60,979 nt of DNA from a virus. Numbering within the stretch: the stretch's first letter is position 1; every line of letters starts with the position of its first letter. Location: the IMG/VR virus record IMGVR_UViG_3300044638_007105, positions 1 through 60,979 of that record. One strand, given 5' to 3'. The notes below the pieces were generated by a model that saw only the letters and a program-made list of their open reading frames with translations, was not told the DNA's origin and made no database searches. Of the stretch, positions 1 through 60,979 are shown piece after piece. The position numbers were made by a program, and so were the translations under genes.

Positions 1-16
1 AAAATTTCCGGAAAAA

Positions 17-48
17 TTTGTCTATAAATTTCCTCTTATGTATATTTG
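17..48 (+). promoter_or_regulatory. Host-type (Bacteroidota) promoter
   Basis: TTTG at 17-20, 20 bases, then TATATTTG at 41-48, five bases before the ATG at 53. This is the -33/-7 pattern of Bacteroidota vegetative promoters. Confidence 0.6.
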
Positions 49-52
49 TCTT

Positions 53-613
53 ATGGAACATAAAATTATAAACACAGGAGATTATTTGCTAATAGTAGAT
101 GAAGATGTATATTCTATCAAAAATGGTGACTATTGTTATGACCTAGTAACTAAATCTATAAGACAATGGATTTCTGAAGATAGAGCCTTTATAGAGTTAA
201 GAAAAATCATATCTCATTTACCACTCAACAACTCACCAATACTTAAAGGTGTAGATTTATTACCACCACTTGAAGATGATATTATAGGAAAACCTTTAGA
301 TAACTATATAAGAGAAAGGCATAATCAAGATGAGTGTGTTGGTTTTATAGATGGCTACAACAAAGCCAAAGAGAAATATAAGTACACAGAGGAGGATGTT
401 ATGAAAGCATATGATTTTGGTAGTAATGCTTTATTGGGTGTATCTAAAAATAGTCTTATCCAATCCCTCCAACAACCAAAGATGCCTGTTGGGTTTAAGT
501 GTAAAACAGATTGTTGTTATAGGTGTATTGAGGGATTAGATGAATGTAATCCAAATTTATTAACAACCAACTCACAAGGTTTTACTCAATGGGTAGGAGA
601 ATGGATTTATTAA
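53..613 (+). CDS. Hypothetical protein with GDYL segment
   Basis: A 186-aa protein of unknown function. The start at 53 is preferred over the in-frame ATG at 38 because the latter lies upstream of the promoter -7 box. The N-terminus (HKIINTGDYLLIVDED) resembles the GDYL segments inside the two polyprotein-like genes downstream, where a beta-rich, SH3-like fold seems likely. The C-terminal part has a Cys cluster (CKTDCCYRCIEGLDEC, about residues 150-165) that could bind a metal. It is probably expressed early, because it has a host-type promoter. No catalytic motif is recognised. Confidence 0.7.
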   Translation: MEHKIINTGDYLLIVDEDVYSIKNGDYCYDLVTKSIRQWISEDRAFIELRKIISHLPLNNSPILKGVDLLPPLEDDIIGKPLDNYIRERHNQDECVGFIDGYNKAKEKYKYTEEDVMKAYDFGSNALLGVSKNSLIQSLQQPKMPVGFKCKTDCCYRCIEGLDECNPNLLTTNSQGFTQWVGEWIY

Positions 614-624
614 ACAAAACTAAT

Positions 625-1014
625 ATGAAAAATGAATTTGTAATATACGAACAAGCATTAGCTTTAAAAGAATTAGGATTTGATGAACCTTGTTTAGCAT
701 TTTATTCTCCTAAAGAAGAATTATATCCTGTATTTCAAGAACCATCAAAAGGACCTTATTTCAATAATGGAAATTTTATAGAAACTTTAAGAGCACCACT
801 TTACCAACAAGCATTTAGATGGTTTAGAGAGAAACACAATCTAGTATTCAACTTTATAAGTTATAATATTGTAAAACCTGGAGAATATCATTGGTCTATA
901 ACATGGAATGATGAAGCTAAAGCATCAGGTATAGTTAAAACATATGAAGAAGCAGAACAAGCTTGTTTATCTAAACTTATAGAAATAGTAAATGACAAAC
1001 GAAGAAATTCATAA
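625..1014 (+). CDS. Conserved small phage protein, ALALKELGF type
   Basis: A 129-aa protein beginning MKNEFVIYEQALALKELGF. ATGs at 589 and 601 are also in frame, but 625 gives the N-terminus I associate with this recurrent family of Bacteroidota phages. The signature is ALxLKExGFD near the start, APLYQQAFRWFREKHN in the middle and a KTYEEAEQACLSKLIE helix at the end. The same layout forms the C-terminal domain of the HNH endonuclease at 56955. Its role is unknown. It follows the stop of the previous gene by 11 bases and overlaps the next gene by 23. Confidence 0.75.
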   Translation: MKNEFVIYEQALALKELGFDEPCLAFYSPKEELYPVFQEPSKGPYFNNGNFIETLRAPLYQQAFRWFREKHNLVFNFISYNIVKPGEYHWSITWNDEAKASGIVKTYEEAEQACLSKLIEIVNDKRRNS

Positions 1015-1312
1015 TATTGAAGTTGGTGATAAGCTTTATGTTGACCATAAGATTCATAAAAGAATTTTTAATGGTGATTGGTTTATTGTCTATAAGCCTG
1101 ATAAATTCTATACCGTTTTTGAAATTGATAAAACAAAAGATTATATTAAATTAACCACTGCTTCTGAATTGAGTTTGAATAAGCTTGTTGTTTATAAATC
1201 TTCTAATGTTAAAATTCCCATTTCCATTCCCACTCTTTATATGCAACATTTTAAATTGCTTAAGAAAAAAGATTATGAATTTATTAATATCGATTATTTT
1301 GCTCAGATATAG
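992..1312 (+). CDS. Hypothetical protein
   Basis: A 106-aa basic protein that overlaps the preceding gene by 23 bases, so it is probably translationally coupled. It starts MTNEEIHNIEVGDKLYVDH; the EVGDKLY segment followed by beta-type sequence recalls the EVGRxYxF starts of the small proteins at 2527 and 3176. No catalytic motif or membrane segment is visible. A 94-residue antisense reading frame spans its 3' end but has no supporting signals. Confidence 0.6.
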   Translation: MTNEEIHNIEVGDKLYVDHKIHKRIFNGDWFIVYKPDKFYTVFEIDKTKDYIKLTTASELSLNKLVVYKSSNVKIPISIPTLYMQHFKLLKKKDYEFINIDYFAQI

Positions 1313-1320
1313 ATATTTAT
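1313..1320 (+). promoter_or_regulatory. Putative late promoter box ATATTTAT
   Basis: ATATTTAT lies 20 bases before the ATG at 1341. It sits inside a perfect dyad, TATAGATA-TT-TATCTATA (1308-1325). The same box precedes most virion-type genes here. Confidence 0.5.
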
Positions 1321-1340
1321 CTATATAAAAGAAACTTAAT

Positions 1341-1667
1341 ATGGAAAAAAATATAAAAATAGTTAGGCTAACTGAAAACGATTTGGAGCGTATGGTTAAA
1401 AAAATTATAAAAGAAGATTCAGTTGAGCTTACCACTGTTAGGCTAATTGATGATACTTATGATTTACTAACAACTTTGGGTTATGAATATGTTGAAGATT
1501 TATATATTCAGGATTTGTATGAGGCCGCAGAAGTATTGGAGGATGAATTATATGATGGTGATCATGGTCCTAATATGAATAAAGAAATTGAAGATTTGTT
1601 AACAAACATTTATGAAATAATTGGTTATCCTGATGAGGCCGAAGATTGGGATGAATCTGAATATTAA
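1341..1667 (+). CDS. Acidic protein with putative capsid-targeting N-terminus
   Basis: A 108-aa protein. Residues 8-25 (VRLTENDLERMVKKIIKE) form a basic amphipathic helix ending in I-K-E; the rest is strongly acidic (for example DEAEDWDESEY at the end). The same N-terminus with small changes occurs in the genes at 52208 and 59411. It matches a T4-type capsid-targeting peptide that the prohead protease would cut after E25. The mature part is mostly helical and has no known domain. A late-type promoter box precedes it. Packaging is inferred, not shown. Confidence 0.75.
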   Translation: MEKNIKIVRLTENDLERMVKKIIKEDSVELTTVRLIDDTYDLLTTLGYEYVEDLYIQDLYEAAEVLEDELYDGDHGPNMNKEIEDLLTNIYEIIGYPDEAEDWDESEY

Positions 1668-1668
1668 C

Positions 1669-2103
1669 ATGAGAAAAAGAGATAAACTAAAAGCCATTAA
1701 TGAGGCCAACCAAAGATTGGAGGAAAAGTGGTATCATACTTTGGCTACAACCGCTGCTTTACTTGCCTCTAGTCAGGGAGAATTAAAAGCACAAAATCAG
1801 CAAGATTATAAAAGTCATGAAATTGAACAAGTAACTGAAACTAAAGCTCAAAAGGAAATTAAAGCAATGATGGTCATTGGTCAGGATAATACAATTCCTT
1901 CTGTATATGTTGTTGGTAAATCACCAGATATTGCAACGGCAAAAAAAATAGCCTTAATGAATGCCAAACAAGAACTTATTAAGAAATATAAAGAAAACAA
2001 AGATATCTTTAAAAATCTTGGTATGTCAGATATGGGTATTAAAGCCGAGGTTATAAATAAAACCGAAGATGGAATTGAATATCATATCTTATTTGGCAAG
2101 TAA
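1669..2103 (+). CDS. Hypothetical protein, LPP20-like repeat region
   Basis: A 144-aa protein that begins one base after the previous stop (ATG at 1669; upstream in-frame ATGs would overlap the previous gene). The N-terminus is basic and contains AINE (I10-N-E12), a possible prohead-protease site, then a short hydrophobic patch (TLATTAALLASS). The C-terminal half, with DIATAKKIALMNAKQELIKK, has the alternating Ala/Lys helix seen in LPP20-type proteins, a weak similarity. It is the second gene of a late-type pair and is closed by the terminator at 2123-2153. Confidence 0.65.
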   Translation: MRKRDKLKAINEANQRLEEKWYHTLATTAALLASSQGELKAQNQQDYKSHEIEQVTETKAQKEIKAMMVIGQDNTIPSVYVVGKSPDIATAKKIALMNAKQELIKKYKENKDIFKNLGMSDMGIKAEVINKTEDGIEYHILFGK

Positions 2104-2122
2104 AAAATTTTTATAATTAATT

Positions 2123-2153
2123 AATCCCATGGGCATTCTCTGTGGGATTTTTT
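2123..2153 (+). terminator. Rho-independent terminator
   Basis: Stem AATCCCA/TGGGATT around an 11-base loop, followed by TTTTTTG, 20 bases after the stop at 2103. Confidence 0.75.
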
Positions 2154-2225
2154 GTTTTATCTAATATGTGGAAATGGTTTTTGATGTCCGGAATCCGTCT
2201 TTTATCCCCCTACCCCCTTTTTTTA

Positions 2226-2257
2226 TTTGGTCATTTAATTTATTCTTCTTATATTTG
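2226..2257 (+). promoter_or_regulatory. Host-type promoter
   Basis: TTTG at 2226-2229, 20-base spacer, TATATTTG at 2250-2257, four bases before the ATG at 2262. This arrangement is identical to the promoter at 17-48. Confidence 0.6.
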
Positions 2258-2261
2258 TCTT

Positions 2262-2498
2262 ATGAAAACATTTGTTAAAATTTTATTGTTCGTTTCTTTT
2301 ATTATGTCATTTATTTTTGTGGGTGGTGTGGTTGTGGATGGTCTGATGGCTTTGTTTCCCGTTTCTGCTAGTGAATGGTTTCCCGTTATCAGATTTATCT
2401 TGTGGATATTTACCTTTACCTTTAATTTAATTTTAACTTTTATTTTATATTTTATATTGGTTTATATTATTTCTGTGGTAATGAGTTTGTTGATGTAA
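2262..2498 (+). CDS. Small membrane protein
   Basis: A 78-aa, very hydrophobic protein with two or three membrane segments (residues about 4-28, 40-60 and 60-77). The start at 2262 is set by the host-type promoter ending at 2257; an upstream in-frame start would run through the promoter and the terminator before it. A holin or an early membrane-modifying protein would fit its size. Nothing in the sequence decides between them, and the host-type promoter argues somewhat against a late lysis role. Confidence 0.6.
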   Translation: MKTFVKILLFVSFIMSFIFVGGVVVDGLMALFPVSASEWFPVIRFILWIFTFTFNLILTFILYFILVYIISVVMSLLM

Positions 2499-2517
2499 AA
2501 TAAAATTATTATATTTG
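2486..2517 (+). promoter_or_regulatory. Host-type promoter
   Basis: TTTG at 2486-2489 (inside the end of the previous gene), 20-base spacer, TATATTTG at 2510-2517, upstream of the ATG at 2527. Confidence 0.55.
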
Positions 2518-2526
2518 TATTAATAA

Positions 2527-2775
2527 ATGGAGGTAGGCAGAAAATATAAATTTAAAGATTCGTTAAACTTTGAATCTATTAGAGGTTATGAATTTATCTT
2601 TTTGGGCTTTACCGGCCGACACAATGATACTTGTGTGGCCAATCTTATTATTGGTGGATTACCTAGTCCTGTTTGTAAACATTTTAATACTATTTCTTGG
2701 GATTTATTGGTTGAACCCGATTATGTACCACCCATACAAGGTGAATCAAGATTAATTTTTAGATTTATTCGTTAA
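2527..2775 (+). CDS. Small hypothetical protein, EVGRxYxF type
   Basis: An 82-aa protein starting MEVGRKYKFKDSL, first of a tight run of four small genes (2527-3415) behind a host-type promoter. The EVGRKYKF start and predicted beta-rich body resemble the protein at 3176 (MIEVGRYSFYGV). Its stop overlaps the next start (TAATG). Function is unknown. An overlapping 61-residue reading frame at 2570 is judged a shadow. Confidence 0.65.
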   Translation: MEVGRKYKFKDSLNFESIRGYEFIFLGFTGRHNDTCVANLIIGGLPSPVCKHFNTISWDLLVEPDYVPPIQGESRLIFRFIR

Positions 2776-2987
2776 TGGAAATAGTTAAGGTTATAATTAG
2801 AAAGGCAACATTACCAACTTATTGGTATGCCGATAAAATAGGACAAGTCTTTGAATGTTATCAACGTGGTTCAAATCAATACCAAGTTGTGGAACATAAA
2901 GGTTCGGTTTGTTTTATTGTTGCTGACGATTGTATTCCTACTGATTGTATTGGTCGTAAACCAATTAAAAGATTAAAATTAATATAA
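2775..2987 (+). CDS. Small hypothetical protein
   Basis: A 70-aa protein overlapping both neighbours by one base (TAATG junctions), so it is cotranscribed and coupled. The central part, WYADKIGQVFECY, and a closing basic segment (RKPIKRLKL) suggest a small beta-barrel, perhaps nucleic-acid binding. No family is assigned. Confidence 0.65.
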   Translation: MEIVKVIIRKATLPTYWYADKIGQVFECYQRGSNQYQVVEHKGSVCFIVADDCIPTDCIGRKPIKRLKLI

Positions 2988-3172
2988 TGGAAAGACAAGA
3001 AGGATATTATTGGGTTAAATATAAAACAGGACATCAAATTGCTTATTGGGGTGTATGGATATCAAGTAAATTTGCTTGGTTTTGTATAGGAAGTGAAGAA
3101 CAATATGAAGATTCGGATTTTGAACACATTAATGAAATAAGAATTAAACAACCTGGGGAGTTACCTGATTAA
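2987..3172 (+). CDS. Small hypothetical protein, GYYWVKYK type
   Basis: A 61-aa protein starting MERQEGYYWVKYKTG. The pattern GYYWVK...IAYWGVW...DSDFEHINEIRI is a recurrent small phage protein type that I recognise only by shape. It is rich in Trp and Tyr and predicted to be all-beta. It is coupled to the previous gene by a TAATG overlap. Function is unknown. Confidence 0.65.
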   Translation: MERQEGYYWVKYKTGHQIAYWGVWISSKFAWFCIGSEEQYEDSDFEHINEIRIKQPGELPD

Positions 3173-3175
3173 ACT

Positions 3176-3415
3176 ATGATTGAAGTAGGTCGATATTCTT
3201 TTTACGGTGTTACGCATATTAACGTCATGGATATTAAATATGAAGATGGTGATGTCCACTATTTTGTTCAACCCGATGTAAACCCTGAAGGTTGGTGGGT
3301 TAATTCTAATAATATGAAACGTATCTGTACTGATTTTAATTTAACGTATGTCGGTCCTTATGTCCCCATCCAACCAAAACCTTATCTAAAGGAATTTCGT
3401 TTTCCTGTCGACTAA
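3176..3415 (+). CDS. Small hypothetical protein, EVGR type
   Basis: A 79-aa protein, last of the four-gene run, three bases after the previous stop. It begins MIEVGRYSFYGV, like the gene at 2527, and ends in a Pro-rich stretch (GPYVPIQPKPYL). It is predicted beta-rich with no catalytic signature. A late-type promoter for the next gene begins 17 bases after its stop. Confidence 0.65.
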   Translation: MIEVGRYSFYGVTHINVMDIKYEDGDVHYFVQPDVNPEGWWVNSNNMKRICTDFNLTYVGPYVPIQPKPYLKEFRFPVD

Positions 3416-3432
3416 TTTTATTTTCTTGTTGG

Positions 3433-3440
3433 ATATTTAT
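3433..3440 (+). promoter_or_regulatory. Putative late promoter box ATATTTAT
   Basis: The box ends six bases before the GTG at 3447, the same short spacing as at 5976, 14686, 39330 and 56942. It decides the start of the next gene. Confidence 0.5.
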
Positions 3441-3446
3441 TATTTA

Positions 3447-5444
3447 GTGAGAGAACAATACAATATAGAAGACTTGGATTTTTTCTATAACGCTAGAACA
3501 TTATTTTATGAAATTGGTTATGATGATAAACCTGTAAAAATTCATGATGCTGTTAGTGATGATAATGGTTATTTAATACATGTTGGTATTCGTGATGGTG
3601 AATATAATATTTGTTATTATATTTTCGTTGGTGAGGATAGTACTGAAGTTGAGGAATGTATTGCAGGTCAAAAGTTATTGCTGAATGCTTTAAATAACGG
3701 GAATATTGAACCAATTATGTCAAGTCTTGATGTAGAAGATGTTTTTAATTCATTAAATGAATCGACCGACAATTACCAACCAAAATTATATCTAAGATTT
3801 GAACCACCGATTCATAACGATACTCTTGGCATTAGACAATTGGATAAAATTTTAATTTTGATTGAAAATGAATACCCAACAGTTAGTTGGTTTCAAGGTC
3901 AAGAACCTTCCCAATACAATCCTTTTATCCAAGAAGGTGAAGATATCCCCGAACAAGTTAAATCTATCACCATTGGTTATTGGCCTGATAAACCAAATCT
4001 TTTAACTTATGGTCAGTGGGATGATAATGAAGAAGGTTATACAAATACAATTGACGGTTGGTTGTGGCTTGAAGAACGTGATGTTGATTATGATAAAACT
4101 TCCGATTTATTTAATTCATTGAATGAATCCGATGAATCAAGAATTCCTAGTGCCGGTGATTATCTTATTTTTGTTGGCAGTGAATATGGTAAATGGTTCC
4201 ACCCACTTTTTACAGTTGGTAAAGTTTATAAAGTGTTTAACACCTCAGAAGGCATTATAGAAGTTCAAAATGATAGGGGTGGTCTATCAAATTTTAGTGT
4301 TGATTTACTTGACAATCTTAATTGGGAAACTTGGTTTCGATTAGCCAAATTTGATTATGACAAAACAACAGAAATCTTCAATCAATTAAACGAATCCACG
4401 TACCAACCAAAATTAAATTTAAGATTTGAGGATGGTATTTCTGATGCTAATGAACTTGATAAGGTATTAAAAGTTTTAAGTCTTGTTTATCCTGGATTAA
4501 AATGGCTAGGAGGCGACCCAATTACGTCACACAATGTTATTCGTAATGTTGAAGATGATGAAAGAGAAGATTTTATATACGACCCAATTTATTATTTAAC
4601 AATTGGTTATTTTCCTCACGCTCCAGATAAACTTACTTATACAAATGGACCTGATGATGATATTGGTTATGCGGATGAGGAACAACATGGTTATAATTGG
4701 GTTGACGGTTGGGAATGGGTACAAAAAAATGAGGTTGACTATGATGAAACATCAGATATCTTTAATCAACTAAATGAATCGTATGATTTTCTTAAAACAA
4801 CAAATTTAATTGGTTATAGTTTTAAAACTGTAGCTACTACTGACTCTAGGTATTGGATTATTCGTCATGTTTTTAATGATAAAGGTGGTTACGTAACTGT
4901 TACTATGGAATACTCACCACTTTTTATTACAGACGTAGGAATAGAAGGTTTTCCAACAACAAAAACAATAAAAAAAGATAAGGTTATTGATTTTATTAGT
5001 TCTGGTAAATGGGAAATTGTTAGTGTACCTAATCAGATTGATTCTTTTGATGTTTTTGATAAACTAAATGAATCTACTCGAAAAGAAGATGGATTTACTT
5101 TAATTTTTGACCCACCAATTGAGGACCCAAAAACAATGGAAATGGTTTTGATGAAATTACAAATTATTCATCCTGATTGGACTTGGGTTAATGATAAAAG
5201 ATTGATTGATTACAATATTTTTGATTCGGGTGAAATAGGGTTTTATAAAGGACAATATGATACTGTAGTTGGTGCCTTAACCGTTAACCATCCTGAATGG
5301 GAAAACTCAAAAGGGGTTAGTTGGAGTTCTACCGATTATGACGAACCTTATATCAGAAATATGCCAAAATATAATGGTTGGGAGTATATAGAAGAATTAG
5401 GTGACATACCAACTACTGAAGACATTTTTAATCAATTAGGTTAA
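3447..5444 (+). CDS. Polyprotein-like protein with six segments joined by FNxLNE-S
   Basis: A 665-aa protein. The GTG at 3447 is chosen because a TTG at 3426 would place the late promoter inside the gene. The motif (I/V/L)F(N/D)xLNE followed by S recurs at residues ending E105, E227, E316, E444 and E542, and the C-terminus is the same motif cut short (EDIFNQLG). The segments are 105, 122, 89, 128, 98 and 123 residues. Segments 2, 4 and 6 are related to each other (PKLxLRFE or TLIFDPPI starts, TIGYxPxxPxxLTY, GWxWxE/Q). Segment 3 carries the GDYL domain also found in the next polyprotein. L-N-E is a prohead-protease type site, so it may be cut into six small virion proteins. No enzyme motif is recognised. 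Confidence 0.8.
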   Translation: MREQYNIEDLDFFYNARTLFYEIGYDDKPVKIHDAVSDDNGYLIHVGIRDGEYNICYYIFVGEDSTEVEECIAGQKLLLNALNNGNIEPIMSSLDVEDVFNSLNESTDNYQPKLYLRFEPPIHNDTLGIRQLDKILILIENEYPTVSWFQGQEPSQYNPFIQEGEDIPEQVKSITIGYWPDKPNLLTYGQWDDNEEGYTNTIDGWLWLEERDVDYDKTSDLFNSLNESDESRIPSAGDYLIFVGSEYGKWFHPLFTVGKVYKVFNTSEGIIEVQNDRGGLSNFSVDLLDNLNWETWFRLAKFDYDKTTEIFNQLNESTYQPKLNLRFEDGISDANELDKVLKVLSLVYPGLKWLGGDPITSHNVIRNVEDDEREDFIYDPIYYLTIGYFPHAPDKLTYTNGPDDDIGYADEEQHGYNWVDGWEWVQKNEVDYDETSDIFNQLNESYDFLKTTNLIGYSFKTVATTDSRYWIIRHVFNDKGGYVTVTMEYSPLFITDVGIEGFPTTKTIKKDKVIDFISSGKWEIVSVPNQIDSFDVFDKLNESTRKEDGFTLIFDPPIEDPKTMEMVLMKLQIIHPDWTWVNDKRLIDYNIFDSGEIGFYKGQYDTVVGALTVNHPEWENSKGVSWSSTDYDEPYIRNMPKYNGWEYIEELGDIPTTEDIFNQLG

Positions 5445-5472
5445 AAAACTTTTCAATTTAAAGTTAATTTAT

Positions 5473-5480
5473 TATCTTTG
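5473..5480 (+). promoter_or_regulatory. Host-type -7 box TATCTTTG
   Basis: TATCTTTG lies 17 bases before the ATG at 5498. The -33 element is weak (TTTC about 18 bases upstream). Confidence 0.4.
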
Positions 5481-5497
5481 TTTAAATAATTAAATCT

Positions 5498-5746
5498 ATG
5501 AAATTCGGAACATTTTTATCTTTATTAGGTGGTACCACTAATCTTATCCTCACTATTGTTAATTTACTTGAAGGACAAAATCAAATAGCTTCAGTATGGG
5601 GTACAGCATCTATTTGGGCCTTTTCTACTTTTTTTACTGAATTAAACCTTAGTAAAAAAGAAAAACAAATTCAAAACATTAAAGACGCTATTGTTTCTTC
5701 TGAAAACGAAGTTGAGGCGATTAACAAAATTAACGACATACTTTAA
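5498..5746 (+). CDS. Small membrane protein
   Basis: An 82-aa protein. Residues about 5-24 (TFLSLLGGTTNLILTIVNLL) and 31-46 (VWGTASIWAFSTFFTE) look like two membrane-inserting segments; the rest (KKEKQIQNIKDAIVSSENEVEAINKI) is a charged amphipathic helix. A hairpin membrane protein with a cytoplasmic helix would fit a holin or an antiholin, but that is a guess. It is followed two bases later by the next gene. Confidence 0.6.
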   Translation: MKFGTFLSLLGGTTNLILTIVNLLEGQNQIASVWGTASIWAFSTFFTELNLSKKEKQIQNIKDAIVSSENEVEAINKINDIL

Positions 5747-5748
5747 AT

Positions 5749-5970
5749 ATGATTCGTACTGTCACTGTAAACTACAAAGGTCTTGAACTAGAATGTAAGG
5801 GTTATCATACACCTTATAAAAATAATGGGCGGGATAATCCACCTGATAATGAATGTTTTGAAATTGATACCGTTATTTGGAACGGTGTGGATATTTTAGA
5901 AGTACTTGATTCTTTAAATGTTGATTGGTGTGAGTTAGAATCGGTATGTCTCGAGTTTTTAAACGACTAA
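5749..5970 (+). CDS. Small conserved phage protein
   Basis: A 73-aa protein beginning MIRTVTVNYKGLELECKG and containing EIDTVIWNGVDILEVL. I recognise this pattern (T-V-x-Y-K-G-hydrophobic-E-hydrophobic, then TVxWNGVD) as a recurrent small phage protein of unknown function. It is predicted alpha/beta and not secreted. It probably shares the transcript of the membrane protein before it. Confidence 0.65.
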   Translation: MIRTVTVNYKGLELECKGYHTPYKNNGRDNPPDNECFEIDTVIWNGVDILEVLDSLNVDWCELESVCLEFLND

Positions 5971-5975
5971 TAGAG

Positions 5976-5983
5976 ATATTTAT
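5976..5983 (+). promoter_or_regulatory. Putative late promoter box ATATTTAT
   Basis: The box ends five bases before the ATG at 5989. If transcription starts about six bases after the box, the mRNA would be leaderless. Confidence 0.5.
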
Positions 5984-5988
5984 TATCG

Positions 5989-7026
5989 ATGAGTAATATA
6001 AATTCTTTCTACGATAAAAAAATTATTTGGTTGGCTGACTACAATATTTGTGGTGATAATTTTAACTATTTTAAAAATCAACTAATAACCATACTAAGAT
6101 CTTTAAAAGAATTAGATAACCATGTTATAGAAACACTTAATAATATTGGAATTGATTTAAAAAAATATAATGGTTGTTTATTGTATGTAAGATTCATCAA
6201 CAGAAGTACTAATATTAAGTATTATTCTGTTGATGATTATGAACAAGGGGATGATGCACATTTAGATGCTTTGGAGGCTTATCAAGATTTTGTTGATCGT
6301 GGATATTCACCTTTAATATGGTCCGATTTAATAGGTAATACTACAGATACTTACGATATTTTTGATAAAATAAGTGAGTCAAATGAGTACTCAAATGTTT
6401 CACATTTAATTAATAAAAAAATTTGGTTTGACTATCCAACCGAAAGGGAAGACATTGAAAAAGTAAATCAATTTTTTATCGATAACGGTTTCCGTGGTTT
6501 AAAGAGTGATAATATAGACGAGTTTGAAGATTTTATTTATGATAATGATGCAGCTTATTTTAAATTAACACAACATACATCACCTTTACATAGTGTTGAA
6601 GAAAGAAGACCTTATATTGATTATTTTTCTTTGGATTGGACAAACCCTGAAAGATTAAAAAATGACCCAAGCTTTATTTATTATCAAGATATTTTAAATA
6701 TGACTGATACCACTTTAGACATTCTTTCCAATTTGAATGAGTCGGTAGAAGAAATGCAACCAAAAATCGGTGACTACCTTTATTGTCATAAAGAAGTTGT
6801 TATGGATGATGGTAGCAAAGAAACAACAGTAGGTAAATTCTACCAAATTAAAAATGTAATGCGTGATAGGTTGGAGATATTAAATGACCATAGAGGTGAC
6901 CACGTATTTGGTACTAACCCTAAAACATATTGGTATTATGGTATTTGGTTCCATTTAATACCAAAAGAACATAAAAAAGATTTTGATTCTTTTAATCCTG
7001 AAGACATCTTCAATCAGTTAGATTAA
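5989..7026 (+). CDS. Second polyprotein-like protein, three segments
   Basis: A 345-aa protein with the same junction motif as the gene at 3447: YDIFDKISE-S ending at E130, LDILSNLNE-S at E251, and a truncated copy, EDIFNQLD, at the C-terminus. Segments are 130, 121 and 94 residues. Segments 1 and 2 both open with a KKIxW sequence and look like tandem copies. Segment 3 (IGDYL...TVGKFYQI...WFHL) is homologous to segment 3 of the first polyprotein (AGDYLIFV...TVGKVYKV...WFRL). Late-type promoter. I infer cleavage by the prohead protease at I/L-x-E. Function of the products is unknown. Confidence 0.8.
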   Translation: MSNINSFYDKKIIWLADYNICGDNFNYFKNQLITILRSLKELDNHVIETLNNIGIDLKKYNGCLLYVRFINRSTNIKYYSVDDYEQGDDAHLDALEAYQDFVDRGYSPLIWSDLIGNTTDTYDIFDKISESNEYSNVSHLINKKIWFDYPTEREDIEKVNQFFIDNGFRGLKSDNIDEFEDFIYDNDAAYFKLTQHTSPLHSVEERRPYIDYFSLDWTNPERLKNDPSFIYYQDILNMTDTTLDILSNLNESVEEMQPKIGDYLYCHKEVVMDDGSKETTVGKFYQIKNVMRDRLEILNDHRGDHVFGTNPKTYWYYGIWFHLIPKEHKKDFDSFNPEDIFNQLD

Positions 7027-7052
7027 CCCTATTATTTTTATTTCTAAGAACT

Positions 7053-7060
7053 ATATTTAT
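7053..7060 (+). promoter_or_regulatory. Putative late promoter box ATATTTAT within a dyad
   Basis: The box lies 20 bases before the ATG at 7081 and overlaps a perfect inverted repeat, ATTTATCTA-ATA-TAGATAAAT (7055-7075), which would form a hairpin at the transcript 5' end or a dyad for a regulator. Confidence 0.45.
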
Positions 7061-7080
7061 CTAATATAGATAAATTGGTT

Positions 7081-7434
7081 ATGACAGGTACTACAAAAAA
7101 CGAAACATATAGTGTTAGAGCATTATATGAAGTCATCAAACTTAGTCTTTTAATGCGAGATAGAGATTTAGTCCATTTCATTAGAACAATGAATGATAAT
7201 ATCATCGAGGACTTTGAAAAGATTAAAAAAAATCCTAATACACCTTTAAATGATATTATAAAATACTATGAAAATTATACCATAGTTTTTATGATGATTA
7301 GAGCGATAATGCAAGAAGCTAACATTTCTTTTTACCAAGAAAAAACAAGGGAAGTTACAAATTATTTTTTAACTGACGAATTATATATAAAATCAGAGAA
7401 ACCATCAAAATCAGTTTATGATGATGAAGATTAG
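7081..7434 (+). CDS. Hypothetical helical protein
   Basis: A 117-aa protein starting MTGTTKNETYSVRALYEV (ATG at 7081, preferred over TTG at 7075). It appears all-helical and ends in an acidic tail (SVYDDED). It has no L/I-x-E tag near the N-terminus although its promoter is of the late type. No family is recognised. Confidence 0.65.
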   Translation: MTGTTKNETYSVRALYEVIKLSLLMRDRDLVHFIRTMNDNIIEDFEKIKKNPNTPLNDIIKYYENYTIVFMMIRAIMQEANISFYQEKTREVTNYFLTDELYIKSEKPSKSVYDDED

Positions 7435-7435
7435 C

Positions 7436-7443
7436 ATATTTAT
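7436..7443 (+). promoter_or_regulatory. Putative late promoter box ATATTTAT
   Basis: The box ends eight bases before the ATG at 7452, overlapping the end of the previous gene's transcript region. Confidence 0.45.
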
Positions 7444-7451
7444 TTGATAGA

Positions 7452-8840
7452 ATGAAAAATATTTTTAAATACGTCATATTAGAACAACTCTTAACTGAGA
7501 ATAGAATACAACAGGCAAAGGATAAATATCCTTGTTTACCACCAAAATTGATAGATTATCTATCTAATGGTGATCCTTCAGGTAATAACAAATATCTTGA
7601 TTGGATGTGTAAACAAGTTTGGGATTCTGATGGAAATAATACTTTTGGTACTTTTGATGAAAACCAAGGTATATATACTTGGTTGGAGGATAATGGTGAC
7701 TACAATATAAATAACCCAACAAGTTCACCTGATTGTCAAAAAGTTTGGTCTGAAAATTATAGAAGAGGTGATTTTAATGTCATACCTGTTGAAGGTTGGC
7801 TTAAAGACGTAGCTGATTATATTATAGAAGAAGTTGTTTACTTCAACCGTTTTTCAGGTTCTTTAGAAAAAAAAGATATAAATAGTTATAGTTATGACAC
7901 TTTAGCAAAGGCTTTAGCAATTAAAAAACTTCAGTCAAAAGAAAAAGAATTAGCTAAAGATGTTACTAAAATCTATGAAGATAGTAGTTGGTTGATTGTT
8001 TCACCAAAATCACATCAAGCTTCTTGTACTTATGGTGCAAATACAAAATGGTGTGTTACTACAAAAAATAACCCTGAATACTTTAAACGTTATACAAACG
8101 AACCACAATACTTAATTTTTGTTATCAATAAAGGAAGTAATCAAAAATGGGCTATTAATACCGCTAGAAAACAAGGTCAGGAAAGTGAAGAAGAAGTAAC
8201 TGTACCTTGGCATAAAGAAGTTAAAAATTTAGGAAGACGTTACGTCAATCCTGAAAATGTGGGGGAAAAATTTGGTACTATAGCAGCACAAAAAACTGAG
8301 ACAGGTAGAAGATATGCTCAGGCTGGAGAATATCAAACAACATATTGGAACCCTGAAGATTATGAAATTGGGTGGGGTGCGTTTATTAAAGAATCTAGTT
8401 TACCTAAAAACTTACAAGAATTATTAAAATTTGTTGAAAAACGAGTTAAAGTTAACTTCCAAAAAAAAGAAAAAAATCAAAAAGCCTACGAAACAAACCC
8501 AAACCCTATTCGTCTTAAAAAAGGTGATAAAGTTAAACTTTTAGCGAGTGGATATGGTTTATATAAAGGTGATGAAGGTTATGTAATTTCTACTTATATC
8601 GGAGCACCTGGTAGAGAAAGAGAGGTATATACAGGTAATGCCGGTGTTTATGTTATACATGTTAATGATAGAAAATTAGATTACGAGGCTAATAGAGGTG
8701 TTAATTTAAAAAAAACTGATAAATTATTAACTAAACTAAAATTAAGTGACCCTGAAAAAGATAATTTTAGAAATTATGAAAGTTATGTAAACGTTACAGG
8801 TATACCAGTTAACGGTTTATTCTTACAAAAAATAAAATAA
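7452..8840 (+). CDS. TKWC-family protein 1, tagged, with C-terminal KOW-like domain
   Basis: A 462-aa protein and one of four paralogues in the window. Order: N-terminal tag ending L14-T-E16 (ILEQLLTENR); a DPSGNNKYLDWM motif near residue 40; a helical region; a core domain with SCTYGANTKWCVTTK (about residues 193-207) and YLIFVINK; and a C-terminal SH3/KOW-like barrel (KKGDKVKLLASGYGLYKGD). The conserved Y-G-x-x-T-K-W-C could be an active or metal site, but I know of no function. Late promoter plus tag suggest it is packed in the head. The HAD gene follows six bases downstream. Confidence 0.8.
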   Translation: MKNIFKYVILEQLLTENRIQQAKDKYPCLPPKLIDYLSNGDPSGNNKYLDWMCKQVWDSDGNNTFGTFDENQGIYTWLEDNGDYNINNPTSSPDCQKVWSENYRRGDFNVIPVEGWLKDVADYIIEEVVYFNRFSGSLEKKDINSYSYDTLAKALAIKKLQSKEKELAKDVTKIYEDSSWLIVSPKSHQASCTYGANTKWCVTTKNNPEYFKRYTNEPQYLIFVINKGSNQKWAINTARKQGQESEEEVTVPWHKEVKNLGRRYVNPENVGEKFGTIAAQKTETGRRYAQAGEYQTTYWNPEDYEIGWGAFIKESSLPKNLQELLKFVEKRVKVNFQKKEKNQKAYETNPNPIRLKKGDKVKLLASGYGLYKGDEGYVISTYIGAPGREREVYTGNAGVYVIHVNDRKLDYEANRGVNLKKTDKLLTKLKLSDPEKDNFRNYESYVNVTGIPVNGLFLQKIK

Positions 8841-8846
8841 AAAAAA

Positions 8847-9707
8847 ATGAAAAAATTTATACTTTCCGAATTACAATATAGAAATATAAGAAAATACTTA
8901 ATAGAGTCTAAACTTAGATCTTACGTTTTCGATTGGGACGATAACATCCTAAGAATGCCAACAAAGGTTAATATGGAAAAAAATGAAAACGGTAAGTGGG
9001 TTCCAGTAAAAGTTTCAACCGAAGAGTTTGCTCATTTTAGAACAGATCCTAATTATAGAACAACTTCAAATTCATTTGCTGACTTTACAAACAACGAACC
9101 TTTTTTGGTTGACGCTGAAAAGGCCATTCATAACGGAAGTTTCGCACCAAGCTATAAAAAATTTATTGAAGCTTTGACACATGCAAATCCTTTTGCAATT
9201 AATACCGCTAGAGGTCACAGTCCTGAAACTTTAAAAAAAGGTGTTAAACTTTTTGTTAAAATGGTTTTAAGTGATGATGAAAAAAGAATGATGTTTACAA
9301 ACATACAGAAAGAACTACCAAACGCTTTAACCCAAGGTCTTAATGCCTCACAACTACTAGATTTATATATGGATGAAAGAGGTGAATTTTATCCTGTTTC
9401 ATCTGAAGAGTTTGGTGAAAGATTTGGTCTTGAGGTTAAAGGAGGAGCATCAAATCCTGAACATGCTAAGAAAGTAGCAATTGAAAACTTTGTTAAGAAA
9501 TTAATTGACGGTGTTAAAAAACATATGGTTGCTGGTAAATACAAAAAAATATCTTTAGGTTTTTCTGATGATGATAAAAGAAATGTTAAAGCGGCACAAG
9601 AATTTTTACAAAACGAATTAAGTCAAATGTATCCAGAGGTACATTTTGTAATCTACGATACTTCCGAAGGTGGTAAAAGAAAAATTGTTATTGAAAAGGA
9701 ATCTTAA
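8847..9707 (+). CDS. HAD-superfamily phosphatase-like protein, tagged
   Basis: A 286-aa protein. The HAD nucleophile motif is FDWDDN (D29, D31); motif II is FAINTARG and the acidic motif is GFSDDDKRN near residue 235, so hydrolysis of a phosphate ester is likely, on a nucleotide or a nucleic-acid end. The N-terminus carries two possible prohead-protease sites, ILSE (E8) and YLIES (E20), directly before the catalytic strand, so cutting would leave the enzyme intact. It shares a transcript with the TKWC protein before it. Its last three bases overlap the convergent gene on the other strand. Confidence 0.75.
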   Translation: MKKFILSELQYRNIRKYLIESKLRSYVFDWDDNILRMPTKVNMEKNENGKWVPVKVSTEEFAHFRTDPNYRTTSNSFADFTNNEPFLVDAEKAIHNGSFAPSYKKFIEALTHANPFAINTARGHSPETLKKGVKLFVKMVLSDDEKRMMFTNIQKELPNALTQGLNASQLLDLYMDERGEFYPVSSEEFGERFGLEVKGGASNPEHAKKVAIENFVKKLIDGVKKHMVAGKYKKISLGFSDDDKRNVKAAQEFLQNELSQMYPEVHFVIYDTSEGGKRKIVIEKES

Positions 9708-9973
9708 GTAAACTTAAAGGGTTTAATGCTTTGTGATACACTACCACTATCTATAACATTTTTTAATGCCATAGAATAACCGTAGTTCATTCCATTAACT
9801 ATACTGTCCACTATTGCAATATCTGTACTATAATAGTTTTGTACTCTTTGGCCTTTAAAGGATATGTATTTACCTTCATGATTAATCTCAAATGGTCTAA
9901 CACTGTAAGAGCCATCATCATCGATAATTGAGCCTGTACCAACAACTTTTTCTAAAAATTCTTTTAATTCCAT
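9704..9973 (-). CDS. Hypothetical protein
   Basis: An 89-aa protein. The start at 9973 (MELKEFLEKVVGTGS) is preferred over 10072, whose N-terminus would overlap the upstream gene and looks non-coding. Beta-type sequence; no motif recognised. It is the last gene of a minus-strand run (10913 to 9704) that meets the HAD gene tail to tail with a three-base overlap. Confidence 0.6.
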   Translation of the reverse strand: MELKEFLEKVVGTGSIIDDDGSYSVRPFEINHEGKYISFKGQRVQNYYSTDIAIVDSIVNGMNYGYSMALKNVIDSGSVSQSIKPFKFT

Positions 9974-10040
9974 TTTAATATAAGTTTTCTGAAAATTATC
10001 ATAAAGAAAAGTTAAATAAATTCCTCTAAACAAAACACAC

Positions 10041-10286
10041 TTAATTAAGTGTATCAGTTTTGACCTTTTCAACCCATTTGATTTTTTCTATAGTAATAGT
10101 GTCATAAATTTTTATGACTTTTTTAACGGATACGGTATCGTAAATTTTTACATGATCCTCAACTTTAATGTCTGTGTTATTTTTTTCTGAAATAATTGGT
10201 AGTATGATTAAAATAATCAAAACAAAAAAAGGCAAACCAATAAGTATTAACCCTGTGTATAATAGATTGTTAAATTGTTTCTTCAT
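10041..10286 (-). CDS. Small single-span membrane protein
   Basis: An 81-aa protein with one strong N-terminal membrane segment (residues about 9-33) and a charged outer part containing repeated IYDT (VKIYDTVSVKKVIKIYDTITIEKIK). The layout, an inner-membrane anchor plus a short soluble stalk, would suit an i-spanin-like or other envelope protein, but no partner lies next to it. It overlaps the upstream gene by 17 bases. Confidence 0.6.
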   Translation of the reverse strand: MKKQFNNLLYTGLILIGLPFFVLIILIILPIISEKNNTDIKVEDHVKIYDTVSVKKVIKIYDTITIEKIKWVEKVKTDTLN

Positions 10287-10698
10287 TTATTAAACTTTTA
10301 TAAATGTTAGATAATGAGTGTTTTACATTTGATTTAATTTCTTTTTCCATAGCAGATCTCCTAGACTCAACCTCATTATCGAAAATATGGATTAATCTTT
10401 CACAAGCTTTAGGGTGTAAATCTATTGTGTAACTATATTGATGATTGACTATGGTTAAAGTCCTATTTGATTCAAAAATAATGAATATTCTTTTTTGGTC
10501 ATTTTTTATATAACGTTTTTTAGAAATAGGTGAGATTAAAAGTTTTGAATCTTCTCTTGAAATTAAATTTTTACAAATAGAAAGACCTTCATTTTCAAAA
10601 TCACCGTGTTCAAATTGTTCATCTAAAGAAAAAAGCTTGAAATATTTTATAGCAATTTTTTGAATTTTTCTTTTAATTTTATGTTTTAAATTTTTCAT
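10270..10698 (-). CDS. Hypothetical protein
   Basis: A 142-aa protein with a very basic N-terminus (MKNLKHKIKRKIQKIAIKYF), a central beta-rich part and a helical end. The basic start might bind nucleic acid or membrane. It lacks an L/I-x-E site within the first 20 residues, so it does not fit the tagged class. It lies between two small unknown genes on the same strand. Confidence 0.6.
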   Translation of the reverse strand: MKNLKHKIKRKIQKIAIKYFKLFSLDEQFEHGDFENEGLSICKNLISREDSKLLISPISKKRYIKNDQKRIFIIFESNRTLTIVNHQYSYTIDLHPKACERLIHIFDNEVESRRSAMEKEIKSNVKHSLSNIYKSLINEETI

Positions 10699-10706
10699 CT
10701 TTAATT

Positions 10707-10913
10707 TTAAATTTTAACGTCACTAATATCAACACCACCTAATTCATAAAATCTTTTTTCTATATGATTTTTAAAAGTACTAGAGTAAACTACGTCATCT
10801 AAGTGTTTGTTGGACCAAAACATTAACATTTTTGACGCACCTTTTAATTGTTCAATAGTTACACAACTATCGATAACACTTAAAACTTTTTTATAATCTT
10901 CCCAAATTTTCAT
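10707..10913 (-). CDS. Small hypothetical protein
   Basis: A 68-aa, mostly helical protein, first gene of a minus-strand run of four. It starts MKIWEDYKKVLSVIDSCV. No family or motif is recognised, and its upstream region shows only a poor -7 box (TATATTAG). Its start is 34 bases from the end of the DNA ligase gene, so it may be read from the ligase transcript. Confidence 0.55.
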   Translation of the reverse strand: MKIWEDYKKVLSVIDSCVTIEQLKGASKMLMFWSNKHLDDVVYSSTFKNHIEKRFYELGGVDISDVKI

Positions 10914-10947
10914 AATAAATTTTACTTTACTAATATAATAAACTTAT

Positions 10948-12246
10948 TTAAACATTTCTACCGTTTTCGTAAATATATTTTAAAACAGGAAATCTAAGAC
11001 TAATTCCACCTTCTTGATTTTTAGTTTCTTCAAAATATTGAATATTTACAGTTTTACCCACAATTTTGGATGAATCTTTATAGAATTCTTGACGTTGTTC
11101 GATACTAAAACCACTACCAACACCAACCTCAAATCCTTTATGCTCAATCACAATTTGTGATGTCATAGTTTCAGTAACTTCTTTACCGTTAATAATAATA
11201 CGAATAGGTCCATAAGTAATTCCTTTAACTACATACTCAGCATCATGGAATTTTTTAGCCTTTAAAAGGTCCTTACTACGTTTACCTTTGTAAGTAACAT
11301 TTTTACGTACCATCACACCTTCCCATTTACCTTCTTCAGACTTATCCATCCATTCTTGAAAGTGTTTTACGTCACGTATTTTTTCTTGTGGTAAAATTTC
11401 AAGAGTACAATTATTTTCATTACAAATAATAGTTTCACCTAAAACTTTAAGACGTTCAGAAAGTTTACGAACACTTCTTTGGTTAGAAAATTCTTCTAAA
11501 CTTAAACAATCAAATACTTTATACTTAACATTTTGAATGGTGTGATTTTTTCTACGAATTTCTTTCATAATAGATTGGAAATCTTCGTCACCATTTTCAT
11601 CGACCATACAAATCTCACCGTCAAAAACAATATTACGAAGTCCAAGATTAGTAATCACTTCCTCAACTTTGTCTAGAGTATCAAATATTTTACCCTGACG
11701 AGAGTAAGAAGTTACTTGACCATTTTCCCCAACAACTGTAATACAACGAACACCATCAAGTTTACGAGATACATACCACTCTTCAGTTTCAAAGTTAACC
11801 ATTTCAGGTTCAAATTTTTCAGCGAGAGCAACATCAAATGTTGGTACAGTTCCAGGAACGGCTTTATTGATAAGACTTTCACCGACACGACATTTCAAAT
11901 CTTTGTCAATTATATTAAAAATTAATTCTTTATGTTCAGAATTTAATTCTACAAATGAATTTACAAGTCCAATAGCATTATGACCTGTAACTTCGCGAGT
12001 ACGTAACTCATCCAACAATTCAAAAATATTATATTCTTTTTCGGTTAAAAAAAGAAGTGTGTGTAACTTTTTGCAATTATCGGAAGTTATGTGAAACTGA
12101 TAAAAAGGATTTGTGACATACATCACAAGTTTCTTCAAATCAGAATCGTGAAGATATTCTTTTAAAAGTTCTACTTTTTTGTTTGAGGAAGAGTCTGATT
12201 GTAACTTAGTAACTAATTCTTGAAGACGTGATAGAATATTTTTCAT
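10948..12246 (-). CDS. ATP-dependent DNA ligase
   Basis: A 432-aa ligase that seals nicks using ATP. The adenylation motif is K162-L-D-G-V-R (RKLDGVRC), with K162 the nucleotide-linked lysine. VFDGEI (motif III), EGVMVR (motif IV) and LLKAKKF (motif V) follow in order, then an OB-fold region to the end. Length and N-terminal helical region resemble T4 gp30. It has a clean host-type promoter (12251-12281), so it is probably expressed early or middle, with the UV endonuclease as a neighbour in a repair cluster. The N-terminus happens to read LQE at residues 8-10, but this is within the natural ligase fold. Confidence 0.95.
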   Translation of the reverse strand: MKNILSRLQELVTKLQSDSSSNKKVELLKEYLHDSDLKKLVMYVTNPFYQFHITSDNCKKLHTLLFLTEKEYNIFELLDELRTREVTGHNAIGLVNSFVELNSEHKELIFNIIDKDLKCRVGESLINKAVPGTVPTFDVALAEKFEPEMVNFETEEWYVSRKLDGVRCITVVGENGQVTSYSRQGKIFDTLDKVEEVITNLGLRNIVFDGEICMVDENGDEDFQSIMKEIRRKNHTIQNVKYKVFDCLSLEEFSNQRSVRKLSERLKVLGETIICNENNCTLEILPQEKIRDVKHFQEWMDKSEEGKWEGVMVRKNVTYKGKRSKDLLKAKKFHDAEYVVKGITYGPIRIIINGKEVTETMTSQIVIEHKGFEVGVGSGFSIEQRQEFYKDSSKIVGKTVNIQYFEETKNQEGGISLRFPVLKYIYENGRNV

Positions 12247-12250
12247 TCTA

Positions 12251-12281
12251 CAAAGATACGATTATTAATTTAATATACAAA
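12251..12281 (-). promoter_or_regulatory. Host-type promoter of the ligase gene
   Basis: On the minus strand: TTTG (12281-12278), 19-base spacer, TATCTTTG (12258-12251), four bases before the start codon at 12246. Confidence 0.65.
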
Positions 12282-12293
12282 TTTAATAAAATA

Positions 12294-12318
12294 AAAAAAG
12301 GACCTCTAAGGTCCTTTT
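12294..12318 (-). terminator. Rho-independent terminator
   Basis: Stem AAAAGGACC/GGTCCTTTT with loop; the T run lies on the minus strand after the lipoprotein gene, separating it from the ligase promoter. Confidence 0.75.
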
Positions 12319-12338
12319 CCCAATTCAGTGTTCTACTT

Positions 12339-12521
12339 TTATTTTGTAGCTGTAGATACTGCTGTTGAATCAGTAACAACTACTGATTCTGTAGCAACAA
12401 CTGCAGTTGTGTCAACTGCGGCTACAACTGTACTATCAGTTTTAGGAGCTTCAGATTCTGATGAAGATCCACAAGCGGTCATAAGACCAATAACACTTAG
12501 AACTAAGATAACTTTTTTCAT
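12339..12521 (-). CDS. Small predicted lipoprotein, Ala/Thr/Val-rich
   Basis: A 60-aa protein with a standard lipoprotein signal: MKK, a hydrophobic core, then lipobox LMTAC with Cys17, followed by Gly-Ser (a Bacteroidota-like start). The mature 44 residues are low-complexity Thr/Ala/Val/Ser with scattered acids. It would sit in the cell envelope of the host. Own terminator at 12294-12318. Superinfection exclusion is a possible role for such a phage lipoprotein, but nothing proves it. The coding strand is set by the signal peptide; an antisense frame of similar length exists. Confidence 0.75.
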   Translation of the reverse strand: MKKVILVLSVIGLMTACGSSSESEAPKTDSTVVAAVDTTAVVATESVVVTDSTAVSTATK

Positions 12522-12591
12522 TTTGTTTTTGTTTTTGTTTTTTTGTTTATGTGATTAATTATAATTAATTTATTTCTAATTGTAAATATGT

Positions 12592-13488
12592 TTAGACTAA
12601 TAAAAGTCCGAATTTTTTACGATATTCTAACACAGAAAGTTCTTTTGCCTTAGATTCAAACATTAAATCTAAATCATAACCGTAAGTGTCAACTTCGTTT
12701 TGAATATAGTCATGGTGTGCACGAAAATTTTGTTCATCACGAGGTTCAGAAATATGAACAACTGGTGTTATATCAGAAGGCCAAGTTGCCACGGCAAGTT
12801 TTAAGGCATCTTCGATACTCATACCATCATTGTGACAGTTATGGTGATGATAGTCGAATACAATAGGTATTTTGGTGTTTTCATGGATATATAACAAGTC
12901 TTTAACAGTAAACATATTTGGCTTGTCATCATTCTCAACAGTCAAACGTTTTTTGGTGTTTTCACCAAGTAATTGGAAGTTATCAACCCAACGTTTCATC
13001 GCATCTTGTTTATTACCATAGGCACCACCAACGTGAATGTTAATTTTAGAAAAAGGTGAAACAGGCAAACCTATCATATCCATAATTTCTGAATGTTTGT
13101 CTAATTCTGAAATTGTTTTTTTAACAACATTTTCACTAGGTGAGGCTAAAACATTAAATGGACCTGGGTGAAAACTTAAACGATGGTTATATTGTCTGAC
13201 AAGGTTACCTAAACCATTTAATAAGTTTTTAATTTTACCAATGTCAGGTAAGTCATCAAAATTATATTCACTCGACCAAGGAAACATATCAGAACTCATG
13301 CGGTAAAGATTGATACCGTTTTTTTCATTCCATTTAATAACTTCAATAAGGTCCCGAACATTTTGTAAAGAAAGTTCTGACACATAATTAAGCCCTTTGG
13401 AGTCAAAAGTTTTTCGAATCATACCACGATTAGTCGTAATATTTTTCTCACCTAGGGTCATGTTGATACACGCGTAACCAATTTTCAT
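12592..13488 (-). CDS. uvsE: UV-damage endonuclease, UvdE family
   Basis: A 298-aa TIM-barrel endonuclease that nicks DNA 5' of UV photoproducts. Family landmarks are the start MKIGYACIN, RMSSDMFPW, RLSFHPGPF, INIHVGGAYGNK, TVENDD, PIVFDYHHH and HISEPR, which carry the metal-binding His, Asp and Glu residues. The start at 13488 is used because the in-frame ATG at 13503 falls within the promoter. Host-type promoter at 13493-13524. With the ligase it provides a short excision-repair route for phage DNA. Confidence 0.93.
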   Translation of the reverse strand: MKIGYACINMTLGEKNITTNRGMIRKTFDSKGLNYVSELSLQNVRDLIEVIKWNEKNGINLYRMSSDMFPWSSEYNFDDLPDIGKIKNLLNGLGNLVRQYNHRLSFHPGPFNVLASPSENVVKKTISELDKHSEIMDMIGLPVSPFSKINIHVGGAYGNKQDAMKRWVDNFQLLGENTKKRLTVENDDKPNMFTVKDLLYIHENTKIPIVFDYHHHNCHNDGMSIEDALKLAVATWPSDITPVVHISEPRDEQNFRAHHDYIQNEVDTYGYDLDLMFESKAKELSVLEYRKKFGLLLV

Positions 13489-13492
13489 AATA

Positions 13493-13524
13493 CAAACATA
13501 CACATTTATATTTTATTGTACAAT
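13493..13524 (-). promoter_or_regulatory. Host-type promoter of the UvdE gene
   Basis: Minus strand: ATTG (13524-13521), 20-base spacer, TATGTTTG (13500-13493), four bases before the ATG at 13488. Confidence 0.6.
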
Positions 13525-13533
13525 ATTAATCTT

Positions 13534-13716
13534 ATGAAAAATTATTTTGTTAATGCTTATGTTAGAAGTAGGTCATCTAGTTTTATAGACGCTCATATAA
13601 GAATGATGGAAATGTATGTACCGTATCTTAAAAACGGTAAATTAGAATACAAAGAAAAATCGATTGAACCTGAATATAGGTTAAAACCACATATATTTAT
13701 TAGCAATGGAAGATAA
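13534..13716 (+). CDS. Small hypothetical protein
   Basis: A 60-aa protein. ATG at 13534 is chosen; a TTG at 13516 would run into the divergent promoter. It starts MKNYFVNAYVRSRSSSFIDA, is basic, and has no recognised motif. It overlaps the next gene by 11 bases. Confidence 0.55.
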   Translation: MKNYFVNAYVRSRSSSFIDAHIRMMEMYVPYLKNGKLEYKEKSIEPEYRLKPHIFISNGR

Positions 13717-13945
13717 AGCTAGTAAAGTGTTTATTATTTTGGATTCACTACTTGAATCTAAAGCTAGATATATTGAAATATCTAAAAACGGTGAGTCTAT
13801 TTTTAAAGTTAAATTGATTACTGAGGCTGAAGACATGGTTGAGTTTTTGGATGGTTTTTTTGATAACGGTTTTACTGTTAAAGAAATTAGTAAAAAAGAA
13901 TTTGACGATTTTGAAGGTATAGAAACTTTAAAATTTAATATCTAA
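13706..13945 (+). CDS. Small hypothetical protein
   Basis: A 79-aa alpha/beta protein starting MEDKASKVFIILDSLLES. Alternating strands and helices are suggested by ARYIEISKNGESIFKVKLI. No family is recognised. It overlaps the gene before it by 11 bases and ends four bases before the late-type box of the next gene. Confidence 0.6.
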   Translation: MEDKASKVFIILDSLLESKARYIEISKNGESIFKVKLITEAEDMVEFLDGFFDNGFTVKEISKKEFDDFEGIETLKFNI

Positions 13946-13949
13946 AGAC

Positions 13950-13957
13950 ATATTTAT
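13950..13957 (+). promoter_or_regulatory. Putative late promoter box ATATTTAT
   Basis: The box ends 19 bases before the ATG at 13977, with an AAAGG ribosome-binding sequence in between. Confidence 0.5.
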
Positions 13958-13976
13958 TATTAAACATAAAGGTAAA

Positions 13977-14390
13977 ATGAAAAAGAGAGTTAGAATTAAC
14001 AATGATAAAGTTAAAAAACTTGTTAGTGAAAAACTAAAACAGGGTGGTACCTTTGTGCATGAATCTAAAATTGATAAAGCAATTAAACAATATTTAAGTG
14101 AACGTAAAGAAGGTTTAGACCCTGAAAACGCTCCTGAATATGAAGAAAAAAACTTTAGTGATAGAGCTAGAAAAAGTTTTAGTGATATGACTAAGGCTTT
14201 ATACGATATTGTAGAAGATTTAATGATAATTCAGGCCAAAGAACCAGATGTTTTAGTAGATATGTACCCAGAAGAGGTATATTCGGAAGGTTATATAGAG
14301 GAAGTTGTTAACCAATTAGAGCTTATTATAGAACATCTTGAATACTTGGAAGGTCTTAACCCGGAAGATTTCGAGGATTTTAAAAAGTAA
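13977..14390 (+). CDS. Acidic helical protein with tag-like N-terminus
   Basis: A 137-aa protein. The first 22 residues are basic and helical (RVRINNDKVKKLVSEKLKQG), similar in pattern to the VRLxExD tags, with VSE at 16-18 and a better L-S-E site at 40-42 (QYLSERKEG). The remainder is acidic (EEVVNQLELIIEHLEYLEGL). A core or cargo protein of the head would fit. The late-type box and an AAAGG ribosome site precede it. No known domain. Confidence 0.65.
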   Translation: MKKRVRINNDKVKKLVSEKLKQGGTFVHESKIDKAIKQYLSERKEGLDPENAPEYEEKNFSDRARKSFSDMTKALYDIVEDLMIIQAKEPDVLVDMYPEEVYSEGYIEEVVNQLELIIEHLEYLEGLNPEDFEDFKK

Positions 14391-14440
14391 TATTTAGTAT
14401 CAATTATAAATTATTTAGTTTTATCTAAACAATCAAATTT

Positions 14441-14686
14441 ATGATAGATGAATTATACGATTCCGTATTAAGTATTACAAATCAAACAGGTTATATAGAT
14501 AAAATAGCAGAATTTGAAGATAAAAAATCTTATTTACGCTGGTCTTCGAACAATCTATTCAAACACAATAACCATAAAATTTACAATCCAAATTACCCAA
14601 TAAAAACTTTTTCACACGATTACAATTTTAGACTACCTTTTTCTTTTATAATAAAAGAAGATGGTACCATTGACAATGTTGATTGA
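14441..14686 (+). CDS. Hypothetical protein
   Basis: An 81-aa protein starting MIDELYDSVLSITNQTG. The C-terminal part is aromatic and basic (KTFSHDYNFRLPFSFIIKEDG). No motif or membrane segment. The late-type box for the next gene overlaps its last codon. It may be cotranscribed with the gene at 13977. Confidence 0.55.
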   Translation: MIDELYDSVLSITNQTGYIDKIAEFEDKKSYLRWSSNNLFKHNNHKIYNPNYPIKTFSHDYNFRLPFSFIIKEDGTIDNVD

Positions 14687-14693
14687 TATTTAT
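14686..14693 (+). promoter_or_regulatory. Putative late promoter box ATATTTAT
   Basis: The box ends five bases before the ATG at 14699. Confidence 0.5.
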
Positions 14694-14698
14694 ATCTG

Positions 14699-15916
14699 AT
14701 GGCAATTAAAGGACATAAAGAAAGAGCGTTATTACGTAGAGGTTATCAAGTTCAAGAGGCATTAAAAAGAAGACCTATGTTGAATGAAACTTCTTTTTTA
14801 CGTAGAAGTCTGATTTCTGAAAGTATTGATGCAGAAAAAAATTTAAAACTAAGCCAACTTTGTGGGGAAGATATATCACACAACATCAAAGATAGTGTGT
14901 ATTGTGATTTAGCTAAAATTTTAGATGAATTACCACAAGCTTTAGCTGAAGAAACTTATGGTGCAATAGTTAATTTATATAACTTTTTTAAACCCATTAA
15001 AAAAGATAATAGGATTGTTTTTATAAAAACTATCAAAGTTATTTTAAAAAATGAAAATCCAGCCAACTCTTTAAGGTTAATATCTAAATTTTTAAAAGAC
15101 CCTGAATTTGAAAAAGATGATGTTAAAAAAGCACTTATAAGTTTTAGAAATAAAGAATCTGTACCACAAAACCAGTTAGAAGAATTTTTAAAGAAAGCTA
15201 GATATAAAGAGTATTCTAAATACGAAGAATCTTTTTCAGGTAATAATTTTGATTTATTAAGAGGTAAAAGTAAATTAAGTCATGGTCAAATAAATCCCGA
15301 AACTGGTAAATCAGAATCATTTTTTAAAATGGTTAGAAGTGTTTATGAAGGAAATATTGATGTTAAATTATTTATCGATTCAGTCTCTAAGGCTGTATTA
15401 AATACTGATATAGAAGACTTACTTTTTAAATCAGATTTAAAAGTAAAAAGTGATTTAATGGTTGGTGAAGATGTTATAATCCCACAGGGTTCCAGTATTG
15501 AGGTTAAAAAATTTGATTACGAAATTGATAGTTATTTTTCAGAATATTTTGCTATATACAAAAATAGTGACATACCTGAAATAGCTTACGAGGAAGATTT
15601 TAAAGATTTATATAATTACATTATTGATAGTATTTTTAAAAATGTTGAAAAAAATGGTCAATACATGATTAACAAAATCTCTGATAATGTTGATGGTATT
15701 ATGTACGACAGAAACATTATTGTGTTAAAAAAAGATATTGAGTTTTACTGGAGTAATAAAGGTCAAAGAGGTTGTGATGAACGTAGATTAAGTGTTAGGT
15801 TTAGAATAAAAAACCCAAACATTATCGCTTACACGTATGATTCAAAAACACACAGTAACCAGTTAATCCCTCAAGAGCTTGACGTTGATGTTAAGTCTAA
15901 AGTTTTTTGTCAGTAA
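14699..15916 (+). CDS. Hypothetical late protein with double tag-like sites
   Basis: A 405-aa protein of unknown function. The first 41 residues are strongly basic (RALLRRGYQVQEALKRR) and end in two possible prohead-protease sites, MLNE-T (E30) and LISE-S (E41), each followed by a small or polar residue. The rest is alpha/beta with a C-terminal segment, GIMYDRNIIVLKKDI. The basic lead could hold DNA or scaffold in the prohead. It runs tail to tail into the possible nuclease gene with a seven-base overlap. Confidence 0.7.
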   Translation: MAIKGHKERALLRRGYQVQEALKRRPMLNETSFLRRSLISESIDAEKNLKLSQLCGEDISHNIKDSVYCDLAKILDELPQALAEETYGAIVNLYNFFKPIKKDNRIVFIKTIKVILKNENPANSLRLISKFLKDPEFEKDDVKKALISFRNKESVPQNQLEEFLKKARYKEYSKYEESFSGNNFDLLRGKSKLSHGQINPETGKSESFFKMVRSVYEGNIDVKLFIDSVSKAVLNTDIEDLLFKSDLKVKSDLMVGEDVIIPQGSSIEVKKFDYEIDSYFSEYFAIYKNSDIPEIAYEEDFKDLYNYIIDSIFKNVEKNGQYMINKISDNVDGIMYDRNIIVLKKDIEFYWSNKGQRGCDERRLSVRFRIKNPNIIAYTYDSKTHSNQLIPQELDVDVKSKVFCQ

Positions 15917-16704
15917 TTTTTAACGACACTTTTAGCTGTTATAGCGTTGTAGTTAATTAAAATTTTACACAAATCTATTGGTATTATTACTCTGTCAGAT
16001 TCAAAAATAAATTTTTTAGGTTGATTATCGAAAACTGCGACGTGATACTCCTGACCACTCTGTTTCCCAAAAATTATCAAATCAGTGTTGTAATCTCTTC
16101 TTAGAGAATCTGTCGATACATACCAATATTTTTTACCTTTTGATAGATTTTCAAAAGTTTTAACTTGTGCAGTTGACGATTTTCTAGGAAATCCGTTATA
16201 ATTTGATTCTATAGACATATCAATACCTGCAAAATCTAAACTACCACCAGCTTCGGAAACCATAGTAACTTTAGTTTCAGGTAATGATTCTAAAACAATT
16301 TTAACAAAATTTTCCCTTTTAACCCCACTACGTCTTGTTTTATTTACCGTATTTACAATATCATTTTTTAAAGTAGAGTTTGGACCAAAAATATTTTGTC
16401 TTTCTTGCCATAATAATCTAAAAAAATTACGGTTACCTTCATCTTCGGTGTAACTTTTATTAAAATCTATAGTAAAATCACCAATATTTTTTAAATAAGG
16501 TATAACAATTTTATCTCTAACAATATAATGTGTATTAATAAAATTATAATTTGACCAATTAAGGTCATCTTCGTCAGTCAAAGGTCTAACTACGCCTTCA
16601 TTACCGGCAGAACCAATACCCCAATATGGAGTATTTTCATATATATCTTTAATAATGTTACTTATCGCAACTTTATAATCGTTTTCAAATTTAGTACGTG
16701 CCAT
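15910..16704 (-). CDS. Possible PD-(D/E)XK-type nuclease
   Basis: A 264-aa protein. About residues 151-182 read E-A-G-G-S-L-D157-F-A-G-I-D162-M and then T-A-Q180-V-K182. Acid residues on one strand followed by a Q-V-K strand is the usual metal-binding layout of PD-(D/E)XK nucleases, so DNA cleavage is plausible though unproven. An earlier EDEGNRNFFRLLWQER helix is conserved-looking. It has no L/I-x-E tag. It diverges from the TKWC gene at 16750 and shares a palindromic late-type promoter with it. Confidence 0.65.
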   Translation of the reverse strand: MARTKFENDYKVAISNIIKDIYENTPYWGIGSAGNEGVVRPLTDEDDLNWSNYNFINTHYIVRDKIVIPYLKNIGDFTIDFNKSYTEDEGNRNFFRLLWQERQNIFGPNSTLKNDIVNTVNKTRRSGVKRENFVKIVLESLPETKVTMVSEAGGSLDFAGIDMSIESNYNGFPRKSSTAQVKTFENLSKGKKYWYVSTDSLRRDYNTDLIIFGKQSGQEYHVAVFDNQPKKFIFESDRVIIPIDLCKILINYNAITAKSVVKNY

Positions 16705-16718
16705 TTAGTTAAATTTTG

Positions 16719-16732
16719 ATATTTATAAATAT
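16719..16732. promoter_or_regulatory. Bidirectional late-type promoter palindrome
   Basis: ATATTTATAAATAT is a perfect 14-base palindrome in which two ATATTTAT boxes overlap head to head. It lies 20 bases before the minus gene (start 16704) and 23 bases before the plus gene (start 16750). Confidence 0.55.
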
Positions 16733-16749
16733 AATCAAAAATTTCTTTA

Positions 16750-18426
16750 ATGAACATAATTTTAGAAAACATAAGAAAAGTTTTATTAGAAAACAGGGTT
16801 GATGATGTTAAGAAAAAATATCCTGAAGTTGACCCTGCTATTATTGACTATTTTGTAAAAGAAGACCCGTCAGGTAACAACAAATATCTTGATTGGTTGG
16901 TTAAGGCTATGACCCATGGACCAACAATCCAATCTGTTGAAGATATTTTGGATGAGGCTATGCAATTTAACACACCTCAAGAGTTTTTAATGATGTTGGT
17001 TAAAAAATTTCACGAATTATTACCTTATATGGTATATGTTGAAGATGGTAAGAAAGTTGGTACTACTGATTTGTATCAATATAAATTTACTGACAGTGAA
17101 ATGATTAATTTTTTGGGTTTTGATTTATCTCAAGCAAAAGAAAGAAAAGACGAAAAGAATAAACAAAAAGACGCGAAGAAAAATTCTGATAAAATCTATG
17201 AAGATAAAAATTGGTTGGTAGTTAGACCAAAAAATTGGGAGTCTTCTTGTGTATATGGAGCCGGTACTAAGTGGTGTACAACATCCAAAGAAAATAGTTC
17301 ACACTTTAAACGTGAAACTGACCGTAACTTTTTAATTTACGTAATTAACAAAAATAAAACTTCTAAAGATACTGAATACAAGGTTGCTTGGCAAATTCCT
17401 TATACGAAAAAAGTAAATAAATACGTTACCTCAACACCAGGTAACCCATCAGTTTGGACTTTAAATACCGATAAAATTAAATTATGGAATGCTGAGGATA
17501 CTAATATAGCAAGTAGAGGTTCTTCTGGTTATGATTATTTAGATACGGTTCCGGCCTCTGTTAAGGGGAATATTTTAAAATACATGCAAAGACAAATGGA
17601 TGAAATGTATGCCAACATGGCTTACGTTGAAGATCCTTACACCCAAGCTTTGGTTGAGCATTTGGCTTTAAGTGAAGAAGAAGTTGAAGAGGTTGAACAA
17701 AGAGATTACGGTTATTACGGTATGCGTGTTTATACCGTAGACGGTAGTGATGATTATGCTGTAGCAACAACAGATGAGGTTGAGAGGGCGAAACACGAAT
17801 GGGCGGAAAATTATATTAACGATTTAGGTATTTGGGAAGCTATTGGTAATAATCCCGAAAAATACATTTATATTAACGACCCAAGGACTATAGCAAATGA
17901 TATGGCTGAAAATTATATAGGGGATTTAAATGTAACTGACGATATATTACACGAAGGAAAAAGATTGGACAAAGAAACCAAAGCTATGGTTGAAGAATGG
18001 GAAGTTAATCAATCAATCATGGAAACTAATCAAGAAGATATTGATGATATGATGGAAAGATATGGTGAATTAGATGAAGACGAAGAACAAGAATTGTCAG
18101 AATTAGAAATTGAAAATGAATCAATAGAAAAAACAAACGATAAACTTTTACAATCTATTAAAGATAGAATTCGTGACGATTATTATGAAACTTATGTTAC
18201 TCGTATGACAGACGACCCATTAGATTGGTTGGAAGAGTTTGGTTACTGGAGTAGTAAAACTGGTTTAGATAAATTTGCCATTAAAAACGGTTTGGTTGGT
18301 ATTGACGAAACCGAATTAATTAATGATATGGCAGATGATTTAGATTACGAATATTTTAGTAGGACTGGTAATTACGAGTATGTAAACATAGAAGGTGATA
18401 GATACTACATCTTCCCAACAGATTAA
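16750..18426 (+). CDS. TKWC-family protein 2, tagged
   Basis: A 558-aa paralogue of the genes at 7452, 39343 and 58549. The tag is MNIILENIRKVLLENR, with a site at L12-L-E14. Then come VDDVKKKYPEVDP, DPSGNNKYLDWL, a Lys-rich linker and the core SCVYGAGTKWCTTSK with FLIYVINK. The C-terminal 300 residues are acidic and helical (EDEEQELSELEIENES) and differ from the other paralogues. A late-type promoter precedes it. A head cargo protein is inferred; biochemical role unknown. Confidence 0.8.
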   Translation: MNIILENIRKVLLENRVDDVKKKYPEVDPAIIDYFVKEDPSGNNKYLDWLVKAMTHGPTIQSVEDILDEAMQFNTPQEFLMMLVKKFHELLPYMVYVEDGKKVGTTDLYQYKFTDSEMINFLGFDLSQAKERKDEKNKQKDAKKNSDKIYEDKNWLVVRPKNWESSCVYGAGTKWCTTSKENSSHFKRETDRNFLIYVINKNKTSKDTEYKVAWQIPYTKKVNKYVTSTPGNPSVWTLNTDKIKLWNAEDTNIASRGSSGYDYLDTVPASVKGNILKYMQRQMDEMYANMAYVEDPYTQALVEHLALSEEEVEEVEQRDYGYYGMRVYTVDGSDDYAVATTDEVERAKHEWAENYINDLGIWEAIGNNPEKYIYINDPRTIANDMAENYIGDLNVTDDILHEGKRLDKETKAMVEEWEVNQSIMETNQEDIDDMMERYGELDEDEEQELSELEIENESIEKTNDKLLQSIKDRIRDDYYETYVTRMTDDPLDWLEEFGYWSSKTGLDKFAIKNGLVGIDETELINDMADDLDYEYFSRTGNYEYVNIEGDRYYIFPTD

Positions 18427-18605
18427 AAAGGGTAAGTATTTGTTAGAGCAAATATTTTTTCACACTCAAATCTTTCTTTATTTTCCTCATAAAAATCCAC
18501 AATAGCTTTATCCTCTTGTTGTTTAAGCCATTCTGTGTACTGATAATCGTAGTCTTCATTTACACGATTAATTTCATCAATAAATTGTTCTTTAATTCTG
18601 CTCAT
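18423..18605 (-). CDS. Small acidic helical protein
   Basis: A 60-aa protein rich in Glu, Asp and Tyr (MSRIKEQFIDEINRVNEDYD), second gene of a two-gene minus unit; its start overlaps the upstream stop by four bases. It also overlaps the end of the convergent TKWC gene by four bases. Possibly a small early regulator. No motif is recognised. Confidence 0.55.
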   Translation of the reverse strand: MSRIKEQFIDEINRVNEDYDYQYTEWLKQQEDKAIVDFYEENKERFECEKIFALTNTYPF

Positions 18606-18841
18606 ACGAATGATAATTTTTTAAGTTCTTGTTTTGGTTTAATATTTTCGATAATTTTTATAACACCCATATTAATATCTCTTTTGAAAATTTCATACCC
18701 ATACCAACCAGGGTGAACACTATTATTGGTGTTGTAAGTAAAACCAGCTACTTCACCATCCAAACCGTAGTTTGGTTCAAAATAATGTTCGAAATAATAA
18801 TTTGGATATCTTTCTGATAGTGGGTAAACTCTTACTTTCAT
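18602..18841 (-). CDS. Small hypothetical protein
   Basis: A 79-aa protein starting MKVRVYPLSERYPNYYFEHY, aromatic-rich and beta-type. It has a host-type -7 box five bases upstream of its start and is coupled to the next gene by a four-base overlap. Function unknown. Confidence 0.6.
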   Translation of the reverse strand: MKVRVYPLSERYPNYYFEHYFEPNYGLDGEVAGFTYNTNNSVHPGWYGYEIFKRDINMGVIKIIENIKPKQELKKLSFV

Positions 18842-18845
18842 ACCA

Positions 18846-18853
18846 CAAAGATA
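18846..18853 (-). promoter_or_regulatory. Host-type -7 box TATCTTTG
   Basis: TATCTTTG on the minus strand, four bases before the ATG at 18841; the -33 region is a T-rich stretch within the terminator of the upstream gene. Confidence 0.45.
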
Positions 18854-18860
18854 TAAAAAA

Positions 18861-18887
18861 AATGGGAACCTAAAAAGATTCCCATTG
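18861..18887 (-). terminator. Rho-independent terminator
   Basis: Stem AATGGGAA/TTCCCATT, T run on the minus strand, directly after the DUF932-like gene. Confidence 0.75.
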
Positions 18888-18906
18888 ATTTTTTCTAACT
18901 AATTTT

Positions 18907-20007
18907 TTAGAAAACAAATTCACAATCATGTTCCTTTTTGAACATAAATAAACCAGCTTGTTTTCTCAAATCAGCTTTCGCATATTCACCGATACCCATA
19001 CCATAATCGTGAGATGCCACATCAGTCAAAGAGTTAAGAAGTTCCCAAGAAGTCATGTTAGTCTTAGCATTTTTCCAATGACGATTAGTCAAAGTATCAA
19101 GGTTGTAACCTTTTTGATTGTAATCTGCCTTAATTTCGTTTGTAGGGAAGAAACGGTCAAGAACTGCCTCAACACGTGCGTCATTCTTGTCAGTAACTTT
19201 GTTTGCCACCATTTCACGAAGTTTCATAACTTCATTATAAGAAGCTGAAATTGAATTCATTTTTCTTACTTGGTCAGAAAACACCCCTTGAAATTTTTGG
19301 TTAGTTTCAGCCAAACCTTTAACATCTGTCATAAATTTGTTGATACTTTCAATAGAGTTATCCATCAAACGAGGACCCATTTCAAGACGACGAGGACCAA
19401 CCATCCCGTTCTCACAAACAAGACGAAGAATATAAGGGTCAATTGCGATATCCTCAGTAGGACCTGCGGTTACAATAACACCTGTATGGAAAGCTTCATC
19501 CTTCAAATCAGGAATATCAAAACCCCAATTACTTTTTACAGTAGAGATTTGGATGTTTCCGTCACTTGAGATTGACATGTTACCAACATCCAATTGGTGG
19601 TCATTGATTACATTTTCAACCATATCAAAATAGAAATCTGTTGAAATGTATGGTTTACTTGCGTCAGTGATAGCCACAACTCTCATAGTTGAAGGGGATA
19701 TATAAATCGCCACTTTCATGTCTTTTTGAGTTGCCATCTTGGTTTTAATGACTTTTACCAATTGGTTACGAGAATTCATACCGAAGATATCAGTAAATTT
19801 ACCCATAAAAGAATCACTAATCTTAAGAGTTTTAAGTAATGACTTAAAAGCCCCAGACGATAGTTTTAATTTTACTCCGTCAATAGAGATATTACCATTA
19901 CGACTTTCAACATCTTCAAAATCAATGTTAAGTTCAGCAAGAGTCATATTCTTACGGATGGGATAATTGTCTTTTACTTCTTTTTTAAAATTTTCGTAGT
20001 TTTCCAT
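18907..20007 (-). CDS. DUF932-like phage protein
   Basis: A 366-aa protein of the DUF932 / phage-plasmid-like type. The landmark is PYILRLVCENGMVGPRR (about residues 190-206), preceded by alpha/beta sequence with PSTMRVVAITDASKPYIS and followed by long helices. Members are common near recombination or replication genes in phages, but no reaction is established. The neighbour is the RadA-like ATPase, which supports a DNA-metabolism role. Own host-type promoter and terminator. Confidence 0.7.
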   Translation of the reverse strand: MENYENFKKEVKDNYPIRKNMTLAELNIDFEDVESRNGNISIDGVKLKLSSGAFKSLLKTLKISDSFMGKFTDIFGMNSRNQLVKVIKTKMATQKDMKVAIYISPSTMRVVAITDASKPYISTDFYFDMVENVINDHQLDVGNMSISSDGNIQISTVKSNWGFDIPDLKDEAFHTGVIVTAGPTEDIAIDPYILRLVCENGMVGPRRLEMGPRLMDNSIESINKFMTDVKGLAETNQKFQGVFSDQVRKMNSISASYNEVMKLREMVANKVTDKNDARVEAVLDRFFPTNEIKADYNQKGYNLDTLTNRHWKNAKTNMTSWELLNSLTDVASHDYGMGIGEYAKADLRKQAGLFMFKKEHDCEFVF

Positions 20008-20025
20008 ATTTTTTTATTGTTTATA

Positions 20026-20056
20026 CAAATATAATGATTTTTTTAATAAATACAAC
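20026..20056 (-). promoter_or_regulatory. Host-type promoter
   Basis: Minus strand GTTG (20056-20053), 19-base spacer, TATATTTG (20033-20026), upstream of the ATG at 20007. Confidence 0.55.
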
Positions 20057-20069
20057 ACTTTATAGATAA

Positions 20070-21083
20070 TTATCTACCCATTTGGATTATTCTTTCCGCC
20101 TCAATTTCATCATCAGATTCACCCTCAAACTCTCTCATTATTTGTTCTTCAGTTTCACTAGTAAATAAAACATCACTAACGGTATCTTCTTCAACAAATT
20201 CTTTTACCAAAGGAACCTTACTATAAATTTCTTTGTCAGAAGTTTCTGATTGTTGGAGAAGTTCCAAAAGTTTTTGGTCATTTTCATTTTGAAATGAATC
20301 CATTTGTTTTTGAATTTCAATAGCCTTTTCTAACTCATTGTATTTTTTAGAGTCATAGTTAATCTCACCACTAATTTTATCTAAAACCATATAAAGTTTT
20401 TTACGTGTATCACCTCTACGGTTTTTAACATAAACTAAATAACGTTGTCCAGTAACTTCATCAACACGAACAAACATCATAGCTGTTGTATTGTGTTTAA
20501 GTTTAGTAGAACCTGCGTACTCACCACCTTTAGTGATATGTTGGATAACATCGAAAGATGTATATTTTTTAAGTTCGTTTTGACCTTTAGTGTGTTTAAC
20601 TAATAGATTAATTAACCAAGTTTCAACGGTTGAAGCGTTCATCTTACTTTGTGAGTCTTTGATTTTATCTTTCACATCCATAAAAGAGTCCATGATAACA
20701 TAATCCCAACCCATATCAAGAGCTTGTTCCAAGGCTAATTTAGGATTTTCATAATCCGCCATGTAAAGTGTATTCAAATTCATTAATTGTGGGAGTTCTT
20801 CAGCTAATTCACGGTTGTCAATTGGATTCATTTCAGATGAAATATAAAGACATTTTTTGTCGGGGTTATAACGTTCAATACCAGTCATTTTATCAACTAA
20901 CATTGTGGTTTTACCTGAACCTGGTTCACCAACTACAACCGAAATGGTTGCTGGCATGGTACCACCTTTTTTAGATATTACAGTATCGATGAATTTACCA
21001 CTTTTTAATGGGATAAAAACTTCAGGCGGAAAATTAAAGTCAGTTAGTTTTACAATTTGTACCGATTCTTTTTGTTTTGTCAT
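20070..21083 (-). CDS. RadA/RecA-like ATPase
   Basis: A 337-aa RecA-fold ATPase. Walker A is GEPGSGKTT (residues 52-60) and Walker B is WDYVIMD near 128. The segment FDVIQHITKGGEYAGSTKLKH followed by KNRRGDT matches the switch and KNRxG motif of RadA/Sms proteins, which drive branch migration of recombination intermediates. The RadA zinc finger and the Lon-like C-terminal domain are absent; the C-terminus is acidic instead. It may serve as the phage recombination or replication helicase. Host-type promoter at 21114-21145. Confidence 0.8.
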   Translation of the reverse strand: MTKQKESVQIVKLTDFNFPPEVFIPLKSGKFIDTVISKKGGTMPATISVVVGEPGSGKTTMLVDKMTGIERYNPDKKCLYISSEMNPIDNRELAEELPQLMNLNTLYMADYENPKLALEQALDMGWDYVIMDSFMDVKDKIKDSQSKMNASTVETWLINLLVKHTKGQNELKKYTSFDVIQHITKGGEYAGSTKLKHNTTAMMFVRVDEVTGQRYLVYVKNRRGDTRKKLYMVLDKISGEINYDSKKYNELEKAIEIQKQMDSFQNENDQKLLELLQQSETSDKEIYSKVPLVKEFVEEDTVSDVLFTSETEEQIMREFEGESDDEIEAERIIQMGR

Positions 21084-21113
21084 ACAGTTTGTGTTTAGTT
21101 TTATTTACTCTTA

Positions 21114-21145
21114 CAAAGATATAATATTGTTATTTAACAAACAAA
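21114..21145 (-). promoter_or_regulatory. Host-type promoter of the RadA-like gene
   Basis: Minus strand TTTG (21145-21142), 20-base spacer, TATCTTTG (21121-21114), 30 bases before the ATG at 21083. Confidence 0.65.
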
Positions 21146-21152
21146 TTTATTT

Positions 21153-21389
21153 ATGGAAAACAAAGAAATGGTTAGTCATCCACAACATTATGGTGGTAAA
21201 GATAACGTTTATGAGGCAATTAAAGTAATAGATGCTTGGGATTTAGGATTTTCTTTGGGGAATACCATAAAATATATCTCAAGAGCTGGTAAAAAGAATC
21301 AAACTAAAGAATTAGAGGATTTAAAAAAAGCCTTATGGTATTTAAATCACCATATTAAAACATTAGAAAGTAAATTGAAAGAAAATTAG
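21153..21389 (+). CDS. DUF3310 protein
   Basis: A 78-aa protein of the DUF3310 family, small phage proteins sometimes annotated as nucleotide-kinase related. Typical features are VSHPQHYGG near the start, YEAIKVIDAW, LGNTIKYISRAGKK and EDLKKALWYLNHHI. Role is uncertain; such genes usually sit with nucleotide or DNA metabolism genes. It diverges from the RadA-like gene. Confidence 0.85.
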   Translation: MENKEMVSHPQHYGGKDNVYEAIKVIDAWDLGFSLGNTIKYISRAGKKNQTKELEDLKKALWYLNHHIKTLESKLKEN

Positions 21390-21391
21390 TG

Positions 21392-21399
21392 ATATTTAT
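21392..21399 (+). promoter_or_regulatory. Putative late promoter box ATATTTAT
   Basis: The box ends 17 bases before the ATG at 21417, two bases after the DUF3310 stop. Confidence 0.5.
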
Positions 21400-21416
21400 T
21401 ATTAAAGTAATTTTTA

Positions 21417-22847
21417 ATGTCAACTTTATTATTAGAAAACAAATATCTCATAACTGAATCTGGTATCAGAGATATAAACAAATTAGCACAACGTTATGAT
21501 AACGCTAAAATATACTTCCACCAAGACTTAGATGGTGTAACCACCGCTATTGCAATGAAAAACTACCTTGAACAAAATGGTATCAAAGTTGTTGAAACAG
21601 AAGTTATACAGTATGGTGATAAAGAATTTAGTATTAAAAAACCAATGGCAAGAGGTGATATAATGCCGGTTTTGGTTGACTTTGCACACGGTAAACCAAT
21701 GTTTGTTATTCATACTGATCATCACGATAAACAGGTTGGTGCTGAAAAAGGAGCGTCAACATCTTTTAGACAATCACGTTCAAACGTTGAAACTATTTCA
21801 CAAATAGTTTCCCCAAAAGAAATATTCCCATACTTAGATGTTTTAATGATTTCTACTGTTGATAGTGCGGATTATGCTAAAATGGGTATTACCCCTGAAC
21901 AAGTTATGAACTATGTGTTTGTTTTGGATAAGGAAAAAAGTCTTGAAAAGAATAAAAAGATGATGGCCCTTGTAACTAACAAATTATTGTTAGCTTATAA
22001 AAACAAACCTAAATTTTTAGAAAGGCTGGTTATGGAATCTTCCGCATCCCTTTTAAGTATATATCAAAATATAGTTAGATTAGCAAAAGAAGAAGGTTAT
22101 ACTTCACCTGAAGTAATGACACAACACGCTAAGGAATACGCTGAATCAATGAAGACTAGTAAAAATGTATCATATGACCCTACAACTGGTATTATTTCAC
22201 AGTATGGTGGTGGTTACATGGTAAAACCTGGTTCTTATGATAGATACGTACCTTTTAAAAACTTTCCTGAGGCTAATTTCTTAATTATAGCATGGCCTTT
22301 AGGTTTACTACAAGCTAGTTGTAACCCATTTAAGGCTGAAAGAAGTCTTAAAGGTGTTAATTTGGGTGAAATAGCTCAAGAAGTTTTAGTCAAATTTAAA
22401 CCACAATTAGAACAGTTTGAAATTACTGTTGATACAATCAAATATTTTGCTGAAAAACACAAAGATTTTAGTCAAGAATCAGTTGGTTTTACCTATAATG
22501 ACCTTATGGCAATTTATGGTCAGACAGAAGGTGGTATCACTGGTTTAAATACGGTACCCGAAGGTGCTAAAGAAGGTTACACGGTTGAAAGGTGGAGGGA
22601 AGCTATTAAAAAAGTTATGGATAAACCTTATACAAGTTTGGGTGAGAAAGAAATTAAAGCCTTAAAAATGTTAAAAGTTTCGGGGTGGGATATCATTCAA
22701 GCTAATAGTGGTGGTCACAAGTGTATAACCAATATTTCAGGTCTTATGTATTTTGGAAAACAAGGTGTACCTTATCTTAAAGAATTTCAAGCTGAGTTTG
22801 AAAAAGAACTTAGAACAAAAATATTAACAAACAATCAAACAAAATAA
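21417..22847 (+). CDS. DHH-family phosphoesterase, tagged
   Basis: A 476-aa protein of the DHH phosphoesterase superfamily (RecJ, nanoRNase and cyclic-dinucleotide phosphodiesterase relatives). Metal-binding motifs are HQDLDG (D37, D39), the signature DHH (D101-H-H103 in IHTDHHDK) and STVDSADY near residue 147. SGGHKCITNISG near the C-terminus recalls the DHHA1-type GGH substrate loop. The N-terminus has LLLE-N (E7) and LITE-S (E14), both prohead-protease type sites. Late-type promoter. The substrate could be short oligonucleotides, single-stranded DNA or a cyclic signal; the sequence does not decide. Confidence 0.8.
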   Translation: MSTLLLENKYLITESGIRDINKLAQRYDNAKIYFHQDLDGVTTAIAMKNYLEQNGIKVVETEVIQYGDKEFSIKKPMARGDIMPVLVDFAHGKPMFVIHTDHHDKQVGAEKGASTSFRQSRSNVETISQIVSPKEIFPYLDVLMISTVDSADYAKMGITPEQVMNYVFVLDKEKSLEKNKKMMALVTNKLLLAYKNKPKFLERLVMESSASLLSIYQNIVRLAKEEGYTSPEVMTQHAKEYAESMKTSKNVSYDPTTGIISQYGGGYMVKPGSYDRYVPFKNFPEANFLIIAWPLGLLQASCNPFKAERSLKGVNLGEIAQEVLVKFKPQLEQFEITVDTIKYFAEKHKDFSQESVGFTYNDLMAIYGQTEGGITGLNTVPEGAKEGYTVERWREAIKKVMDKPYTSLGEKEIKALKMLKVSGWDIIQANSGGHKCITNISGLMYFGKQGVPYLKEFQAEFEKELRTKILTNNQTK

Positions 22848-22872
22848 AAAAGGGGTTTTTAACCCCTTTTTT
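22846..22872. terminator. Bidirectional terminator
   Basis: AAAAAAGGGGTTTTTAACCCCTTTTTT between the convergent DHH and lysozyme genes; A and T runs on both sides. Confidence 0.8.
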
Positions 22873-23467
22873 AATCTTTAACATATTTTTCAATATTATC
22901 AGCAATGTTTTTTAAATCGGAAAGATAATTCACGTTTCCCGGGTGTTCGGTATCAAAATAATTCATCTCTTTTAAAAACTGTAAGTAATCTTCTTCTGTT
23001 TTTATTTTACTTAAACCTATATAAGTTTGGTAAAAAGCATAATCTATGACAGCGTCCTTCCAAGTATCGTAATAAGCGTGTCCGTGTTGTGACCCATTTT
23101 GTTTATTTGGTCTTTTATTAGCCTCTTTCATACCAAAAGGGTTGTGATTATCTTTCCATATTCTAGATTTAAACCCACTTTCTTTAATTGCTTGAGCAAA
23201 AACAAGATTAGGAAACTTAATATTAATTTTTTTCAGGTATTCGTAAAAATTTTTCTTACTAAAAGAGTTATTTTCAGAATCCATGTAAAGTAAAACAACA
23301 TCATTTTCCGTTATCTTTTCATTTTTACCCACTTTTACCCCTTGTTTGTAACAAATAACGCTAATTACAAAATAAAACCATATAACTGCTAATATTACAA
23401 ATAAAATAGTTTTAGGATTTATTTTAACCATTTCAAGTCCTGTTTTGTCCCATCGATAAATTTTCAT
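22871..23467 (-). CDS. Membrane-anchored glucosaminidase (GH73-like)
   Basis: A 198-aa cell-wall hydrolase. A membrane segment spans about residues 20-40. The GH73-type domain follows: catalytic Glu in QAIKESGF (E96), then HNPFGMK, AYYDTWKDAVIDYAFYQ and YLSDLKNIA near the end. It should cleave peptidoglycan glycan strands. The N-terminal anchor could act as a signal-arrest sequence, putting the enzyme in the periplasm until lysis. A -7 box (TATATTTG) lies 24 bases upstream. It is either the endolysin or a muralytic helper; no holin is adjacent. Confidence 0.8.
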   Translation of the reverse strand: MKIYRWDKTGLEMVKINPKTILFVILAVIWFYFVISVICYKQGVKVGKNEKITENDVVLLYMDSENNSFSKKNFYEYLKKINIKFPNLVFAQAIKESGFKSRIWKDNHNPFGMKEANKRPNKQNGSQHGHAYYDTWKDAVIDYAFYQTYIGLSKIKTEEDYLQFLKEMNYFDTEHPGNVNYLSDLKNIADNIEKYVKD

Positions 23468-23490
23468 AATTTAATTTTTTTTAATTTAAA

Positions 23491-23498
23491 CAAATATA
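23491..23498 (-). promoter_or_regulatory. Host-type -7 box TATATTTG
   Basis: Minus-strand TATATTTG 23 bases before the ATG at 23467; no clear -33 element, and it follows directly on the ClpC-like gene's terminator region. Confidence 0.4.
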
Positions 23499-23512
23499 AT
23501 CAAAATATTAAC

Positions 23513-23540
23513 AAAAAACCCCTCAAAAGAGGGGTTTTTT
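23513..23540 (-). terminator. Rho-independent terminator
   Basis: Stem ACCCCTC/GAGGGGT with a four-base loop and T run on the minus strand, five bases after the ClpC-like stop. Confidence 0.8.
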
Positions 23541-23544
23541 AGTA

Positions 23545-26061
23545 TTACTTACCTTTATCTTCCTTTTTTTTAGAATTTTTAGGTTTTTTGATATCAACTT
23601 TAACATCTTCAATTTTGGTATTGTAAGAAATTGTGATTGTATCACCAATACTAAGTTCACCCTCGAGTACTTTTTCAGAAATTGGGTCTTCTACGTACTT
23701 TTGGATTGCTCTATTTAAAGGACGTGCTCCATATTTTTCGTCATAACCTTTTTCAACCAAATACTCTTTTAAAGTATCTTCAATTTTAAGGACATAACCC
23801 ATTTCTTTAACACGACCAACTACTTCACTTAAAGGAATATCGACAATTCTCTTAATATTTTCTTTGTCAAGTGATTTGAAAACAATAACATCGTCGATAC
23901 GATTTAAAAATTCAGGTGAAAAGGCCTTCTTTAATGAATCTTGTATCACACCTTCAGCTATTTCATCGTGAGCATTATTTTTAGATTGAGTACCAAAACC
24001 CACACCAGTTCCAAACTCTTGAAGTTTACGAGCTCCTACGTTTGAAGTCATAATGATAAGACAGTTTTTAAAATCAACTTTACGACCTAAACCATCACTT
24101 AAATGACCATCATCAAATACTTGAAGTAAAACATTAAAAACATCTGGATGTGCTTTTTCAACTTCATCTAAAAGAATTACCGAAAATGGTTTTCTTCTAA
24201 TTTTTTCAGTCAACTGACCACCTTCTTCATACCCAACATAACCTGGAGGAGCCCCGATTAATTTAGATACCGTGTGTTTTTCCATATACTCAGACATGTC
24301 AACACGAATTAAAGATTCAGGAGAACCAAAAATACTTTCAGCTAACATTTTAGCTAAGTGAGTTTTACCTACACCTGTTGGACCTAGAAACATAAAAGAA
24401 CCTATCGGTTTCTTTTGGTTTTTAATACCTACACGATTACGTTTAATTGCTTTAGTAATTTTATCGATAGCATTATCTTGACCAATAACTTTAGTCTTAA
24501 TTTCCTTATCCATGTTACGGAGTTTTTCATTTTCACTTTGTGAAACTTTAGTAACAGGAATACCTGTAACCATAGAAACAACTTTGGCAACATCATCTTC
24601 ATTAACAGTAGGTCTTACTCTATCAAGATTTTTGGCCCACTCATTAGTGGAATGTTCTAAATCATCTTGTAAATGTTTTTCTTCATCACGAAGTTTTGCT
24701 GCGTCTTCATAACGTTGTTGTTTTACAACTTCAATTTTTTGACGACCTACTTCAGTTATTTTTTCTTCAAGGTCAATAATTTCTTGTGGGGGTTTAATAT
24801 GAACTTGCATTCTAGCCCCAACCTCATCTAAAATATCTATAGCTTTATCAGGTTGTTCACGGTCACTAATATAACGGTCAGCTAAATTAACACAAGCCTC
24901 AATAGCTTCAGTTGTATAATTCACCTTGTGATGGTCTTCATACTTATTCTTAATGTTGTTAAGAATTATAAGTGTTTCATCTTTAGAAGGTGGATCAACC
25001 ACTACCATTTGAAAACGTCTAGCCAAAGCTCCATCTTTTTCAATATTCTCACGATATTCGTCAAGGGTTGTTGCCCCAATACATTGAACTTCTCCACGAG
25101 CCAAAGCTGGTTTTAAAATATTAGAAGCGTCTAGAGAACCTGAAGCATTACCCGCTCCAACCATTGTGTGAATTTCATCAATAAAAAGAATAACATCATC
25201 GGCTTTTTCAAGTTCTTGCATGATACCTTTCATTCTTTCTTCAAATTGACCCCGATATTTGGTTCCAGCAACTAAAGATGCTAAATCCAAACTTACAACA
25301 CGTTTGTCAAAAAGAATACGAGGACATTTCCTCTCAACAATTTTAAGAGCTAACCCCTCAACGATTGCGGTTTTACCCACACCAGGTTCACCAATAAGAA
25401 TTGGATTGTTCTTTTTACGTCTTGAAAGAATTTGTGACACTCTCTCAATCTCATCTTCCCTTCCAATAATTGGGTCTATCTGACCTTCAGAGGCAAGTTT
25501 TGTAATGTCTCGACCAAAATTGTCAAGTACTGGGGTTGTTGATTTACCTTGAGCAGCTTTTTTAGCTTTTTTACCCAAGTCGTCGATTTCTTCAAAGTCT
25601 CCTGTCATATTCATTATTTTTTGTTTCTTTAAATGTAATAAAGTTTCTTTAAAAGTTCTATAGGTAATACCCTGATTTCCTAAAACTTTTGTACCGTCTA
25701 ACGATTTATTTTTTAAAATAGATAAAAACAAATGTTCCACACCAATAGAATCATCACGTAATTTATCAGATTCAAGTTCAGCGGAACTGATAGCGTTTTT
25801 TGATGACTCACTAAAAGGTACTATTTTTAGTTCTACAATATTAGGATTTTTTATTTTAAATCTCAAGTAACCTTCTAATTTTTCCATCAAATCGTCAACA
25901 TCAGAACCCATGGCCTCTAACACCTCAATTACTTGATTATCATCAAGGTTTAAAATAGAAAGTAATAGATGTTCGGGTTTTATTTTGTTTTCACCAAATC
26001 TTACTGATTCTTTAAAAGCCTCTTTCATTATAGCTTTTAAATTAGGCGTCATTTTTTTCAT
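23545..26061 (-). CDS. clpC: ClpC-like AAA+ unfoldase
   Basis: An 838-aa protein with full ClpC layout: two N-terminal Clp repeats (about 5-150), AAA domain 1 (GEPGVGKT, Walker B ILFIDEIHT), a short middle region with a UVR-type sequence (QRYEDAAKLRDEEKHL), AAA domain 2 (GPTGVGKT, VILLDEVEKA) and a D2-small domain. The loop GTGVGFGTQ in domain 2 corresponds to the VGF/IGF loop that docks ClpP, so it may lend specificity to host ClpP; no ClpP gene is present here. The start at 26061 follows an AGGA ribosome site and restores the usual N-terminus; 26124 would add an unrelated lead. Confidence 0.9.
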   Translation of the reverse strand: MKKMTPNLKAIMKEAFKESVRFGENKIKPEHLLLSILNLDDNQVIEVLEAMGSDVDDLMEKLEGYLRFKIKNPNIVELKIVPFSESSKNAISSAELESDKLRDDSIGVEHLFLSILKNKSLDGTKVLGNQGITYRTFKETLLHLKKQKIMNMTGDFEEIDDLGKKAKKAAQGKSTTPVLDNFGRDITKLASEGQIDPIIGREDEIERVSQILSRRKKNNPILIGEPGVGKTAIVEGLALKIVERKCPRILFDKRVVSLDLASLVAGTKYRGQFEERMKGIMQELEKADDVILFIDEIHTMVGAGNASGSLDASNILKPALARGEVQCIGATTLDEYRENIEKDGALARRFQMVVVDPPSKDETLIILNNIKNKYEDHHKVNYTTEAIEACVNLADRYISDREQPDKAIDILDEVGARMQVHIKPPQEIIDLEEKITEVGRQKIEVVKQQRYEDAAKLRDEEKHLQDDLEHSTNEWAKNLDRVRPTVNEDDVAKVVSMVTGIPVTKVSQSENEKLRNMDKEIKTKVIGQDNAIDKITKAIKRNRVGIKNQKKPIGSFMFLGPTGVGKTHLAKMLAESIFGSPESLIRVDMSEYMEKHTVSKLIGAPPGYVGYEEGGQLTEKIRRKPFSVILLDEVEKAHPDVFNVLLQVFDDGHLSDGLGRKVDFKNCLIIMTSNVGARKLQEFGTGVGFGTQSKNNAHDEIAEGVIQDSLKKAFSPEFLNRIDDVIVFKSLDKENIKRIVDIPLSEVVGRVKEMGYVLKIEDTLKEYLVEKGYDEKYGARPLNRAIQKYVEDPISEKVLEGELSIGDTITISYNTKIEDVKVDIKKPKNSKKKEDKGK

Positions 26062-26171
26062 TTTCCTAACTTTATTTAAATGAAATATATTTAAAAATAA
26101 GGGAAAGAAAAGTTTACAGAACAATTCCCTTTTATTGGTAAAATTATTAGTTTTAAATAAAAATTAGACAT

Positions 26172-26363
26172 ATGTTATACAAAAAACTTACACTTTGGAT
26201 TAAAGACAATGGTTCTGTAATCGCTTTAGAATATCACAGGGTTATGGTGACAGTATCTGGTGATTACATGATACTTTCACTTCATAATGATGATAGTACA
26301 GAAGTTACTACTGAGGTACACCATTTAAGTACCATAAAGAATTGGAAAACTTACATTAATTAA
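26172..26363 (+). CDS. Small hypothetical protein
   Basis: A 63-aa beta-rich protein (MLYKKLTLWIKDNGSVIALE). Its stop overlaps the next start by one base (TAATG), so it is coupled to the KTSC gene. Divergent from the ClpC-like gene. No motif recognised. Confidence 0.6.
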   Translation: MLYKKLTLWIKDNGSVIALEYHRVMVTVSGDYMILSLHNDDSTEVTTEVHHLSTIKNWKTYIN

Positions 26364-26683
26364 TGTTTATAGAAAGAAATGAAAAAGACGGGGTAATTTC
26401 CTGTCTTTTTAAATCATCCAATATCTTGGCATCAGATTATAATCAAGAAAAAAAAGAATTAACTATAATCTTTAACGCAGGACGTAGATATACATATTCT
26501 GATGTTAATCACAAAGATTACCATCGTTTTGAAATGGCTGAGAGTCAAGGTCAATTTTTCAATAAGTACATTAAAAAGTACCCAACAAAGAAAAATAGTG
26601 ATATTAACCCAGCAGAATTGTTAAACAGAGTAACAGAAATTTTAAATGAGCAAAATAGAACAACAATACCTAAATCTTCTTAA
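26363..26683 (+). CDS. KTSC-domain protein
   Basis: A 106-aa protein with a KTSC-type domain: SSNILASDYNQEKKELTIIF, then GRRYTYSDV and FFNKYIKKYP. KTSC domains are small beta-rich folds often linked to RNA metabolism, with no defined reaction. The last 38 bases overlap, in another frame, the remnant thymidylate synthase start at 26646, which suggests an original KTSC-thyA gene overlap. Confidence 0.75.
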   Translation: MFIERNEKDGVISCLFKSSNILASDYNQEKKELTIIFNAGRRYTYSDVNHKDYHRFEMAESQGQFFNKYIKKYPTKKNSDINPAELLNRVTEILNEQNRTTIPKSS

Positions 26684-26720
26684 AGATATCTTAGAAAATG
26701 GAACAAGAAAAAATGGATGA
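26646..26720 (+). pseudogene. thyA: Remnant of a thymidylate synthase start
   Basis: A 24-codon frame reading MSKIEQQYLNLLKDILENGT and then RKNG-stop. It aligns with the start of the intact thyA at 27597 (MNKLDLDYQNLLRDILENGT). The two are similar as protein but differ at many third positions, so it is not a recent copy. It stops where ThyA would continue. It is best read as the original 5' end of thyA, cut off when the GIY-YIG endonuclease gene and a second thyA start were introduced. Confidence 0.7.
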
Positions 26721-26895
26721 AAAATACTTAGAAGATAACATGGATATGATATTTGGTACTGAATGTATAAACGGTAGTTTTAGTGTAAATCTTCGTAAAA
26801 AATTAGAAAATAATGTAGTAGAAAAAGATGATAGAACATATTTATCTAATAAAGAAAAATATGGTAATATACAAGACTACAAATTTGGTGAATGA
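26698..26895 (+). CDS. Small acidic ORF between thyA remnant and endonuclease
   Basis: A 65-aa frame (MEQEKMDEKYLEDNMDMIFG) overlapping the thyA remnant and the endonuclease start in other frames. It may be a genuine small gene or a by-product of the rearranged junction. No motif. Low confidence. Confidence 0.35.
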   Translation: MEQEKMDEKYLEDNMDMIFGTECINGSFSVNLRKKLENNVVEKDDRTYLSNKEKYGNIQDYKFGE

Positions 26896-27604
26896 TAAAA
26901 TCTATATCGGACAAGACAAAAACAATAACCCAAATTATTTAGGTTCTGGTAAAAAATTAAAAAGAGCTATTAAAAAATACGGTAAAAATAATTTTTTAAA
27001 AGAGGTTATTGAAATTTGTGATAGTGAAGAGTTACTAAATGAAAGGGAGATTTTTTGGATATCTTATTATAAATCAACAGATAGAAAAACAGGTTATAAC
27101 ATAAGTGACGGTAGTAAAGAAGGTGATAGAAGATTAGGGTATAATTCTCTTATAAAAAAAGGTAGGTATAAAACTTGGTTAGAAAAATACGGTAAAGAGG
27201 AGGCTGATAGAAAACATCATGAATGGAAACAAAAAATATCCGATTATCAAAAAATAAAAATGTTAAATGGTTGGTCTCACACTGAAGAGGTTAGAAAAAA
27301 AATCTCAGAAGCACAAAAAGGTAAAATTCTTACTCAAGAAACAAGAGATAAGATGAGAAAACCAAAACCAAATGGGTTTTCAGAAACCATATCAAAAATT
27401 AAAAAAGGTGTGCCTTTAGGACCTTCAAAAAGAAGAAAACCGGTTGACCAATTTGATTTAAAATGGAATTATATTAAAACTTGGGAGAGTATAAGTAAAG
27501 TTGAACAAGAGTTGAGAATTTATAACATAAACGCGGTCTGTAAAGATAAACAAGATACTGCCGGTGGGTATAGATGGAAATATAGTATAAAAGAAAATGA
27601 ATAA
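26861..27604 (+). CDS. GIY-YIG homing endonuclease
   Basis: A 247-aa endonuclease. The GIY-YIG fold is at the start: VIYKTTNLVNDKIYIGQ (the IY...YIG pair), then KYGKNNFLKEVIE and a NEREIFWI segment with the catalytic Glu. Next are NUMOD3-like DNA-binding motifs (EEVRKKISEAQKGK, TRDKMRKPK) and a C-terminal NUMOD1-like helix-turn-helix (YIKTWESISKVEQEL). The ATG at 26861 opens directly at the domain. It overlaps the start of thyA by eight bases, so it is a free-standing homing gene at the very 5' end of its presumed target. Confidence 0.9.
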   Translation: MVIYKTTNLVNDKIYIGQDKNNNPNYLGSGKKLKRAIKKYGKNNFLKEVIEICDSEELLNEREIFWISYYKSTDRKTGYNISDGSKEGDRRLGYNSLIKKGRYKTWLEKYGKEEADRKHHEWKQKISDYQKIKMLNGWSHTEEVRKKISEAQKGKILTQETRDKMRKPKPNGFSETISKIKKGVPLGPSKRRKPVDQFDLKWNYIKTWESISKVEQELRIYNINAVCKDKQDTAGGYRWKYSIKENE

Positions 27605-28841
27605 ATTAGATTTAGATTACCAAAACCTATTAAGAGATATATTAGAGAATGGTACAAAAAAAGAAACTAGAAATGGTGGCACTATCTCAGTATTTGGAAG
27701 ACAACTCCGACATGATTTTCGGGACGGATTTCCTCTACTCACCACCAAGCGAATGGCTTTTAAAGCGATTGTCACCGAGTTATTATGGTTTCTTAGAGGA
27801 GACACAAACATCAAATACTTAGTTGACAACAATTGTCATATTTGGGATGGTGATGCTTATAAGAACTTTGAAAAGAGATATTATAAAGAGATTTTTAATT
27901 ATGAAACGGGTTCTCATAATAGATTAATGAGTTTAGATGAATTCATACTCAATATCAAAACAAATGATGAGTTTGCTAATAAGTGGGGTGATTTAGGTCC
28001 AATTTATGGTAAGCAATGGAGAAGTTGGGAAGGTGTAATAAAAAAACAATTAACATCTATAAGCTATGAAATGAATTGGGGTAGTCTTGACCAAATCACA
28101 AACCTAATCAATGACCTTAAAACAAATCCAGACTCAAGACGATTAATGGTTAATGCTTGGAATGTAGGTGAATTAGACCAAATGGTACTTCCACCTTGTC
28201 ATTATGGATTTCAAGTTTATACAAGAGAGTTGAGTTTAGAAGAGAGAAAACAAATCTTCGATGACAGAGGCTATGTTTGTGATTTATGGCCTTTTAATGG
28301 TGATTGGCACGGTGAGTATGATGGTTTTGGAATACCTAGTAGAGCAATCTCATTAATGTGGAATCAACGTTCAGTAGATACATTCTTAGGTTTACCATTC
28401 AACATTGCTTCTTATGGATTGTTATTAGAGATAATCGCTAAAGCAGTCAACATGATTCCTGATGAATTGATTGGTAATTTAGGTGATGTACATTTATATT
28501 CAAATCATGTTGAACAAGCTAAGGAACAGATTGGTAGAGATTATTCAGTTGGAGAAAGATTAGAATTTTTATCTGAAAAAAAACCTGACTTTAATCCTGA
28601 AACCGCTTTTGGTATTACAAAACACATTGATAGTTATTGTCATTATGTTATTGACGATTACAGTATTCCTAGAAGAACAAGGGAACCTTATCCACTACCT
28701 AAACTAAATATTAATTCAGGTAACGAAAATTGGCATCTATTAGATATTGATGATATTATAAATTCTTTAGATAATGAACTAACTTTTAAATTAGAAAACT
28801 ATCAATCACACCCTAAAATATCAGCACCTTTAAGTAATTAA
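27597..28841 (+). CDS. thyA: Thymidylate synthase
   Basis: A 414-aa enzyme making dTMP from dUMP with methylene-tetrahydrofolate. Catalytic Cys201 lies in VLPPCHYGFQVY. Other family motifs are PLLTTKR, ELLWFLRGDTN, SRRLMVNAWNV, LPFNIASYGLLLE and GDVHLYSNH. It is about 150 residues longer than classic ThyA because of insertions near residues 85-125 and 208-245 and a longer C-terminus. The N-terminus repeats the sequence of the remnant at 26646. It supports DNA synthesis in the infected cell. Confidence 0.95.
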   Translation: MNKLDLDYQNLLRDILENGTKKETRNGGTISVFGRQLRHDFRDGFPLLTTKRMAFKAIVTELLWFLRGDTNIKYLVDNNCHIWDGDAYKNFEKRYYKEIFNYETGSHNRLMSLDEFILNIKTNDEFANKWGDLGPIYGKQWRSWEGVIKKQLTSISYEMNWGSLDQITNLINDLKTNPDSRRLMVNAWNVGELDQMVLPPCHYGFQVYTRELSLEERKQIFDDRGYVCDLWPFNGDWHGEYDGFGIPSRAISLMWNQRSVDTFLGLPFNIASYGLLLEIIAKAVNMIPDELIGNLGDVHLYSNHVEQAKEQIGRDYSVGERLEFLSEKKPDFNPETAFGITKHIDSYCHYVIDDYSIPRRTREPYPLPKLNINSGNENWHLLDIDDIINSLDNELTFKLENYQSHPKISAPLSN

Positions 28842-28844
28842 ATT

Positions 28845-29165
28845 ATGTCAAAAAGAAGAGCAAAATACCAAAAAATAATTAAAGAATGGAATGAAGCTAC
28901 ACCACAAGAAATATGGGAAGGCATCAGAGACAATTTTACTTTTGGTTTCATAGGTGCAACACTTGTTGTATTTATAGCATTAAAAATAGATATAGCCGTT
29001 TTAGTTGGTTACTTATCTTATTACATGTTTATGGGTAAAATAGTAAACAGACCTAAATATGTAACTGATTTAGGACAACTTATAGTATTCCCAGTACCAT
29101 CCGCTTTAGGGGCATTTACTGGTTATAAACTATCATACGCTTTAATTCAACTTTTAACTTATTAA
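28845..29165 (+). CDS. Small membrane protein
   Basis: A 106-aa protein with a basic, amphipathic N-terminus (KRRAKYQKIIKEW) and two or three membrane segments (about residues 32-62 and 75-103). Its layout fits a holin or other inner-membrane protein. It starts four bases after thyA, so it is probably on the same transcript. Confidence 0.6.
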   Translation: MSKRRAKYQKIIKEWNEATPQEIWEGIRDNFTFGFIGATLVVFIALKIDIAVLVGYLSYYMFMGKIVNRPKYVTDLGQLIVFPVPSALGAFTGYKLSYALIQLLTY

Positions 29166-29176
29166 AAATATAAAAT

Positions 29177-29380
29177 ATGGAAAATAAAAAATACGAGGCT
29201 GGTTCAGTTAATACAGCTGAAATTAAAGAAACAATAAAATCAATTGAGGTATTAACTTCTCAGTATAAAAAAAGAAGATTAAATACTGAAAACTACATTA
29301 AGTTAATACACGAAAATTTGTCTAACTTAACAAATCAAAGAAACTATAGGGAATATTTAAATAAAATCGGACAAAATTAA
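29177..29380 (+). CDS. Small hypothetical coiled-coil protein
   Basis: A 67-aa, basic, helical protein (EIKETIKSIEVLTSQYKKRR). No family. It is part of a closely spaced run from thyA onward, with 11 bases to the previous gene and one base to the next. Confidence 0.6.
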   Translation: MENKKYEAGSVNTAEIKETIKSIEVLTSQYKKRRLNTENYIKLIHENLSNLTNQRNYREYLNKIGQN

Positions 29381-29381
29381 T

Positions 29382-29618
29382 ATGTTCATACAAATTTTAC
29401 CTGACGAATTAATAGAGGAGTTCAGAGCTCCTTGGAAACAACAATTGATTAAAAATCTACACATAGATTATGCGACTAATGCGATACATGGTTGGTTTGA
29501 AGACAAAGAAGTTATTATTTTTAGATTTAAAGATTATGGTTGGGTTATGGATAATAGAAATTCTGGGTATAAAATATCAAATGGTGGTGCCGGAATTTTA
29601 ATTTGTGTAAAAACTTAA
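29382..29618 (+). CDS. Small hypothetical protein
   Basis: A 78-aa alpha/beta protein starting MFIQILPDELIEEF, with YATNAIHGWFEDKEVIIFRF and a Gly-rich SNGGAGIL turn. No motif is recognised. It ends one base before the late-type box of the next gene. Confidence 0.55.
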   Translation: MFIQILPDELIEEFRAPWKQQLIKNLHIDYATNAIHGWFEDKEVIIFRFKDYGWVMDNRNSGYKISNGGAGILICVKT

Positions 29619-29626
29619 ATATTTAT
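29619..29626 (+). promoter_or_regulatory. Putative late promoter box ATATTTAT
   Basis: The box ends four bases before the ATG at 29631. Confidence 0.5.
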
Positions 29627-29630
29627 AATT

Positions 29631-29882
29631 ATGAAAAAAATTTATTATCTAATCATATTTTTAGGGTTTTATAGTTGTACACCTAAGTACAAAGAATTAT
29701 TTGACCTAAAATATAAAGAACATGAGTCTTTGAAGAAAAAATACGAAAGTTTACATTACGAGTACATAACAATAAAAGACGAAAAAGAATACTTAAGAGA
29801 CCAATGTAGAGTTTTCTATATGGAAAAAGAAAACCTTAACTTTAAAATAGATTCTTTGAAAAAAGTTATATCAGGAAAATAA
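29631..29882 (+). CDS. Predicted lipoprotein with coiled coil, o-spanin candidate
   Basis: An 83-aa protein with a lipoprotein signal (KK, hydrophobic core, lipobox GFYSC, Cys16) and a long coiled coil (KYKEHESLKKKYESLHYEY). A late-type promoter, a small outer-membrane lipoprotein and a coiled coil together fit an o-spanin that links to an inner-membrane partner at lysis. A partner could be the C-terminally anchored coiled-coil protein at 47074 or the one at 10041; neither is adjacent, so this is a suggestion. Confidence 0.65.
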   Translation: MKKIYYLIIFLGFYSCTPKYKELFDLKYKEHESLKKKYESLHYEYITIKDEKEYLRDQCRVFYMEKENLNFKIDSLKKVISGK

Positions 29883-29958
29883 AAAAGATATTATTATATT
29901 TGAAAAAAATTGGTGATGCTCAAATAAGAATGATGTTACATTCTGGTTGGGGTAAGTT

Positions 29959-30291
29959 TTAAATTTGTTGATAAACTTTAACGTCATATATTGTTAAACA
30001 AGGTCTGTCATCAGCAGTAACTTCAGATTTTGTTTTATAAAAAAATACAGGACCTTCCGTATAGGCAATATATCGAAGGTCTTTTGTTTGCTCATCATAA
30101 CCTAAAAATAAAACTTTAATATCTTCATATCCGTATTTAGTTAATATTTTTTTAACCAAATACTTTAAATCAGCACCAGTACATTCTATTGATTCTAACT
30201 TAGTTGCAATATCCTCAATATTAAAGTCGTTGATACGAGTTTCAATTAATTTCTTAAGTTGATGTTCTTTTAGTATGATTTTTCTCTTCAT
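29959..30291 (-). CDS. Hypothetical protein with tag-like N-terminus
   Basis: A 110-aa protein. The start at 30291 is used; an upstream in-frame ATG at 30384 would overlap the HNH gene. The N-terminus, KIILKEHQLKKLIETR, offers sites at L7-K-E9 and L15-I-E17. The mature part is alpha/beta (DIKVLFLGYDEQTKDLRYIA). The late box at 30921 lies before the HNH gene ahead of it, as if the HNH gene had inserted between this gene and its promoter. Confidence 0.6.
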   Translation of the reverse strand: MKRKIILKEHQLKKLIETRINDFNIEDIATKLESIECTGADLKYLVKKILTKYGYEDIKVLFLGYDEQTKDLRYIAYTEGPVFFYKTKSEVTADDRPCLTIYDVKVYQQI

Positions 30292-30295
30292 TTTA

Positions 30296-30892
30296 TTACA
30301 ATAATCTGTTTCTTTTGATATTACGATTAACCTTACTACAAAGTGGCTGTAAATTTGTGTAATGAAATAATTGTAATAACTCATCTTTAGTCTTTACCGA
30401 AGATAAGGGTGTGATATAATCTATATCCCAACCGTAATTTAACTCACCGTTATATAAACCGTAATTATCCCAAGACATCCAATCTTCAAATTTAGATTCT
30501 AAATGTCTTTTAAAATCTTCAAATGAACAACCTAAAATTTGATTTGCTTTTACTTGTGAAGTGTATTTTTTTCTTTTAAGACTTTGTTTAACCTGATTTT
30601 TTATTTTAATGGATAATTTAAACAAGGGATTATTTTTTCTTTTTAGTTTTTGATACTCTACACTATTTTTTACTATTTTTTCTTTATTACTTGAATAATA
30701 CTTTTCCCAGTAATTTGAATTATTGTCCTTCCATAACTTATTATATTCAGTCAACTTATCTTTATTTATTTTTTTATAAGTTTTTTGGTAATTTTTTCTT
30801 TTTTCTTTATATTCAGGGTCATTTTTTTTACTAAGATAATGTTGTTTTCTTTTTTCTAAAATATCTTTTTTATTTCTTTCGTAGTAAGTCAT
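30296..30892 (-). CDS. HNH endonuclease, possibly inactive
   Basis: A 198-aa homing-type protein: a very basic repeated N-terminal helix region (Tyr/Lys-rich, about 1-90), then a domain with WDIDYITPL and HYTNLQPLCSKVNRN. In active relatives such as the gene at 56955 the first motif is WHVDHIKP. Here the residue before P is preceded by D-Y-I instead of D-H-I, so a key His is Tyr and the enzyme may be weak or dead. A late-type box lies 28 bases upstream of the start. Confidence 0.75.
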   Translation of the reverse strand: MTYYERNKKDILEKRKQHYLSKKNDPEYKEKRKNYQKTYKKINKDKLTEYNKLWKDNNSNYWEKYYSSNKEKIVKNSVEYQKLKRKNNPLFKLSIKIKNQVKQSLKRKKYTSQVKANQILGCSFEDFKRHLESKFEDWMSWDNYGLYNGELNYGWDIDYITPLSSVKTKDELLQLFHYTNLQPLCSKVNRNIKRNRLL

Positions 30893-30920
30893 AAAATAAT
30901 CTTCTTTTTCATTCTTTTTA

Positions 30921-30928
30921 ATAAATAT
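30921..30928 (-). promoter_or_regulatory. Putative late promoter box (minus)
   Basis: ATAAATAT on the plus strand (ATATTTAT on minus), 28 bases before the HNH start at 30892; five bases from the plus-strand box for the divergent gene. Confidence 0.45.
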
Positions 30929-30933
30929 CTCGA

Positions 30934-30941
30934 ATATTTAT
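30934..30941 (+). promoter_or_regulatory. Putative late promoter box ATATTTAT
   Basis: The box ends seven bases before the ATG at 30949. Confidence 0.45.
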
Positions 30942-30948
30942 AATGTAG

Positions 30949-31770
30949 ATGAAAAAGGCTACACAAATAAAAGAAATTAGTAAAGTTACTAAAAGTGATA
31001 GGTATGTAGATTTAACAGGTTTTAAAATGCAAGATGATTTAAATCCTAAAATTTGGGATAAAAATCAAAAATTACGTCCTGAAATTAGAAAAAACTTACT
31101 TAAAATTGCTGACGATTATATTGAAAGTTTAGAAATTGAAAATCTTGACATTGATGACGTTACTTTTACAGGTAGTTTAGCGAATTATAATTGGTCACAA
31201 TACTCTGATGTTGATTTACACATTCTTATTGATTATAAGGAAATCCCTGTCGATGAGACCTTAGTTCAAGATTTTTTAAAATCTAAAAGTACGGCATGGA
31301 ATCAAAATCATGATATAAAAATTTATGGTTATGATGTTGAACTTTACGTTCAGGATATATCAGAAGAACATGTTTCAACTGGTGTTTATTCCATTTTAAA
31401 AAATGAATGGATAGTACAACCTGAAAAAAAAGTTATCACTGTTGATGATAAAAACGTAAGGCTAAAAGCTAATCGTATAATGGATTCAATTGATGATTTA
31501 TACGATGAAATGAAAAAATCAAAAAATTACGACGATGTTGTAATTAAATCAGATAAAATAAAAGATAAAATTAAAAAAATGCGTCAAGCTGGTTTAGATG
31601 AGGCAGGTGAATTTTCAGTAGAAAACATGGTCTTTAAAGTATTAAGACGTAATGGTATGTTGGAAAGACTTTCTGATATCAAAACTGTGGCTTACGATAA
31701 ATCTGTTACGTTAGAAAATAACAGATATTTATATAAAAAAATATTAAAAAATGGCATGTCGTTGTTATAA
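30949..31770 (+). CDS. Nucleotidyltransferase-fold protein
   Basis: A 273-aa protein with a Pol-beta-type nucleotidyltransferase core: FTGSLANYNWSQYSDVDLHILID (the G-S helix with two catalytic acids in DVD), then a third acidic strand (YDVELYVQD) as in MNT/ANT-type enzymes. Substrate unknown. The N-terminus, MKKATQIKEISK, has a weak tag-like I-K-E at 7-9. Late-type promoter. Its end overlaps the next gene by 20 bases, so it is cotranscribed with the Cys-rich proteins. Confidence 0.75.
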   Translation: MKKATQIKEISKVTKSDRYVDLTGFKMQDDLNPKIWDKNQKLRPEIRKNLLKIADDYIESLEIENLDIDDVTFTGSLANYNWSQYSDVDLHILIDYKEIPVDETLVQDFLKSKSTAWNQNHDIKIYGYDVELYVQDISEEHVSTGVYSILKNEWIVQPEKKVITVDDKNVRLKANRIMDSIDDLYDEMKKSKNYDDVVIKSDKIKDKIKKMRQAGLDEAGEFSVENMVFKVLRRNGMLERLSDIKTVAYDKSVTLENNRYLYKKILKNGMSLL

Positions 31771-32110
31771 AATAGTTCAAGGTGGCTCAGGAGCCTGTGA
31801 CTTTGATTATATAGATTGTAATGGTGTTTCAGGTACAACTAGTTTTCTTGCTGAATCAACAAATTATATTTGTATTAGGTCGGTTACAAGTTCTACTTGT
31901 GATTCTTATACAGATAACGCACCTTGTTATAATGGTGTTTGTTTAACTGGTACAACTGACCAATTATTATACGGTTTATTAAACACATTGGGACCTTGTC
32001 CTGATATCTGTGACGGAACAACCCCTGTTGGTGGTCCTGCTGGCATTGGCCTTGTTGATATTAAAACAGGTCGAGCTTTAAAACCTAACGGTGAATCTTA
32101 CTTACCTTAA
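31751..32110 (+). CDS. Cys-rich one-repeat protein
   Basis: A 119-aa protein, a single unit of the repeat found ten times in the next gene: C-x-C-Y at the start, DYIDCNG in the middle, GVCLTG at the end, then a tail with TDQLLYGLLNTLGPCPDIC and DIKTGRAL. The same tail closes the next gene. Likely a virion surface or appendage protein. Start overlaps the nucleotidyltransferase gene. Confidence 0.7.
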   Translation: MACRCYKIVQGGSGACDFDYIDCNGVSGTTSFLAESTNYICIRSVTSSTCDSYTDNAPCYNGVCLTGTTDQLLYGLLNTLGPCPDICDGTTPVGGPAGIGLVDIKTGRALKPNGESYLP

Positions 32111-32118
32111 TTTAAAAT

Positions 32119-34425
32119 ATGGCCTGTAATCTCTATTCAGTTATACTACCACCCTCCAGTACTAATCAATACAACATTTTAGATTGTTCTGGTAATACAC
32201 AATCAAAATTATATTTACCATTCGGTGGTGGTGAAATTAAATTTTGTGCTAACGAAATTGTAGAATTTACAGGAGCCACACCTTCTGTAACTTCAGGGGC
32301 TTGTCAAAGTAATTGTACATGTTTTACAACTAATTTATTAACAAATGAAAGTAATTTAACTAATTTAACTTATGTAGATTGTAACAACAATTATTATGTT
32401 GATAAGGGACCTGCGTTTGCTCCTGATAAACAAATCTTAAATGCTCAACCAGGTGAATTTTTTGATTTTTGTGCTTTATATGTTTCTGTAAACACCAGAG
32501 GTTGGTCTGTTACTAATAATGGTGATTGTGAAACTGGTTGTACTTTTTGTCGATGTATAATTGTTAGTAATACAACCAGCGAACTGACCGAAAATTTTAC
32601 TTATACTGATTGTAACGGTAGCCCAAATTTAGTCACACTTAATCCTAAAGAAACAATCACTTTTTGTGGGTTAGATACAGATATTACTGTTGCACAGTCT
32701 ACCAACAATTTAGCGGTTAACTACGGTAATCAATGTGTTGATGATCCAGGTGCTGATTATCCTTTTAAATGCCCTTGTAAGTGTACAACATTTTCTAATG
32801 ACACACAAGCGTATAATGATGATGTTTATTTACTTTATACTGACTGTGATAACAACACCAACACAATACAACCAAATATAAGTACAAAATTTGAAACTAT
32901 TACTTGTGTTCAAAATTTTGTGTCCATAATTCCTGGAATTCCGAATGATAGACCAGAACCAAATGCTTGGTCTGCAACATATCAATCAGATTGTACAGAT
33001 GGTTCGTGCCCTTGTTATTGTTATAGTATTTTCAACGATGGACCTGAATTTTCACTTGGTTATGTAGATTGTGGTGCGACTGGAACAACAATTCATACTA
33101 TTTACAATTCCTTTTTCGGTATAAATACTTCTTTTTGTAGTCCTTCAATTATTACTCAACAAGACATAACTGAATTATCAACCAACAGCAAATTATACAC
33201 AGGTAATACTTGTTCTAGTGGTAGTTGTGTTTGTAATTGTTATAGTTTGACAAATAATAATGGTTTTAGAACACAACCTAAATATATCGATTGTAACGGT
33301 AATTTACAAACTATATCATTAGAAGATGGGGAAACACAAAAAGTTTGTAGCATTGGTTTAAGTTATAGTGATACTGAAAATATAGATATAATAAATGAAG
33401 GTCCTTGTATTGATGGTGAATGTCCATCCACACCAATAACTGGTGATTGTACTTGTTATTATGTTATATCAACAAATGGTCTTGAAACTATAGATGTTTC
33501 AATAGTAGATTGTGACAATATTCCCAATGTTTTAACTTTAACAGAAGGTAAAGGTTTTTGTGCGAAAAGTTATATTTCAGCTAGTGAAGTGGGTAGTTTA
33601 ATAGGTAGGAGTAATGGTTTATGTACAGGGGGTGAATGCCCTCAAAATGTTAATTGTTACAATATAGATGCTGGTGGAAGTTCAGATGTTCAAACATATT
33701 ATATTGATCCCGAAGGAATTGTTAGTTTAATATCAGAACCTGGTCCCGTTAGTTTTTGTGCAAAAGTTGTTTTAACTGAATATGATAGTACGGGAAATCC
33801 TGTCGGTAATGAACTGGGTACTGTTACAAATACAGGTGATTGTATTTTTAACGAAACTGAAGGTCTTTATAACTGTCCGGCACCTTGTTATTGTCTTTAT
33901 TCATTCAATTCTACGTTTGTTGATTACATTAACTGTAATTACGAATCTGTAACTTTATCTTTAAGTCCAGGATTTAATAAAATTTGTGCACAATCCGTGA
34001 TTAGTTCTGATGGTACTTTTTTTGATAGTGGGTTACTTTGTGATAATAATAGATGTCCTAATTACTGTTGTAATTGTTATACTATTACTAATTTAGGGTC
34101 AAGACCATTTATCGGTTTTACTTATTTAACATGTGATTTAACTATGTCAGAACCGTATGATATTCCGGCAAGTGAATCTTTAACAGTTTGTGCATTAAAC
34201 GTACCTCCTGATGCTAATGGAGGGGCAGCCAGATATAGCGTGACTTTAAACGGACCTTGTTACAATGGACAATGTGTAGATACAATGTCAATTCAAGATC
34301 AATTATTATATGACATTTTAACAACATACGGACCTTGTCCTGATATATGTTGTGGTAAAAACGAAGGTTTTGGTGGTCCAGTTGGTATCGATATCAACGA
34401 CATCAAATCTGGTAAAGTTCTATAA
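32119..34425 (+). CDS. Large Cys-rich repeat protein, ten units
   Basis: A 768-aa protein built of about ten units of 60-80 residues. Each unit reads C-x-C-(Y/F/I/T)...Y-x-D-C-(N/D)...F-C-A...G-x-C...G-x-C-(P/V), so cysteines recur about six per unit, consistent with disulphides or metal binding. It ends with a tail (DQLLYDILTTYGPCPDIC) shared with the preceding gene. Such a rod suits a fibre, decoration or adhesion protein exposed outside the cell, where disulphides can form. No signal peptide, no enzyme motif. Follows a late-type transcript. Confidence 0.75.
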   Translation: MACNLYSVILPPSSTNQYNILDCSGNTQSKLYLPFGGGEIKFCANEIVEFTGATPSVTSGACQSNCTCFTTNLLTNESNLTNLTYVDCNNNYYVDKGPAFAPDKQILNAQPGEFFDFCALYVSVNTRGWSVTNNGDCETGCTFCRCIIVSNTTSELTENFTYTDCNGSPNLVTLNPKETITFCGLDTDITVAQSTNNLAVNYGNQCVDDPGADYPFKCPCKCTTFSNDTQAYNDDVYLLYTDCDNNTNTIQPNISTKFETITCVQNFVSIIPGIPNDRPEPNAWSATYQSDCTDGSCPCYCYSIFNDGPEFSLGYVDCGATGTTIHTIYNSFFGINTSFCSPSIITQQDITELSTNSKLYTGNTCSSGSCVCNCYSLTNNNGFRTQPKYIDCNGNLQTISLEDGETQKVCSIGLSYSDTENIDIINEGPCIDGECPSTPITGDCTCYYVISTNGLETIDVSIVDCDNIPNVLTLTEGKGFCAKSYISASEVGSLIGRSNGLCTGGECPQNVNCYNIDAGGSSDVQTYYIDPEGIVSLISEPGPVSFCAKVVLTEYDSTGNPVGNELGTVTNTGDCIFNETEGLYNCPAPCYCLYSFNSTFVDYINCNYESVTLSLSPGFNKICAQSVISSDGTFFDSGLLCDNNRCPNYCCNCYTITNLGSRPFIGFTYLTCDLTMSEPYDIPASESLTVCALNVPPDANGGAARYSVTLNGPCYNGQCVDTMSIQDQLLYDILTTYGPCPDICCGKNEGFGGPVGIDINDIKSGKVL

Positions 34426-34470
34426 TCCTATTTATCTTAACTATAATGGTATAATTACCGCATTTAGTGC

Positions 34471-34478
34471 ATATTTAT
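34471..34478 (+). promoter_or_regulatory. Putative late promoter box ATATTTAT
   Basis: The box ends 49 bases before the ATG at 34528, the second longest leader of this class. Confidence 0.4.
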
Positions 34479-34527
34479 TAAGAAATAATGGAAATATGCC
34501 AGTAACTCATTTTAATTATATAAAAAT

Positions 34528-37062
34528 ATGAAAAATATAACAAATAAAGATTTACAAAGAATGATAAGTTTAATGGGTAATAAAAAACCTATTACTGAAA
34601 ATAAAATTCATTCATCTCTTGAATTAATCAAAAAATCTCCAAACGGCAAATATTATGGTGTTGTTAGAGAAACAAAAAAATACTATATAAAAGAATCTAA
34701 TGATGGTTCTAATTTTGATTTTATCGGCGGTGTTGCTAATAAAATTAAAAATCAGTTTGAATCTTACGAACAAGCTGTTAGAAAACTTAATTTAATGTTA
34801 GAAGATACTGATGTATTAACTCCAGACATTATTCAAGAAAAAAAGTTTGTTATTAAAACAAAAAAGAAAAAATCTGTTGAGCCTAAAGCTGAAGAAACAC
34901 CTGAAGGTGGGGGTGATTTTAGTTTTGGTGGTGAGGAAACTGAAAGTGAAGAAGAAGGTGGTGATTTTGGCAGTGAAGAAGGTGGTGAAGATTTTAATTT
35001 TGGTGGTGAAGAAGAAACAGAAGAAAGTGATGAGTTTGGTGGTGAAGAAGAAACAGAAGGTGGAGAAGATTTTGAATTTGGTGGTGAAGAAGAAGAAAGT
35101 ACTGAGGATACTGAAGAAGAAACCGACGAAGATTTAGATTTAGAAGACGAGGGTGAAGATTCTATTAAATACATTCAAAAAATGACTGGTAAATTAGGTC
35201 AAAAACTTAGAGATACTGAAGATTTATCATCGGATACAATGAAATGGGTTGCTAAAAGTGTTCTTTCAGCATTAGACCTTGACCAAATGGATTCTGAAGA
35301 TAAAAAAGATATTATTCGTACTGTTAAAAAGAAAAAAGAAGAAAGTTCTGACGAAGAATTTGATTTCATGAACGACAAACAAGTTATGTCAACACCAATC
35401 ATGACTTATATGTCTAATGACGATATGGTCGATTGGAATAAATTGTCTGACCAAGAAAAGGCTCAAATTGTTAATAACGGTGATGATGATTTAATGGATA
35501 TGGAAGAAACAAACACTTGTTCACACTGTAATGGTTTAGGTCTTGATGATATGACAGGTGAAGAATGTGAGTGGTGTATGGGAACTGGTGTTGAAGACAT
35601 GGAAGATTATATGATGGATTCAAAAGAAGAAGATGATATGTACGGACCTGGTGAAGATAAAATTGAAAGTGGTGAAGAAATATTATCTGATGATAATTGT
35701 TCTTATGGTAGTGACCGTAATCAACCTTACTATGGTGAAACTGAAATGGAAGGTTATCCAGGTATGGAAGAAGACTGGATGTCTGATAAAAAAGACTACA
35801 TGTCAAGATTCGCTAAAAACGTTAAACGTTCAGTCCAAGGTAAAAAAATGGATGAAGAAGAACTTGATTCTCATTTAAGAAAAATTAAAAATAAATTAGG
35901 TGGTTCAGATATTAGTATAGATGACAATAAAGTTGTAGGTAGATTTGGTTACGTTGACGTAAAGTCTAATGGTTATACAGTTCATTTAGAAGGTCAAAAA
36001 TTTGGTAAAACTTTTCAATTCAATGAATTAGGTAAATTACACGATTATGTTAGAGAAATGGGTGAAGATTATATGGATGACCCATATATGATGCCTCAAC
36101 CAGCTCCAGCAAGACCTCAGACAAGACCTGATACACCTACAAAACCTGCTAAACCAGGTACCGATAAACCAAGTCCTTCAAAACGTCCTTTTACACCTCC
36201 GCCTCATATTACACCTGGTGAAGAACCAAATCCTAAAGCAGGGTATGATGAATATGGTATGGAAAGTTACGGACCAACTGAAGGTATGGATTATATGGAA
36301 GATGATACTATAGAAATGTGTTCAGCCTGTGAAGGTAGAGGACATGAATATGGTCGTATAGGTTTTAATCGTCAAACAAACTTTTGTATTACTTGTGCAG
36401 GTACTGGTATGGTTCCTAGAATGGAAATTAATGGTGAGGTTGATGAGCCTTATACGGACGATGCTAACCCTATGTACGGTAATCAAACAAATACTTTACC
36501 AAAAGGTATGGGTACTAGATACCAATACAAAGAAAAATTTACTTTTCCATTTGGTATGGGTGAAAATAGTAAACGTAACAAAAAAACTATTAAAGAAGAC
36601 CATTTAAACAATAAAATGGCTTCTTATGAACAGGATATGGCTTACGAAGATGTTGAAGATATGGCTAGACAACACGGTATGGATGTTGAATTTTGTCACA
36701 AAGATATGGCTAAAGACCCTGAAGAACAAACCATTTATTTGGATTTAATGAAAAAGGGTAAGGTTGTGGCTAAGATTAGAATTAACACGGCAGGTGATAT
36801 TGAAATGGGTGGTATGAAAGGTAAAGTTTTTAAAGGTGAACCAGTTGACTCTCATTCAGATTTTGACGAAGTTTTAGATGAAAAAGGAATAAAAATGATG
36901 CCTCAACCAGCTCCAGCAAGACCACAAACAAGACCTGAAACACCTGTTAAACCGGCAAAACCGGGAACAGATAAACCATCTCCATCTAAGAGACCGTTTA
37001 CACCTCCGCCTCATATTACACCTGGTGAAGAACCAAATCCTAAGGCAAGATATAGAAGATAA
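34528..37062 (+). CDS. Acidic core-like protein with DnaJ-type Cys clusters
   Basis: An 844-aa protein. Order: tag-like start (NITNKDLQRMISLMG ending at I22-T-E24, then N); conserved region to about 100; Glu/Gly/Phe-rich acidic run to about 210 (GGEE repeats); helical part; CSHCNGLGL...CEWCMGTG near 330 and CSACEGRG...CITCAGTG near 595, the CxxCxGxG pairs of DnaJ zinc domains; and two copies of a 51-residue Pro-rich block (36088-36240 and 36895-37047). The acidity and position beside the virion genes suggest an internal core or scaffold-like protein. Its last base overlaps the next start. Confidence 0.8.
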   Translation: MKNITNKDLQRMISLMGNKKPITENKIHSSLELIKKSPNGKYYGVVRETKKYYIKESNDGSNFDFIGGVANKIKNQFESYEQAVRKLNLMLEDTDVLTPDIIQEKKFVIKTKKKKSVEPKAEETPEGGGDFSFGGEETESEEEGGDFGSEEGGEDFNFGGEEETEESDEFGGEEETEGGEDFEFGGEEEESTEDTEEETDEDLDLEDEGEDSIKYIQKMTGKLGQKLRDTEDLSSDTMKWVAKSVLSALDLDQMDSEDKKDIIRTVKKKKEESSDEEFDFMNDKQVMSTPIMTYMSNDDMVDWNKLSDQEKAQIVNNGDDDLMDMEETNTCSHCNGLGLDDMTGEECEWCMGTGVEDMEDYMMDSKEEDDMYGPGEDKIESGEEILSDDNCSYGSDRNQPYYGETEMEGYPGMEEDWMSDKKDYMSRFAKNVKRSVQGKKMDEEELDSHLRKIKNKLGGSDISIDDNKVVGRFGYVDVKSNGYTVHLEGQKFGKTFQFNELGKLHDYVREMGEDYMDDPYMMPQPAPARPQTRPDTPTKPAKPGTDKPSPSKRPFTPPPHITPGEEPNPKAGYDEYGMESYGPTEGMDYMEDDTIEMCSACEGRGHEYGRIGFNRQTNFCITCAGTGMVPRMEINGEVDEPYTDDANPMYGNQTNTLPKGMGTRYQYKEKFTFPFGMGENSKRNKKTIKEDHLNNKMASYEQDMAYEDVEDMARQHGMDVEFCHKDMAKDPEEQTIYLDLMKKGKVVAKIRINTAGDIEMGGMKGKVFKGEPVDSHSDFDEVLDEKGIKMMPQPAPARPQTRPETPVKPAKPGTDKPSPSKRPFTPPPHITPGEEPNPKARYRR
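36088..36240 (+). repeat. Pro-rich block, copy 1
   Basis: 153 bases coding for MMPQPAPARPQTRP onward. The first 29 bases and the last 40 or so match copy 2 exactly, while the middle differs mostly at synonymous sites. Confidence 0.85.
36895..37047 (+). repeat. Pro-rich block, copy 2
   Basis: Second 153-base copy at the protein's C-terminus. Identical flanks and diverged centre suggest an old duplication with later exchange at the ends. Confidence 0.85.
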
Positions 37063-37478
37063 TGAAAGAATTGTATTTAATATACATAAATAAAATCGGA
37101 ACGAACTTTAGAGGGGAGCACATTTTTGAGTTCCTCTTTTCAGATCGAACTAATTACGATTGGGATGAAACTTGGTATGAATCTTCTGTTGTTACCGATA
37201 AAAATGATTTGACTCCAGACCCAAGTTTTATTAAACTTGTTGGTGGTTTAAAAACTCCTGAATTAGATTTAGAATTAATTCAAAATTCGGGTGTATTTCA
37301 AATTTATAATGCAGTAGAAGGTATTATTGCATTAGGTTGGGAAAAACTACAAGACGACCAAGACTACCCTGAAGAAAGGTTGGTTTTTAGATTTGGTGAA
37401 ACCAAAGAATCAGTAGAAGAAAAGTTATATTCTCTTGATTTGGTTTTAAATTATGATGAAAGTAAAGTTAAAAATTAA
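37062..37478 (+). CDS. Hypothetical virion-region protein
   Basis: A 138-aa acidic alpha/beta protein beginning MKELYLIYINKIGTNFRGEH, with HIFEFLFSDRTNYDWDETWY. It is coupled by one-base overlaps to both neighbours (TAATG). I think this is a conserved protein of T4-like aquatic phages, role unknown. Likely virion or assembly related from its place in the operon. Confidence 0.65.
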   Translation: MKELYLIYINKIGTNFRGEHIFEFLFSDRTNYDWDETWYESSVVTDKNDLTPDPSFIKLVGGLKTPELDLELIQNSGVFQIYNAVEGIIALGWEKLQDDQDYPEERLVFRFGETKESVEEKLYSLDLVLNYDESKVKN

Positions 37479-39220
37479 TGTCTAAAAAATACATAAAAGA
37501 GGCTGACGAAAATTTTGATAGTAAAGTTGCTGCCGTAGATGAAAAACTTAAAAACTTAAACGAAAAATTGATAGAACTTAATAAAAGAATATCTAACAGT
37601 AAAACAGAAGCGACGGCAGCAAATTCTCAAGCTAATAAAGCGGTAGGTGTTAATCCTGAGGCTCAAACACAGGATAAAAAAATGAAAATGGCACAAGCAG
37701 CAAAGTCAATAGCTGATTCAAGGTATTATCAAGAAGAACTTAAAAAAATTAAAAATGAGATTAGTTTGGTAAACCAAGAAAAATCTGATTTATTAAAAAA
37801 TAAAAATACTCAAACAGAAAATATAATGGCAAAATTAACAAAAAAAGATATTCTTAAAATGGTTGAATCCAGTGAACCCGCTAGAATGACAAAAAGAGAA
37901 TTAGTAGAATCTGTTACTAACAGATTGTTACTATCTGAAGATATGAATGACGATTTAAGACGTAAAATTGAACGTGGTGAACACGATTATTCGGAACATA
38001 TAGATCCTGAAACTGTTAAAAGAATGTCTGACGAAATTGTTAGAGCTGCCAAAGAAAATATTGAATCAAGAGGTGGTAGAGCTAACCTTGAGGGGGCTCA
38101 AGAATTAATGTCCCGTGGTTTAATGGGTGCGTTACAAAAAGAAGCACGTCACAAAAGAGAATTAGAACAATTAGCTATTAAATTAGTTAGTGAAGAATAC
38201 GGTGTACCCCAAGACGCGGTTGATTTTGAGGCAAAAATTACTGGTCACCCACAGTTAGGTGGAGAAGAAATCCGTAAAACAGGTTTAAAAATGAGAAAAG
38301 GTGATAAGAGACCACCACAAGGTAAAACCGCTGAAGAATTAAAACCTAATGTTACAAAACGTAGATTAATGAATGCGATGATGCATGGTGCAGCACGTAA
38401 AGGGCAAAATCTTTTCCATATGGCATCAGATGATTTACGTAGAATAGACCCAAGTTTAGCTCAAGATTATAGTAAACTTATGGCTGGTAATGATTTTATG
38501 TATTGGGCATTAAGTGATGATACAATTGCACAAGAAAGTGAAAGTGGTGTACATGCTGGACAAGTAAAAGTTAGTCTTGCCGGACCAAAACCAAAAATTA
38601 TTGCTCAAGGTATGACATTCCCTTTCTTACTTCATGAATTAACAAAAGGTGTGTTAGAATTAATTTCTTTACATGGCCTTGATGTTGATAAAGAAACAAG
38701 AGATTATGTTTTAGACAAAACCGATAATCTTGAATCTGAACCAATGGATATTCGTTTAGGTGTTAAAATTTGGGAAAAACTTTTAGAAACTATGGATGTT
38801 GACGCTTTACCTTATAAGGCTCAAATTTTTACTAGAATGTCTGAATTATCTCCTTCTGAATTTAATAACATTGTTAACGGATTGTTAAATGATTCTGAAC
38901 AAGCAAAAGAAAAAGTTAGAGAGATTGTTTATGATGTTATTAGAGAAAATAATGAAGATGATGTTGAACAGGCTATGAAACAATTCCGTGAACCAGAAGG
39001 CCCAAGTCCTGATGATGAAGGCCCAGTAGCACCTGAAGGTCCAGATGATGAAGATGATGAATTAGCAAAACTTTTAGGTAAAAAAGGTGGTGAAGAAGAA
39101 GTTGACGACCCAAGAACTTGGTCTAAACGTGAACTTGAAAATGCTAGAGATGAGGCTTTAGATAATGAAGATTATAAAATGGTGGCTTTTTATCAAACTA
39201 TTTTAGATGAAAAGTATTAA
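37478..39220 (+). CDS. Large virion-region protein with coiled-coil start
   Basis: A 580-aa protein. The N-terminus, MSKKYIKEADEN, has I6-K-E8, a possible cleavage site. A coiled coil follows to about 110 (EKLKNLNEKLIELNKR). A second helix, MAKLTKKDILKMVESSEPAR near 118, could be an internal tag-like site or an internal start. The body includes FPFLLHELTKGVLELI, and the C-terminus is acidic and Pro-rich (EGPSPDDEGPVAPEGP). Unknown function; probably structural by context. Followed by a structured terminator region. Confidence 0.7.
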   Translation: MSKKYIKEADENFDSKVAAVDEKLKNLNEKLIELNKRISNSKTEATAANSQANKAVGVNPEAQTQDKKMKMAQAAKSIADSRYYQEELKKIKNEISLVNQEKSDLLKNKNTQTENIMAKLTKKDILKMVESSEPARMTKRELVESVTNRLLLSEDMNDDLRRKIERGEHDYSEHIDPETVKRMSDEIVRAAKENIESRGGRANLEGAQELMSRGLMGALQKEARHKRELEQLAIKLVSEEYGVPQDAVDFEAKITGHPQLGGEEIRKTGLKMRKGDKRPPQGKTAEELKPNVTKRRLMNAMMHGAARKGQNLFHMASDDLRRIDPSLAQDYSKLMAGNDFMYWALSDDTIAQESESGVHAGQVKVSLAGPKPKIIAQGMTFPFLLHELTKGVLELISLHGLDVDKETRDYVLDKTDNLESEPMDIRLGVKIWEKLLETMDVDALPYKAQIFTRMSELSPSEFNNIVNGLLNDSEQAKEKVREIVYDVIRENNEDDVEQAMKQFREPEGPSPDDEGPVAPEGPDDEDDELAKLLGKKGGEEEVDDPRTWSKRELENARDEALDNEDYKMVAFYQTILDEKY

Positions 39221-39224
39221 AAAT

Positions 39225-39245
39225 CTTAGCGTTAGGACCGTTAAG
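39225..39245 (+). other. Small hairpin upstream of a terminator
   Basis: CTTAGCG pairs with CGTTAAG (one G-U) around TTAGGAC. With the terminator 28 bases downstream this could be the start of a short structured 3' end or a small RNA; no family is recognised. Confidence 0.3.
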
Positions 39246-39272
39246 TTATGAAGGTGAAAGCCCTCAAATTAA

Positions 39273-39304
39273 AACCCATCTTTCGCTCAGATGGGTTTTT
39301 TTAT
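39273..39304 (+). terminator. Rho-independent terminator
   Basis: Stem AACCCATCT/AGATGGGTT around TTCGCTC, followed by a T run. Confidence 0.85.
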
Positions 39305-39329
39305 GCTTTAGTTTCTAATTTAAATTCAG

Positions 39330-39337
39330 ATATTTAT
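39330..39337 (+). promoter_or_regulatory. Putative late promoter box ATATTTAT
   Basis: The box ends five bases before the ATG at 39343. Confidence 0.5.
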
Positions 39338-39342
39338 TTGAT

Positions 39343-42114
39343 ATGAGAAATATATTTTTGTTAGAAGAATTACTTTTAGAAAATAGAATAGATGATGTTA
39401 AAAAGAAATATCCTAACGTACCTTCTGAAGTTATAGAAGAGTTTGCTAGTAATGACCCTTCTGGTACCAACAAATATTTGGATTGGATGGTTTATACCAA
39501 GTCTATAGGTTTTCCCGGTATTGGTACGTCAAATGTTATTAAAAATATAAATTTATTTCATAAAAACATTAACAAATTAACCAAAGAATTTTTTGATGAA
39601 TTTATTAAAGAAAATAAATTTGAATGGTTACTTACTGATAACTCACCTGTAGCCAAAACTTTTCAAAATATTTATAAAAGTCCTAAAGATATTAATACTT
39701 ACAAAGATTACGGTATTGCTTCAGTAATTTTTAAATCTGTTGATAACGTGTTATCTAAATCTGAGGTTAAAAAATTAGAAGCAAATGTTTTATACAACTC
39801 TGATGATTTATTAATCATGATTCCTAAATCACATAGAGCATCTTGTTACTACGGAGCTGGAACTAAATGGTGTACAACAAATAAAGAAAGTGATAATTAT
39901 TTTAAAAATTATACTAATAAAGGTACTTTAATTTATGTTATAAATAAAAAAGAACCTGAAACAAACCCTTGGTATAAAACTGCCTTTTTAATTGAAAAAG
40001 AAAATGGTAAAGTTCAAGCCTATGATGCTCCAGACCATCCGACCGATATAAATATTGCGGCAGAAAAATTAGGTGATAATTGGGGAATTATCAGAGACGT
40101 TATTGTAGAATATCTTTATAAAAATGAATTAAAAGGTATTGAAAACCTTTATTTTGGACAAGATTTGATTGCTTGGTTAGAATCCAAAGATATTGATCCA
40201 CTTAAAACTTTAAATTCAAATCAATTAATTGAAAAATTGGGTCACAATACTTTAATATCTTATTTAAATAAAAGGGGTATTAATATATACGAATATCTAC
40301 CGTATAGACAAATATTAGAAATTTATTCGATTCAAAAAATATGGGAAGGTTATAAAAATATCGGTATTAACCCGTTAACCAAAATGTTTATCAAACGTAA
40401 TGACGCAGACGATTTAATTCAGGCAATAAAAAATAAAACCATTTCTTTAGATGAGTTTTTACATTTAAGTTCTGACCCAAAATTTTTAGAATCTGTTTCA
40501 GGTGGTGAAGTACAAGGAACTAAAAACATTTTTACAATAATGAATTTGTTTTTTGGAAGTAGTAGACCGGACGATTGGATGAGTTCTAGAATAGCACCAG
40601 CCTTAATAGAATTATTTAACAATGATGTTGATTTGATATTTGGTTACGCTAAAAACATAGGAGTAAACTTATTCCAAGCTTTAGATGTTAGGGGTATGAA
40701 CCATCTTTTAAATAAAAAATTTGATTTTGAAAATGCTTTAAAATATACCTTACAAAATAAAGATTATTTAAAAAGTACTTTAGTTAATTACGGTTTCCCT
40801 AAAAAAGAAGTTATTGAGTATCTTTCTAAACAACCCAACGGAATAGAGTTATTTAAAGAATTAGTTGACAAGGACTTAATAAAAGATTTAAGGATAGAAG
40901 AAGTTTTACCGTTTTTTAAAGATGACAGAAAAGAAGTTTTTTTATTTTGGTTAAAATCTAAATTTAGAGGCAGGTTTGATGTTGAGGATGTTTTGGATGC
41001 TGCAGGTCCCGAAATAGGTAAAGTTTTTTCAAACATAGAATCTTTTGAAGCTTTTATAAGTGAAAATTATTTACACAAAGATTACGATATTTTAAAATCT
41101 GTTTCCATAAAATCTTTATGGAAAAGTTTTTTCAACAAAGATTTTTATCAATTATATAAAACGTTTTTAGAAAAAGGTAGAGCTAATGAACTAGATACTT
41201 TGATGTTGATAAAGGCTTATGAAGATGCTCCTGTTGAAGAGGGTACTGGGTTAAAAAATATTGTTTTAGAAAGAGCTCATTATGAATTAAAAGGCGATAA
41301 CAGATGTAAATTAGAAACTAGAGACGGTGTTGATTATATCATTTTTGAAGATTTGGACCGTGTTTTAGGGTTATTTGATGATAATGCTGATTATTACAGT
41401 GTCCTATCAAGTAGTTTTAACCCTGATACTTATGAAAATTTTTCTGATATAAGTTATTTTTTAGACAATGAAATCACAATTAAAGTAATTAAAGATTACC
41501 TAATGGATAATTTTAGAGAAAAAAAGGTGGGTTTAAATTTAGACTGGTTGGAAGATTTTGATGATTTAGGTGATAGAATTAAAATAGACGACATCAACGA
41601 TAAATTTTATTTTAAATTATATGATGAATTAATTCAGGGGATGTCTGGTTATAATATATTAGTATTAGTTGAAAACTCACCTGAATTAAAAAAACTTAAA
41701 GAAGTAATTGAATCGTCTTACAGTATTGTTTATAAAGATTTACTTAGGAAAGAACTTAAAGATGAGTTGACATCGAAAATGGAAGGTATTTTTGGTGATG
41801 ATTTTATGCGAACTAAAAAAATTCAAAATAAATATAAAGAACCGAAAACTGTTTATGAATTTAGGTATGATTATTTAATGGATGATATTATCACTTTTGC
41901 TGATGATTTTGTTTTTTATGAAGAAGAACTACCCAATTCGGTTTATGATTTAATTGTATCGTTAATGGAGAATAATAAAGGTAGGTTTGACGGTACTGTT
42001 AGTTTAGATTTAGAATATGTTATGGAAATTTGGTCCCCGTATGAAAATCAGGAATTGTTTTTAGAAACTTTTACCAATGAACTATATCAAACCCTAAGTA
42101 AATCCGAAGATTAG
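39343..42114 (+). CDS. TKWC-family protein 3, tagged, long form
   Basis: A 923-aa paralogue. The tag, NIFLLEELLLENR, ends at L11-L-E13. VKKKYPNVPSEVIEEF and DPSGTNKYLDWM follow, then the core SCYYGAGTKWCTTNK with TLIYVINK near residue 165-205. The remaining 650 residues form a long helical array rich in Leu, Phe and Tyr with a possible repeat pattern (VRGMNHLLNKKF, YLSKQPNGIELF). It lies between the core-like genes and terminase behind a late-type promoter. A large internal or injected protein fits; function unknown. Confidence 0.8.
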   Translation: MRNIFLLEELLLENRIDDVKKKYPNVPSEVIEEFASNDPSGTNKYLDWMVYTKSIGFPGIGTSNVIKNINLFHKNINKLTKEFFDEFIKENKFEWLLTDNSPVAKTFQNIYKSPKDINTYKDYGIASVIFKSVDNVLSKSEVKKLEANVLYNSDDLLIMIPKSHRASCYYGAGTKWCTTNKESDNYFKNYTNKGTLIYVINKKEPETNPWYKTAFLIEKENGKVQAYDAPDHPTDINIAAEKLGDNWGIIRDVIVEYLYKNELKGIENLYFGQDLIAWLESKDIDPLKTLNSNQLIEKLGHNTLISYLNKRGINIYEYLPYRQILEIYSIQKIWEGYKNIGINPLTKMFIKRNDADDLIQAIKNKTISLDEFLHLSSDPKFLESVSGGEVQGTKNIFTIMNLFFGSSRPDDWMSSRIAPALIELFNNDVDLIFGYAKNIGVNLFQALDVRGMNHLLNKKFDFENALKYTLQNKDYLKSTLVNYGFPKKEVIEYLSKQPNGIELFKELVDKDLIKDLRIEEVLPFFKDDRKEVFLFWLKSKFRGRFDVEDVLDAAGPEIGKVFSNIESFEAFISENYLHKDYDILKSVSIKSLWKSFFNKDFYQLYKTFLEKGRANELDTLMLIKAYEDAPVEEGTGLKNIVLERAHYELKGDNRCKLETRDGVDYIIFEDLDRVLGLFDDNADYYSVLSSSFNPDTYENFSDISYFLDNEITIKVIKDYLMDNFREKKVGLNLDWLEDFDDLGDRIKIDDINDKFYFKLYDELIQGMSGYNILVLVENSPELKKLKEVIESSYSIVYKDLLRKELKDELTSKMEGIFGDDFMRTKKIQNKYKEPKTVYEFRYDYLMDDIITFADDFVFYEEELPNSVYDLIVSLMENNKGRFDGTVSLDLEYVMEIWSPYENQELFLETFTNELYQTLSKSED

Positions 42115-42133
42115 GACTTAAATAATGTTCTTG

Positions 42134-42141
42134 ATATTTAT
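42134..42141 (+). promoter_or_regulatory. Putative late promoter box ATATTTAT
   Basis: The box ends 21 bases before the terminase ATG at 42163. Confidence 0.5.
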
Positions 42142-42162
42142 ATATCAAAAGAACGTTATATT

Positions 42163-43992
42163 ATGTCAAATGTACCACAAAATAAGGCTCAAAAATTAAT
42201 GGAGATTGGAAAGTCCATGAAGGACCCAATTTATGCCATTGAGAACTATCTTGAGACTTTTGATCAAACACAAAAAAGTTTTGTCAGATTTAAATTATTT
42301 CCCAAACAAAAAGAATTAATAACGGCGTATAAAAACAACCGTTTTAATATAGTGATGAAACCCCGTCAGGCTGGTGTTTCTACTACAACAGCAGCTTATA
42401 TAGCTGTTATGACAGCATTAGCTGACCCAAACAATCCACAAAGGGTTCTTATTTTAGCCAATAAACAAGAAACAGCGATTGAGTTTCTTAAAAAAATTAA
42501 AGATTTTACTTCACAAATACCAACATGGATGAATGTTTGGACATCAGGAAATGATGATTCTTGGTACGATGCTGAAAAAAACTCTGCAAAACATTATCGT
42601 TTAAAAAATGGTTCTGAAATTAAAGCAGTGGCAACTTCTTTAGATGCGTTACGTGGTTATACACCTACGTTACTTGTTATGGATGAGGCGGCTTATATTG
42701 AGGGTGGTGAAGAAGTTTACGCGGCAGCTCAACCAGCTTTATCGACGGGTGGTGGAGCCATTCTTATTAGTACACCTAATGGTATGGACCCATTATACTA
42801 TAAAACTTACATGTCAGCTAAAACTAAAGATAAAACAAACAATCCTTTTAATATCGTTGAAATGAGATGGTTCCAAGACCCACGTTATAATAAGGGTATG
42901 GTTTGGCAGAAAAAAGATGAAGTGGGTGAAGTAATAGAAGAAAAGGTTGACATGGACTACGCAAATTTTGAACAGTTAGAGTCTGAAGGTTGGCAACCAA
43001 CTGCCCCTTGGTTTGAGATGATGTGTGGTCAGTTAAATAATAACCCAAGAACTATTGCACAAGAGTTATTATGTGCATTTAACGGTTCGGGTGATAATGT
43101 TATAAACTCAAAATACGTTGAGTATCAAAAGAAAAATAACGTCAAAGACCCTATTAGAACTGAATGGTTAGACGGTAACATGTGGATATGGGAAGACCCA
43201 CAATTAGGTCACGAATATATTTTATCTGTCGATGCCGCTTCTGGTTCGGCTGATGACTTCGCATCTATTTGTGTTATGGATTTTACTACAGGTCACCAAG
43301 TTGCTGAATATCACGGTAAAATTGCACCCGATACTTTGGGTGAAATCGCGGTAGAATATGGTAATCGATATGAGGCATTTGTGGTTGTTGATATTACGGG
43401 TGGTTATGGTGTGTCTTCAGTTTTAAAAATGATTGAGATGGGTTATTCTTCTAAAAAAATGTATTATGACGTTGTTTTAGGTATTGATTCTGTTACAAAC
43501 AATAAAAATTTAGAAAGACATATGAGAGATGGTAAATTACCTGGTCTAAACTTTCAAAAAAATAGAAATACTATTATTACTAAATTAGAAGAGGCTGTTA
43601 GATTAGATTCTTTTAAAGTACGTTCTATTAGGTCTATTGCTGAAATGGATACATTTGTATTTAAAAACGGTCGTCCTGACCATATGAAAGGTTACCACGA
43701 TGATTTATTAATGGCAATAGCGATGTGTTGTTTTGTATCTCAAACTTCTTTTAAAGATTTTGAAAAAAGTAAGGGTCAAACTAAAGCGATGTTAGATTCT
43801 TGGGTTGTTTCAACCAACACTAGTGAAACAGTTGACGCATTAAATACTTCAGAATATAACGCAGTAGTTAATAGAGAAGCGACAGCAAAACAAGTACAAC
43901 ATGCTTTATCTGAACATAATTGGGTTTTTGCTGGTATGAAAGGTTTTAAGGACATGGATAAAAACAAAAAAATAATAAATAGAAGAAGTTAA
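42163..43992 (+). CDS. Terminase large subunit
   Basis: A 609-aa DNA-packaging motor of the T4 gp17 type. The ATPase Walker A is MKPRQAGVSTTTA (K66-T74) and Walker B is LLVMDEAAY (D174-E175), then a coupling segment. The RNase-H-like nuclease has ILSVDAASGSADDFAS near 355, VVVDITGGYG near 405 and a final YHDDLLMAIAM. Typical length. Acts at the portal vertex to cut and translocate DNA. Followed by the portal gene, as in T4-like gene order. Confidence 0.96.
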   Translation: MSNVPQNKAQKLMEIGKSMKDPIYAIENYLETFDQTQKSFVRFKLFPKQKELITAYKNNRFNIVMKPRQAGVSTTTAAYIAVMTALADPNNPQRVLILANKQETAIEFLKKIKDFTSQIPTWMNVWTSGNDDSWYDAEKNSAKHYRLKNGSEIKAVATSLDALRGYTPTLLVMDEAAYIEGGEEVYAAAQPALSTGGGAILISTPNGMDPLYYKTYMSAKTKDKTNNPFNIVEMRWFQDPRYNKGMVWQKKDEVGEVIEEKVDMDYANFEQLESEGWQPTAPWFEMMCGQLNNNPRTIAQELLCAFNGSGDNVINSKYVEYQKKNNVKDPIRTEWLDGNMWIWEDPQLGHEYILSVDAASGSADDFASICVMDFTTGHQVAEYHGKIAPDTLGEIAVEYGNRYEAFVVVDITGGYGVSSVLKMIEMGYSSKKMYYDVVLGIDSVTNNKNLERHMRDGKLPGLNFQKNRNTIITKLEEAVRLDSFKVRSIRSIAEMDTFVFKNGRPDHMKGYHDDLLMAIAMCCFVSQTSFKDFEKSKGQTKAMLDSWVVSTNTSETVDALNTSEYNAVVNREATAKQVQHALSEHNWVFAGMKGFKDMDKNKKIINRRS

Positions 43993-44033
43993 TACATTCA
44001 CATTTAAAGATAGATGGTTTACTTTTAGTATGA

Positions 44034-44041
44034 ATATTTAT
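44034..44041 (+). promoter_or_regulatory. Putative late promoter box ATATTTAT
   Basis: The box ends 37 bases before the portal ATG at 44079. Confidence 0.45.
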
Positions 44042-44078
44042 TTCTAAATATAATATAACAAGGTTTGAAAATTAATTA

Positions 44079-46004
44079 ATGGCCGACAATAAAGATTTAA
44101 CAGTATATCAGAAATTATTTTACCTTTTTGGTCAAAATAAAAAACCTGAAAGAACTACCCCAAAATATAGTTTTGGTGACGGTGATTTAATCACCATGCA
44201 ATCAAAACAAGATTACGATAAACAAAAATTAGAATTACAACAAAAAAGTTATCTTGAGTCGCAATGGCAAAGAGTAGATAATGAACTTTATCAAAAAGCT
44301 GTTTACTATGAGACCTCAAGAATTGCTTCATATATGGATTATGAGGCTATGGAATTTACACCTGAAATTTCTGCCGCTTTAGATATTATGGCAGAAGAAT
44401 CTTGTACACCAAGTGAACAAGGTAAAGTACTTACCATACAATCAAACTCTAAAAGAGTTAAAAATGTTTTAGAAGATTTATTTTACAACGTAGTTGATAT
44501 TCAAACTAATTTACCAATGTGGACTCGTAATACATGTAAGTATGGTGATAATTTTGTTTTCTTAAAAATTGATAATAAAAGAGGTATTATAGGTTCTTCA
44601 CAATTAACTAATATTGAAATAGAACGTAAAGAAGAGGGTATGTTTCCTACACAAAAAGAAGGTAACACAACACCTATGCAAGAACAAAAGAAAAAACAAG
44701 TTATATTTCATTGGCGTGAAAAGGCCATGGATTTTAACCCATGGGAGATTGCACATTTTCGTTTATTAGGTGATGATAGACGTTTACCTTACGGTACTTC
44801 GGTGTTGGAAAAGGCTAGACGTATTTGGAAACAAATGTTATTATCTGAAGATGCGATGTTAGTTTATCGTGTTGTTAGAGCACCTGAAAGACGTGTATTT
44901 AAAATTTATGTCGGTAACATTGATGATAAAGATGTTGATGCTTATGTACAAAAAGTAGCTAATAAATTTAAAAGACAACAAATTGTTGACCAAAAAACAG
45001 GACAGGTTGATTTACGTTACAACACATTAGCTGTAGATCAAGATTATTTCGTTCCTGTTCGTGACCCTAACGCACCAAACCCAATAGATACTTTGGCGGG
45101 TGCTAGTAATTTAGATCAAATTGCTGACATTGAGTATATTCAAAAGAAATTATTAACAGCGCTTAGAGTACCTAAAGCATTTTTAGGTTTTGATGAATCT
45201 CCTGGTGACGGTAAAAATTTAGCTTTATTAGATATTCGTTTCGCTAGAACAATTAATAGAATTCAACAATCTATGATTCAAGAATTGAATAAATTAGCTA
45301 TTATTCATTTATTTATTTTAGGGTTTACTGATGATTTAAATAATTTTACTTTAAATCTTACTAACCCATCTACTCAGGGTGAAATGTTAAAAGTTGAACA
45401 ATGGAAAGAAAAAGTTCTTCTTTATAAAGATTTAGTGACTCAAGTTGATGGTGGTATAGCTCCTTCATCACATACTTGGGCTAAGAAAAATATTTTTAAT
45501 TGGACCGATGAGGAAATTAAAACCGACCTTGAACAACAAATGATGGAGAGAGCTGCATCTAAAGAATTAGAAAACACACCTGAAGTTGTTAAGAAAACAG
45601 GTTTCTTTGATAGGGTTACTAAACTTTATGGTGAAATTGGTGGACCTACTCCTGCAGCTGGAGCTGAAGGTGGTGGGGTTGAAGAAGGTGGAGCTGAAGC
45701 TGGCGGTGGATTTGGTGGCGGAGGAGGATTTGGTGGTGGTGGCCTTGAACTAGGTGGTGGTGAAGAAATTGGTGGTGGAGCTGAAGTTGGTGAAGAAGGT
45801 GGTGAAGAAGGTGGTGGGGCTGAAACCGGATTTGGTGAAAGTTTTCGTTATAAAGACAAATCAATTATCGATAAGTTATTAATGGAGGGTAGAAGAAAAA
45901 ATGAGGATATTATGATGATGACCGAAGGAATTAAAAATTTAATAGGTGAAGAAGAAGAAAATAGTGACAAAGATTTAGATGACTTTAATTTATTACAAGA
46001 TTAA
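44079..46004 (+). CDS. Portal protein
   Basis: A 641-aa portal of the T4 gp20 type, the dodecameric ring through which DNA enters the head. Landmarks are EFTPEISAALDIMAEES, MWTRNTCKYGDNFVFL, HWREKAMDFNPWEIAHFRLL, YGTSVLEKARRIWKQM and VVRAPERRVFKIYVGN, plus KAFLGFDESPGDGKNL. The C-terminal about 110 residues are Gly/Glu-rich (GGGFGGGGGFGGGGLE) before a short ending that includes KLLMEGR, a possible L-M-E cleavage site. Such a Gly-rich tail is unusual for portals. Confidence 0.93.
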   Translation: MADNKDLTVYQKLFYLFGQNKKPERTTPKYSFGDGDLITMQSKQDYDKQKLELQQKSYLESQWQRVDNELYQKAVYYETSRIASYMDYEAMEFTPEISAALDIMAEESCTPSEQGKVLTIQSNSKRVKNVLEDLFYNVVDIQTNLPMWTRNTCKYGDNFVFLKIDNKRGIIGSSQLTNIEIERKEEGMFPTQKEGNTTPMQEQKKKQVIFHWREKAMDFNPWEIAHFRLLGDDRRLPYGTSVLEKARRIWKQMLLSEDAMLVYRVVRAPERRVFKIYVGNIDDKDVDAYVQKVANKFKRQQIVDQKTGQVDLRYNTLAVDQDYFVPVRDPNAPNPIDTLAGASNLDQIADIEYIQKKLLTALRVPKAFLGFDESPGDGKNLALLDIRFARTINRIQQSMIQELNKLAIIHLFILGFTDDLNNFTLNLTNPSTQGEMLKVEQWKEKVLLYKDLVTQVDGGIAPSSHTWAKKNIFNWTDEEIKTDLEQQMMERAASKELENTPEVVKKTGFFDRVTKLYGEIGGPTPAAGAEGGGVEEGGAEAGGGFGGGGGFGGGGLELGGGEEIGGGAEVGEEGGEEGGGAETGFGESFRYKDKSIIDKLLMEGRRKNEDIMMMTEGIKNLIGEEEENSDKDLDDFNLLQD

Positions 46005-46006
46005 TA

Positions 46007-46014
46007 ATATTTAT
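46007..46014 (+). promoter_or_regulatory. Putative late promoter box ATATTTAT
   Basis: The box ends 16 bases before the ATG at 46031, three bases after the portal stop. Confidence 0.5.
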
Positions 46015-46030
46015 ATATTAAAAGCTAAAA

Positions 46031-46801
46031 ATGAATTTCGGTATAATTAAAAACACATACGCAAAATCCCTAATAGATTCATACATAAACGAATCAAAAG
46101 GAGGTAACAAAAAGAAATATAAAGAATTTATTAAAAGTATTTCTGAAAGTCCTATTCTAAGAACACAGTTTATTGTTTATAAAAACATTGAGAACGGTTG
46201 TTTTGACTCAGAAGTTAATGCCACTGAATATTTAAAAGAAAATATTTCATTATTTAATGAGTTTGGTAAAAAAGATATCATTAAAGAAAATGAAAAGTTA
46301 GGTAATAAAATAAAAATTACTTCTTTTGGTTATGAATTAAAACAGTTACACGAATCTTTAAATGATTTAATTGTTTTAGAAAAAAAGGCTGAAACTATTA
46401 ATAAAATCCACAATTCTTTTGAGTACGTTAAAAAATGGTTACTTTCACCTAAAAAAATTAACGAATCGACAAGTAATGTAAAACCTGTTGATGCTAATAA
46501 ATTTTTAGATATTGTAACTAAAAAATATAACGAAAAGTATTCTAATATTTCTGAAGAAGAAAAAAAAGTTTTAAAAACTATTCTTTCTACAAATGATATA
46601 GAAAAAGAAAGTTTATTAAAAGACATGGTTAAAGAATCTATCACACTTATCAACAACTCTTTAAAACAATTTGGTGATAATTTAGAAATTAAATCTAAAT
46701 TATTAGAGGCTAAAGATGTTGTTTATAATTTAGAGTATAACAAGGACTCTTTTAAAGAAGATATTTTAAAAGTTTACGAACTTAAAACAAATTTAAGTTA
46801 A
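46031..46801 (+). CDS. Helical late protein with tag-like N-terminus
   Basis: A 256-aa helical protein. The N-terminus, YAKSLIDSYINESKGG, holds an I19-N-E21 site followed by Ser. The body is Lys/Glu-rich with long helices (ISEEEKKVLKTILSTNDIE) and no known domain. It lies between portal and the prohead genes, where T4 has core proteins gp67 and gp68. I suggest an internal core role by position and composition only. Confidence 0.7.
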   Translation: MNFGIIKNTYAKSLIDSYINESKGGNKKKYKEFIKSISESPILRTQFIVYKNIENGCFDSEVNATEYLKENISLFNEFGKKDIIKENEKLGNKIKITSFGYELKQLHESLNDLIVLEKKAETINKIHNSFEYVKKWLLSPKKINESTSNVKPVDANKFLDIVTKKYNEKYSNISEEEKKVLKTILSTNDIEKESLLKDMVKESITLINNSLKQFGDNLEIKSKLLEAKDVVYNLEYNKDSFKEDILKVYELKTNLS

Positions 46802-46826
46802 TAACAAATTTTAAAACCCGTTTCTA

Positions 46827-47072
46827 ATGATTAAAACAGAATCAGAAAATTTAGTAAAGTTACGTCAAATAGTAAAAGAAATCGAATCTAAAGAATTTGA
46901 TTTTGGTGATGATAAAGATTATCAGAGACTTATTGAAAGTGTTGATAGTTTGATACATAATGAAATGGGTAAGATTAATTGTGAAACTAATAAAGATTGT
47001 AAAATAAAATCTTACGAAACTTTATTCACGTCTATTATAACAATTTTAGAAGGTAGTAAACATTTAATTTAA
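46827..47072 (+). CDS. Small hypothetical protein
   Basis: An 81-aa helical protein (LVKLRQIVKEIESKEFDFGD). It contains IVKE and IESK but no clear N-terminal tag. One base from the next gene, so cotranscribed. Function unknown. Confidence 0.6.
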   Translation: MIKTESENLVKLRQIVKEIESKEFDFGDDKDYQRLIESVDSLIHNEMGKINCETNKDCKIKSYETLFTSIITILEGSKHLI

Positions 47073-47073
47073 A

Positions 47074-47409
47074 ATGTCACAACAAGAAGAAAATTTCAAA
47101 ACACTTTGGGCTGAATATTCTAAGTTGGTCCTTAAAGAACTTGATAGGATGAACAACAACTATGAAAATTTAAGAGAGAATATTGAAAATATTAACTCTA
47201 AATTAAATGATGTTAAAAACACAGAAAAATCCTTACATGATTTAAAAATTTGGCAAGAAAAAATAAATGATGTGTGGTCACCTTCTCAAATGAAAGAAGC
47301 TAAAGATGAGGTTTATAAACAAAAAAATCGTTGGACAGCGACTATAGCAATTTTATTATTTATACAAATAATAGTCGGAATTATTGTCTCACTAAAAGTA
47401 TTTTTTTAA
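47074..47409 (+). CDS. Coiled-coil protein with C-terminal membrane anchor
   Basis: A 111-aa protein with a long coiled coil (ENLRENIENINSKLNDVKN) and one membrane segment at the very C-terminus (about 90-110, TIAILLFIQIIVGIIVSLKV). The N-terminus is cytoplasmic if it is tail-anchored. Could be a lysis or spanin-type partner of the lipoprotein at 29631, or a head-assembly membrane anchor like T4 gp40. Terminator follows. Confidence 0.65.
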   Translation: MSQQEENFKTLWAEYSKLVLKELDRMNNNYENLRENIENINSKLNDVKNTEKSLHDLKIWQEKINDVWSPSQMKEAKDEVYKQKNRWTATIAILLFIQIIVGIIVSLKVFF

Positions 47410-47410
47410 T

Positions 47411-47435
47411 AAACCCTCCAATTGGAGGGTTTTTT
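47411..47435 (+). terminator. Rho-independent terminator
   Basis: Stem AACCCTCCA/TGGAGGGTT with T run, directly after the stop at 47409. Confidence 0.85.
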
Positions 47436-47511
47436 GTTTATAGCGGTTTTCTAAATGGATTAAATTTAGTATAATTAAAACATATAACAAAAAATAAATA
47501 ATAACAAAATT

Positions 47512-48663
47512 ATGAGTAAAGTTTTTTTAGAATACATTTGGTTAGATGGTAATAGTCCCCAAAATCTAAGAAGTAAAACAAAAGTTGTTGACAGTACAGA
47601 TATACTTGAAAGAGATGGTAATTCTAAACAAGGTTACCCTGAATCCTATCCACTTTGGAGTTTCGATGGCAGTTCAACAAAACAAGCCGGTGAGGAATTT
47701 GGTTTTGATGGTACTGATTGTGTTTTAAAACCTGTCTGTGTTGTTAGTGACCCTTTTAGAAGTAAAAGTTCATCTTACCTTCACAAATTAGTTTTTTGTG
47801 AGGTTTTTAACCCTGACGGTAAAACACCACATAAAACAAACACAAGAAGTAAGTTAAGGGATTTATTAGCCGACCTTAAATTCAAAGAGTATGACGCAAA
47901 TCATTCAGAAGTTCCTTGGTTTGGGTGGGAACAAGAATACGTTATAACACACGCTCCAGACCCGAATAACCATTTTAGGTATGGTGGAGGATTTCCTTTA
48001 GGTTTTTTAGCCGGTGATTCAGGTAAACCAAGACCACAAGGTGATTACTACTGTGGTGTCGGTGGACTTAACGTTATTGGTAGAGACATTGTAGAAGAAC
48101 ATCTTACAAAATGTGCAGAAATAGGGTTAGATATAGGTGGAATTAATGCCGAGGTATTGATAGGTCAATGGGAATATCAAATAGGCCCTGTGACTGCTTT
48201 AAACGGTTCTGACCAATTATGGATTTCACGTTACATACTTGAAAGAGTTGCTGAGAAAAAAGGTTTAGGAATTTCTTATCACCCAAAACCTGTTAACGGT
48301 GATTGGAATGGTAGTGGTTGTCACGTAAACTTTTCAACCAAAGAAATGAGAGAAAAAGGTGGAATTAAAAAAATTCTTGAATCATGTGATAAATTGTCTG
48401 AAAGACATAAAGAACATATTGAAGTTTACGGTGAGTTTAATGAAAAACGTTTAACTGGTAAACACGAAACATCTAGTATGGAAAAATTTAGTTTTGGTAA
48501 TTCTGATAGAGGTTCAAGTATTAGAATACCTGTACATACATATACCAACGAAAGGGGTTATTTCGAAGATAGAAGGCCAGCGGCTAACTGTGACCCATAC
48601 AAAGTTTCTAACGTAATGATTGAAACAGTATTTGATAAGGCTGGAATAACAGTGGAACAATAA
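47512..48663 (+). CDS. Glutamine synthetase, type II-like
   Basis: A 383-aa enzyme that makes glutamine from glutamate, ammonia and ATP. Motifs are of the eukaryote-like GSII form: LWSFDGSST in the beta-grasp domain, LKPVCVVSDPFR, WFGWEQEYVI (metal-binding Glu), GGINAEVLIGQWEYQIGP, NGSGCHVNFSTKEMR (ATP/His motif), RLTGKHETSSMEKFSFGNSDRGSSIRIP in sense, and GYFEDRRPAANCDPY. All catalytic parts look intact. It is an unusual gene for a phage, placed between virion genes; it might shift host nitrogen supply. It has no tag and no clear late box. Confidence 0.9.
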   Translation: MSKVFLEYIWLDGNSPQNLRSKTKVVDSTDILERDGNSKQGYPESYPLWSFDGSSTKQAGEEFGFDGTDCVLKPVCVVSDPFRSKSSSYLHKLVFCEVFNPDGKTPHKTNTRSKLRDLLADLKFKEYDANHSEVPWFGWEQEYVITHAPDPNNHFRYGGGFPLGFLAGDSGKPRPQGDYYCGVGGLNVIGRDIVEEHLTKCAEIGLDIGGINAEVLIGQWEYQIGPVTALNGSDQLWISRYILERVAEKKGLGISYHPKPVNGDWNGSGCHVNFSTKEMREKGGIKKILESCDKLSERHKEHIEVYGEFNEKRLTGKHETSSMEKFSFGNSDRGSSIRIPVHTYTNERGYFEDRRPAANCDPYKVSNVMIETVFDKAGITVEQ

Positions 48664-48670
48664 CTGTTTT

Positions 48671-49102
48671 ATGAAAAGAGGAAAAGAAATTAAACTGAAT
48701 TTACCTTATGAATATAATGTAATTTCAGGAGCTGTGGACAATAGAAATCCAGAATCAATATACATTCAAATATCAGCTTGGGGTAAACCTAAAAATAAAG
48801 AAGAAGAAGATTTTGATTCAATAATTAAACAAAAATCTAAAAGAGTTAAAAAGAAATTATTTGAGGTGTTAGATACTGAACAATTTTTACCAAAAGTGAT
48901 TGTTGATTTTAACATGGCCTCTTCAGGTGTTTCTTATGAAAAAAGAAGTTACATGTCAGTAGAAATGACACTGTTTCAGAAAAACCCAATACCTGTAAAC
49001 TCTGATAAACTATTACCTACTTTAAATAAAATATCGGAAAAAATAATAACCGATATTTTTGAAAAAGATGAGGACTTTAAATTCTTTAAAAGAAAAGGAT
49101 AA
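48671..49102 (+). CDS. Hypothetical protein
   Basis: A 143-aa, basic alpha/beta protein (MKRGKEIKLNLPYEYNVISGA) eight bases after glutamine synthetase. No recognised domain. Contains FDSIIKQKSKRVKKKLFEVL, a possible nucleic-acid binding helix. It is probably cotranscribed with glutamine synthetase and ends at the shared terminator. Confidence 0.6.
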   Translation: MKRGKEIKLNLPYEYNVISGAVDNRNPESIYIQISAWGKPKNKEEEDFDSIIKQKSKRVKKKLFEVLDTEQFLPKVIVDFNMASSGVSYEKRSYMSVEMTLFQKNPIPVNSDKLLPTLNKISEKIITDIFEKDEDFKFFKRKG

Positions 49103-49130
49103 AAAAAACCCCGAATAATCGGGGTTTTTT
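49103..49130. terminator. Bidirectional terminator
   Basis: AAAACCCCGAATAATCGGGG-type stem with A and T runs, between convergent genes ending at 49102 and 49134. Confidence 0.8.
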
Positions 49131-49133
49131 ATT

Positions 49134-49772
49134 TTAAGCCTTTGGGGACTTAAGTTGGAGTTGTGGTTCCACTTCGGCTAACAAAGTTGTAACGTTTACA
49201 CCTTTATCTTTTGCCACCTTATAGATACTGTCAATCAAACCTTTTTTAACAGAGTACTTAGTTACACCTACAATAAGGGTTTCTTTATCCTTATCAGATA
49301 TTTTATCACAAGTTTCAATTAACTCAGAGATAACTTCTTGGTTACGTTCAAGAACTTCGTTGTTAAACTTAAACTCAGTAGCCTCGTCAACGATATCTTC
49401 ACCGTAAGTTTCTTTAAGGTAATTGGCTCTTTCTTCGTTGATAGATTTGTACTTATCTTGAACAACCACCATTACTGATGCACCTTGTTCGGAAGCCATA
49501 ATGAATGAAGACTCACGTTTACCTGTACGCTCAATTAAATTAGAAAATTCAGACATACCCAATTCACGAACATAACCATCAGCGTCTTTGATTTCAGCCT
49601 CAAGCTTGTCAATTTGTTCTTTAAGGGTTGCTAACTTCACCAATTTAGCGTGGAATTCTGCCATTTCAACAGGTGATTCAAACGCTGGTATAACGTGTGA
49701 TTTGTCTTTTGATTTTGCAGTCTTAGTGTCTGTAGATTTTGCTTTCGCCTTGTTGAAAAGATTTGATGCCAT
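49134..49772 (-). CDS. Hypothetical early protein
   Basis: A 212-aa soluble protein: Lys/Ala-rich disordered start (NLFNKAKAKSTDTKTAKSKD), a coiled coil (KLATLKEQIDKLEAEIKDAD), then an alpha/beta part. It has a good host-type promoter and no tag, so it behaves like an early or middle gene inside the virion block. Possibly DNA-binding or recombination related, but no motif is recognised. Confidence 0.65.
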   Translation of the reverse strand: MASNLFNKAKAKSTDTKTAKSKDKSHVIPAFESPVEMAEFHAKLVKLATLKEQIDKLEAEIKDADGYVRELGMSEFSNLIERTGKRESSFIMASEQGASVMVVVQDKYKSINEERANYLKETYGEDIVDEATEFKFNNEVLERNQEVISELIETCDKISDKDKETLIVGVTKYSVKKGLIDSIYKVAKDKGVNVTTLLAEVEPQLQLKSPKA

Positions 49773-49804
49773 ATGTATTGTTTTTTAGTGATTGATTAAC
49801 AATA

Positions 49805-49835
49805 CAAAGATATAAAGTTTTTTGACTTAGGCAAA
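49805..49835 (-). promoter_or_regulatory. Host-type promoter
   Basis: Minus strand TTTG (49835-49832), 19-base spacer, TATCTTTG (49812-49805), upstream of the ATG at 49772. Confidence 0.6.
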
Positions 49836-49837
49836 AA

Positions 49838-51370
49838 TTAAATAGAAATTTCTTCTACTTTTCCTTCAACTTCAAAAGGATATATTGGAGACCATTCTGT
49901 AATATCGTTTGACATTACGGGTTTACCACCTTCCATTCTATTAACAGCAATTGTAATATGTGGGATTTTATTTTGTGTTTTAATTTCGGATTCCACCTTA
50001 ACAGCCACAACTTTGTCTGTTTGTCCTATATGAGTTACTAATAAATCAAAGGGTTGGTCTAAAAGAGGTTTAGACTCTTCTTTAAGTGGGCCCATATTGA
50101 TGGTCATGTGATGCCCAATAAATTCCCAATCTTTTGGGTGCGGAATATATTTTTTTAATAGTTTTCTTGATTCTTCATTAAGAATTACGCCTGAATAACT
50201 TACCTTTTTTTTAGATTCATTCATAAGTTTTAAAAATTTTTCTTTTTCTATTCTTTCTTTTTCTTGGCCAATTTCACGACCTTTAAAACCTTTTTTTATT
50301 AGGTCATCACCTGAAGTTGTTATTTTATATTCTAAAAAAGTGTCTACAATTTTATTAGGTATTTTCATTAAGTTACTAAATGTTCTTAGTGTTTCTTCAG
50401 ATATCCCGATAACTTCAAATCTTTCACGTAATTTATAAACATCTGTCCCGTATTGTAAAAACTTAATTAAGAAACTGATTTCTTTTACTTCATCAACTGT
50501 ATACTTAAGCTTGTTAACTAATGTTTTTTCAACCAATGTAGGCTCGTTACTTTGTAGTAAAACAGCTATAAGTACGTTAGCCTCTTTAGTCTCAATTAAA
50601 GGTTCTGTTGTAACTACAAGTCTACCAAATATCCAGTCCCAAAGATTGTACTTAGTTATTAATTGTGTAAAATACCCTACAGACTGTGCTTGTTTAATAC
50701 CTTTAAGAAATTCATCTCTAATACGTTCTTGTGATATTGGAAGTCCGTTACCACTAATAGTGGTTTTATCTTTACTTATAGCACTTTCAATGTCTTTATC
50801 CACATCGGAACCAACACGGGCGGCAAATCTAAGTGCTCTAAGTACACGTAGTTTATCCTCATCGAAACGCTCTACTGCTGAACCAACTGTTCTAACCACG
50901 TTTCTTTCAATGTCACCAATACCACCAACCAAGTCAACCACTTCACCTTTATCTATATCATAGAAAAGAGCGTTGATGGTTAAATCACGACGCTTAACAT
51001 CTTGGTCAATTGTAGTAAACTCTACAGAGTCAGGTCGTCTACCTTTACCAATGTCTTTACGGAAAGTAGCTATTTCATATTGACCATCTTCCGTGACTAC
51101 GTTAACAATCCCAAATTGTTCACCCAATTCAATTGTACGGTACATGTTTAGAATAGACTTAATTTCTTCGGGTTTAGCGTTAGTAGCTAAATCAAAATCT
51201 TTAGGTTCATTACCATAAAGTAAATCCCGCACAGCACCACCAACAACATATAACTCATAACCGTTTTCCTTGAAAATTTGGTTCATTTTCAATACGGAAT
51301 TAGGTAGGTCCATGTGTATTTTCTTTCTTACCACTTCTTCTTTTAAGATTTTTCGAATCAGGTTCTTCAT
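49838..51370 (-). CDS. CCA-adding enzyme-like and 2H phosphoesterase fusion, tagged
   Basis: A 510-aa fusion. Residues 1-11 (MKNLIRKILKE) are a tag with L9-K-E11. Residues about 20-300 are a class II CCA-adding / poly(A) polymerase head: YVVGGAVRDLL, KDFDLATNA with D58 and D60, RRDLTINALFYD, DEDKLRVLRALRFAAR. The C-terminal part, about 395-500, has two HxT motifs, H421-M-T and H471-I-T, the signature of the 2H phosphoesterase superfamily, which works on RNA 2',3'-cyclic phosphates. A tRNA 3'-end repair enzyme follows by inference. A variant late-type box (GTAAATAT on plus) precedes the start by five bases. Confidence 0.85.
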   Translation of the reverse strand: MKNLIRKILKEEVVRKKIHMDLPNSVLKMNQIFKENGYELYVVGGAVRDLLYGNEPKDFDLATNAKPEEIKSILNMYRTIELGEQFGIVNVVTEDGQYEIATFRKDIGKGRRPDSVEFTTIDQDVKRRDLTINALFYDIDKGEVVDLVGGIGDIERNVVRTVGSAVERFDEDKLRVLRALRFAARVGSDVDKDIESAISKDKTTISGNGLPISQERIRDEFLKGIKQAQSVGYFTQLITKYNLWDWIFGRLVVTTEPLIETKEANVLIAVLLQSNEPTLVEKTLVNKLKYTVDEVKEISFLIKFLQYGTDVYKLRERFEVIGISEETLRTFSNLMKIPNKIVDTFLEYKITTSGDDLIKKGFKGREIGQEKERIEKEKFLKLMNESKKKVSYSGVILNEESRKLLKKYIPHPKDWEFIGHHMTINMGPLKEESKPLLDQPFDLLVTHIGQTDKVVAVKVESEIKTQNKIPHITIAVNRMEGGKPVMSNDITEWSPIYPFEVEGKVEEISI

Positions 51371-51375
51371 ATAAT

Positions 51376-51383
51376 GTAAATAT
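51376..51383 (-). promoter_or_regulatory. Variant late promoter box (minus)
   Basis: GTAAATAT on the plus strand, one mismatch from the box, ending five bases before the start at 51370; divergent with 51397-51404. Confidence 0.35.
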
Positions 51384-51396
51384 ATGAATTTATTGC

Positions 51397-51404
51397 ATAT
51401 TTAT
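51397..51404 (+). promoter_or_regulatory. Putative late promoter box ATATTTAT
   Basis: The box ends 21 bases before the ATG at 51426. It lies downstream of the alternative ATG at 51384, which decides the start of the protease gene. Confidence 0.5.
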
Positions 51405-51425
51405 ATAGAAAAACTTTTTATAAAA

Positions 51426-52211
51426 ATGAAAATTTTAAAATCTAACGAAACAGGTAAAGGTATCTTAGTCGAATATGACGCGGGTTATATTTCACCTGAT
51501 ATATCGTATAAAGGTACAAAAAATGCTGATTTAATTCGTGAATTTAAATCAGGTACAAATATAGGAAAAGACGGTAGTCTACCAGACGTAGTTATTGTTT
51601 ACGCAGTACTTCAAAAATGGGGTATTGAAAATAAAAACGGAAGATTATACCCAAAAGAAATTCTTGAAAGAGAAAATACTAGATACCAAGAATATATTAA
51701 AATGGGTACATCTCTTGGTGAGTTAAACCACCCTGAATCTTCCATCATTGATGCAGACAGAGTATCTCACAGAATTACTAAAACTTGGTGGGATGGTAAA
51801 ACACTTATGGGTGAGATGGAATTGGATACAACTCCAGGATATCACAAGTTAGGTGTTATTTCTTCGGTTGGTGATAAAGTTGTTAACATGATTAGAAAAG
51901 GTTGGACTGTTGGTATTTCATCTCGTGGTGTTGGATCACTTAAAGTTGAAAACGGTAAAAACGTAGTACAAGATGACTTTGAATTAATTTGTTGGGATAT
52001 TGTAACATCTCCGTCAACCCCAGGTTCTTGGATTTCAACTGACGCTGGTGATTTAAAAACATTTACAGAATCAACCCAAGGTTGTAACGGTTACTCTTGT
52101 CAATGGAACCTAATTGAAGAGGCCCCTAAAAAAGAAACTGTAAGTTTCAAAGATATCACTAACCATAATAGTGATAAATTATTAAACAGTTTAAATAAAT
52201 TTTTAAAATGA
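51426..52211 (+). CDS. Prohead core protease, T4 gp21-like
   Basis: A 261-aa maturation protease of the herpesvirus-assemblin/T4 gp21 type. Motifs are NGRLYPKEI, GELNHPESS (H102, nucleophile partner), GISSRGVG (Ser165 or Ser166) and WDIVTSPSTP (D191). T4 gp21 cuts after Glu in L/I-x-E, which is why the L/I-x-E tags and junctions across this window matter. The start at 51426 is chosen because the late-type box sits between it and the upstream ATG at 51384. The next gene overlaps by four bases. Confidence 0.9.
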   Translation: MKILKSNETGKGILVEYDAGYISPDISYKGTKNADLIREFKSGTNIGKDGSLPDVVIVYAVLQKWGIENKNGRLYPKEILERENTRYQEYIKMGTSLGELNHPESSIIDADRVSHRITKTWWDGKTLMGEMELDTTPGYHKLGVISSVGDKVVNMIRKGWTVGISSRGVGSLKVENGKNVVQDDFELICWDIVTSPSTPGSWISTDAGDLKTFTESTQGCNGYSCQWNLIEEAPKKETVSFKDITNHNSDKLLNSLNKFLK

Positions 52212-52492
52212 GTAAAGTAGTTAGATTAAACGAAAAAGATATTGAAAGATTGGTTAGAAAAATCATGTCCGAAGATAAACAATCGAAGACGGTTGATATG
52301 AAAGGTAAGAAGTGTACCAATTGTAAAAAAGGTAAATACGGTGAAACATCACAACTTGACGATTTAGAAGGTGTACTTCATTGTACAAATTGTGGAAAAA
52401 AAACCGATAGATATGTAGATAAAACCGTAAAAGAATCTTGGCCAAAAAGAGAATTAGAAAGAAAAGTAATTAATTTCCGTAGAGATATTTAA
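52208..52492 (+). CDS. Tagged zinc-ribbon protein
   Basis: A 94-aa protein. Residues 5-22 (VRLNEKDIERLVRKIMSE) form the same tag as the genes at 1341 and 59411. A four-Cys ribbon follows (CTNCKKG, C36/C39, and CTNCG, C59/C62), then a basic end (KRELERKVINFRRD). It shares a transcript with the prohead protease, overlapping by ATGA, so protease and this cargo are made together. DNA or RNA binding is likely, exact role unknown. Confidence 0.75.
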   Translation: MSKVVRLNEKDIERLVRKIMSEDKQSKTVDMKGKKCTNCKKGKYGETSQLDDLEGVLHCTNCGKKTDRYVDKTVKESWPKRELERKVINFRRDI

Positions 52493-52495
52493 ATT

Positions 52496-52519
52496 GCGCA
52501 GCTGCGCTTTTGCAAAAGC
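52496..52519. repeat. Two overlapping GC-rich palindromes
   Basis: GCGCAGCTGCGC (52496-52507) and GCTTTTGCAAAAGC (52506-52519) are both perfect palindromes sharing GC. In a genome this AT-rich they stand out. Possible protein-binding or DNA-structure site. Confidence 0.7.
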
Positions 52520-52562
52520 AGCTTAGCAAGCAGCAAAAGATCTAAAAAATTAAAAATGGAAG

Positions 52563-52593
52563 GGGATATGTAGTTTACATATCCCTTTTTTTT
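52563..52593 (+). terminator. Rho-independent terminator
   Basis: Stem GGGATATGTA/TACATATCCC around GTT, followed by eight Ts. Confidence 0.85.
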
Positions 52594-52631
52594 ATATAAA
52601 ATTACCGTATAACAATTAAAATAATAAACAA

Positions 52632-52865
52632 ATGGATAATAATGTAGCAAAATACTTTTTAGTAAAGGTAGAATTTGAAACCATTAATGAAAGTAATGGT
52701 AAACAGAAAAAAATTAGAACACAATATCTTGTGGATGCAATGACTTGTACTGAGGCTGAAGCTCGTACTCGTACTTATTTAAAAGATTCTGTAATGGATT
52801 ATGAAATTGTAAGTACAACAAAAAGTCCTATTGAAGACGTTATTGAAGTACTTGTAAAGGCTTAA
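52632..52865 (+). CDS. DUF4494-like protein
   Basis: A 77-aa protein of the DUF4494 type, a small family known from Bacteroidota and their phages: KYFLVKVEFET, KKIRTQYLVDAMTCTEAEART and YEIVSTTKSP. Function unknown; presence supports a Bacteroidota host. Overlaps the convergent metalloprotease gene by four bases. Confidence 0.8.
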   Translation: MDNNVAKYFLVKVEFETINESNGKQKKIRTQYLVDAMTCTEAEARTRTYLKDSVMDYEIVSTTKSPIEDVIEVLVKA

Positions 52866-53338
52866 TGACGATATTGTTTTGGTAAACCTACTTTGTTAGC
52901 AACCTTTTGGAAAACCCCACCATGGTTTCTAGCTTCAGTATCTTCCAATCCGTGAGCGGCATGAATTAATTCGTGTTTAATAATATCTTCAACGTATTCA
53001 GTATCATTAAGGGCCTTGGGATGAATCTTCATTATTCCAAGGTCTTTTTTATTTTCAGGATGTTTAAATGAACCTATCTTTCCGGCTTTAATTTTATCAT
53101 CCACTTTAACAACAATGTTATCGTCACTAACAGGTTCTTCACCTGTAATTTCTTTATAAGCTTTTTCTACCTTTTTTTTAATACGGTCCTTCATGTTGTC
53201 AACTTTTTTAGTTTCTTTTGGAAACTTGGAATTCTTTGTTGCCTTTTCCTGAGCATAGTCAACTTTTCTCATAAAATCATTCGATTCTAAATGATCCTCA
53301 ATAAATTCTCGTAATATTTTTCTGATATTATTTCTCAT
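52862..53338 (-). CDS. SprT-like zinc metalloprotease, tagged
   Basis: A 158-aa protein. The tag, MRNNIRKILRE, gives a site at L9-R-E11 before FIED. The C-terminal part has HELIHAAHG (H122, E123, H126) with a third His at 139 (NHGGVF), a SprT-like zinc site. Such enzymes cut DNA-bound or host proteins. The start at 53338 is five bases after the late box at 53344-53351; an in-frame ATG at 53413 would run through the promoter. A packed protease released on infection is possible. Confidence 0.75.
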   Translation of the reverse strand: MRNNIRKILREFIEDHLESNDFMRKVDYAQEKATKNSKFPKETKKVDNMKDRIKKKVEKAYKEITGEEPVSDDNIVVKVDDKIKAGKIGSFKHPENKKDLGIMKIHPKALNDTEYVEDIIKHELIHAAHGLEDTEARNHGGVFQKVANKVGLPKQYRH

Positions 53339-53343
53339 CATAA

Positions 53344-53351
53344 ATAAATAT
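53344..53351 (-). promoter_or_regulatory. Putative late promoter box (minus)
   Basis: ATAAATAT on plus; ends five bases before the ATG at 53338. Divergent from the box at 53416. Confidence 0.5.
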
Positions 53352-53415
53352 CCCAATTTTTTAATAAAAAAATTACTTTTTTCTCTTGACTTGTTGCACT
53401 TTACTGTAGGCAAAC

Positions 53416-53423
53416 ATATTTAT
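53416..53423 (+). promoter_or_regulatory. Putative late promoter box ATATTTAT
   Basis: Promoter of the scaffold-capsid unit, followed six bases later by a perfect hairpin. Leader of about 54 bases. Confidence 0.5.
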
Positions 53424-53429
53424 TTAAAA

Positions 53430-53451
53430 ATCTTGCATAAGTGTGCAAGAT
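53430..53451 (+). promoter_or_regulatory. 5' leader hairpin of the scaffold-capsid transcript
   Basis: ATCTTGCA/TGCAAGAT, an eight-base-pair perfect stem with loop TAAGTG, beginning about where the transcript should start. A 5'-terminal stem-loop could stabilise a very abundant mRNA. Confidence 0.6.
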
Positions 53452-53477
53452 AAATTATAATTCGTTAAAAAATAAAA

Positions 53478-55028
53478 ATGAAAATGGCAAACGAAAAGAA
53501 ATCAATTATTGAGGAAGCTCTTCTTGAAGCCGAGCAAATCGACGCCGCTTTCAAATCTAACGCAAAAGAAATACTGTCTCAGACAATGAGTTCAGAAATT
53601 GAAGAAATGGTAAAGGAATCATTAACTGGTTCGAAAAAAAGATTGAAGGAGGAAGATGAAGAGGAAGAAATGGATTTAGACCTTGAATTAGACACCGAAG
53701 AAGGTGAAGAAGAAGGGGAAGAATTCGAAGAAATGGATTTAGATATGGACACCGAAGAAGGTGAAGAATCTGAAGACATGGATTTAGACATGGACATGGA
53801 TACTGAAGACATGGGTATGGACTTAGATTTAGGCGATGAGTCTGAAGAAGGTTCTGAAATGGATTTAGATATGGATATGGACATGGAAAATGAACCGTCT
53901 GGTGAGGAAATGGAAACAGTAGACCTTACTAACGTTAGTGATGATTCTAAATTAATCTCCGTTTTTAAAAAAATGGGCCCAGAAGATGAAATAGAAGTTG
54001 TTAACGATAACGGAATGGTTACATTAAAAGATAACAAATCTGGTTCTGAGTACAGAATCGAACTTAATTCAACTGGAGGAGTTTCTAACGTTGAGACTTC
54101 TGAAATTGAATTGGGTGAAGGTACTGAAGAATCTGGTCAAATTATTTATGAAATCGTTGTGGATGATGAAGACGAAATGTCTGATTACATGATGGATTAC
54201 GCATCTGATGAAGACGAAATGTCTGATTACATGATGGACTACGCATCTGATGAAGATAAAATGATGGACCATATGGATTACGCATCTGATGAAGATGAAA
54301 TGTCTTCTTACATGGATTATAAGAAAAGTGGTTTAAAGAACCCAGGTAAAGCTGATTTAAATAAAGACCATGACATTACCCCTTACGAAAAGAAAAGAGG
54401 AATGGCAATCGAAAAATCTATGGCCGGTAAAGATGATGAAGATGAAATGTCTTATATGTCTAGAAGAGTAACTACTAAAGGTAGATACGCTACTGGAAAT
54501 AGAACAAACACTAATGCCATTAACAGAATGGGTGGTGCTGAATCTTATAAGTCTACTTACGGAATGTCTGAATCAAAAACTCCACAGATTACAAAACTCA
54601 TCAAAGAAAATACAAATTTAAATACAAAATTAACATCTATTGAAAGTGAAAATACTGAATTAAAAGATACTCAAGAAAAAATGGTTGAGGCTCTTAAACA
54701 ATTCAGAAAGAAACTTCAAGAGGTGGCTGTCTTTAACAGCAATCTTACTTACGCTGTAAGATTATTCACTGAAAACTCTACTACAAAAGAAGAAAAACAA
54801 GAAATTTTAAAAAGATTAGATTCGGCTAAAGATTTAAAAGAATCTCAATCAATTTATAAACAACTTGTTAAAGAATACACCAACGGTAAAGCTACTATTA
54901 AGGAATCTATCGAAGAGAAAATTAACAAGACTGCTTCTAGTGGGGCACAAATTAGTGAATCAAGCGTATTTGTACACCCTGAGTTACAAAACATGAAAAA
55001 ACTTTGGGAGTACTCATATAAAAAATAA
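53478..55028 (+). CDS. Scaffold (prohead core) protein, gp22-like
   Basis: A 516-aa very acidic, mostly helical protein. Residues about 60-150 are Asp/Glu/Met repeats (MDLDMDMDT). A tandem DEDEMSDYMMDYAS repeat is at 54165-54310. A coiled coil near 370-420 (LIKENTNLNTKLTSIESENT) and a C-terminal helix, HPELQNMKKLWEYSYKK, follow. Several I/L-x-E sites (LKEE, LEAE, LFTE) fit self-digestion of the core by the prohead protease. Directly precedes the capsid gene, as gp22 precedes gp23 in T4. ATG at 53484 is an alternative start. Confidence 0.88.
   Translation: MKMANEKKSIIEEALLEAEQIDAAFKSNAKEILSQTMSSEIEEMVKESLTGSKKRLKEEDEEEEMDLDLELDTEEGEEEGEEFEEMDLDMDTEEGEESEDMDLDMDMDTEDMGMDLDLGDESEEGSEMDLDMDMDMENEPSGEEMETVDLTNVSDDSKLISVFKKMGPEDEIEVVNDNGMVTLKDNKSGSEYRIELNSTGGVSNVETSEIELGEGTEESGQIIYEIVVDDEDEMSDYMMDYASDEDEMSDYMMDYASDEDKMMDHMDYASDEDEMSSYMDYKKSGLKNPGKADLNKDHDITPYEKKRGMAIEKSMAGKDDEDEMSYMSRRVTTKGRYATGNRTNTNAINRMGGAESYKSTYGMSESKTPQITKLIKENTNLNTKLTSIESENTELKDTQEKMVEALKQFRKKLQEVAVFNSNLTYAVRLFTENSTTKEEKQEILKRLDSAKDLKESQSIYKQLVKEYTNGKATIKESIEEKINKTASSGAQISESSVFVHPELQNMKKLWEYSYKK
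54165..54310 (+). repeat. Tandem repeat in scaffold gene
   Basis: 42-base unit coding DEDEMSDYMMDYAS, two near-perfect copies (54165-54206, 54207-54248), a 39-base third copy and a partial fourth. Confidence 0.85.
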
Positions 55029-55062
55029 TAATAAAAAATAACAAAAACAAAAACCTATAAAA

Positions 55063-56859
55063 ATGGGATATTTATTAAAATCAGGTGAGGTTGGTAATAT
55101 CGGATTAAAGCACCAAAAAGCTATCCGTGAGGCAACTGTAAACAAATGGGAATCTTTAGGATTCTTAGAAGGCTTAGAAGGCCATATCAGAGAAAACATC
55201 GCTTTGTTATATGAAAACCAAGCGTCAGTTCTTATCAATGAAACTACCACTGCTGGTGGTGTTGGTACACAAGGAAGTTCTTCTGGTTCTTTCGAAACAG
55301 TTGTATTTCCTATCGTAAGACGTGTGTTCTCTAAATTATTAGCTAACGACATCGTTTCTGTACAAGCATTAAACTTACCTATCGGTAAATTATTCTACTT
55401 CGTACCTAAACGTTCTGAGAGAATTGATGATTCAGCTTTCTTGGCAGGTACAAATGGTGGTACATCTAAACATGGTGAGCCTATCGTTACAACTTGTGTT
55501 GATGCAGCTAGTAACTGTGATTTAACATCATACAGTGCTTGTTTAAAGAATCTTTATGATGCTTTCTACAATGACGGTCTTTTTGATCAATCAAAAGGTA
55601 TGATAACTTTAAAAGTTGTTACAGGTTCTACTTGTGTAGTATGGACAGCTTGTACTAATGGATTTGAATTTGGTGCAGGAAAAACTCCAGCAGCAACTGA
55701 TGGTTCATTACGTCACCAAATTATTGAAGTTACAGGATTTAATTCAACCGGTGCTGGTCGTTTAATCACTCCAGACGGTAATGAAATGGATACTGAATCT
55801 TTCTTAGCATCTTTAACTGTTTCTGCAACTGCAAACATTCTTGACCCAGCTGGTCAAACAATTTACAGTAACGGTGATTCAATTCCTTTCCGTGTGGTAA
55901 CACAAAAATATGGTAAAGGTATTGTTCAGTACGGTGATATCTGTACAGCTGATGGTAAACTTTATATTGAAGTTGACTTAACTCACCCAACTTGTGTAAC
56001 TTGTGGTACTAACACATTTGATGGTTACATTGGAGCTGATTATACTGGAACTACTTGTTCTGAAATCGCTGGTTTCATTTCTTGGAGACAATACTCTGAC
56101 CTTGAAGCTGAATCAGAAATGGGAGAAGTTTCTTTCGAACTTCAATCTGTAACTGTATCTGTTACTGAAAGAAAATTAAGAGCTACTTGGACTCCTGAAT
56201 TAGCACAAGACGTTAGTGCATTCCACAACATCGATGCTGAAGCTGAATTAACAGCATTATTATCTGAGCAAGTTGCAGCTGAAATTGACCGTGAAATCTT
56301 AATCGATTTACGTAAAGGTGCGGCATGGCAATTACGTTGGGATTACAACGGTTGGAAGCGTTTACCAAACAACAATGGTTACACTCAAAAAGATTGGAAC
56401 CAAACTTTGATGACAGCTATCAACCAAATCTCAGCTCAAATCCATAAATCTACATTAAGAGGTGGAGCTAACTTTATCGTTGTATCTTCTGAGGTATCAG
56501 CAGTATTCGATGATTTAGAATATTTCCACGTATCTAACGCAGCTCCTGAGCAAGATCAGTATAACATGGGTATTGAAAGAGTAGGTTCATTAAGTGGACG
56601 TTACACTGTATACCGTGACCCTTACGCTCCAGCATATTCAGTTATCATTGGACACAAAGGTAAGTCATTGTTAGACACTGGTTACATCTACGCTCCATAC
56701 GTACCGATGCAGTTAACACCTACAATGTACAATCCGTTTAACTTCGTACCTGTTAAAGGTATCATGACTCGTTACGCTAAAAAAATGGTGAACAACCGCT
56801 TTTACGGCCATATCAGAGTTGACGGTTTACGTACTTTTGATGTTAGAGAATTACGTTAA
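55063..56859 (+). CDS. Major capsid protein, gp23-like
   Basis: A 598-aa capsid protein. T4 gp23 motifs are NKWESLGFLEG, WTPELAQDVSAFHNIDAEAEL, EQVAAEIDREIL and a final FVPVKGIMTRYAKK with FYGHIRVDG. The N-terminal propeptide ends at VLINE-TTT, with I58-N-E60, at the place where T4 gp23 is cut after Glu65. A Cys-rich insertion (about 140-330) is longer than in T4. Base composition is richer in GC than the neighbours, consistent with high expression. Cotranscribed with the scaffold, 34 bases apart. Confidence 0.95.
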   Translation: MGYLLKSGEVGNIGLKHQKAIREATVNKWESLGFLEGLEGHIRENIALLYENQASVLINETTTAGGVGTQGSSSGSFETVVFPIVRRVFSKLLANDIVSVQALNLPIGKLFYFVPKRSERIDDSAFLAGTNGGTSKHGEPIVTTCVDAASNCDLTSYSACLKNLYDAFYNDGLFDQSKGMITLKVVTGSTCVVWTACTNGFEFGAGKTPAATDGSLRHQIIEVTGFNSTGAGRLITPDGNEMDTESFLASLTVSATANILDPAGQTIYSNGDSIPFRVVTQKYGKGIVQYGDICTADGKLYIEVDLTHPTCVTCGTNTFDGYIGADYTGTTCSEIAGFISWRQYSDLEAESEMGEVSFELQSVTVSVTERKLRATWTPELAQDVSAFHNIDAEAELTALLSEQVAAEIDREILIDLRKGAAWQLRWDYNGWKRLPNNNGYTQKDWNQTLMTAINQISAQIHKSTLRGGANFIVVSSEVSAVFDDLEYFHVSNAAPEQDQYNMGIERVGSLSGRYTVYRDPYAPAYSVIIGHKGKSLLDTGYIYAPYVPMQLTPTMYNPFNFVPVKGIMTRYAKKMVNNRFYGHIRVDGLRTFDVRELR

Positions 56860-56881
56860 TCGTATTATACTCTATAAATTT

Positions 56882-56908
56882 AAAAGGGTGGTTTTTACCA
56901 CCCTTTTT
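56882..56908 (+). terminator. Rho-independent terminator
   Basis: AAAGGGTGG/CCACCCTTT stem with T run after the capsid gene. Confidence 0.85.
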
Positions 56909-56941
56909 TATGATCTATTTATAATAAACGTTAATATGGGT

Positions 56942-56949
56942 ATATTTAT
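56942..56949 (+). promoter_or_regulatory. Putative late promoter box ATATTTAT
   Basis: The box ends five bases before the ATG at 56955. Confidence 0.5.
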
Positions 56950-56954
56950 ATTAT

Positions 56955-57887
56955 ATGGGAAAGAAAAGAATTGAAATACCTGAAGATGTTTTATTAGAAA
57001 TGGTAAGATTATATAATGAAGAATATGTTGGTACCCCATCATTGTCAGATAGATTTGGTTACCATAAATCTATTATATTAAGAAGTTTTAAAAACAAAGG
57101 TGTTGTCTTAGGTCCATCTGGTCGTAAATGGACTGGTGGTAGAGAGATTGCTGATAAAAAATGGAGAGAAAAAAATAAAGAAAAATTATCCGAATATCAT
57201 AAAGAATGGTCAGAAAAAAACCGAGAATATTTACGTGAATATCATGCCAAATGGCGTGAAGTAAATCGTGAATCATTAAACGAATATAAAAGACATTACG
57301 AAAAAACCAAAAAAGATTCTGACCCAGCTTATAAATTGGCTTGTTACACCAGAACTGCCATCTATACTTGTTTAAAAGAAAGAAATGTTGATAAATATAA
57401 AAATACTTTTGATTTATTACCTTATACGTTGGAAGAGCTGATTCAACATTTGGAACTTAGATTTCAAGAAGGTATGTCGTGGGATAATTATGGAAGATGG
57501 CATGTTGATCACATTAAACCAATGGTTTCTTTTAATATTAAAGAACCGACTGATAAAGAATTTCAAGATTGTTGGTCTTTAAGTAATTTACAACCATTAT
57601 GGGAACAAGATAATTTATCCAAAGGTGGTAGATATTTATATTATATGCCAAAGAACTATATACCATACGATCTAGCCTTAAAATTGAATGAAAAGGGTTA
57701 TAATGTATCCACTCATGCTTATTATAACATCTATAATAAACATATATTTATTCACACACCTGTCAATCATAATGAAGCTATATGGGCACCAACTTTTGGT
57801 GAGACTATTGATTGGTTCAAAGAAAATTACGATATTGATGTACAACCAAATGTAGAATCTATTGAAGAGGCTTTGAATAAAATATGA
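56955..57887 (+). CDS. HNH endonuclease fused to an ALKxxGx domain
   Basis: A 310-aa protein. Residues about 1-55 form a helix-turn-helix (LSDRFGYHKSIILRSFKNKG); then a Tyr/Glu-rich helical linker; HNH core WHVDHIKPM (H183 and H186) and WSLSNLQPLWEQDN near 220. The last 75 residues (YDLALKLNEKGYNVSTHAYY, then WAPTFGETIDWFKENYDI) match the layout of the small protein at 625. It follows the capsid gene and may be a homing gene; the C-terminal fusion is unusual. Shares ATGA with the next gene. Confidence 0.88.
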   Translation: MGKKRIEIPEDVLLEMVRLYNEEYVGTPSLSDRFGYHKSIILRSFKNKGVVLGPSGRKWTGGREIADKKWREKNKEKLSEYHKEWSEKNREYLREYHAKWREVNRESLNEYKRHYEKTKKDSDPAYKLACYTRTAIYTCLKERNVDKYKNTFDLLPYTLEELIQHLELRFQEGMSWDNYGRWHVDHIKPMVSFNIKEPTDKEFQDCWSLSNLQPLWEQDNLSKGGRYLYYMPKNYIPYDLALKLNEKGYNVSTHAYYNIYNKHIFIHTPVNHNEAIWAPTFGETIDWFKENYDIDVQPNVESIEEALNKI

Positions 57888-58201
57888 AAGATTTAATTCT
57901 TAAAATACTAAAAGAATCGGAAGATGAATTTGATTGGATTGAGTCACCTTTCGGTATTGACGATAATCTAATGAACTATCTAATCCAAAATTACCGTGTT
58001 GGGGAATATAATGACATGGCAAAAGAGTTCTTAGGTGATAAATACGTGATGGTTGATGATAAAATGTATCCACTTGAAGGCCATAAAAAACAATTAACTA
58101 ATAAAATCTATTGGGAGGTTGTTGATGAATTTCCTAACATGAACCAACCTGTTTTAAGAAGAACAATTAAAACTTTTTTAAACAATATCACTAGTAACTA
58201 A
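57884..58201 (+). CDS. Small tagged protein
   Basis: A 105-aa protein starting MKDLILKILKESEDEFDWIE. The tag ends at L9-K-E11, followed by acidic residues and the FDW motif also seen in the protein at 59887 (MKHLIRKILKESDFDWVDE). Beyond that the two differ. Overlaps HNH gene start-stop by four bases, and the convergent gene by 24 bases at the 3' end. Likely head cargo. Confidence 0.65.
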   Translation: MKDLILKILKESEDEFDWIESPFGIDDNLMNYLIQNYRVGEYNDMAKEFLGDKYVMVDDKMYPLEGHKKQLTNKIYWEVVDEFPNMNQPVLRRTIKTFLNNITSN

Positions 58202-58480
58202 ATGTTGCCACACATTACCGTCCCAAAATTCTAATCTGTTTAATTCTTGATTCCAAATTACAGTTCCGATAGAGTGTAATCTACCCGTAACCCACATATC
58301 ACCATCAGCATCTAAAACAAGTCTTTCTTGACCCCCTAAATTAACTTGCCACATGTTTGGGTATGTATCGTTTGTAAGTGGGCCTCCAATGGTTATTACA
58401 TCACCACCTAAATCAATATCATAATGTAATTCTTCCGAATGTAGTATAAGACGGTGTTTTTTAATTCTTTTTTTAATCAC
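58178..58480 (-). CDS. Small beta-rich structural-like protein
   Basis: A 100-aa protein from a GTG start at 58480; the in-frame ATG at 58525 would lie in the terminator hairpin. Sequence: MWQVNLGGQERLVLDADGDMWVTGR, IGTVIWNQELNRLEFWDGNVWQHL; the last part resembles sequence found in phage tail-fibre or decoration proteins. A -7 box (TATTTTTG) lies four bases upstream. Overlaps the convergent gene by 24 bases. Confidence 0.55.
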   Translation of the reverse strand: MIKKRIKKHRLILHSEELHYDIDLGGDVITIGGPLTNDTYPNMWQVNLGGQERLVLDADGDMWVTGRLHSIGTVIWNQELNRLEFWDGNVWQHLVTSDIV

Positions 58481-58484
58481 AAAA

Positions 58485-58492
58485 CAAAAATA
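58485..58492 (-). promoter_or_regulatory. Possible host-type -7 box TATTTTTG
   Basis: Minus-strand TATTTTTG four bases before the GTG at 58480; it overlaps the T tract of the upstream terminator. Confidence 0.3.
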
Positions 58493-58494
58493 AA

Positions 58495-58526
58495 AATGGG
58501 AAGTACTTTTGTAAATACTTCCCATT
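58495..58526 (-). terminator. Rho-independent terminator
   Basis: Stem AATGGGAAGTA/TACTTCCCATT with T-rich tract on the minus strand, following the TKWC gene at 58549. Confidence 0.8.
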
Positions 58527-58548
58527 CTATTATATATGATTAAAAAAA

Positions 58549-59307
58549 TTAACCTTTATAAGTATCGTCTTTGATGCCTCTTTCTTTAGCTAATTCCTTA
58601 TTGGTCTTACCTTTAAGAGTTGTATTAACCACTTTCATAACATCTTGTGGTATAATCTCCATTAATTCCATCATACCTACAGCTGTAACTGGAATATCTT
58701 TAGAATCCCAAATTGTGGTTGCTGAATGACCTGTTTTGGTTTTGTCATAGTGAAAAGCCACCTTAGAAAAGATGTTATCACGAGTTTGTTCTTCTTTGAT
58801 TGATTTGTCAATCACAAACACAAGAACACCATTCTCAGTGTATTGGTTAAAATACTTTTTAAAGTCATTTTGGTCGGAAGAAACACACCACTTAGTTGAC
58901 TTACCGTAAACATTAGAACTACGAGAAGTAAGTGGTTGGAGTACTACAAATCTGTCGTCTTCGTGTACAGTAATAGTTTCAAATTTCTTAACTTGACTCT
59001 TAGTCACTTTTTCACGTGCCAATTTAATTGTGTCAACAATTTCTTGGTTAGAACCATAAGAGTAGATATCTTTATTTTCTAAAAGATTTTTATCAGAAAG
59101 TTCTTCAAATTCTTTTACAATATCAAACATTTCTTTAAATGTATTTGACTTTAATTCTTCTTTAAGCCAATCCACCCAAGATTCTGCTTGTTTAACCATA
59201 AACGGTAAGTATTTATTAGTACTTGAAGGATCATTTTCAGCCAAAATTTCAACTAAATCAATAACAAATTTTGGGTTCTGTTCTTTAAGGTCTTTCTTTT
59301 TTGCCAT
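58549..59307 (-). CDS. TKWC-family protein 4, untagged, short form
   Basis: A 252-aa member of the family at 7452, 16750 and 39343. It has DPSSTNKYLPFM near residue 25 and SSNVYGKSTKWCVSSD with LVFVIDKS near 120-170, so the core is intact, but the N-terminus is plain (MAKKKDLKEQNPKF) with no tag and the long C-terminal extensions are missing. It has a host-type promoter, not a late box. This natural contrast supports the idea that tag and late promoter go together. Confidence 0.82.
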   Translation of the reverse strand: MAKKKDLKEQNPKFVIDLVEILAENDPSSTNKYLPFMVKQAESWVDWLKEELKSNTFKEMFDIVKEFEELSDKNLLENKDIYSYGSNQEIVDTIKLAREKVTKSQVKKFETITVHEDDRFVVLQPLTSRSSNVYGKSTKWCVSSDQNDFKKYFNQYTENGVLVFVIDKSIKEEQTRDNIFSKVAFHYDKTKTGHSATTIWDSKDIPVTAVGMMELMEIIPQDVMKVVNTTLKGKTNKELAKERGIKDDTYKG

Positions 59308-59327
59308 ATCTTATTTGTATTACAGTA

Positions 59328-59359
59328 CAAAGATATGATTTTTATTTTAAGTCGTCAAC
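59328..59359 (-). promoter_or_regulatory. Host-type promoter
   Basis: Minus strand GTTG (59359-59356), 20-base spacer, TATCTTTG (59335-59328), upstream of the ATG at 59307. Confidence 0.6.
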
Positions 59360-59387
59360 AGATATTGATATTTTATTTAATAATGAG

Positions 59388-59395
59388 ATATTTAT
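59388..59395 (+). promoter_or_regulatory. Putative late promoter box ATATTTAT
   Basis: The box ends 15 bases before the ATG at 59411. Confidence 0.5.
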
Positions 59396-59410
59396 ATAGA
59401 AAATGTAATT

Positions 59411-59833
59411 ATGAAAGTAGTTAGACTAAACGAAAACGATATAGAAAATTTGGTTAAAAAAATTATCAAAGAAGATGAGGGTCAAATGAAGCCTTCGGAA
59501 CCAAAAGAAAAATCACTTGTATTATTAAAAACTAATAATGGTGAATTATCTACGGTTGATGAAATTGTTAGAGCAATTCAACACGCTAAAATAGCTTTTG
59601 AAGATTTGTGTAACTCTAAGTTAACTGGTAAAGACGGTTATTCTAGAGAAATTGATGGTATTGTAAATGACTTTACAAAACTAGAAGATAAAGTTCGTAA
59701 ATCAAAAGAAACTATCGGCAAATTTGTTCAACAAAAAGGTAAACAAGACCATATGGCTTATATGAAAAAAAGAAAAATGGATTATATGGCAAACCAAGAA
59801 AAAGCACGTAAGAGAGGTAGTTACTACGCATAA
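59411..59833 (+). CDS. Tagged basic helical protein
   Basis: A 140-aa protein whose first 21 residues (VRLNENDIENLVKKIIKE) match the tags at 1341 and 52208; cut site I19-K-E21. The middle is helical (STVDEIVRAIQHAKIAFEDL), and the C-terminus is Met/Lys/Tyr-rich and basic (KKRKMDYMANQEKARKRG). A DNA-binding internal head protein would fit. Late-type promoter. Confidence 0.7.
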   Translation: MKVVRLNENDIENLVKKIIKEDEGQMKPSEPKEKSLVLLKTNNGELSTVDEIVRAIQHAKIAFEDLCNSKLTGKDGYSREIDGIVNDFTKLEDKVRKSKETIGKFVQQKGKQDHMAYMKKRKMDYMANQEKARKRGSYYA

Positions 59834-59860
59834 GGATTTTGAGAAATTGTATGTAAAAAG

Positions 59861-59886
59861 AAACCCCGATAATTCGGGGTTTTTTG
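59861..59886. terminator. Bidirectional terminator
   Basis: AAACCCCGATAATTCGGGG stem with A and T runs between the convergent genes ending at 59833 and 59887. Confidence 0.8.
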
Positions 59887-60273
59887 TTATAGGTATGGTG
59901 GTCCTGGATTAGAACCCCTTACTTTAATATTTTCCGGATCAAATACGTTAAATCTTTTCCAAGCGTATGGGTTTATTGACATTTTTAAGTAATCTAAAGC
60001 CCAATCGATATCATCACCTTCTTGAAATGACATACCTCGCCAACGTGTAATGTCTCCGATGGCGTTTCTAATATTTTGTTTACTCGGATTTCTTTTTATA
60101 TTTTCGATTGCATTACCTATCTCATCATCTTCTTGATAGGCATAACCCTTCCATTCTTCAAACCCTTTAATACCGTCTTCAACCCAAGGCCAATAAACAT
60201 TGTTAGGTAAACCCAATTCGTCAACCCAATCAAAATCACTTTCTTTTAATATTTTTCTAATTAAATGTTTCAT
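59887..60273 (-). CDS. Small tagged protein with repeated W/G motif
   Basis: A 128-aa protein. The tag, MKHLIRKILKE, ends at L9-K-E11 and is followed by SDFDW, nearly the same start as the gene at 57884. Mature part has two related stretches (GYAYQEDDEIGNAIENIKRN and GMSFQEGDDIDWALDYLKMS), a small internal duplication of about 35 residues. It overlaps the upstream gene by one base. Likely cargo; no known domain. Confidence 0.68.
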   Translation of the reverse strand: MKHLIRKILKESDFDWVDELGLPNNVYWPWVEDGIKGFEEWKGYAYQEDDEIGNAIENIKRNPSKQNIRNAIGDITRWRGMSFQEGDDIDWALDYLKMSINPYAWKRFNVFDPENIKVRGSNPGPPYL

Positions 60274-60979
60274 TACGGAAATTTATCTAATCCGTAAGCT
60301 TTACACCAATCCTCTTCGGAAACAATTGTAAAAGGTATAATTGTAGGGGAAGTTCTAACTTCATTACCCGATTCTATTTTAATTTCAATAAAATAATCGT
60401 TAGGTATAAACCAAGAAGTATCTACTAAAAAGAAATTACCGTTTGGTGTCCTACTTATTTCTTGCCAATCTATATAATCTAATTGAAGTGACCCACTTTC
60501 TTTAATAAAAATTCTGTAATACACTTTATCTAATTGTACCGTTTGATCAAAGGTATATGGTATACGAACATCAATATTAATTCTTCTAGTATCACCTCTT
60601 TTAATTTTTTCTTTGTATTTAATACCTGTAATATTAAAATCATATTCGTATATAGAAATATTATTAGAACTACCAACACCTAAACCATTTGCTTTAGCAC
60701 TACCTGACCCCCCTATACTATAATATCCTGAATCATCTAATATCACAAATTCAAGTTCTACATCACCTAAGTTTTTAGTACCTATAGTCACATCATTCCA
60801 AGTATCTTTAAATTGTAGTTCACCACAATAACCTAAATTAGGATTTTCATCTACTTGTAGTTTAACACAATAAACCCCAGTGGTTACTTGGGTAATACCT
60901 GAAGGTGGTATAATAGTATAAACATTTTCATTTTGGTCGTAAATTGTCACACCACTAAAAGTTGCGTTAGTTGCTTGAC
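60273..60979 (-). CDS. Partial beta-rich protein, runs off right edge
   Basis: At least 235 residues, open at the window end (no stop through 60979, N-terminus missing). All-beta, Gly/Ser/Thr-rich sequence with SGYYSIGGSGSAKANGLG and IDVRIPYTFDQTVQLDKVYYRIFI resembles Ig-like or baseplate/fibre virion domains. No signal peptide is visible because the start is absent. The upstream in-frame GTG at 60950 is not a convincing start. Confidence 0.55.
   Translation of the reverse strand, partial: QATNATFSGVTIYDQNENVYTIIPPSGITQVTTGVYCVKLQVDENPNLGYCGELQFKDTWNDVTIGTKNLGDVELEFVILDDSGYYSIGGSGSAKANGLGVGSSNNISIYEYDFNITGIKYKEKIKRGDTRRINIDVRIPYTFDQTVQLDKVYYRIFIKESGSLQLDYIDWQEISRTPNGNFFLVDTSWFIPNDYFIEIKIESGNEVRTSPTIIPFTIVSEEDWCKAYGLDKFP

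Follow-up and report, generated by a model that had tools for sequence, protein, structure and literature searches.

The bacteriophage T4 prohead protease gp21 cleaves after L/I-X-E (PMC9026906). The T4 internal proteins IPI, IPII, IPIII, and Alt are a variable set of small cargoes that share a conserved tag, a short amphipathic targeting peptide beside the cut (PMC9026906, PMC3012670). The virus described here shares with that system a gp21-type protease, a gp23-type capsid, and an [L/I]xE↓small-residue site (arrows mark known or putative cut positions), together with the amphipathic peptide and the variable cargo. However, whereas the T4 proteins are basic and DNA-associated and carry an N-terminal targeting sequence, two of its open reading frames (ORFs) appear to hold several cargoes each, with the putative tag C-terminal of each segment, and the segments are acidic (median pI 4.6) and exchanged at the cut site inside one reading frame. 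The T4 core proteins gp22, gp67, and gp68 are also single chains with several prohead-protease cuts (PMC9026906, PMC9958956), but they yield small peptides that leave the head, in contrast to the conserved segments of 89–209 residues found here. In the giant phages phiKZ, 201phi2-1, and SPN3US, a gp21 relative cleaves inner-body and ejection proteins after xxE, with several sites in some head-protein propeptides (PMC9026906, PMC5694885); those cuts, however, strip propeptides off a single product, and no segment arrays are described in that work. Polyvalent proteins of phages and conjugative elements, which their authors likened to polyproteins, similarly combine many domains per chain with DNA-accompanied delivery (PMC5512222), but have large enzyme domains and release by embedded metallopeptidases, whereas the present ORFs have what we infer to be tag-like head-protease junctions. 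Polyproteins are commonplace in animal viruses, and those of eukaryotic RNA viruses and of retroviruses are one ORF divided by a virus protease at repeated short cut sites; their proteins and genomes are unrelated to those of this virus, whose segments resemble freely shuffled accessory cargo. No cargo polyprotein of a tailed phage was described in the literature that we searched, in agreement with a first-pass annotation that knew of none in a T4-like phage, and we regard the locus as a variation on the T4 internal-protein/capsid-targeting sequence (CTS) system.

The window, i.e., the whole 60,979-nt stretch of IMGVR_UViG_3300044638_007105, derives from an uncultivated virus. The features discussed below are listed in the table. 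The gene layout proposed by the first-pass annotation required two corrections: the codon at 3447 is a GTG start, and two small ORFs separate the two polyprotein genes. A different small ORF occupies the place of the 82-aa ORF in the related record L031. Both polyprotein genes were letter-identical in three further metagenome records (L006, L007, and L008), and the design was kept in diverged relatives; an assembly or frame artefact was therefore excluded. The T4 late-promoter motif TATAAATA occurred at a frequency barely over chance, with none directly upstream of ORF 1, and the earlier suggestion that a single mRNA gives rise to all segments remains an inference.

Table. Positions of the features in the window.
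Feature	Position	Strand	Remarks
ORF 1, putative polyprotein	3447..5444	+	665 aa, six segments, GTG start
Junction 1, DVFNSLNE105↓S	3738..3764	+	665-aa ORF
Junction 2, DLFNSLNE227↓S	4104..4130	+	665-aa ORF; in L154 fused straight to segment-4 homologue, segment 3 absent
Junction 3, EIFNQLNE316↓S	4371..4397	+	665-aa ORF; closes GDYL (SH3-like?) segment
Junction 4, DIFNQLNE444↓S	4755..4781	+	665-aa ORF
Junction 5, DVFDKLNE542↓S	5049..5075	+	665-aa ORF; homologous segment terminal in L020, ending GIFNQLD(stop)
Terminal tail EDIFNQLG(stop)	5418..5441	+	665-aa ORF; stop where P1 Glu would be
Small ORF between polyproteins	5498..5746	+	82 aa; conserved in L020
Small ORF between polyproteins	5749..5970	+	73 aa; conserved in L020 and L031
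ORF 2, putative polyprotein	5989..7026	+	345 aa, three segments
Junction DIFDKISE130↓S	6355..6381	+	345-aa ORF; AlphaFold pLDDT < 50, residues 111–137
Junction DILSNLNE251↓S	6718..6744	+	345-aa ORF; AlphaFold pLDDT < 50, residues 239–255
Terminal tail EDIFNQLD(stop)	7000..7023	+	345-aa ORF; stop where P1 Glu would be
gp21-type head maturation protease, inferred cutter	51384..52211	+	phrog_207 E 1e-40; T4 gp21 5jbl E 9e-19
Inferred scaffold/core protein	53478..55028	+	QISE↓SSVF close to C-terminus
Major capsid protein (MCP)	55063..56859	+	phrog_138; T4 gp23 E 9e-24; inferred N-terminal cut VLINE60↓T61
N-terminal capsid-targeting sequence, example	57884..58201	+	MKDLILKILKE↓SEDEFDW
N-terminal capsid-targeting sequence, example	59887..60273	-	MKHLIRKILKE↓SDFDW

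The motif residues reported by the first-pass annotation all held, with five copies of (V/L/I)F(N/D)xLNE↓S in the 665-aa ORF and two junctions in the 345-aa ORF, as did the observation that both ORFs end in a truncated motif (EDIFNQLG and EDIFNQLD). A loose form of the motif gave 7 matches, compared with a mean of 0.04 and a maximum of 2 in 5,000 composition-preserving shuffles. Across 26 tail-type junctions, P1 was Glu and P3 was Leu or Ile without exception, and P1′ was Ser in 25; among other Glu residues, a hydrophobic P3 plus a P1′ Ser was found for 1.6%. The first-pass proposal that the segments start with Ser fits the sequence, while the cut itself is inferred. The scissile P1 Glu was present in 26/26 internal tails and in 0/6 terminal tails, and LxE[SATGN] occurred 13 times within segment interiors against 24 expected. 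Since the orthologous pairs and the tails share ancestry, the counts are not independent. Five Ser codons were in use at P1′, indicating selection at the protein level. A DNA-level repeat as the origin of the junctions was excluded, as synonymous sites differ between codons.

The phage is T4-like, its MCP matching gp23 (E 9e-24) and its protease matching gp21 (E 9e-19). The inferred MCP cut E60↓T61 lies, by ungapped extrapolation, no more than about one residue from T4 E65↓A66. In the phage family, 67/80 MCPs carried the N-terminal site I/L-N/T/S-E↓A/T/S by regular expression, with several of the remaining 13 visibly reading LLNE↓S, and 73/76 scaffold C-termini carried [LIMV]xE[SGNATD], with literal LNES in 17 and LIES in 36. 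The protease has an FTE↓S of its own close to the C-terminus, although this family site is loosely defined and P1′ is occupied by N more commonly than by S. The junctions match the T4-type site in sequence (P3 L/I, P1 E, and a small residue after it), without cleavage having been observed. The first-pass assignment of L-x-E/I-x-E to T4 gp21 was thus upheld by the literature (PMC9026906), and the same site type in the family MCP and scaffold is evident from sequence.

These data bear on two rival explanations. In the first, the ORFs encode uncut multidomain cargo: flexible linkers would carry the tails as a series of targeting or docking helices, and the chain would remain intact in the head or act in that form in the host. 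In its favor, the junctions lie in flexible linkers, and the terminal tails retain the helix although they lack the cut site, which implies a function for the helix itself. We nevertheless consider this explanation unlikely, because N-E↓S persists in nearly all of the 26 internal tails whichever Ser codon is used, and is gone from 6/6 terminal tails, neither of which docking needs, and because the junction site equals those of MCP and scaffold. In the second, the junctions are cut by another protease, of the host or a phage enzyme acting after ejection, unconnected with the head. Built-in peptidases can release phage polyvalent proteins (PMC5512222), and the polyprotein of one relative closes with an HEIEH-containing segment. 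However, neither Pfam nor PHROGs revealed a recognizable peptidase domain within the window ORFs, in which an embedded MPTase/zincin or other known polyvalent domain was likewise not found, and the junction site matches those of gp21-type substrates in this phage family; this possibility thus appears very remote.

The segments were 105, 122, 89, 128, 98, and 123 aa in the 665-aa ORF and 130, 121, and 94 aa in the 345-aa ORF; the 89–130 residues stated previously held on recount in both. Two relationships noted previously also held: segments 2, 4, and 6 of ORF 1 are related (2 vs 4, 38%, E 8e-29; 4 vs 6, 25%, E 3e-7), and a GDYL segment is common to both ORFs (30%, E 8e-7). Across arrays, the pieces span 89–209 residues. 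The acidic segments are approximately 14 kDa in size, and 60 of them had a median pI of 4.58 (range, 4.05–6.50). The order in window ORF 1 is A-F2-GDYL-F4-X5-F6, compared with A-F2-F4-F6 in L154 and F2-F6′-F4-X5 in L020, and every join in these three arrays falls at LNE↓S, with one exception, LNE↓N. L020 opens with M↓YQPKL, the window counterpart being S↓TYQPKL. These comparisons demonstrate that whole segments were gained, lost, or moved among relatives exactly at LNE↓S. Longer versions in relatives reach 1,154 aa. The same organization recurs elsewhere in the genome of this species as well as in relatives, in some cases with N-terminal targeting sequences.

A plain gene fusion with segment duplication, in which the shared tail is a duplication relic without any processing, would account for the paralogy of segments 2, 4, and 6. 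However, the same tail is found on at least ten non-homologous segment families, which excludes duplication by itself; synonymous sites vary while the residues are constant, and conservation is higher at P8–P1 (0.77) than in the segments (0.61) or the 8 preceding residues (0.54). We therefore regard this explanation as very improbable.

We compared the tails with 48 N-terminal targeting sequences of cargo-like proteins of the clade, in which P7, P4, and P3 are hydrophobic and P1 is Glu, a register equal to residues 4, 7, 8, and 10 of T4 IPIII; their P1′ favored Glu (16) slightly over Ser (13). Such a peptide (10–20 residues; hydrophobic P7, P4, and P3, and Glu at P1) was absent from both window polyproteins, while some polyproteins of relatives have one (L104:3971, L098:4592, L142:7463, and L158:5937). 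One segment type stands behind MRNIINKILKE↓ in L104 and behind FFDSLTE↓ in L098 (62% identity, E 8e-42). In the species to which the window belongs, a GDYL-type protein encoded on its own (L099:15348-15623) combines an N-terminal targeting sequence with an FNQLD tail. Homologous segments are thus interchangeable between an N-terminal targeting sequence and an internal junction, and this equivalence is directly established. P4 is polar in the tail, unlike in the N-terminal sequences and T4, where it is hydrophobic; tail-driven targeting therefore remains an inference. A further alternative is that the ORFs encode sacrificial core proteins like T4 gp22, gp67, and gp68, which would aid prohead building and be cut for exit rather than delivery. 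The T4 core proteins are indeed cut into several fragments, most of which leave the head, but the segments here are conserved, of folded-domain size, and gained or lost as units, and one type also exists free-standing with an N-terminal targeting sequence, making this alternative improbable.

An AlphaFold model of the 345-aa ORF placed both junctions and the terminal tail at pLDDT < 50, with better-modelled segments between them. The first-pass claim that the motif falls between domains fits this model, in which it lies in low-confidence linkers, and burial of the motifs in one continuous fold, which would have refuted it, was not seen in this ORF; the 665-aa model (mean pLDDT, 37.9) was too poor for use or judgment. 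Neither window ORF matched a Pfam family at E ≤ 1, PHROGs gave nothing significant beyond weak matches of unknown function, and a PDB sequence search (FEPPI profile) and fold searches found nothing significant; the GDYL segment had weak matches to SH3-like folds.

Among 15 genomes scanned, tail-type polyproteins were limited to one small clade. No protein-level match to ORF 1 was found in 50,697 records of isolated phages. Judged by MCP, the closest isolates were Flavobacterium phage immuto and Microcystis phage Mel-JY01, both without the targeting-sequence pattern of the clade; immuto has CTS-like N-termini of its own, and no comparable array was found there. The wider MCP relatives (G008–G010, part of G011, G013, G016, G017, and G023) showed no tail-type polyprotein. 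Beyond the clade, an FNxLNES scan gave single matches, those inspected (L013, L026, and L036) seeming unrelated, a terminal-tail scan gave one chance match (L293), and a scan of bacterial genomes gave scattered single matches.

Taken together, we consider it likely (probability approximately 0.78) that the two ORFs encode modular head-cargo polyproteins, which the gp21-type protease cuts once they have been packaged, with cleavage, packaging, and ejection being inferred. The first-pass reading, of a polyprotein cut by the phage's own maturation protease into small head proteins, has strong support, although by indirect evidence only; almost all of the indirect tests that could be applied agreed with it. 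In this model, each ORF would be a chain of small (approximately 10–15 kDa) acidic segments, probably folding separately and each closed by a short amphipathic helix of consensus [D/N][I/V/L]F[N/D]xLNE. This helix may act as an alternative capsid-targeting sequence, and [L/I]xE↓S at its end would be where the prohead protease cuts. The recurrence of the motif noted by the first-pass annotation was confirmed, and the targeting role of the helix, like the later steps, is inferred without virion peptide data. The polyprotein would enter the prohead together with the core, and the protease would cleave behind each Glu, freeing segments with Ser first; the last segment would lack the scissile Glu because nothing comes after it. 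The freed segments may remain with the DNA and would presumably be ejected into the next host, as are the T4 internal proteins. With the junction serving as both tag and cut site, segments could consequently be inserted, lost, and shuffled as units.

In a bolder reading, which we consider more likely than not, this T4-like lineage makes its injected proteins as genuine polyproteins, in which tag and protease site form one exchangeable junction, an ORF may hold up to some nine or ten accessory proteins that are added, dropped, or swapped in frame, and the stop falls at the last scissile Glu. If this is true, tailed DNA phages would deliver proteins alongside their DNA by the polyprotein trick, and a single gene could suffice to bring an entire protein set into the head and free it there, the self-removing tag being a compact means of loading several proteins into the capsid in a fixed ratio. 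The T4 precedent (IPI and Alt) hints at counter-defence or host takeover as the role of such cargo. The junction would further provide a readable in-frame barcode for the head cargo of uncultivated phages, in which many accessory proteins have so far remained without an assigned function.

The window spans an entire IMG/VR virus record (60,979 bases). It encodes a gp23-type major capsid protein (MCP; match to T4 gp23 in PDB, E 9e-24) and a gp21-type protease (match to T4 gp21, 5jbl, E 9e-19) and therefore comes from a T4-like phage, the nearest isolates to which by MCP (~40%) are Flavobacterium phage immuto and Microcystis phage Mel-JY01. The first-pass annotation had read two ORFs, of 665 aa (ORF1) and 345 aa (ORF2), as polyproteins cut at FNxLNE-S junctions into small head proteins by the prohead protease. 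Both ORFs and all residues it listed were verified on the sequence and held, while the cleavage itself remains inferred (↓ below). Loose-motif matches in the two ORFs numbered 7, vs 0.04 expected from shuffles, and both genes were identical in three further records.

The junction site matches, in sequence, the scaffold and MCP sites, and is on this basis the head cleavage site of the phage family. T4 gp21 cleaves after L/I-X-E (PMC9026906). In the family around the window, 73 of 76 scaffold sequences had, close to the C-terminus, [LIMV]xE with a small or polar residue after it; 17 read LNES and 36 LIES. A regular expression recovered an MCP site near residue 60, I/L-N/T/S-E↓A/T/S, in 67 of 80 sequences, and several of the 13 missed read LLNE↓S. 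With the gp23 alignment extrapolated ungapped, E60↓T61 of the window MCP fell within ~1 residue of E65↓A66, the T4 gp23 cut position, in agreement with the 65-residue gp23 propeptide (PMC9026906). In several relatives as well as in the window, the protease carried its own FTE↓S close to its C-terminal end; a loose family-wide count of this site was not specific.

The AlphaFold model of ORF2 (three-sequence alignment, mean pLDDT 65) showed better-modelled domains between stretches with pLDDT <50, which covered both junctions (residues 111-137 and 239-255) and the terminal tail (340-345) and otherwise only the N-terminus and two short loops. The 665-aa model of ORF1 (mean pLDDT 37.9) was unusable. 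Segment interiors contained 13 LxE[SATGN] matches vs 24 expected from other proteins of these genomes (p 0.009, uncorrected for relatedness).

Diverged relatives were obtained via a scan for motif DNA. The segment order was A-F2-GDYL-F4-X5-F6 in ORF1, A-F2-F4-F6 in viral loci L154 and L031, and F2-F6'-F4-X5 in locus L020. In L154/L031, segments 2 and 4 were fused directly via ...KTSDLFNSLNE↓STYQPRL..., where the window has the entire GDYL segment flanked by two junctions. The L020 chain started M↓YQPKL, equivalent to S↓TYQPKL of the window, and its counterpart of segment A lay in an adjacent ORF, followed by a tail and then an ordinary targeting sequence (A-NIFNQLGE↓SIKRIIKE↓EMDEFEWAKE...). 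Gains and losses therefore occur at LNE↓S. At least 10 non-homologous families ending in tails emerged when trimmed segments were clustered. All 26 tail-type junctions had P1 Glu and P3 Leu/Ile, and 25/26 had P1' Ser, encoded by TCG, TCC, TCT, TCA and AGT. Over 16 ortholog pairs, which are not independent, identity was 77% at P8-P1, 61% in segments and 54% at P16-P9.

ORF-terminal tails kept the helix and had lost the scissile Glu, which was present in 26/26 internal tails vs 0/6 terminal ones (Fisher p 1e-6, nominal, since tails are related by descent); the stop codon lay exactly at P1 in 5/6. In this comparison, N-E↓S was found only in tails with sequence after them, and the L020 ORF2 chain retained LNE↓S with 11 further residues. 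In T4, Asp at the cut position stops processing and still permits targeting (PMC9026906). Together, these observations suggested that the tail helix likely has a function in addition to the cut site.

The internal junction and the N-terminal capsid-targeting sequence (CTS) were shown to be interchangeable in this clade as an equivalence in sequence, targeting itself being inferred. The clade is rich in proteins starting MK(N/D)LIRKILKE↓S or similar. The 48 N-terminal sequences collected had hydrophobic P7, P4 and P3 and Glu P1; the regular expression demanded this pattern, so their number and register are informative and their uniformity is not. They share the register of T4 IPIII, in which residues 4 and 7 serve targeting and residues 8 and 10 serve processing (PMC9026906). 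One segment occurred behind MRNIINKILKE↓ in L104, and its 62%-identical counterpart behind internal FFDSLTE↓ in L098. A longer record of the window species (G001) encoded a free-standing 91-aa protein that starts MKNLIRQILRE↓ and ends in a SNIFNQLDPE tail; its domain is of the GDYL type by hhalign (94%) and by BLAST (E 7e-8 with the tail included, 0.003 when it was left out).

Further chains were found in the window species and in genome G005 of a relative, where the (I/L)xE↓S-form junctions were followed by acidic-aromatic starts, e.g., SEEDDFEW. Such (I/L)xE↓S-acidic chains were present also in L129, L142 and L158. Of the genomes scanned, only those of a small clade had the tail-type version. 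As a separate observation, the CTS-like N-terminus of a tRNA nucleotidyltransferase suggests a head-packaged enzyme.

Coordinates of the chains and of other features observed
Feature	Location	Strand	Details
ORF1	3447-5444	+	GTG start
ORF2	5989-7026	+	
1,154-aa chain (G005)	L109:8940-12404		~9 (I/L)xE↓S-form junctions; last segment, LLNE↓GRYDAI..., contains HEIEH (possible zincin) and is similar to next row (E 3e-7)
Free-standing CTS protein, same record	L108:5964-6938		MMENLITE↓GRYDQV...
Further chain ORFs, window species	L099:1580-2605; L098:4592-6007		
Two-segment polyprotein	L158:5937-6581		N-terminal CTS; a little downstream of MCP in a 79%-MCP relative
Adjoining single-segment CTS protein	L158:5543-5935		
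CCA-type tRNA nucleotidyltransferase	49838-51370	-	phrog_2244; MKNLIRKILKE↓E
DHH-family protein	21417-22847	+	Weak Pfam match; CTS-like LITE↓S
FDWDDNIL protein	8847-9707	+	HAD-like by eye; CTS-like YLIE↓S
Recurrent family, several copies/genome	7452-8840; 16750-18426; 39343-42114; 58549-59307	+; +; +; -	Motifs TKWC and DPSGNNKYLDWM-like; one member with a weak PcfJ-like hit; LLxEN-type CTS-like start in three
Portal protein	44079-46004	+	C-terminal end DKDLDDFNLLQD (NDDLNEFNLLQD in L114); loose likeness to EDIFNQLD tail, significance untested
Glutamine synthetase, phage-encoded	47512-48663	+	Among head genes; PF00120, E 8e-18
Full ClpB/ClpC-like double AAA chaperone	23545-26124	-	PF07724, E 1e-69
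UV-damage endonuclease UvdE	12592-13503	-	PF03851, E 1e-68
1,837-aa protein, unrelated viral contig	L293:7325-12838		By eye, repeated stretches resembling Hint/intein (CFIAGTEV...NHTYHV...VHNK), several in number

The most likely mechanism, which is inferred, is that the tails would bring the chain into the prohead core, the protease would cleave after every LNE, and the ~14 kDa Ser-starting segments would stay with the DNA and be ejected. The segments are acidic (median pI 4.6), whereas T4 internal proteins are basic; their turnover is similar to that of the T-even internal proteins, which are variable and have been described as a diverse set of defence proteins that conserve nothing but the CTS (PMC3012670). 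No phage head-cargo polyprotein was found in the open-access literature searched, and, as subscription journals were not covered, this absence is no proof. Near ideas are the T4 core proteins, cleaved to several fragments (PMC9026906), giant-phage propeptides with several sites (PMC9026906, PMC5694885) and polyvalent proteins with embedded peptidases (PMC5512222). In our judgement, the proposed polyprotein arrays represent a novel version of the T4 CTS/internal-protein system.
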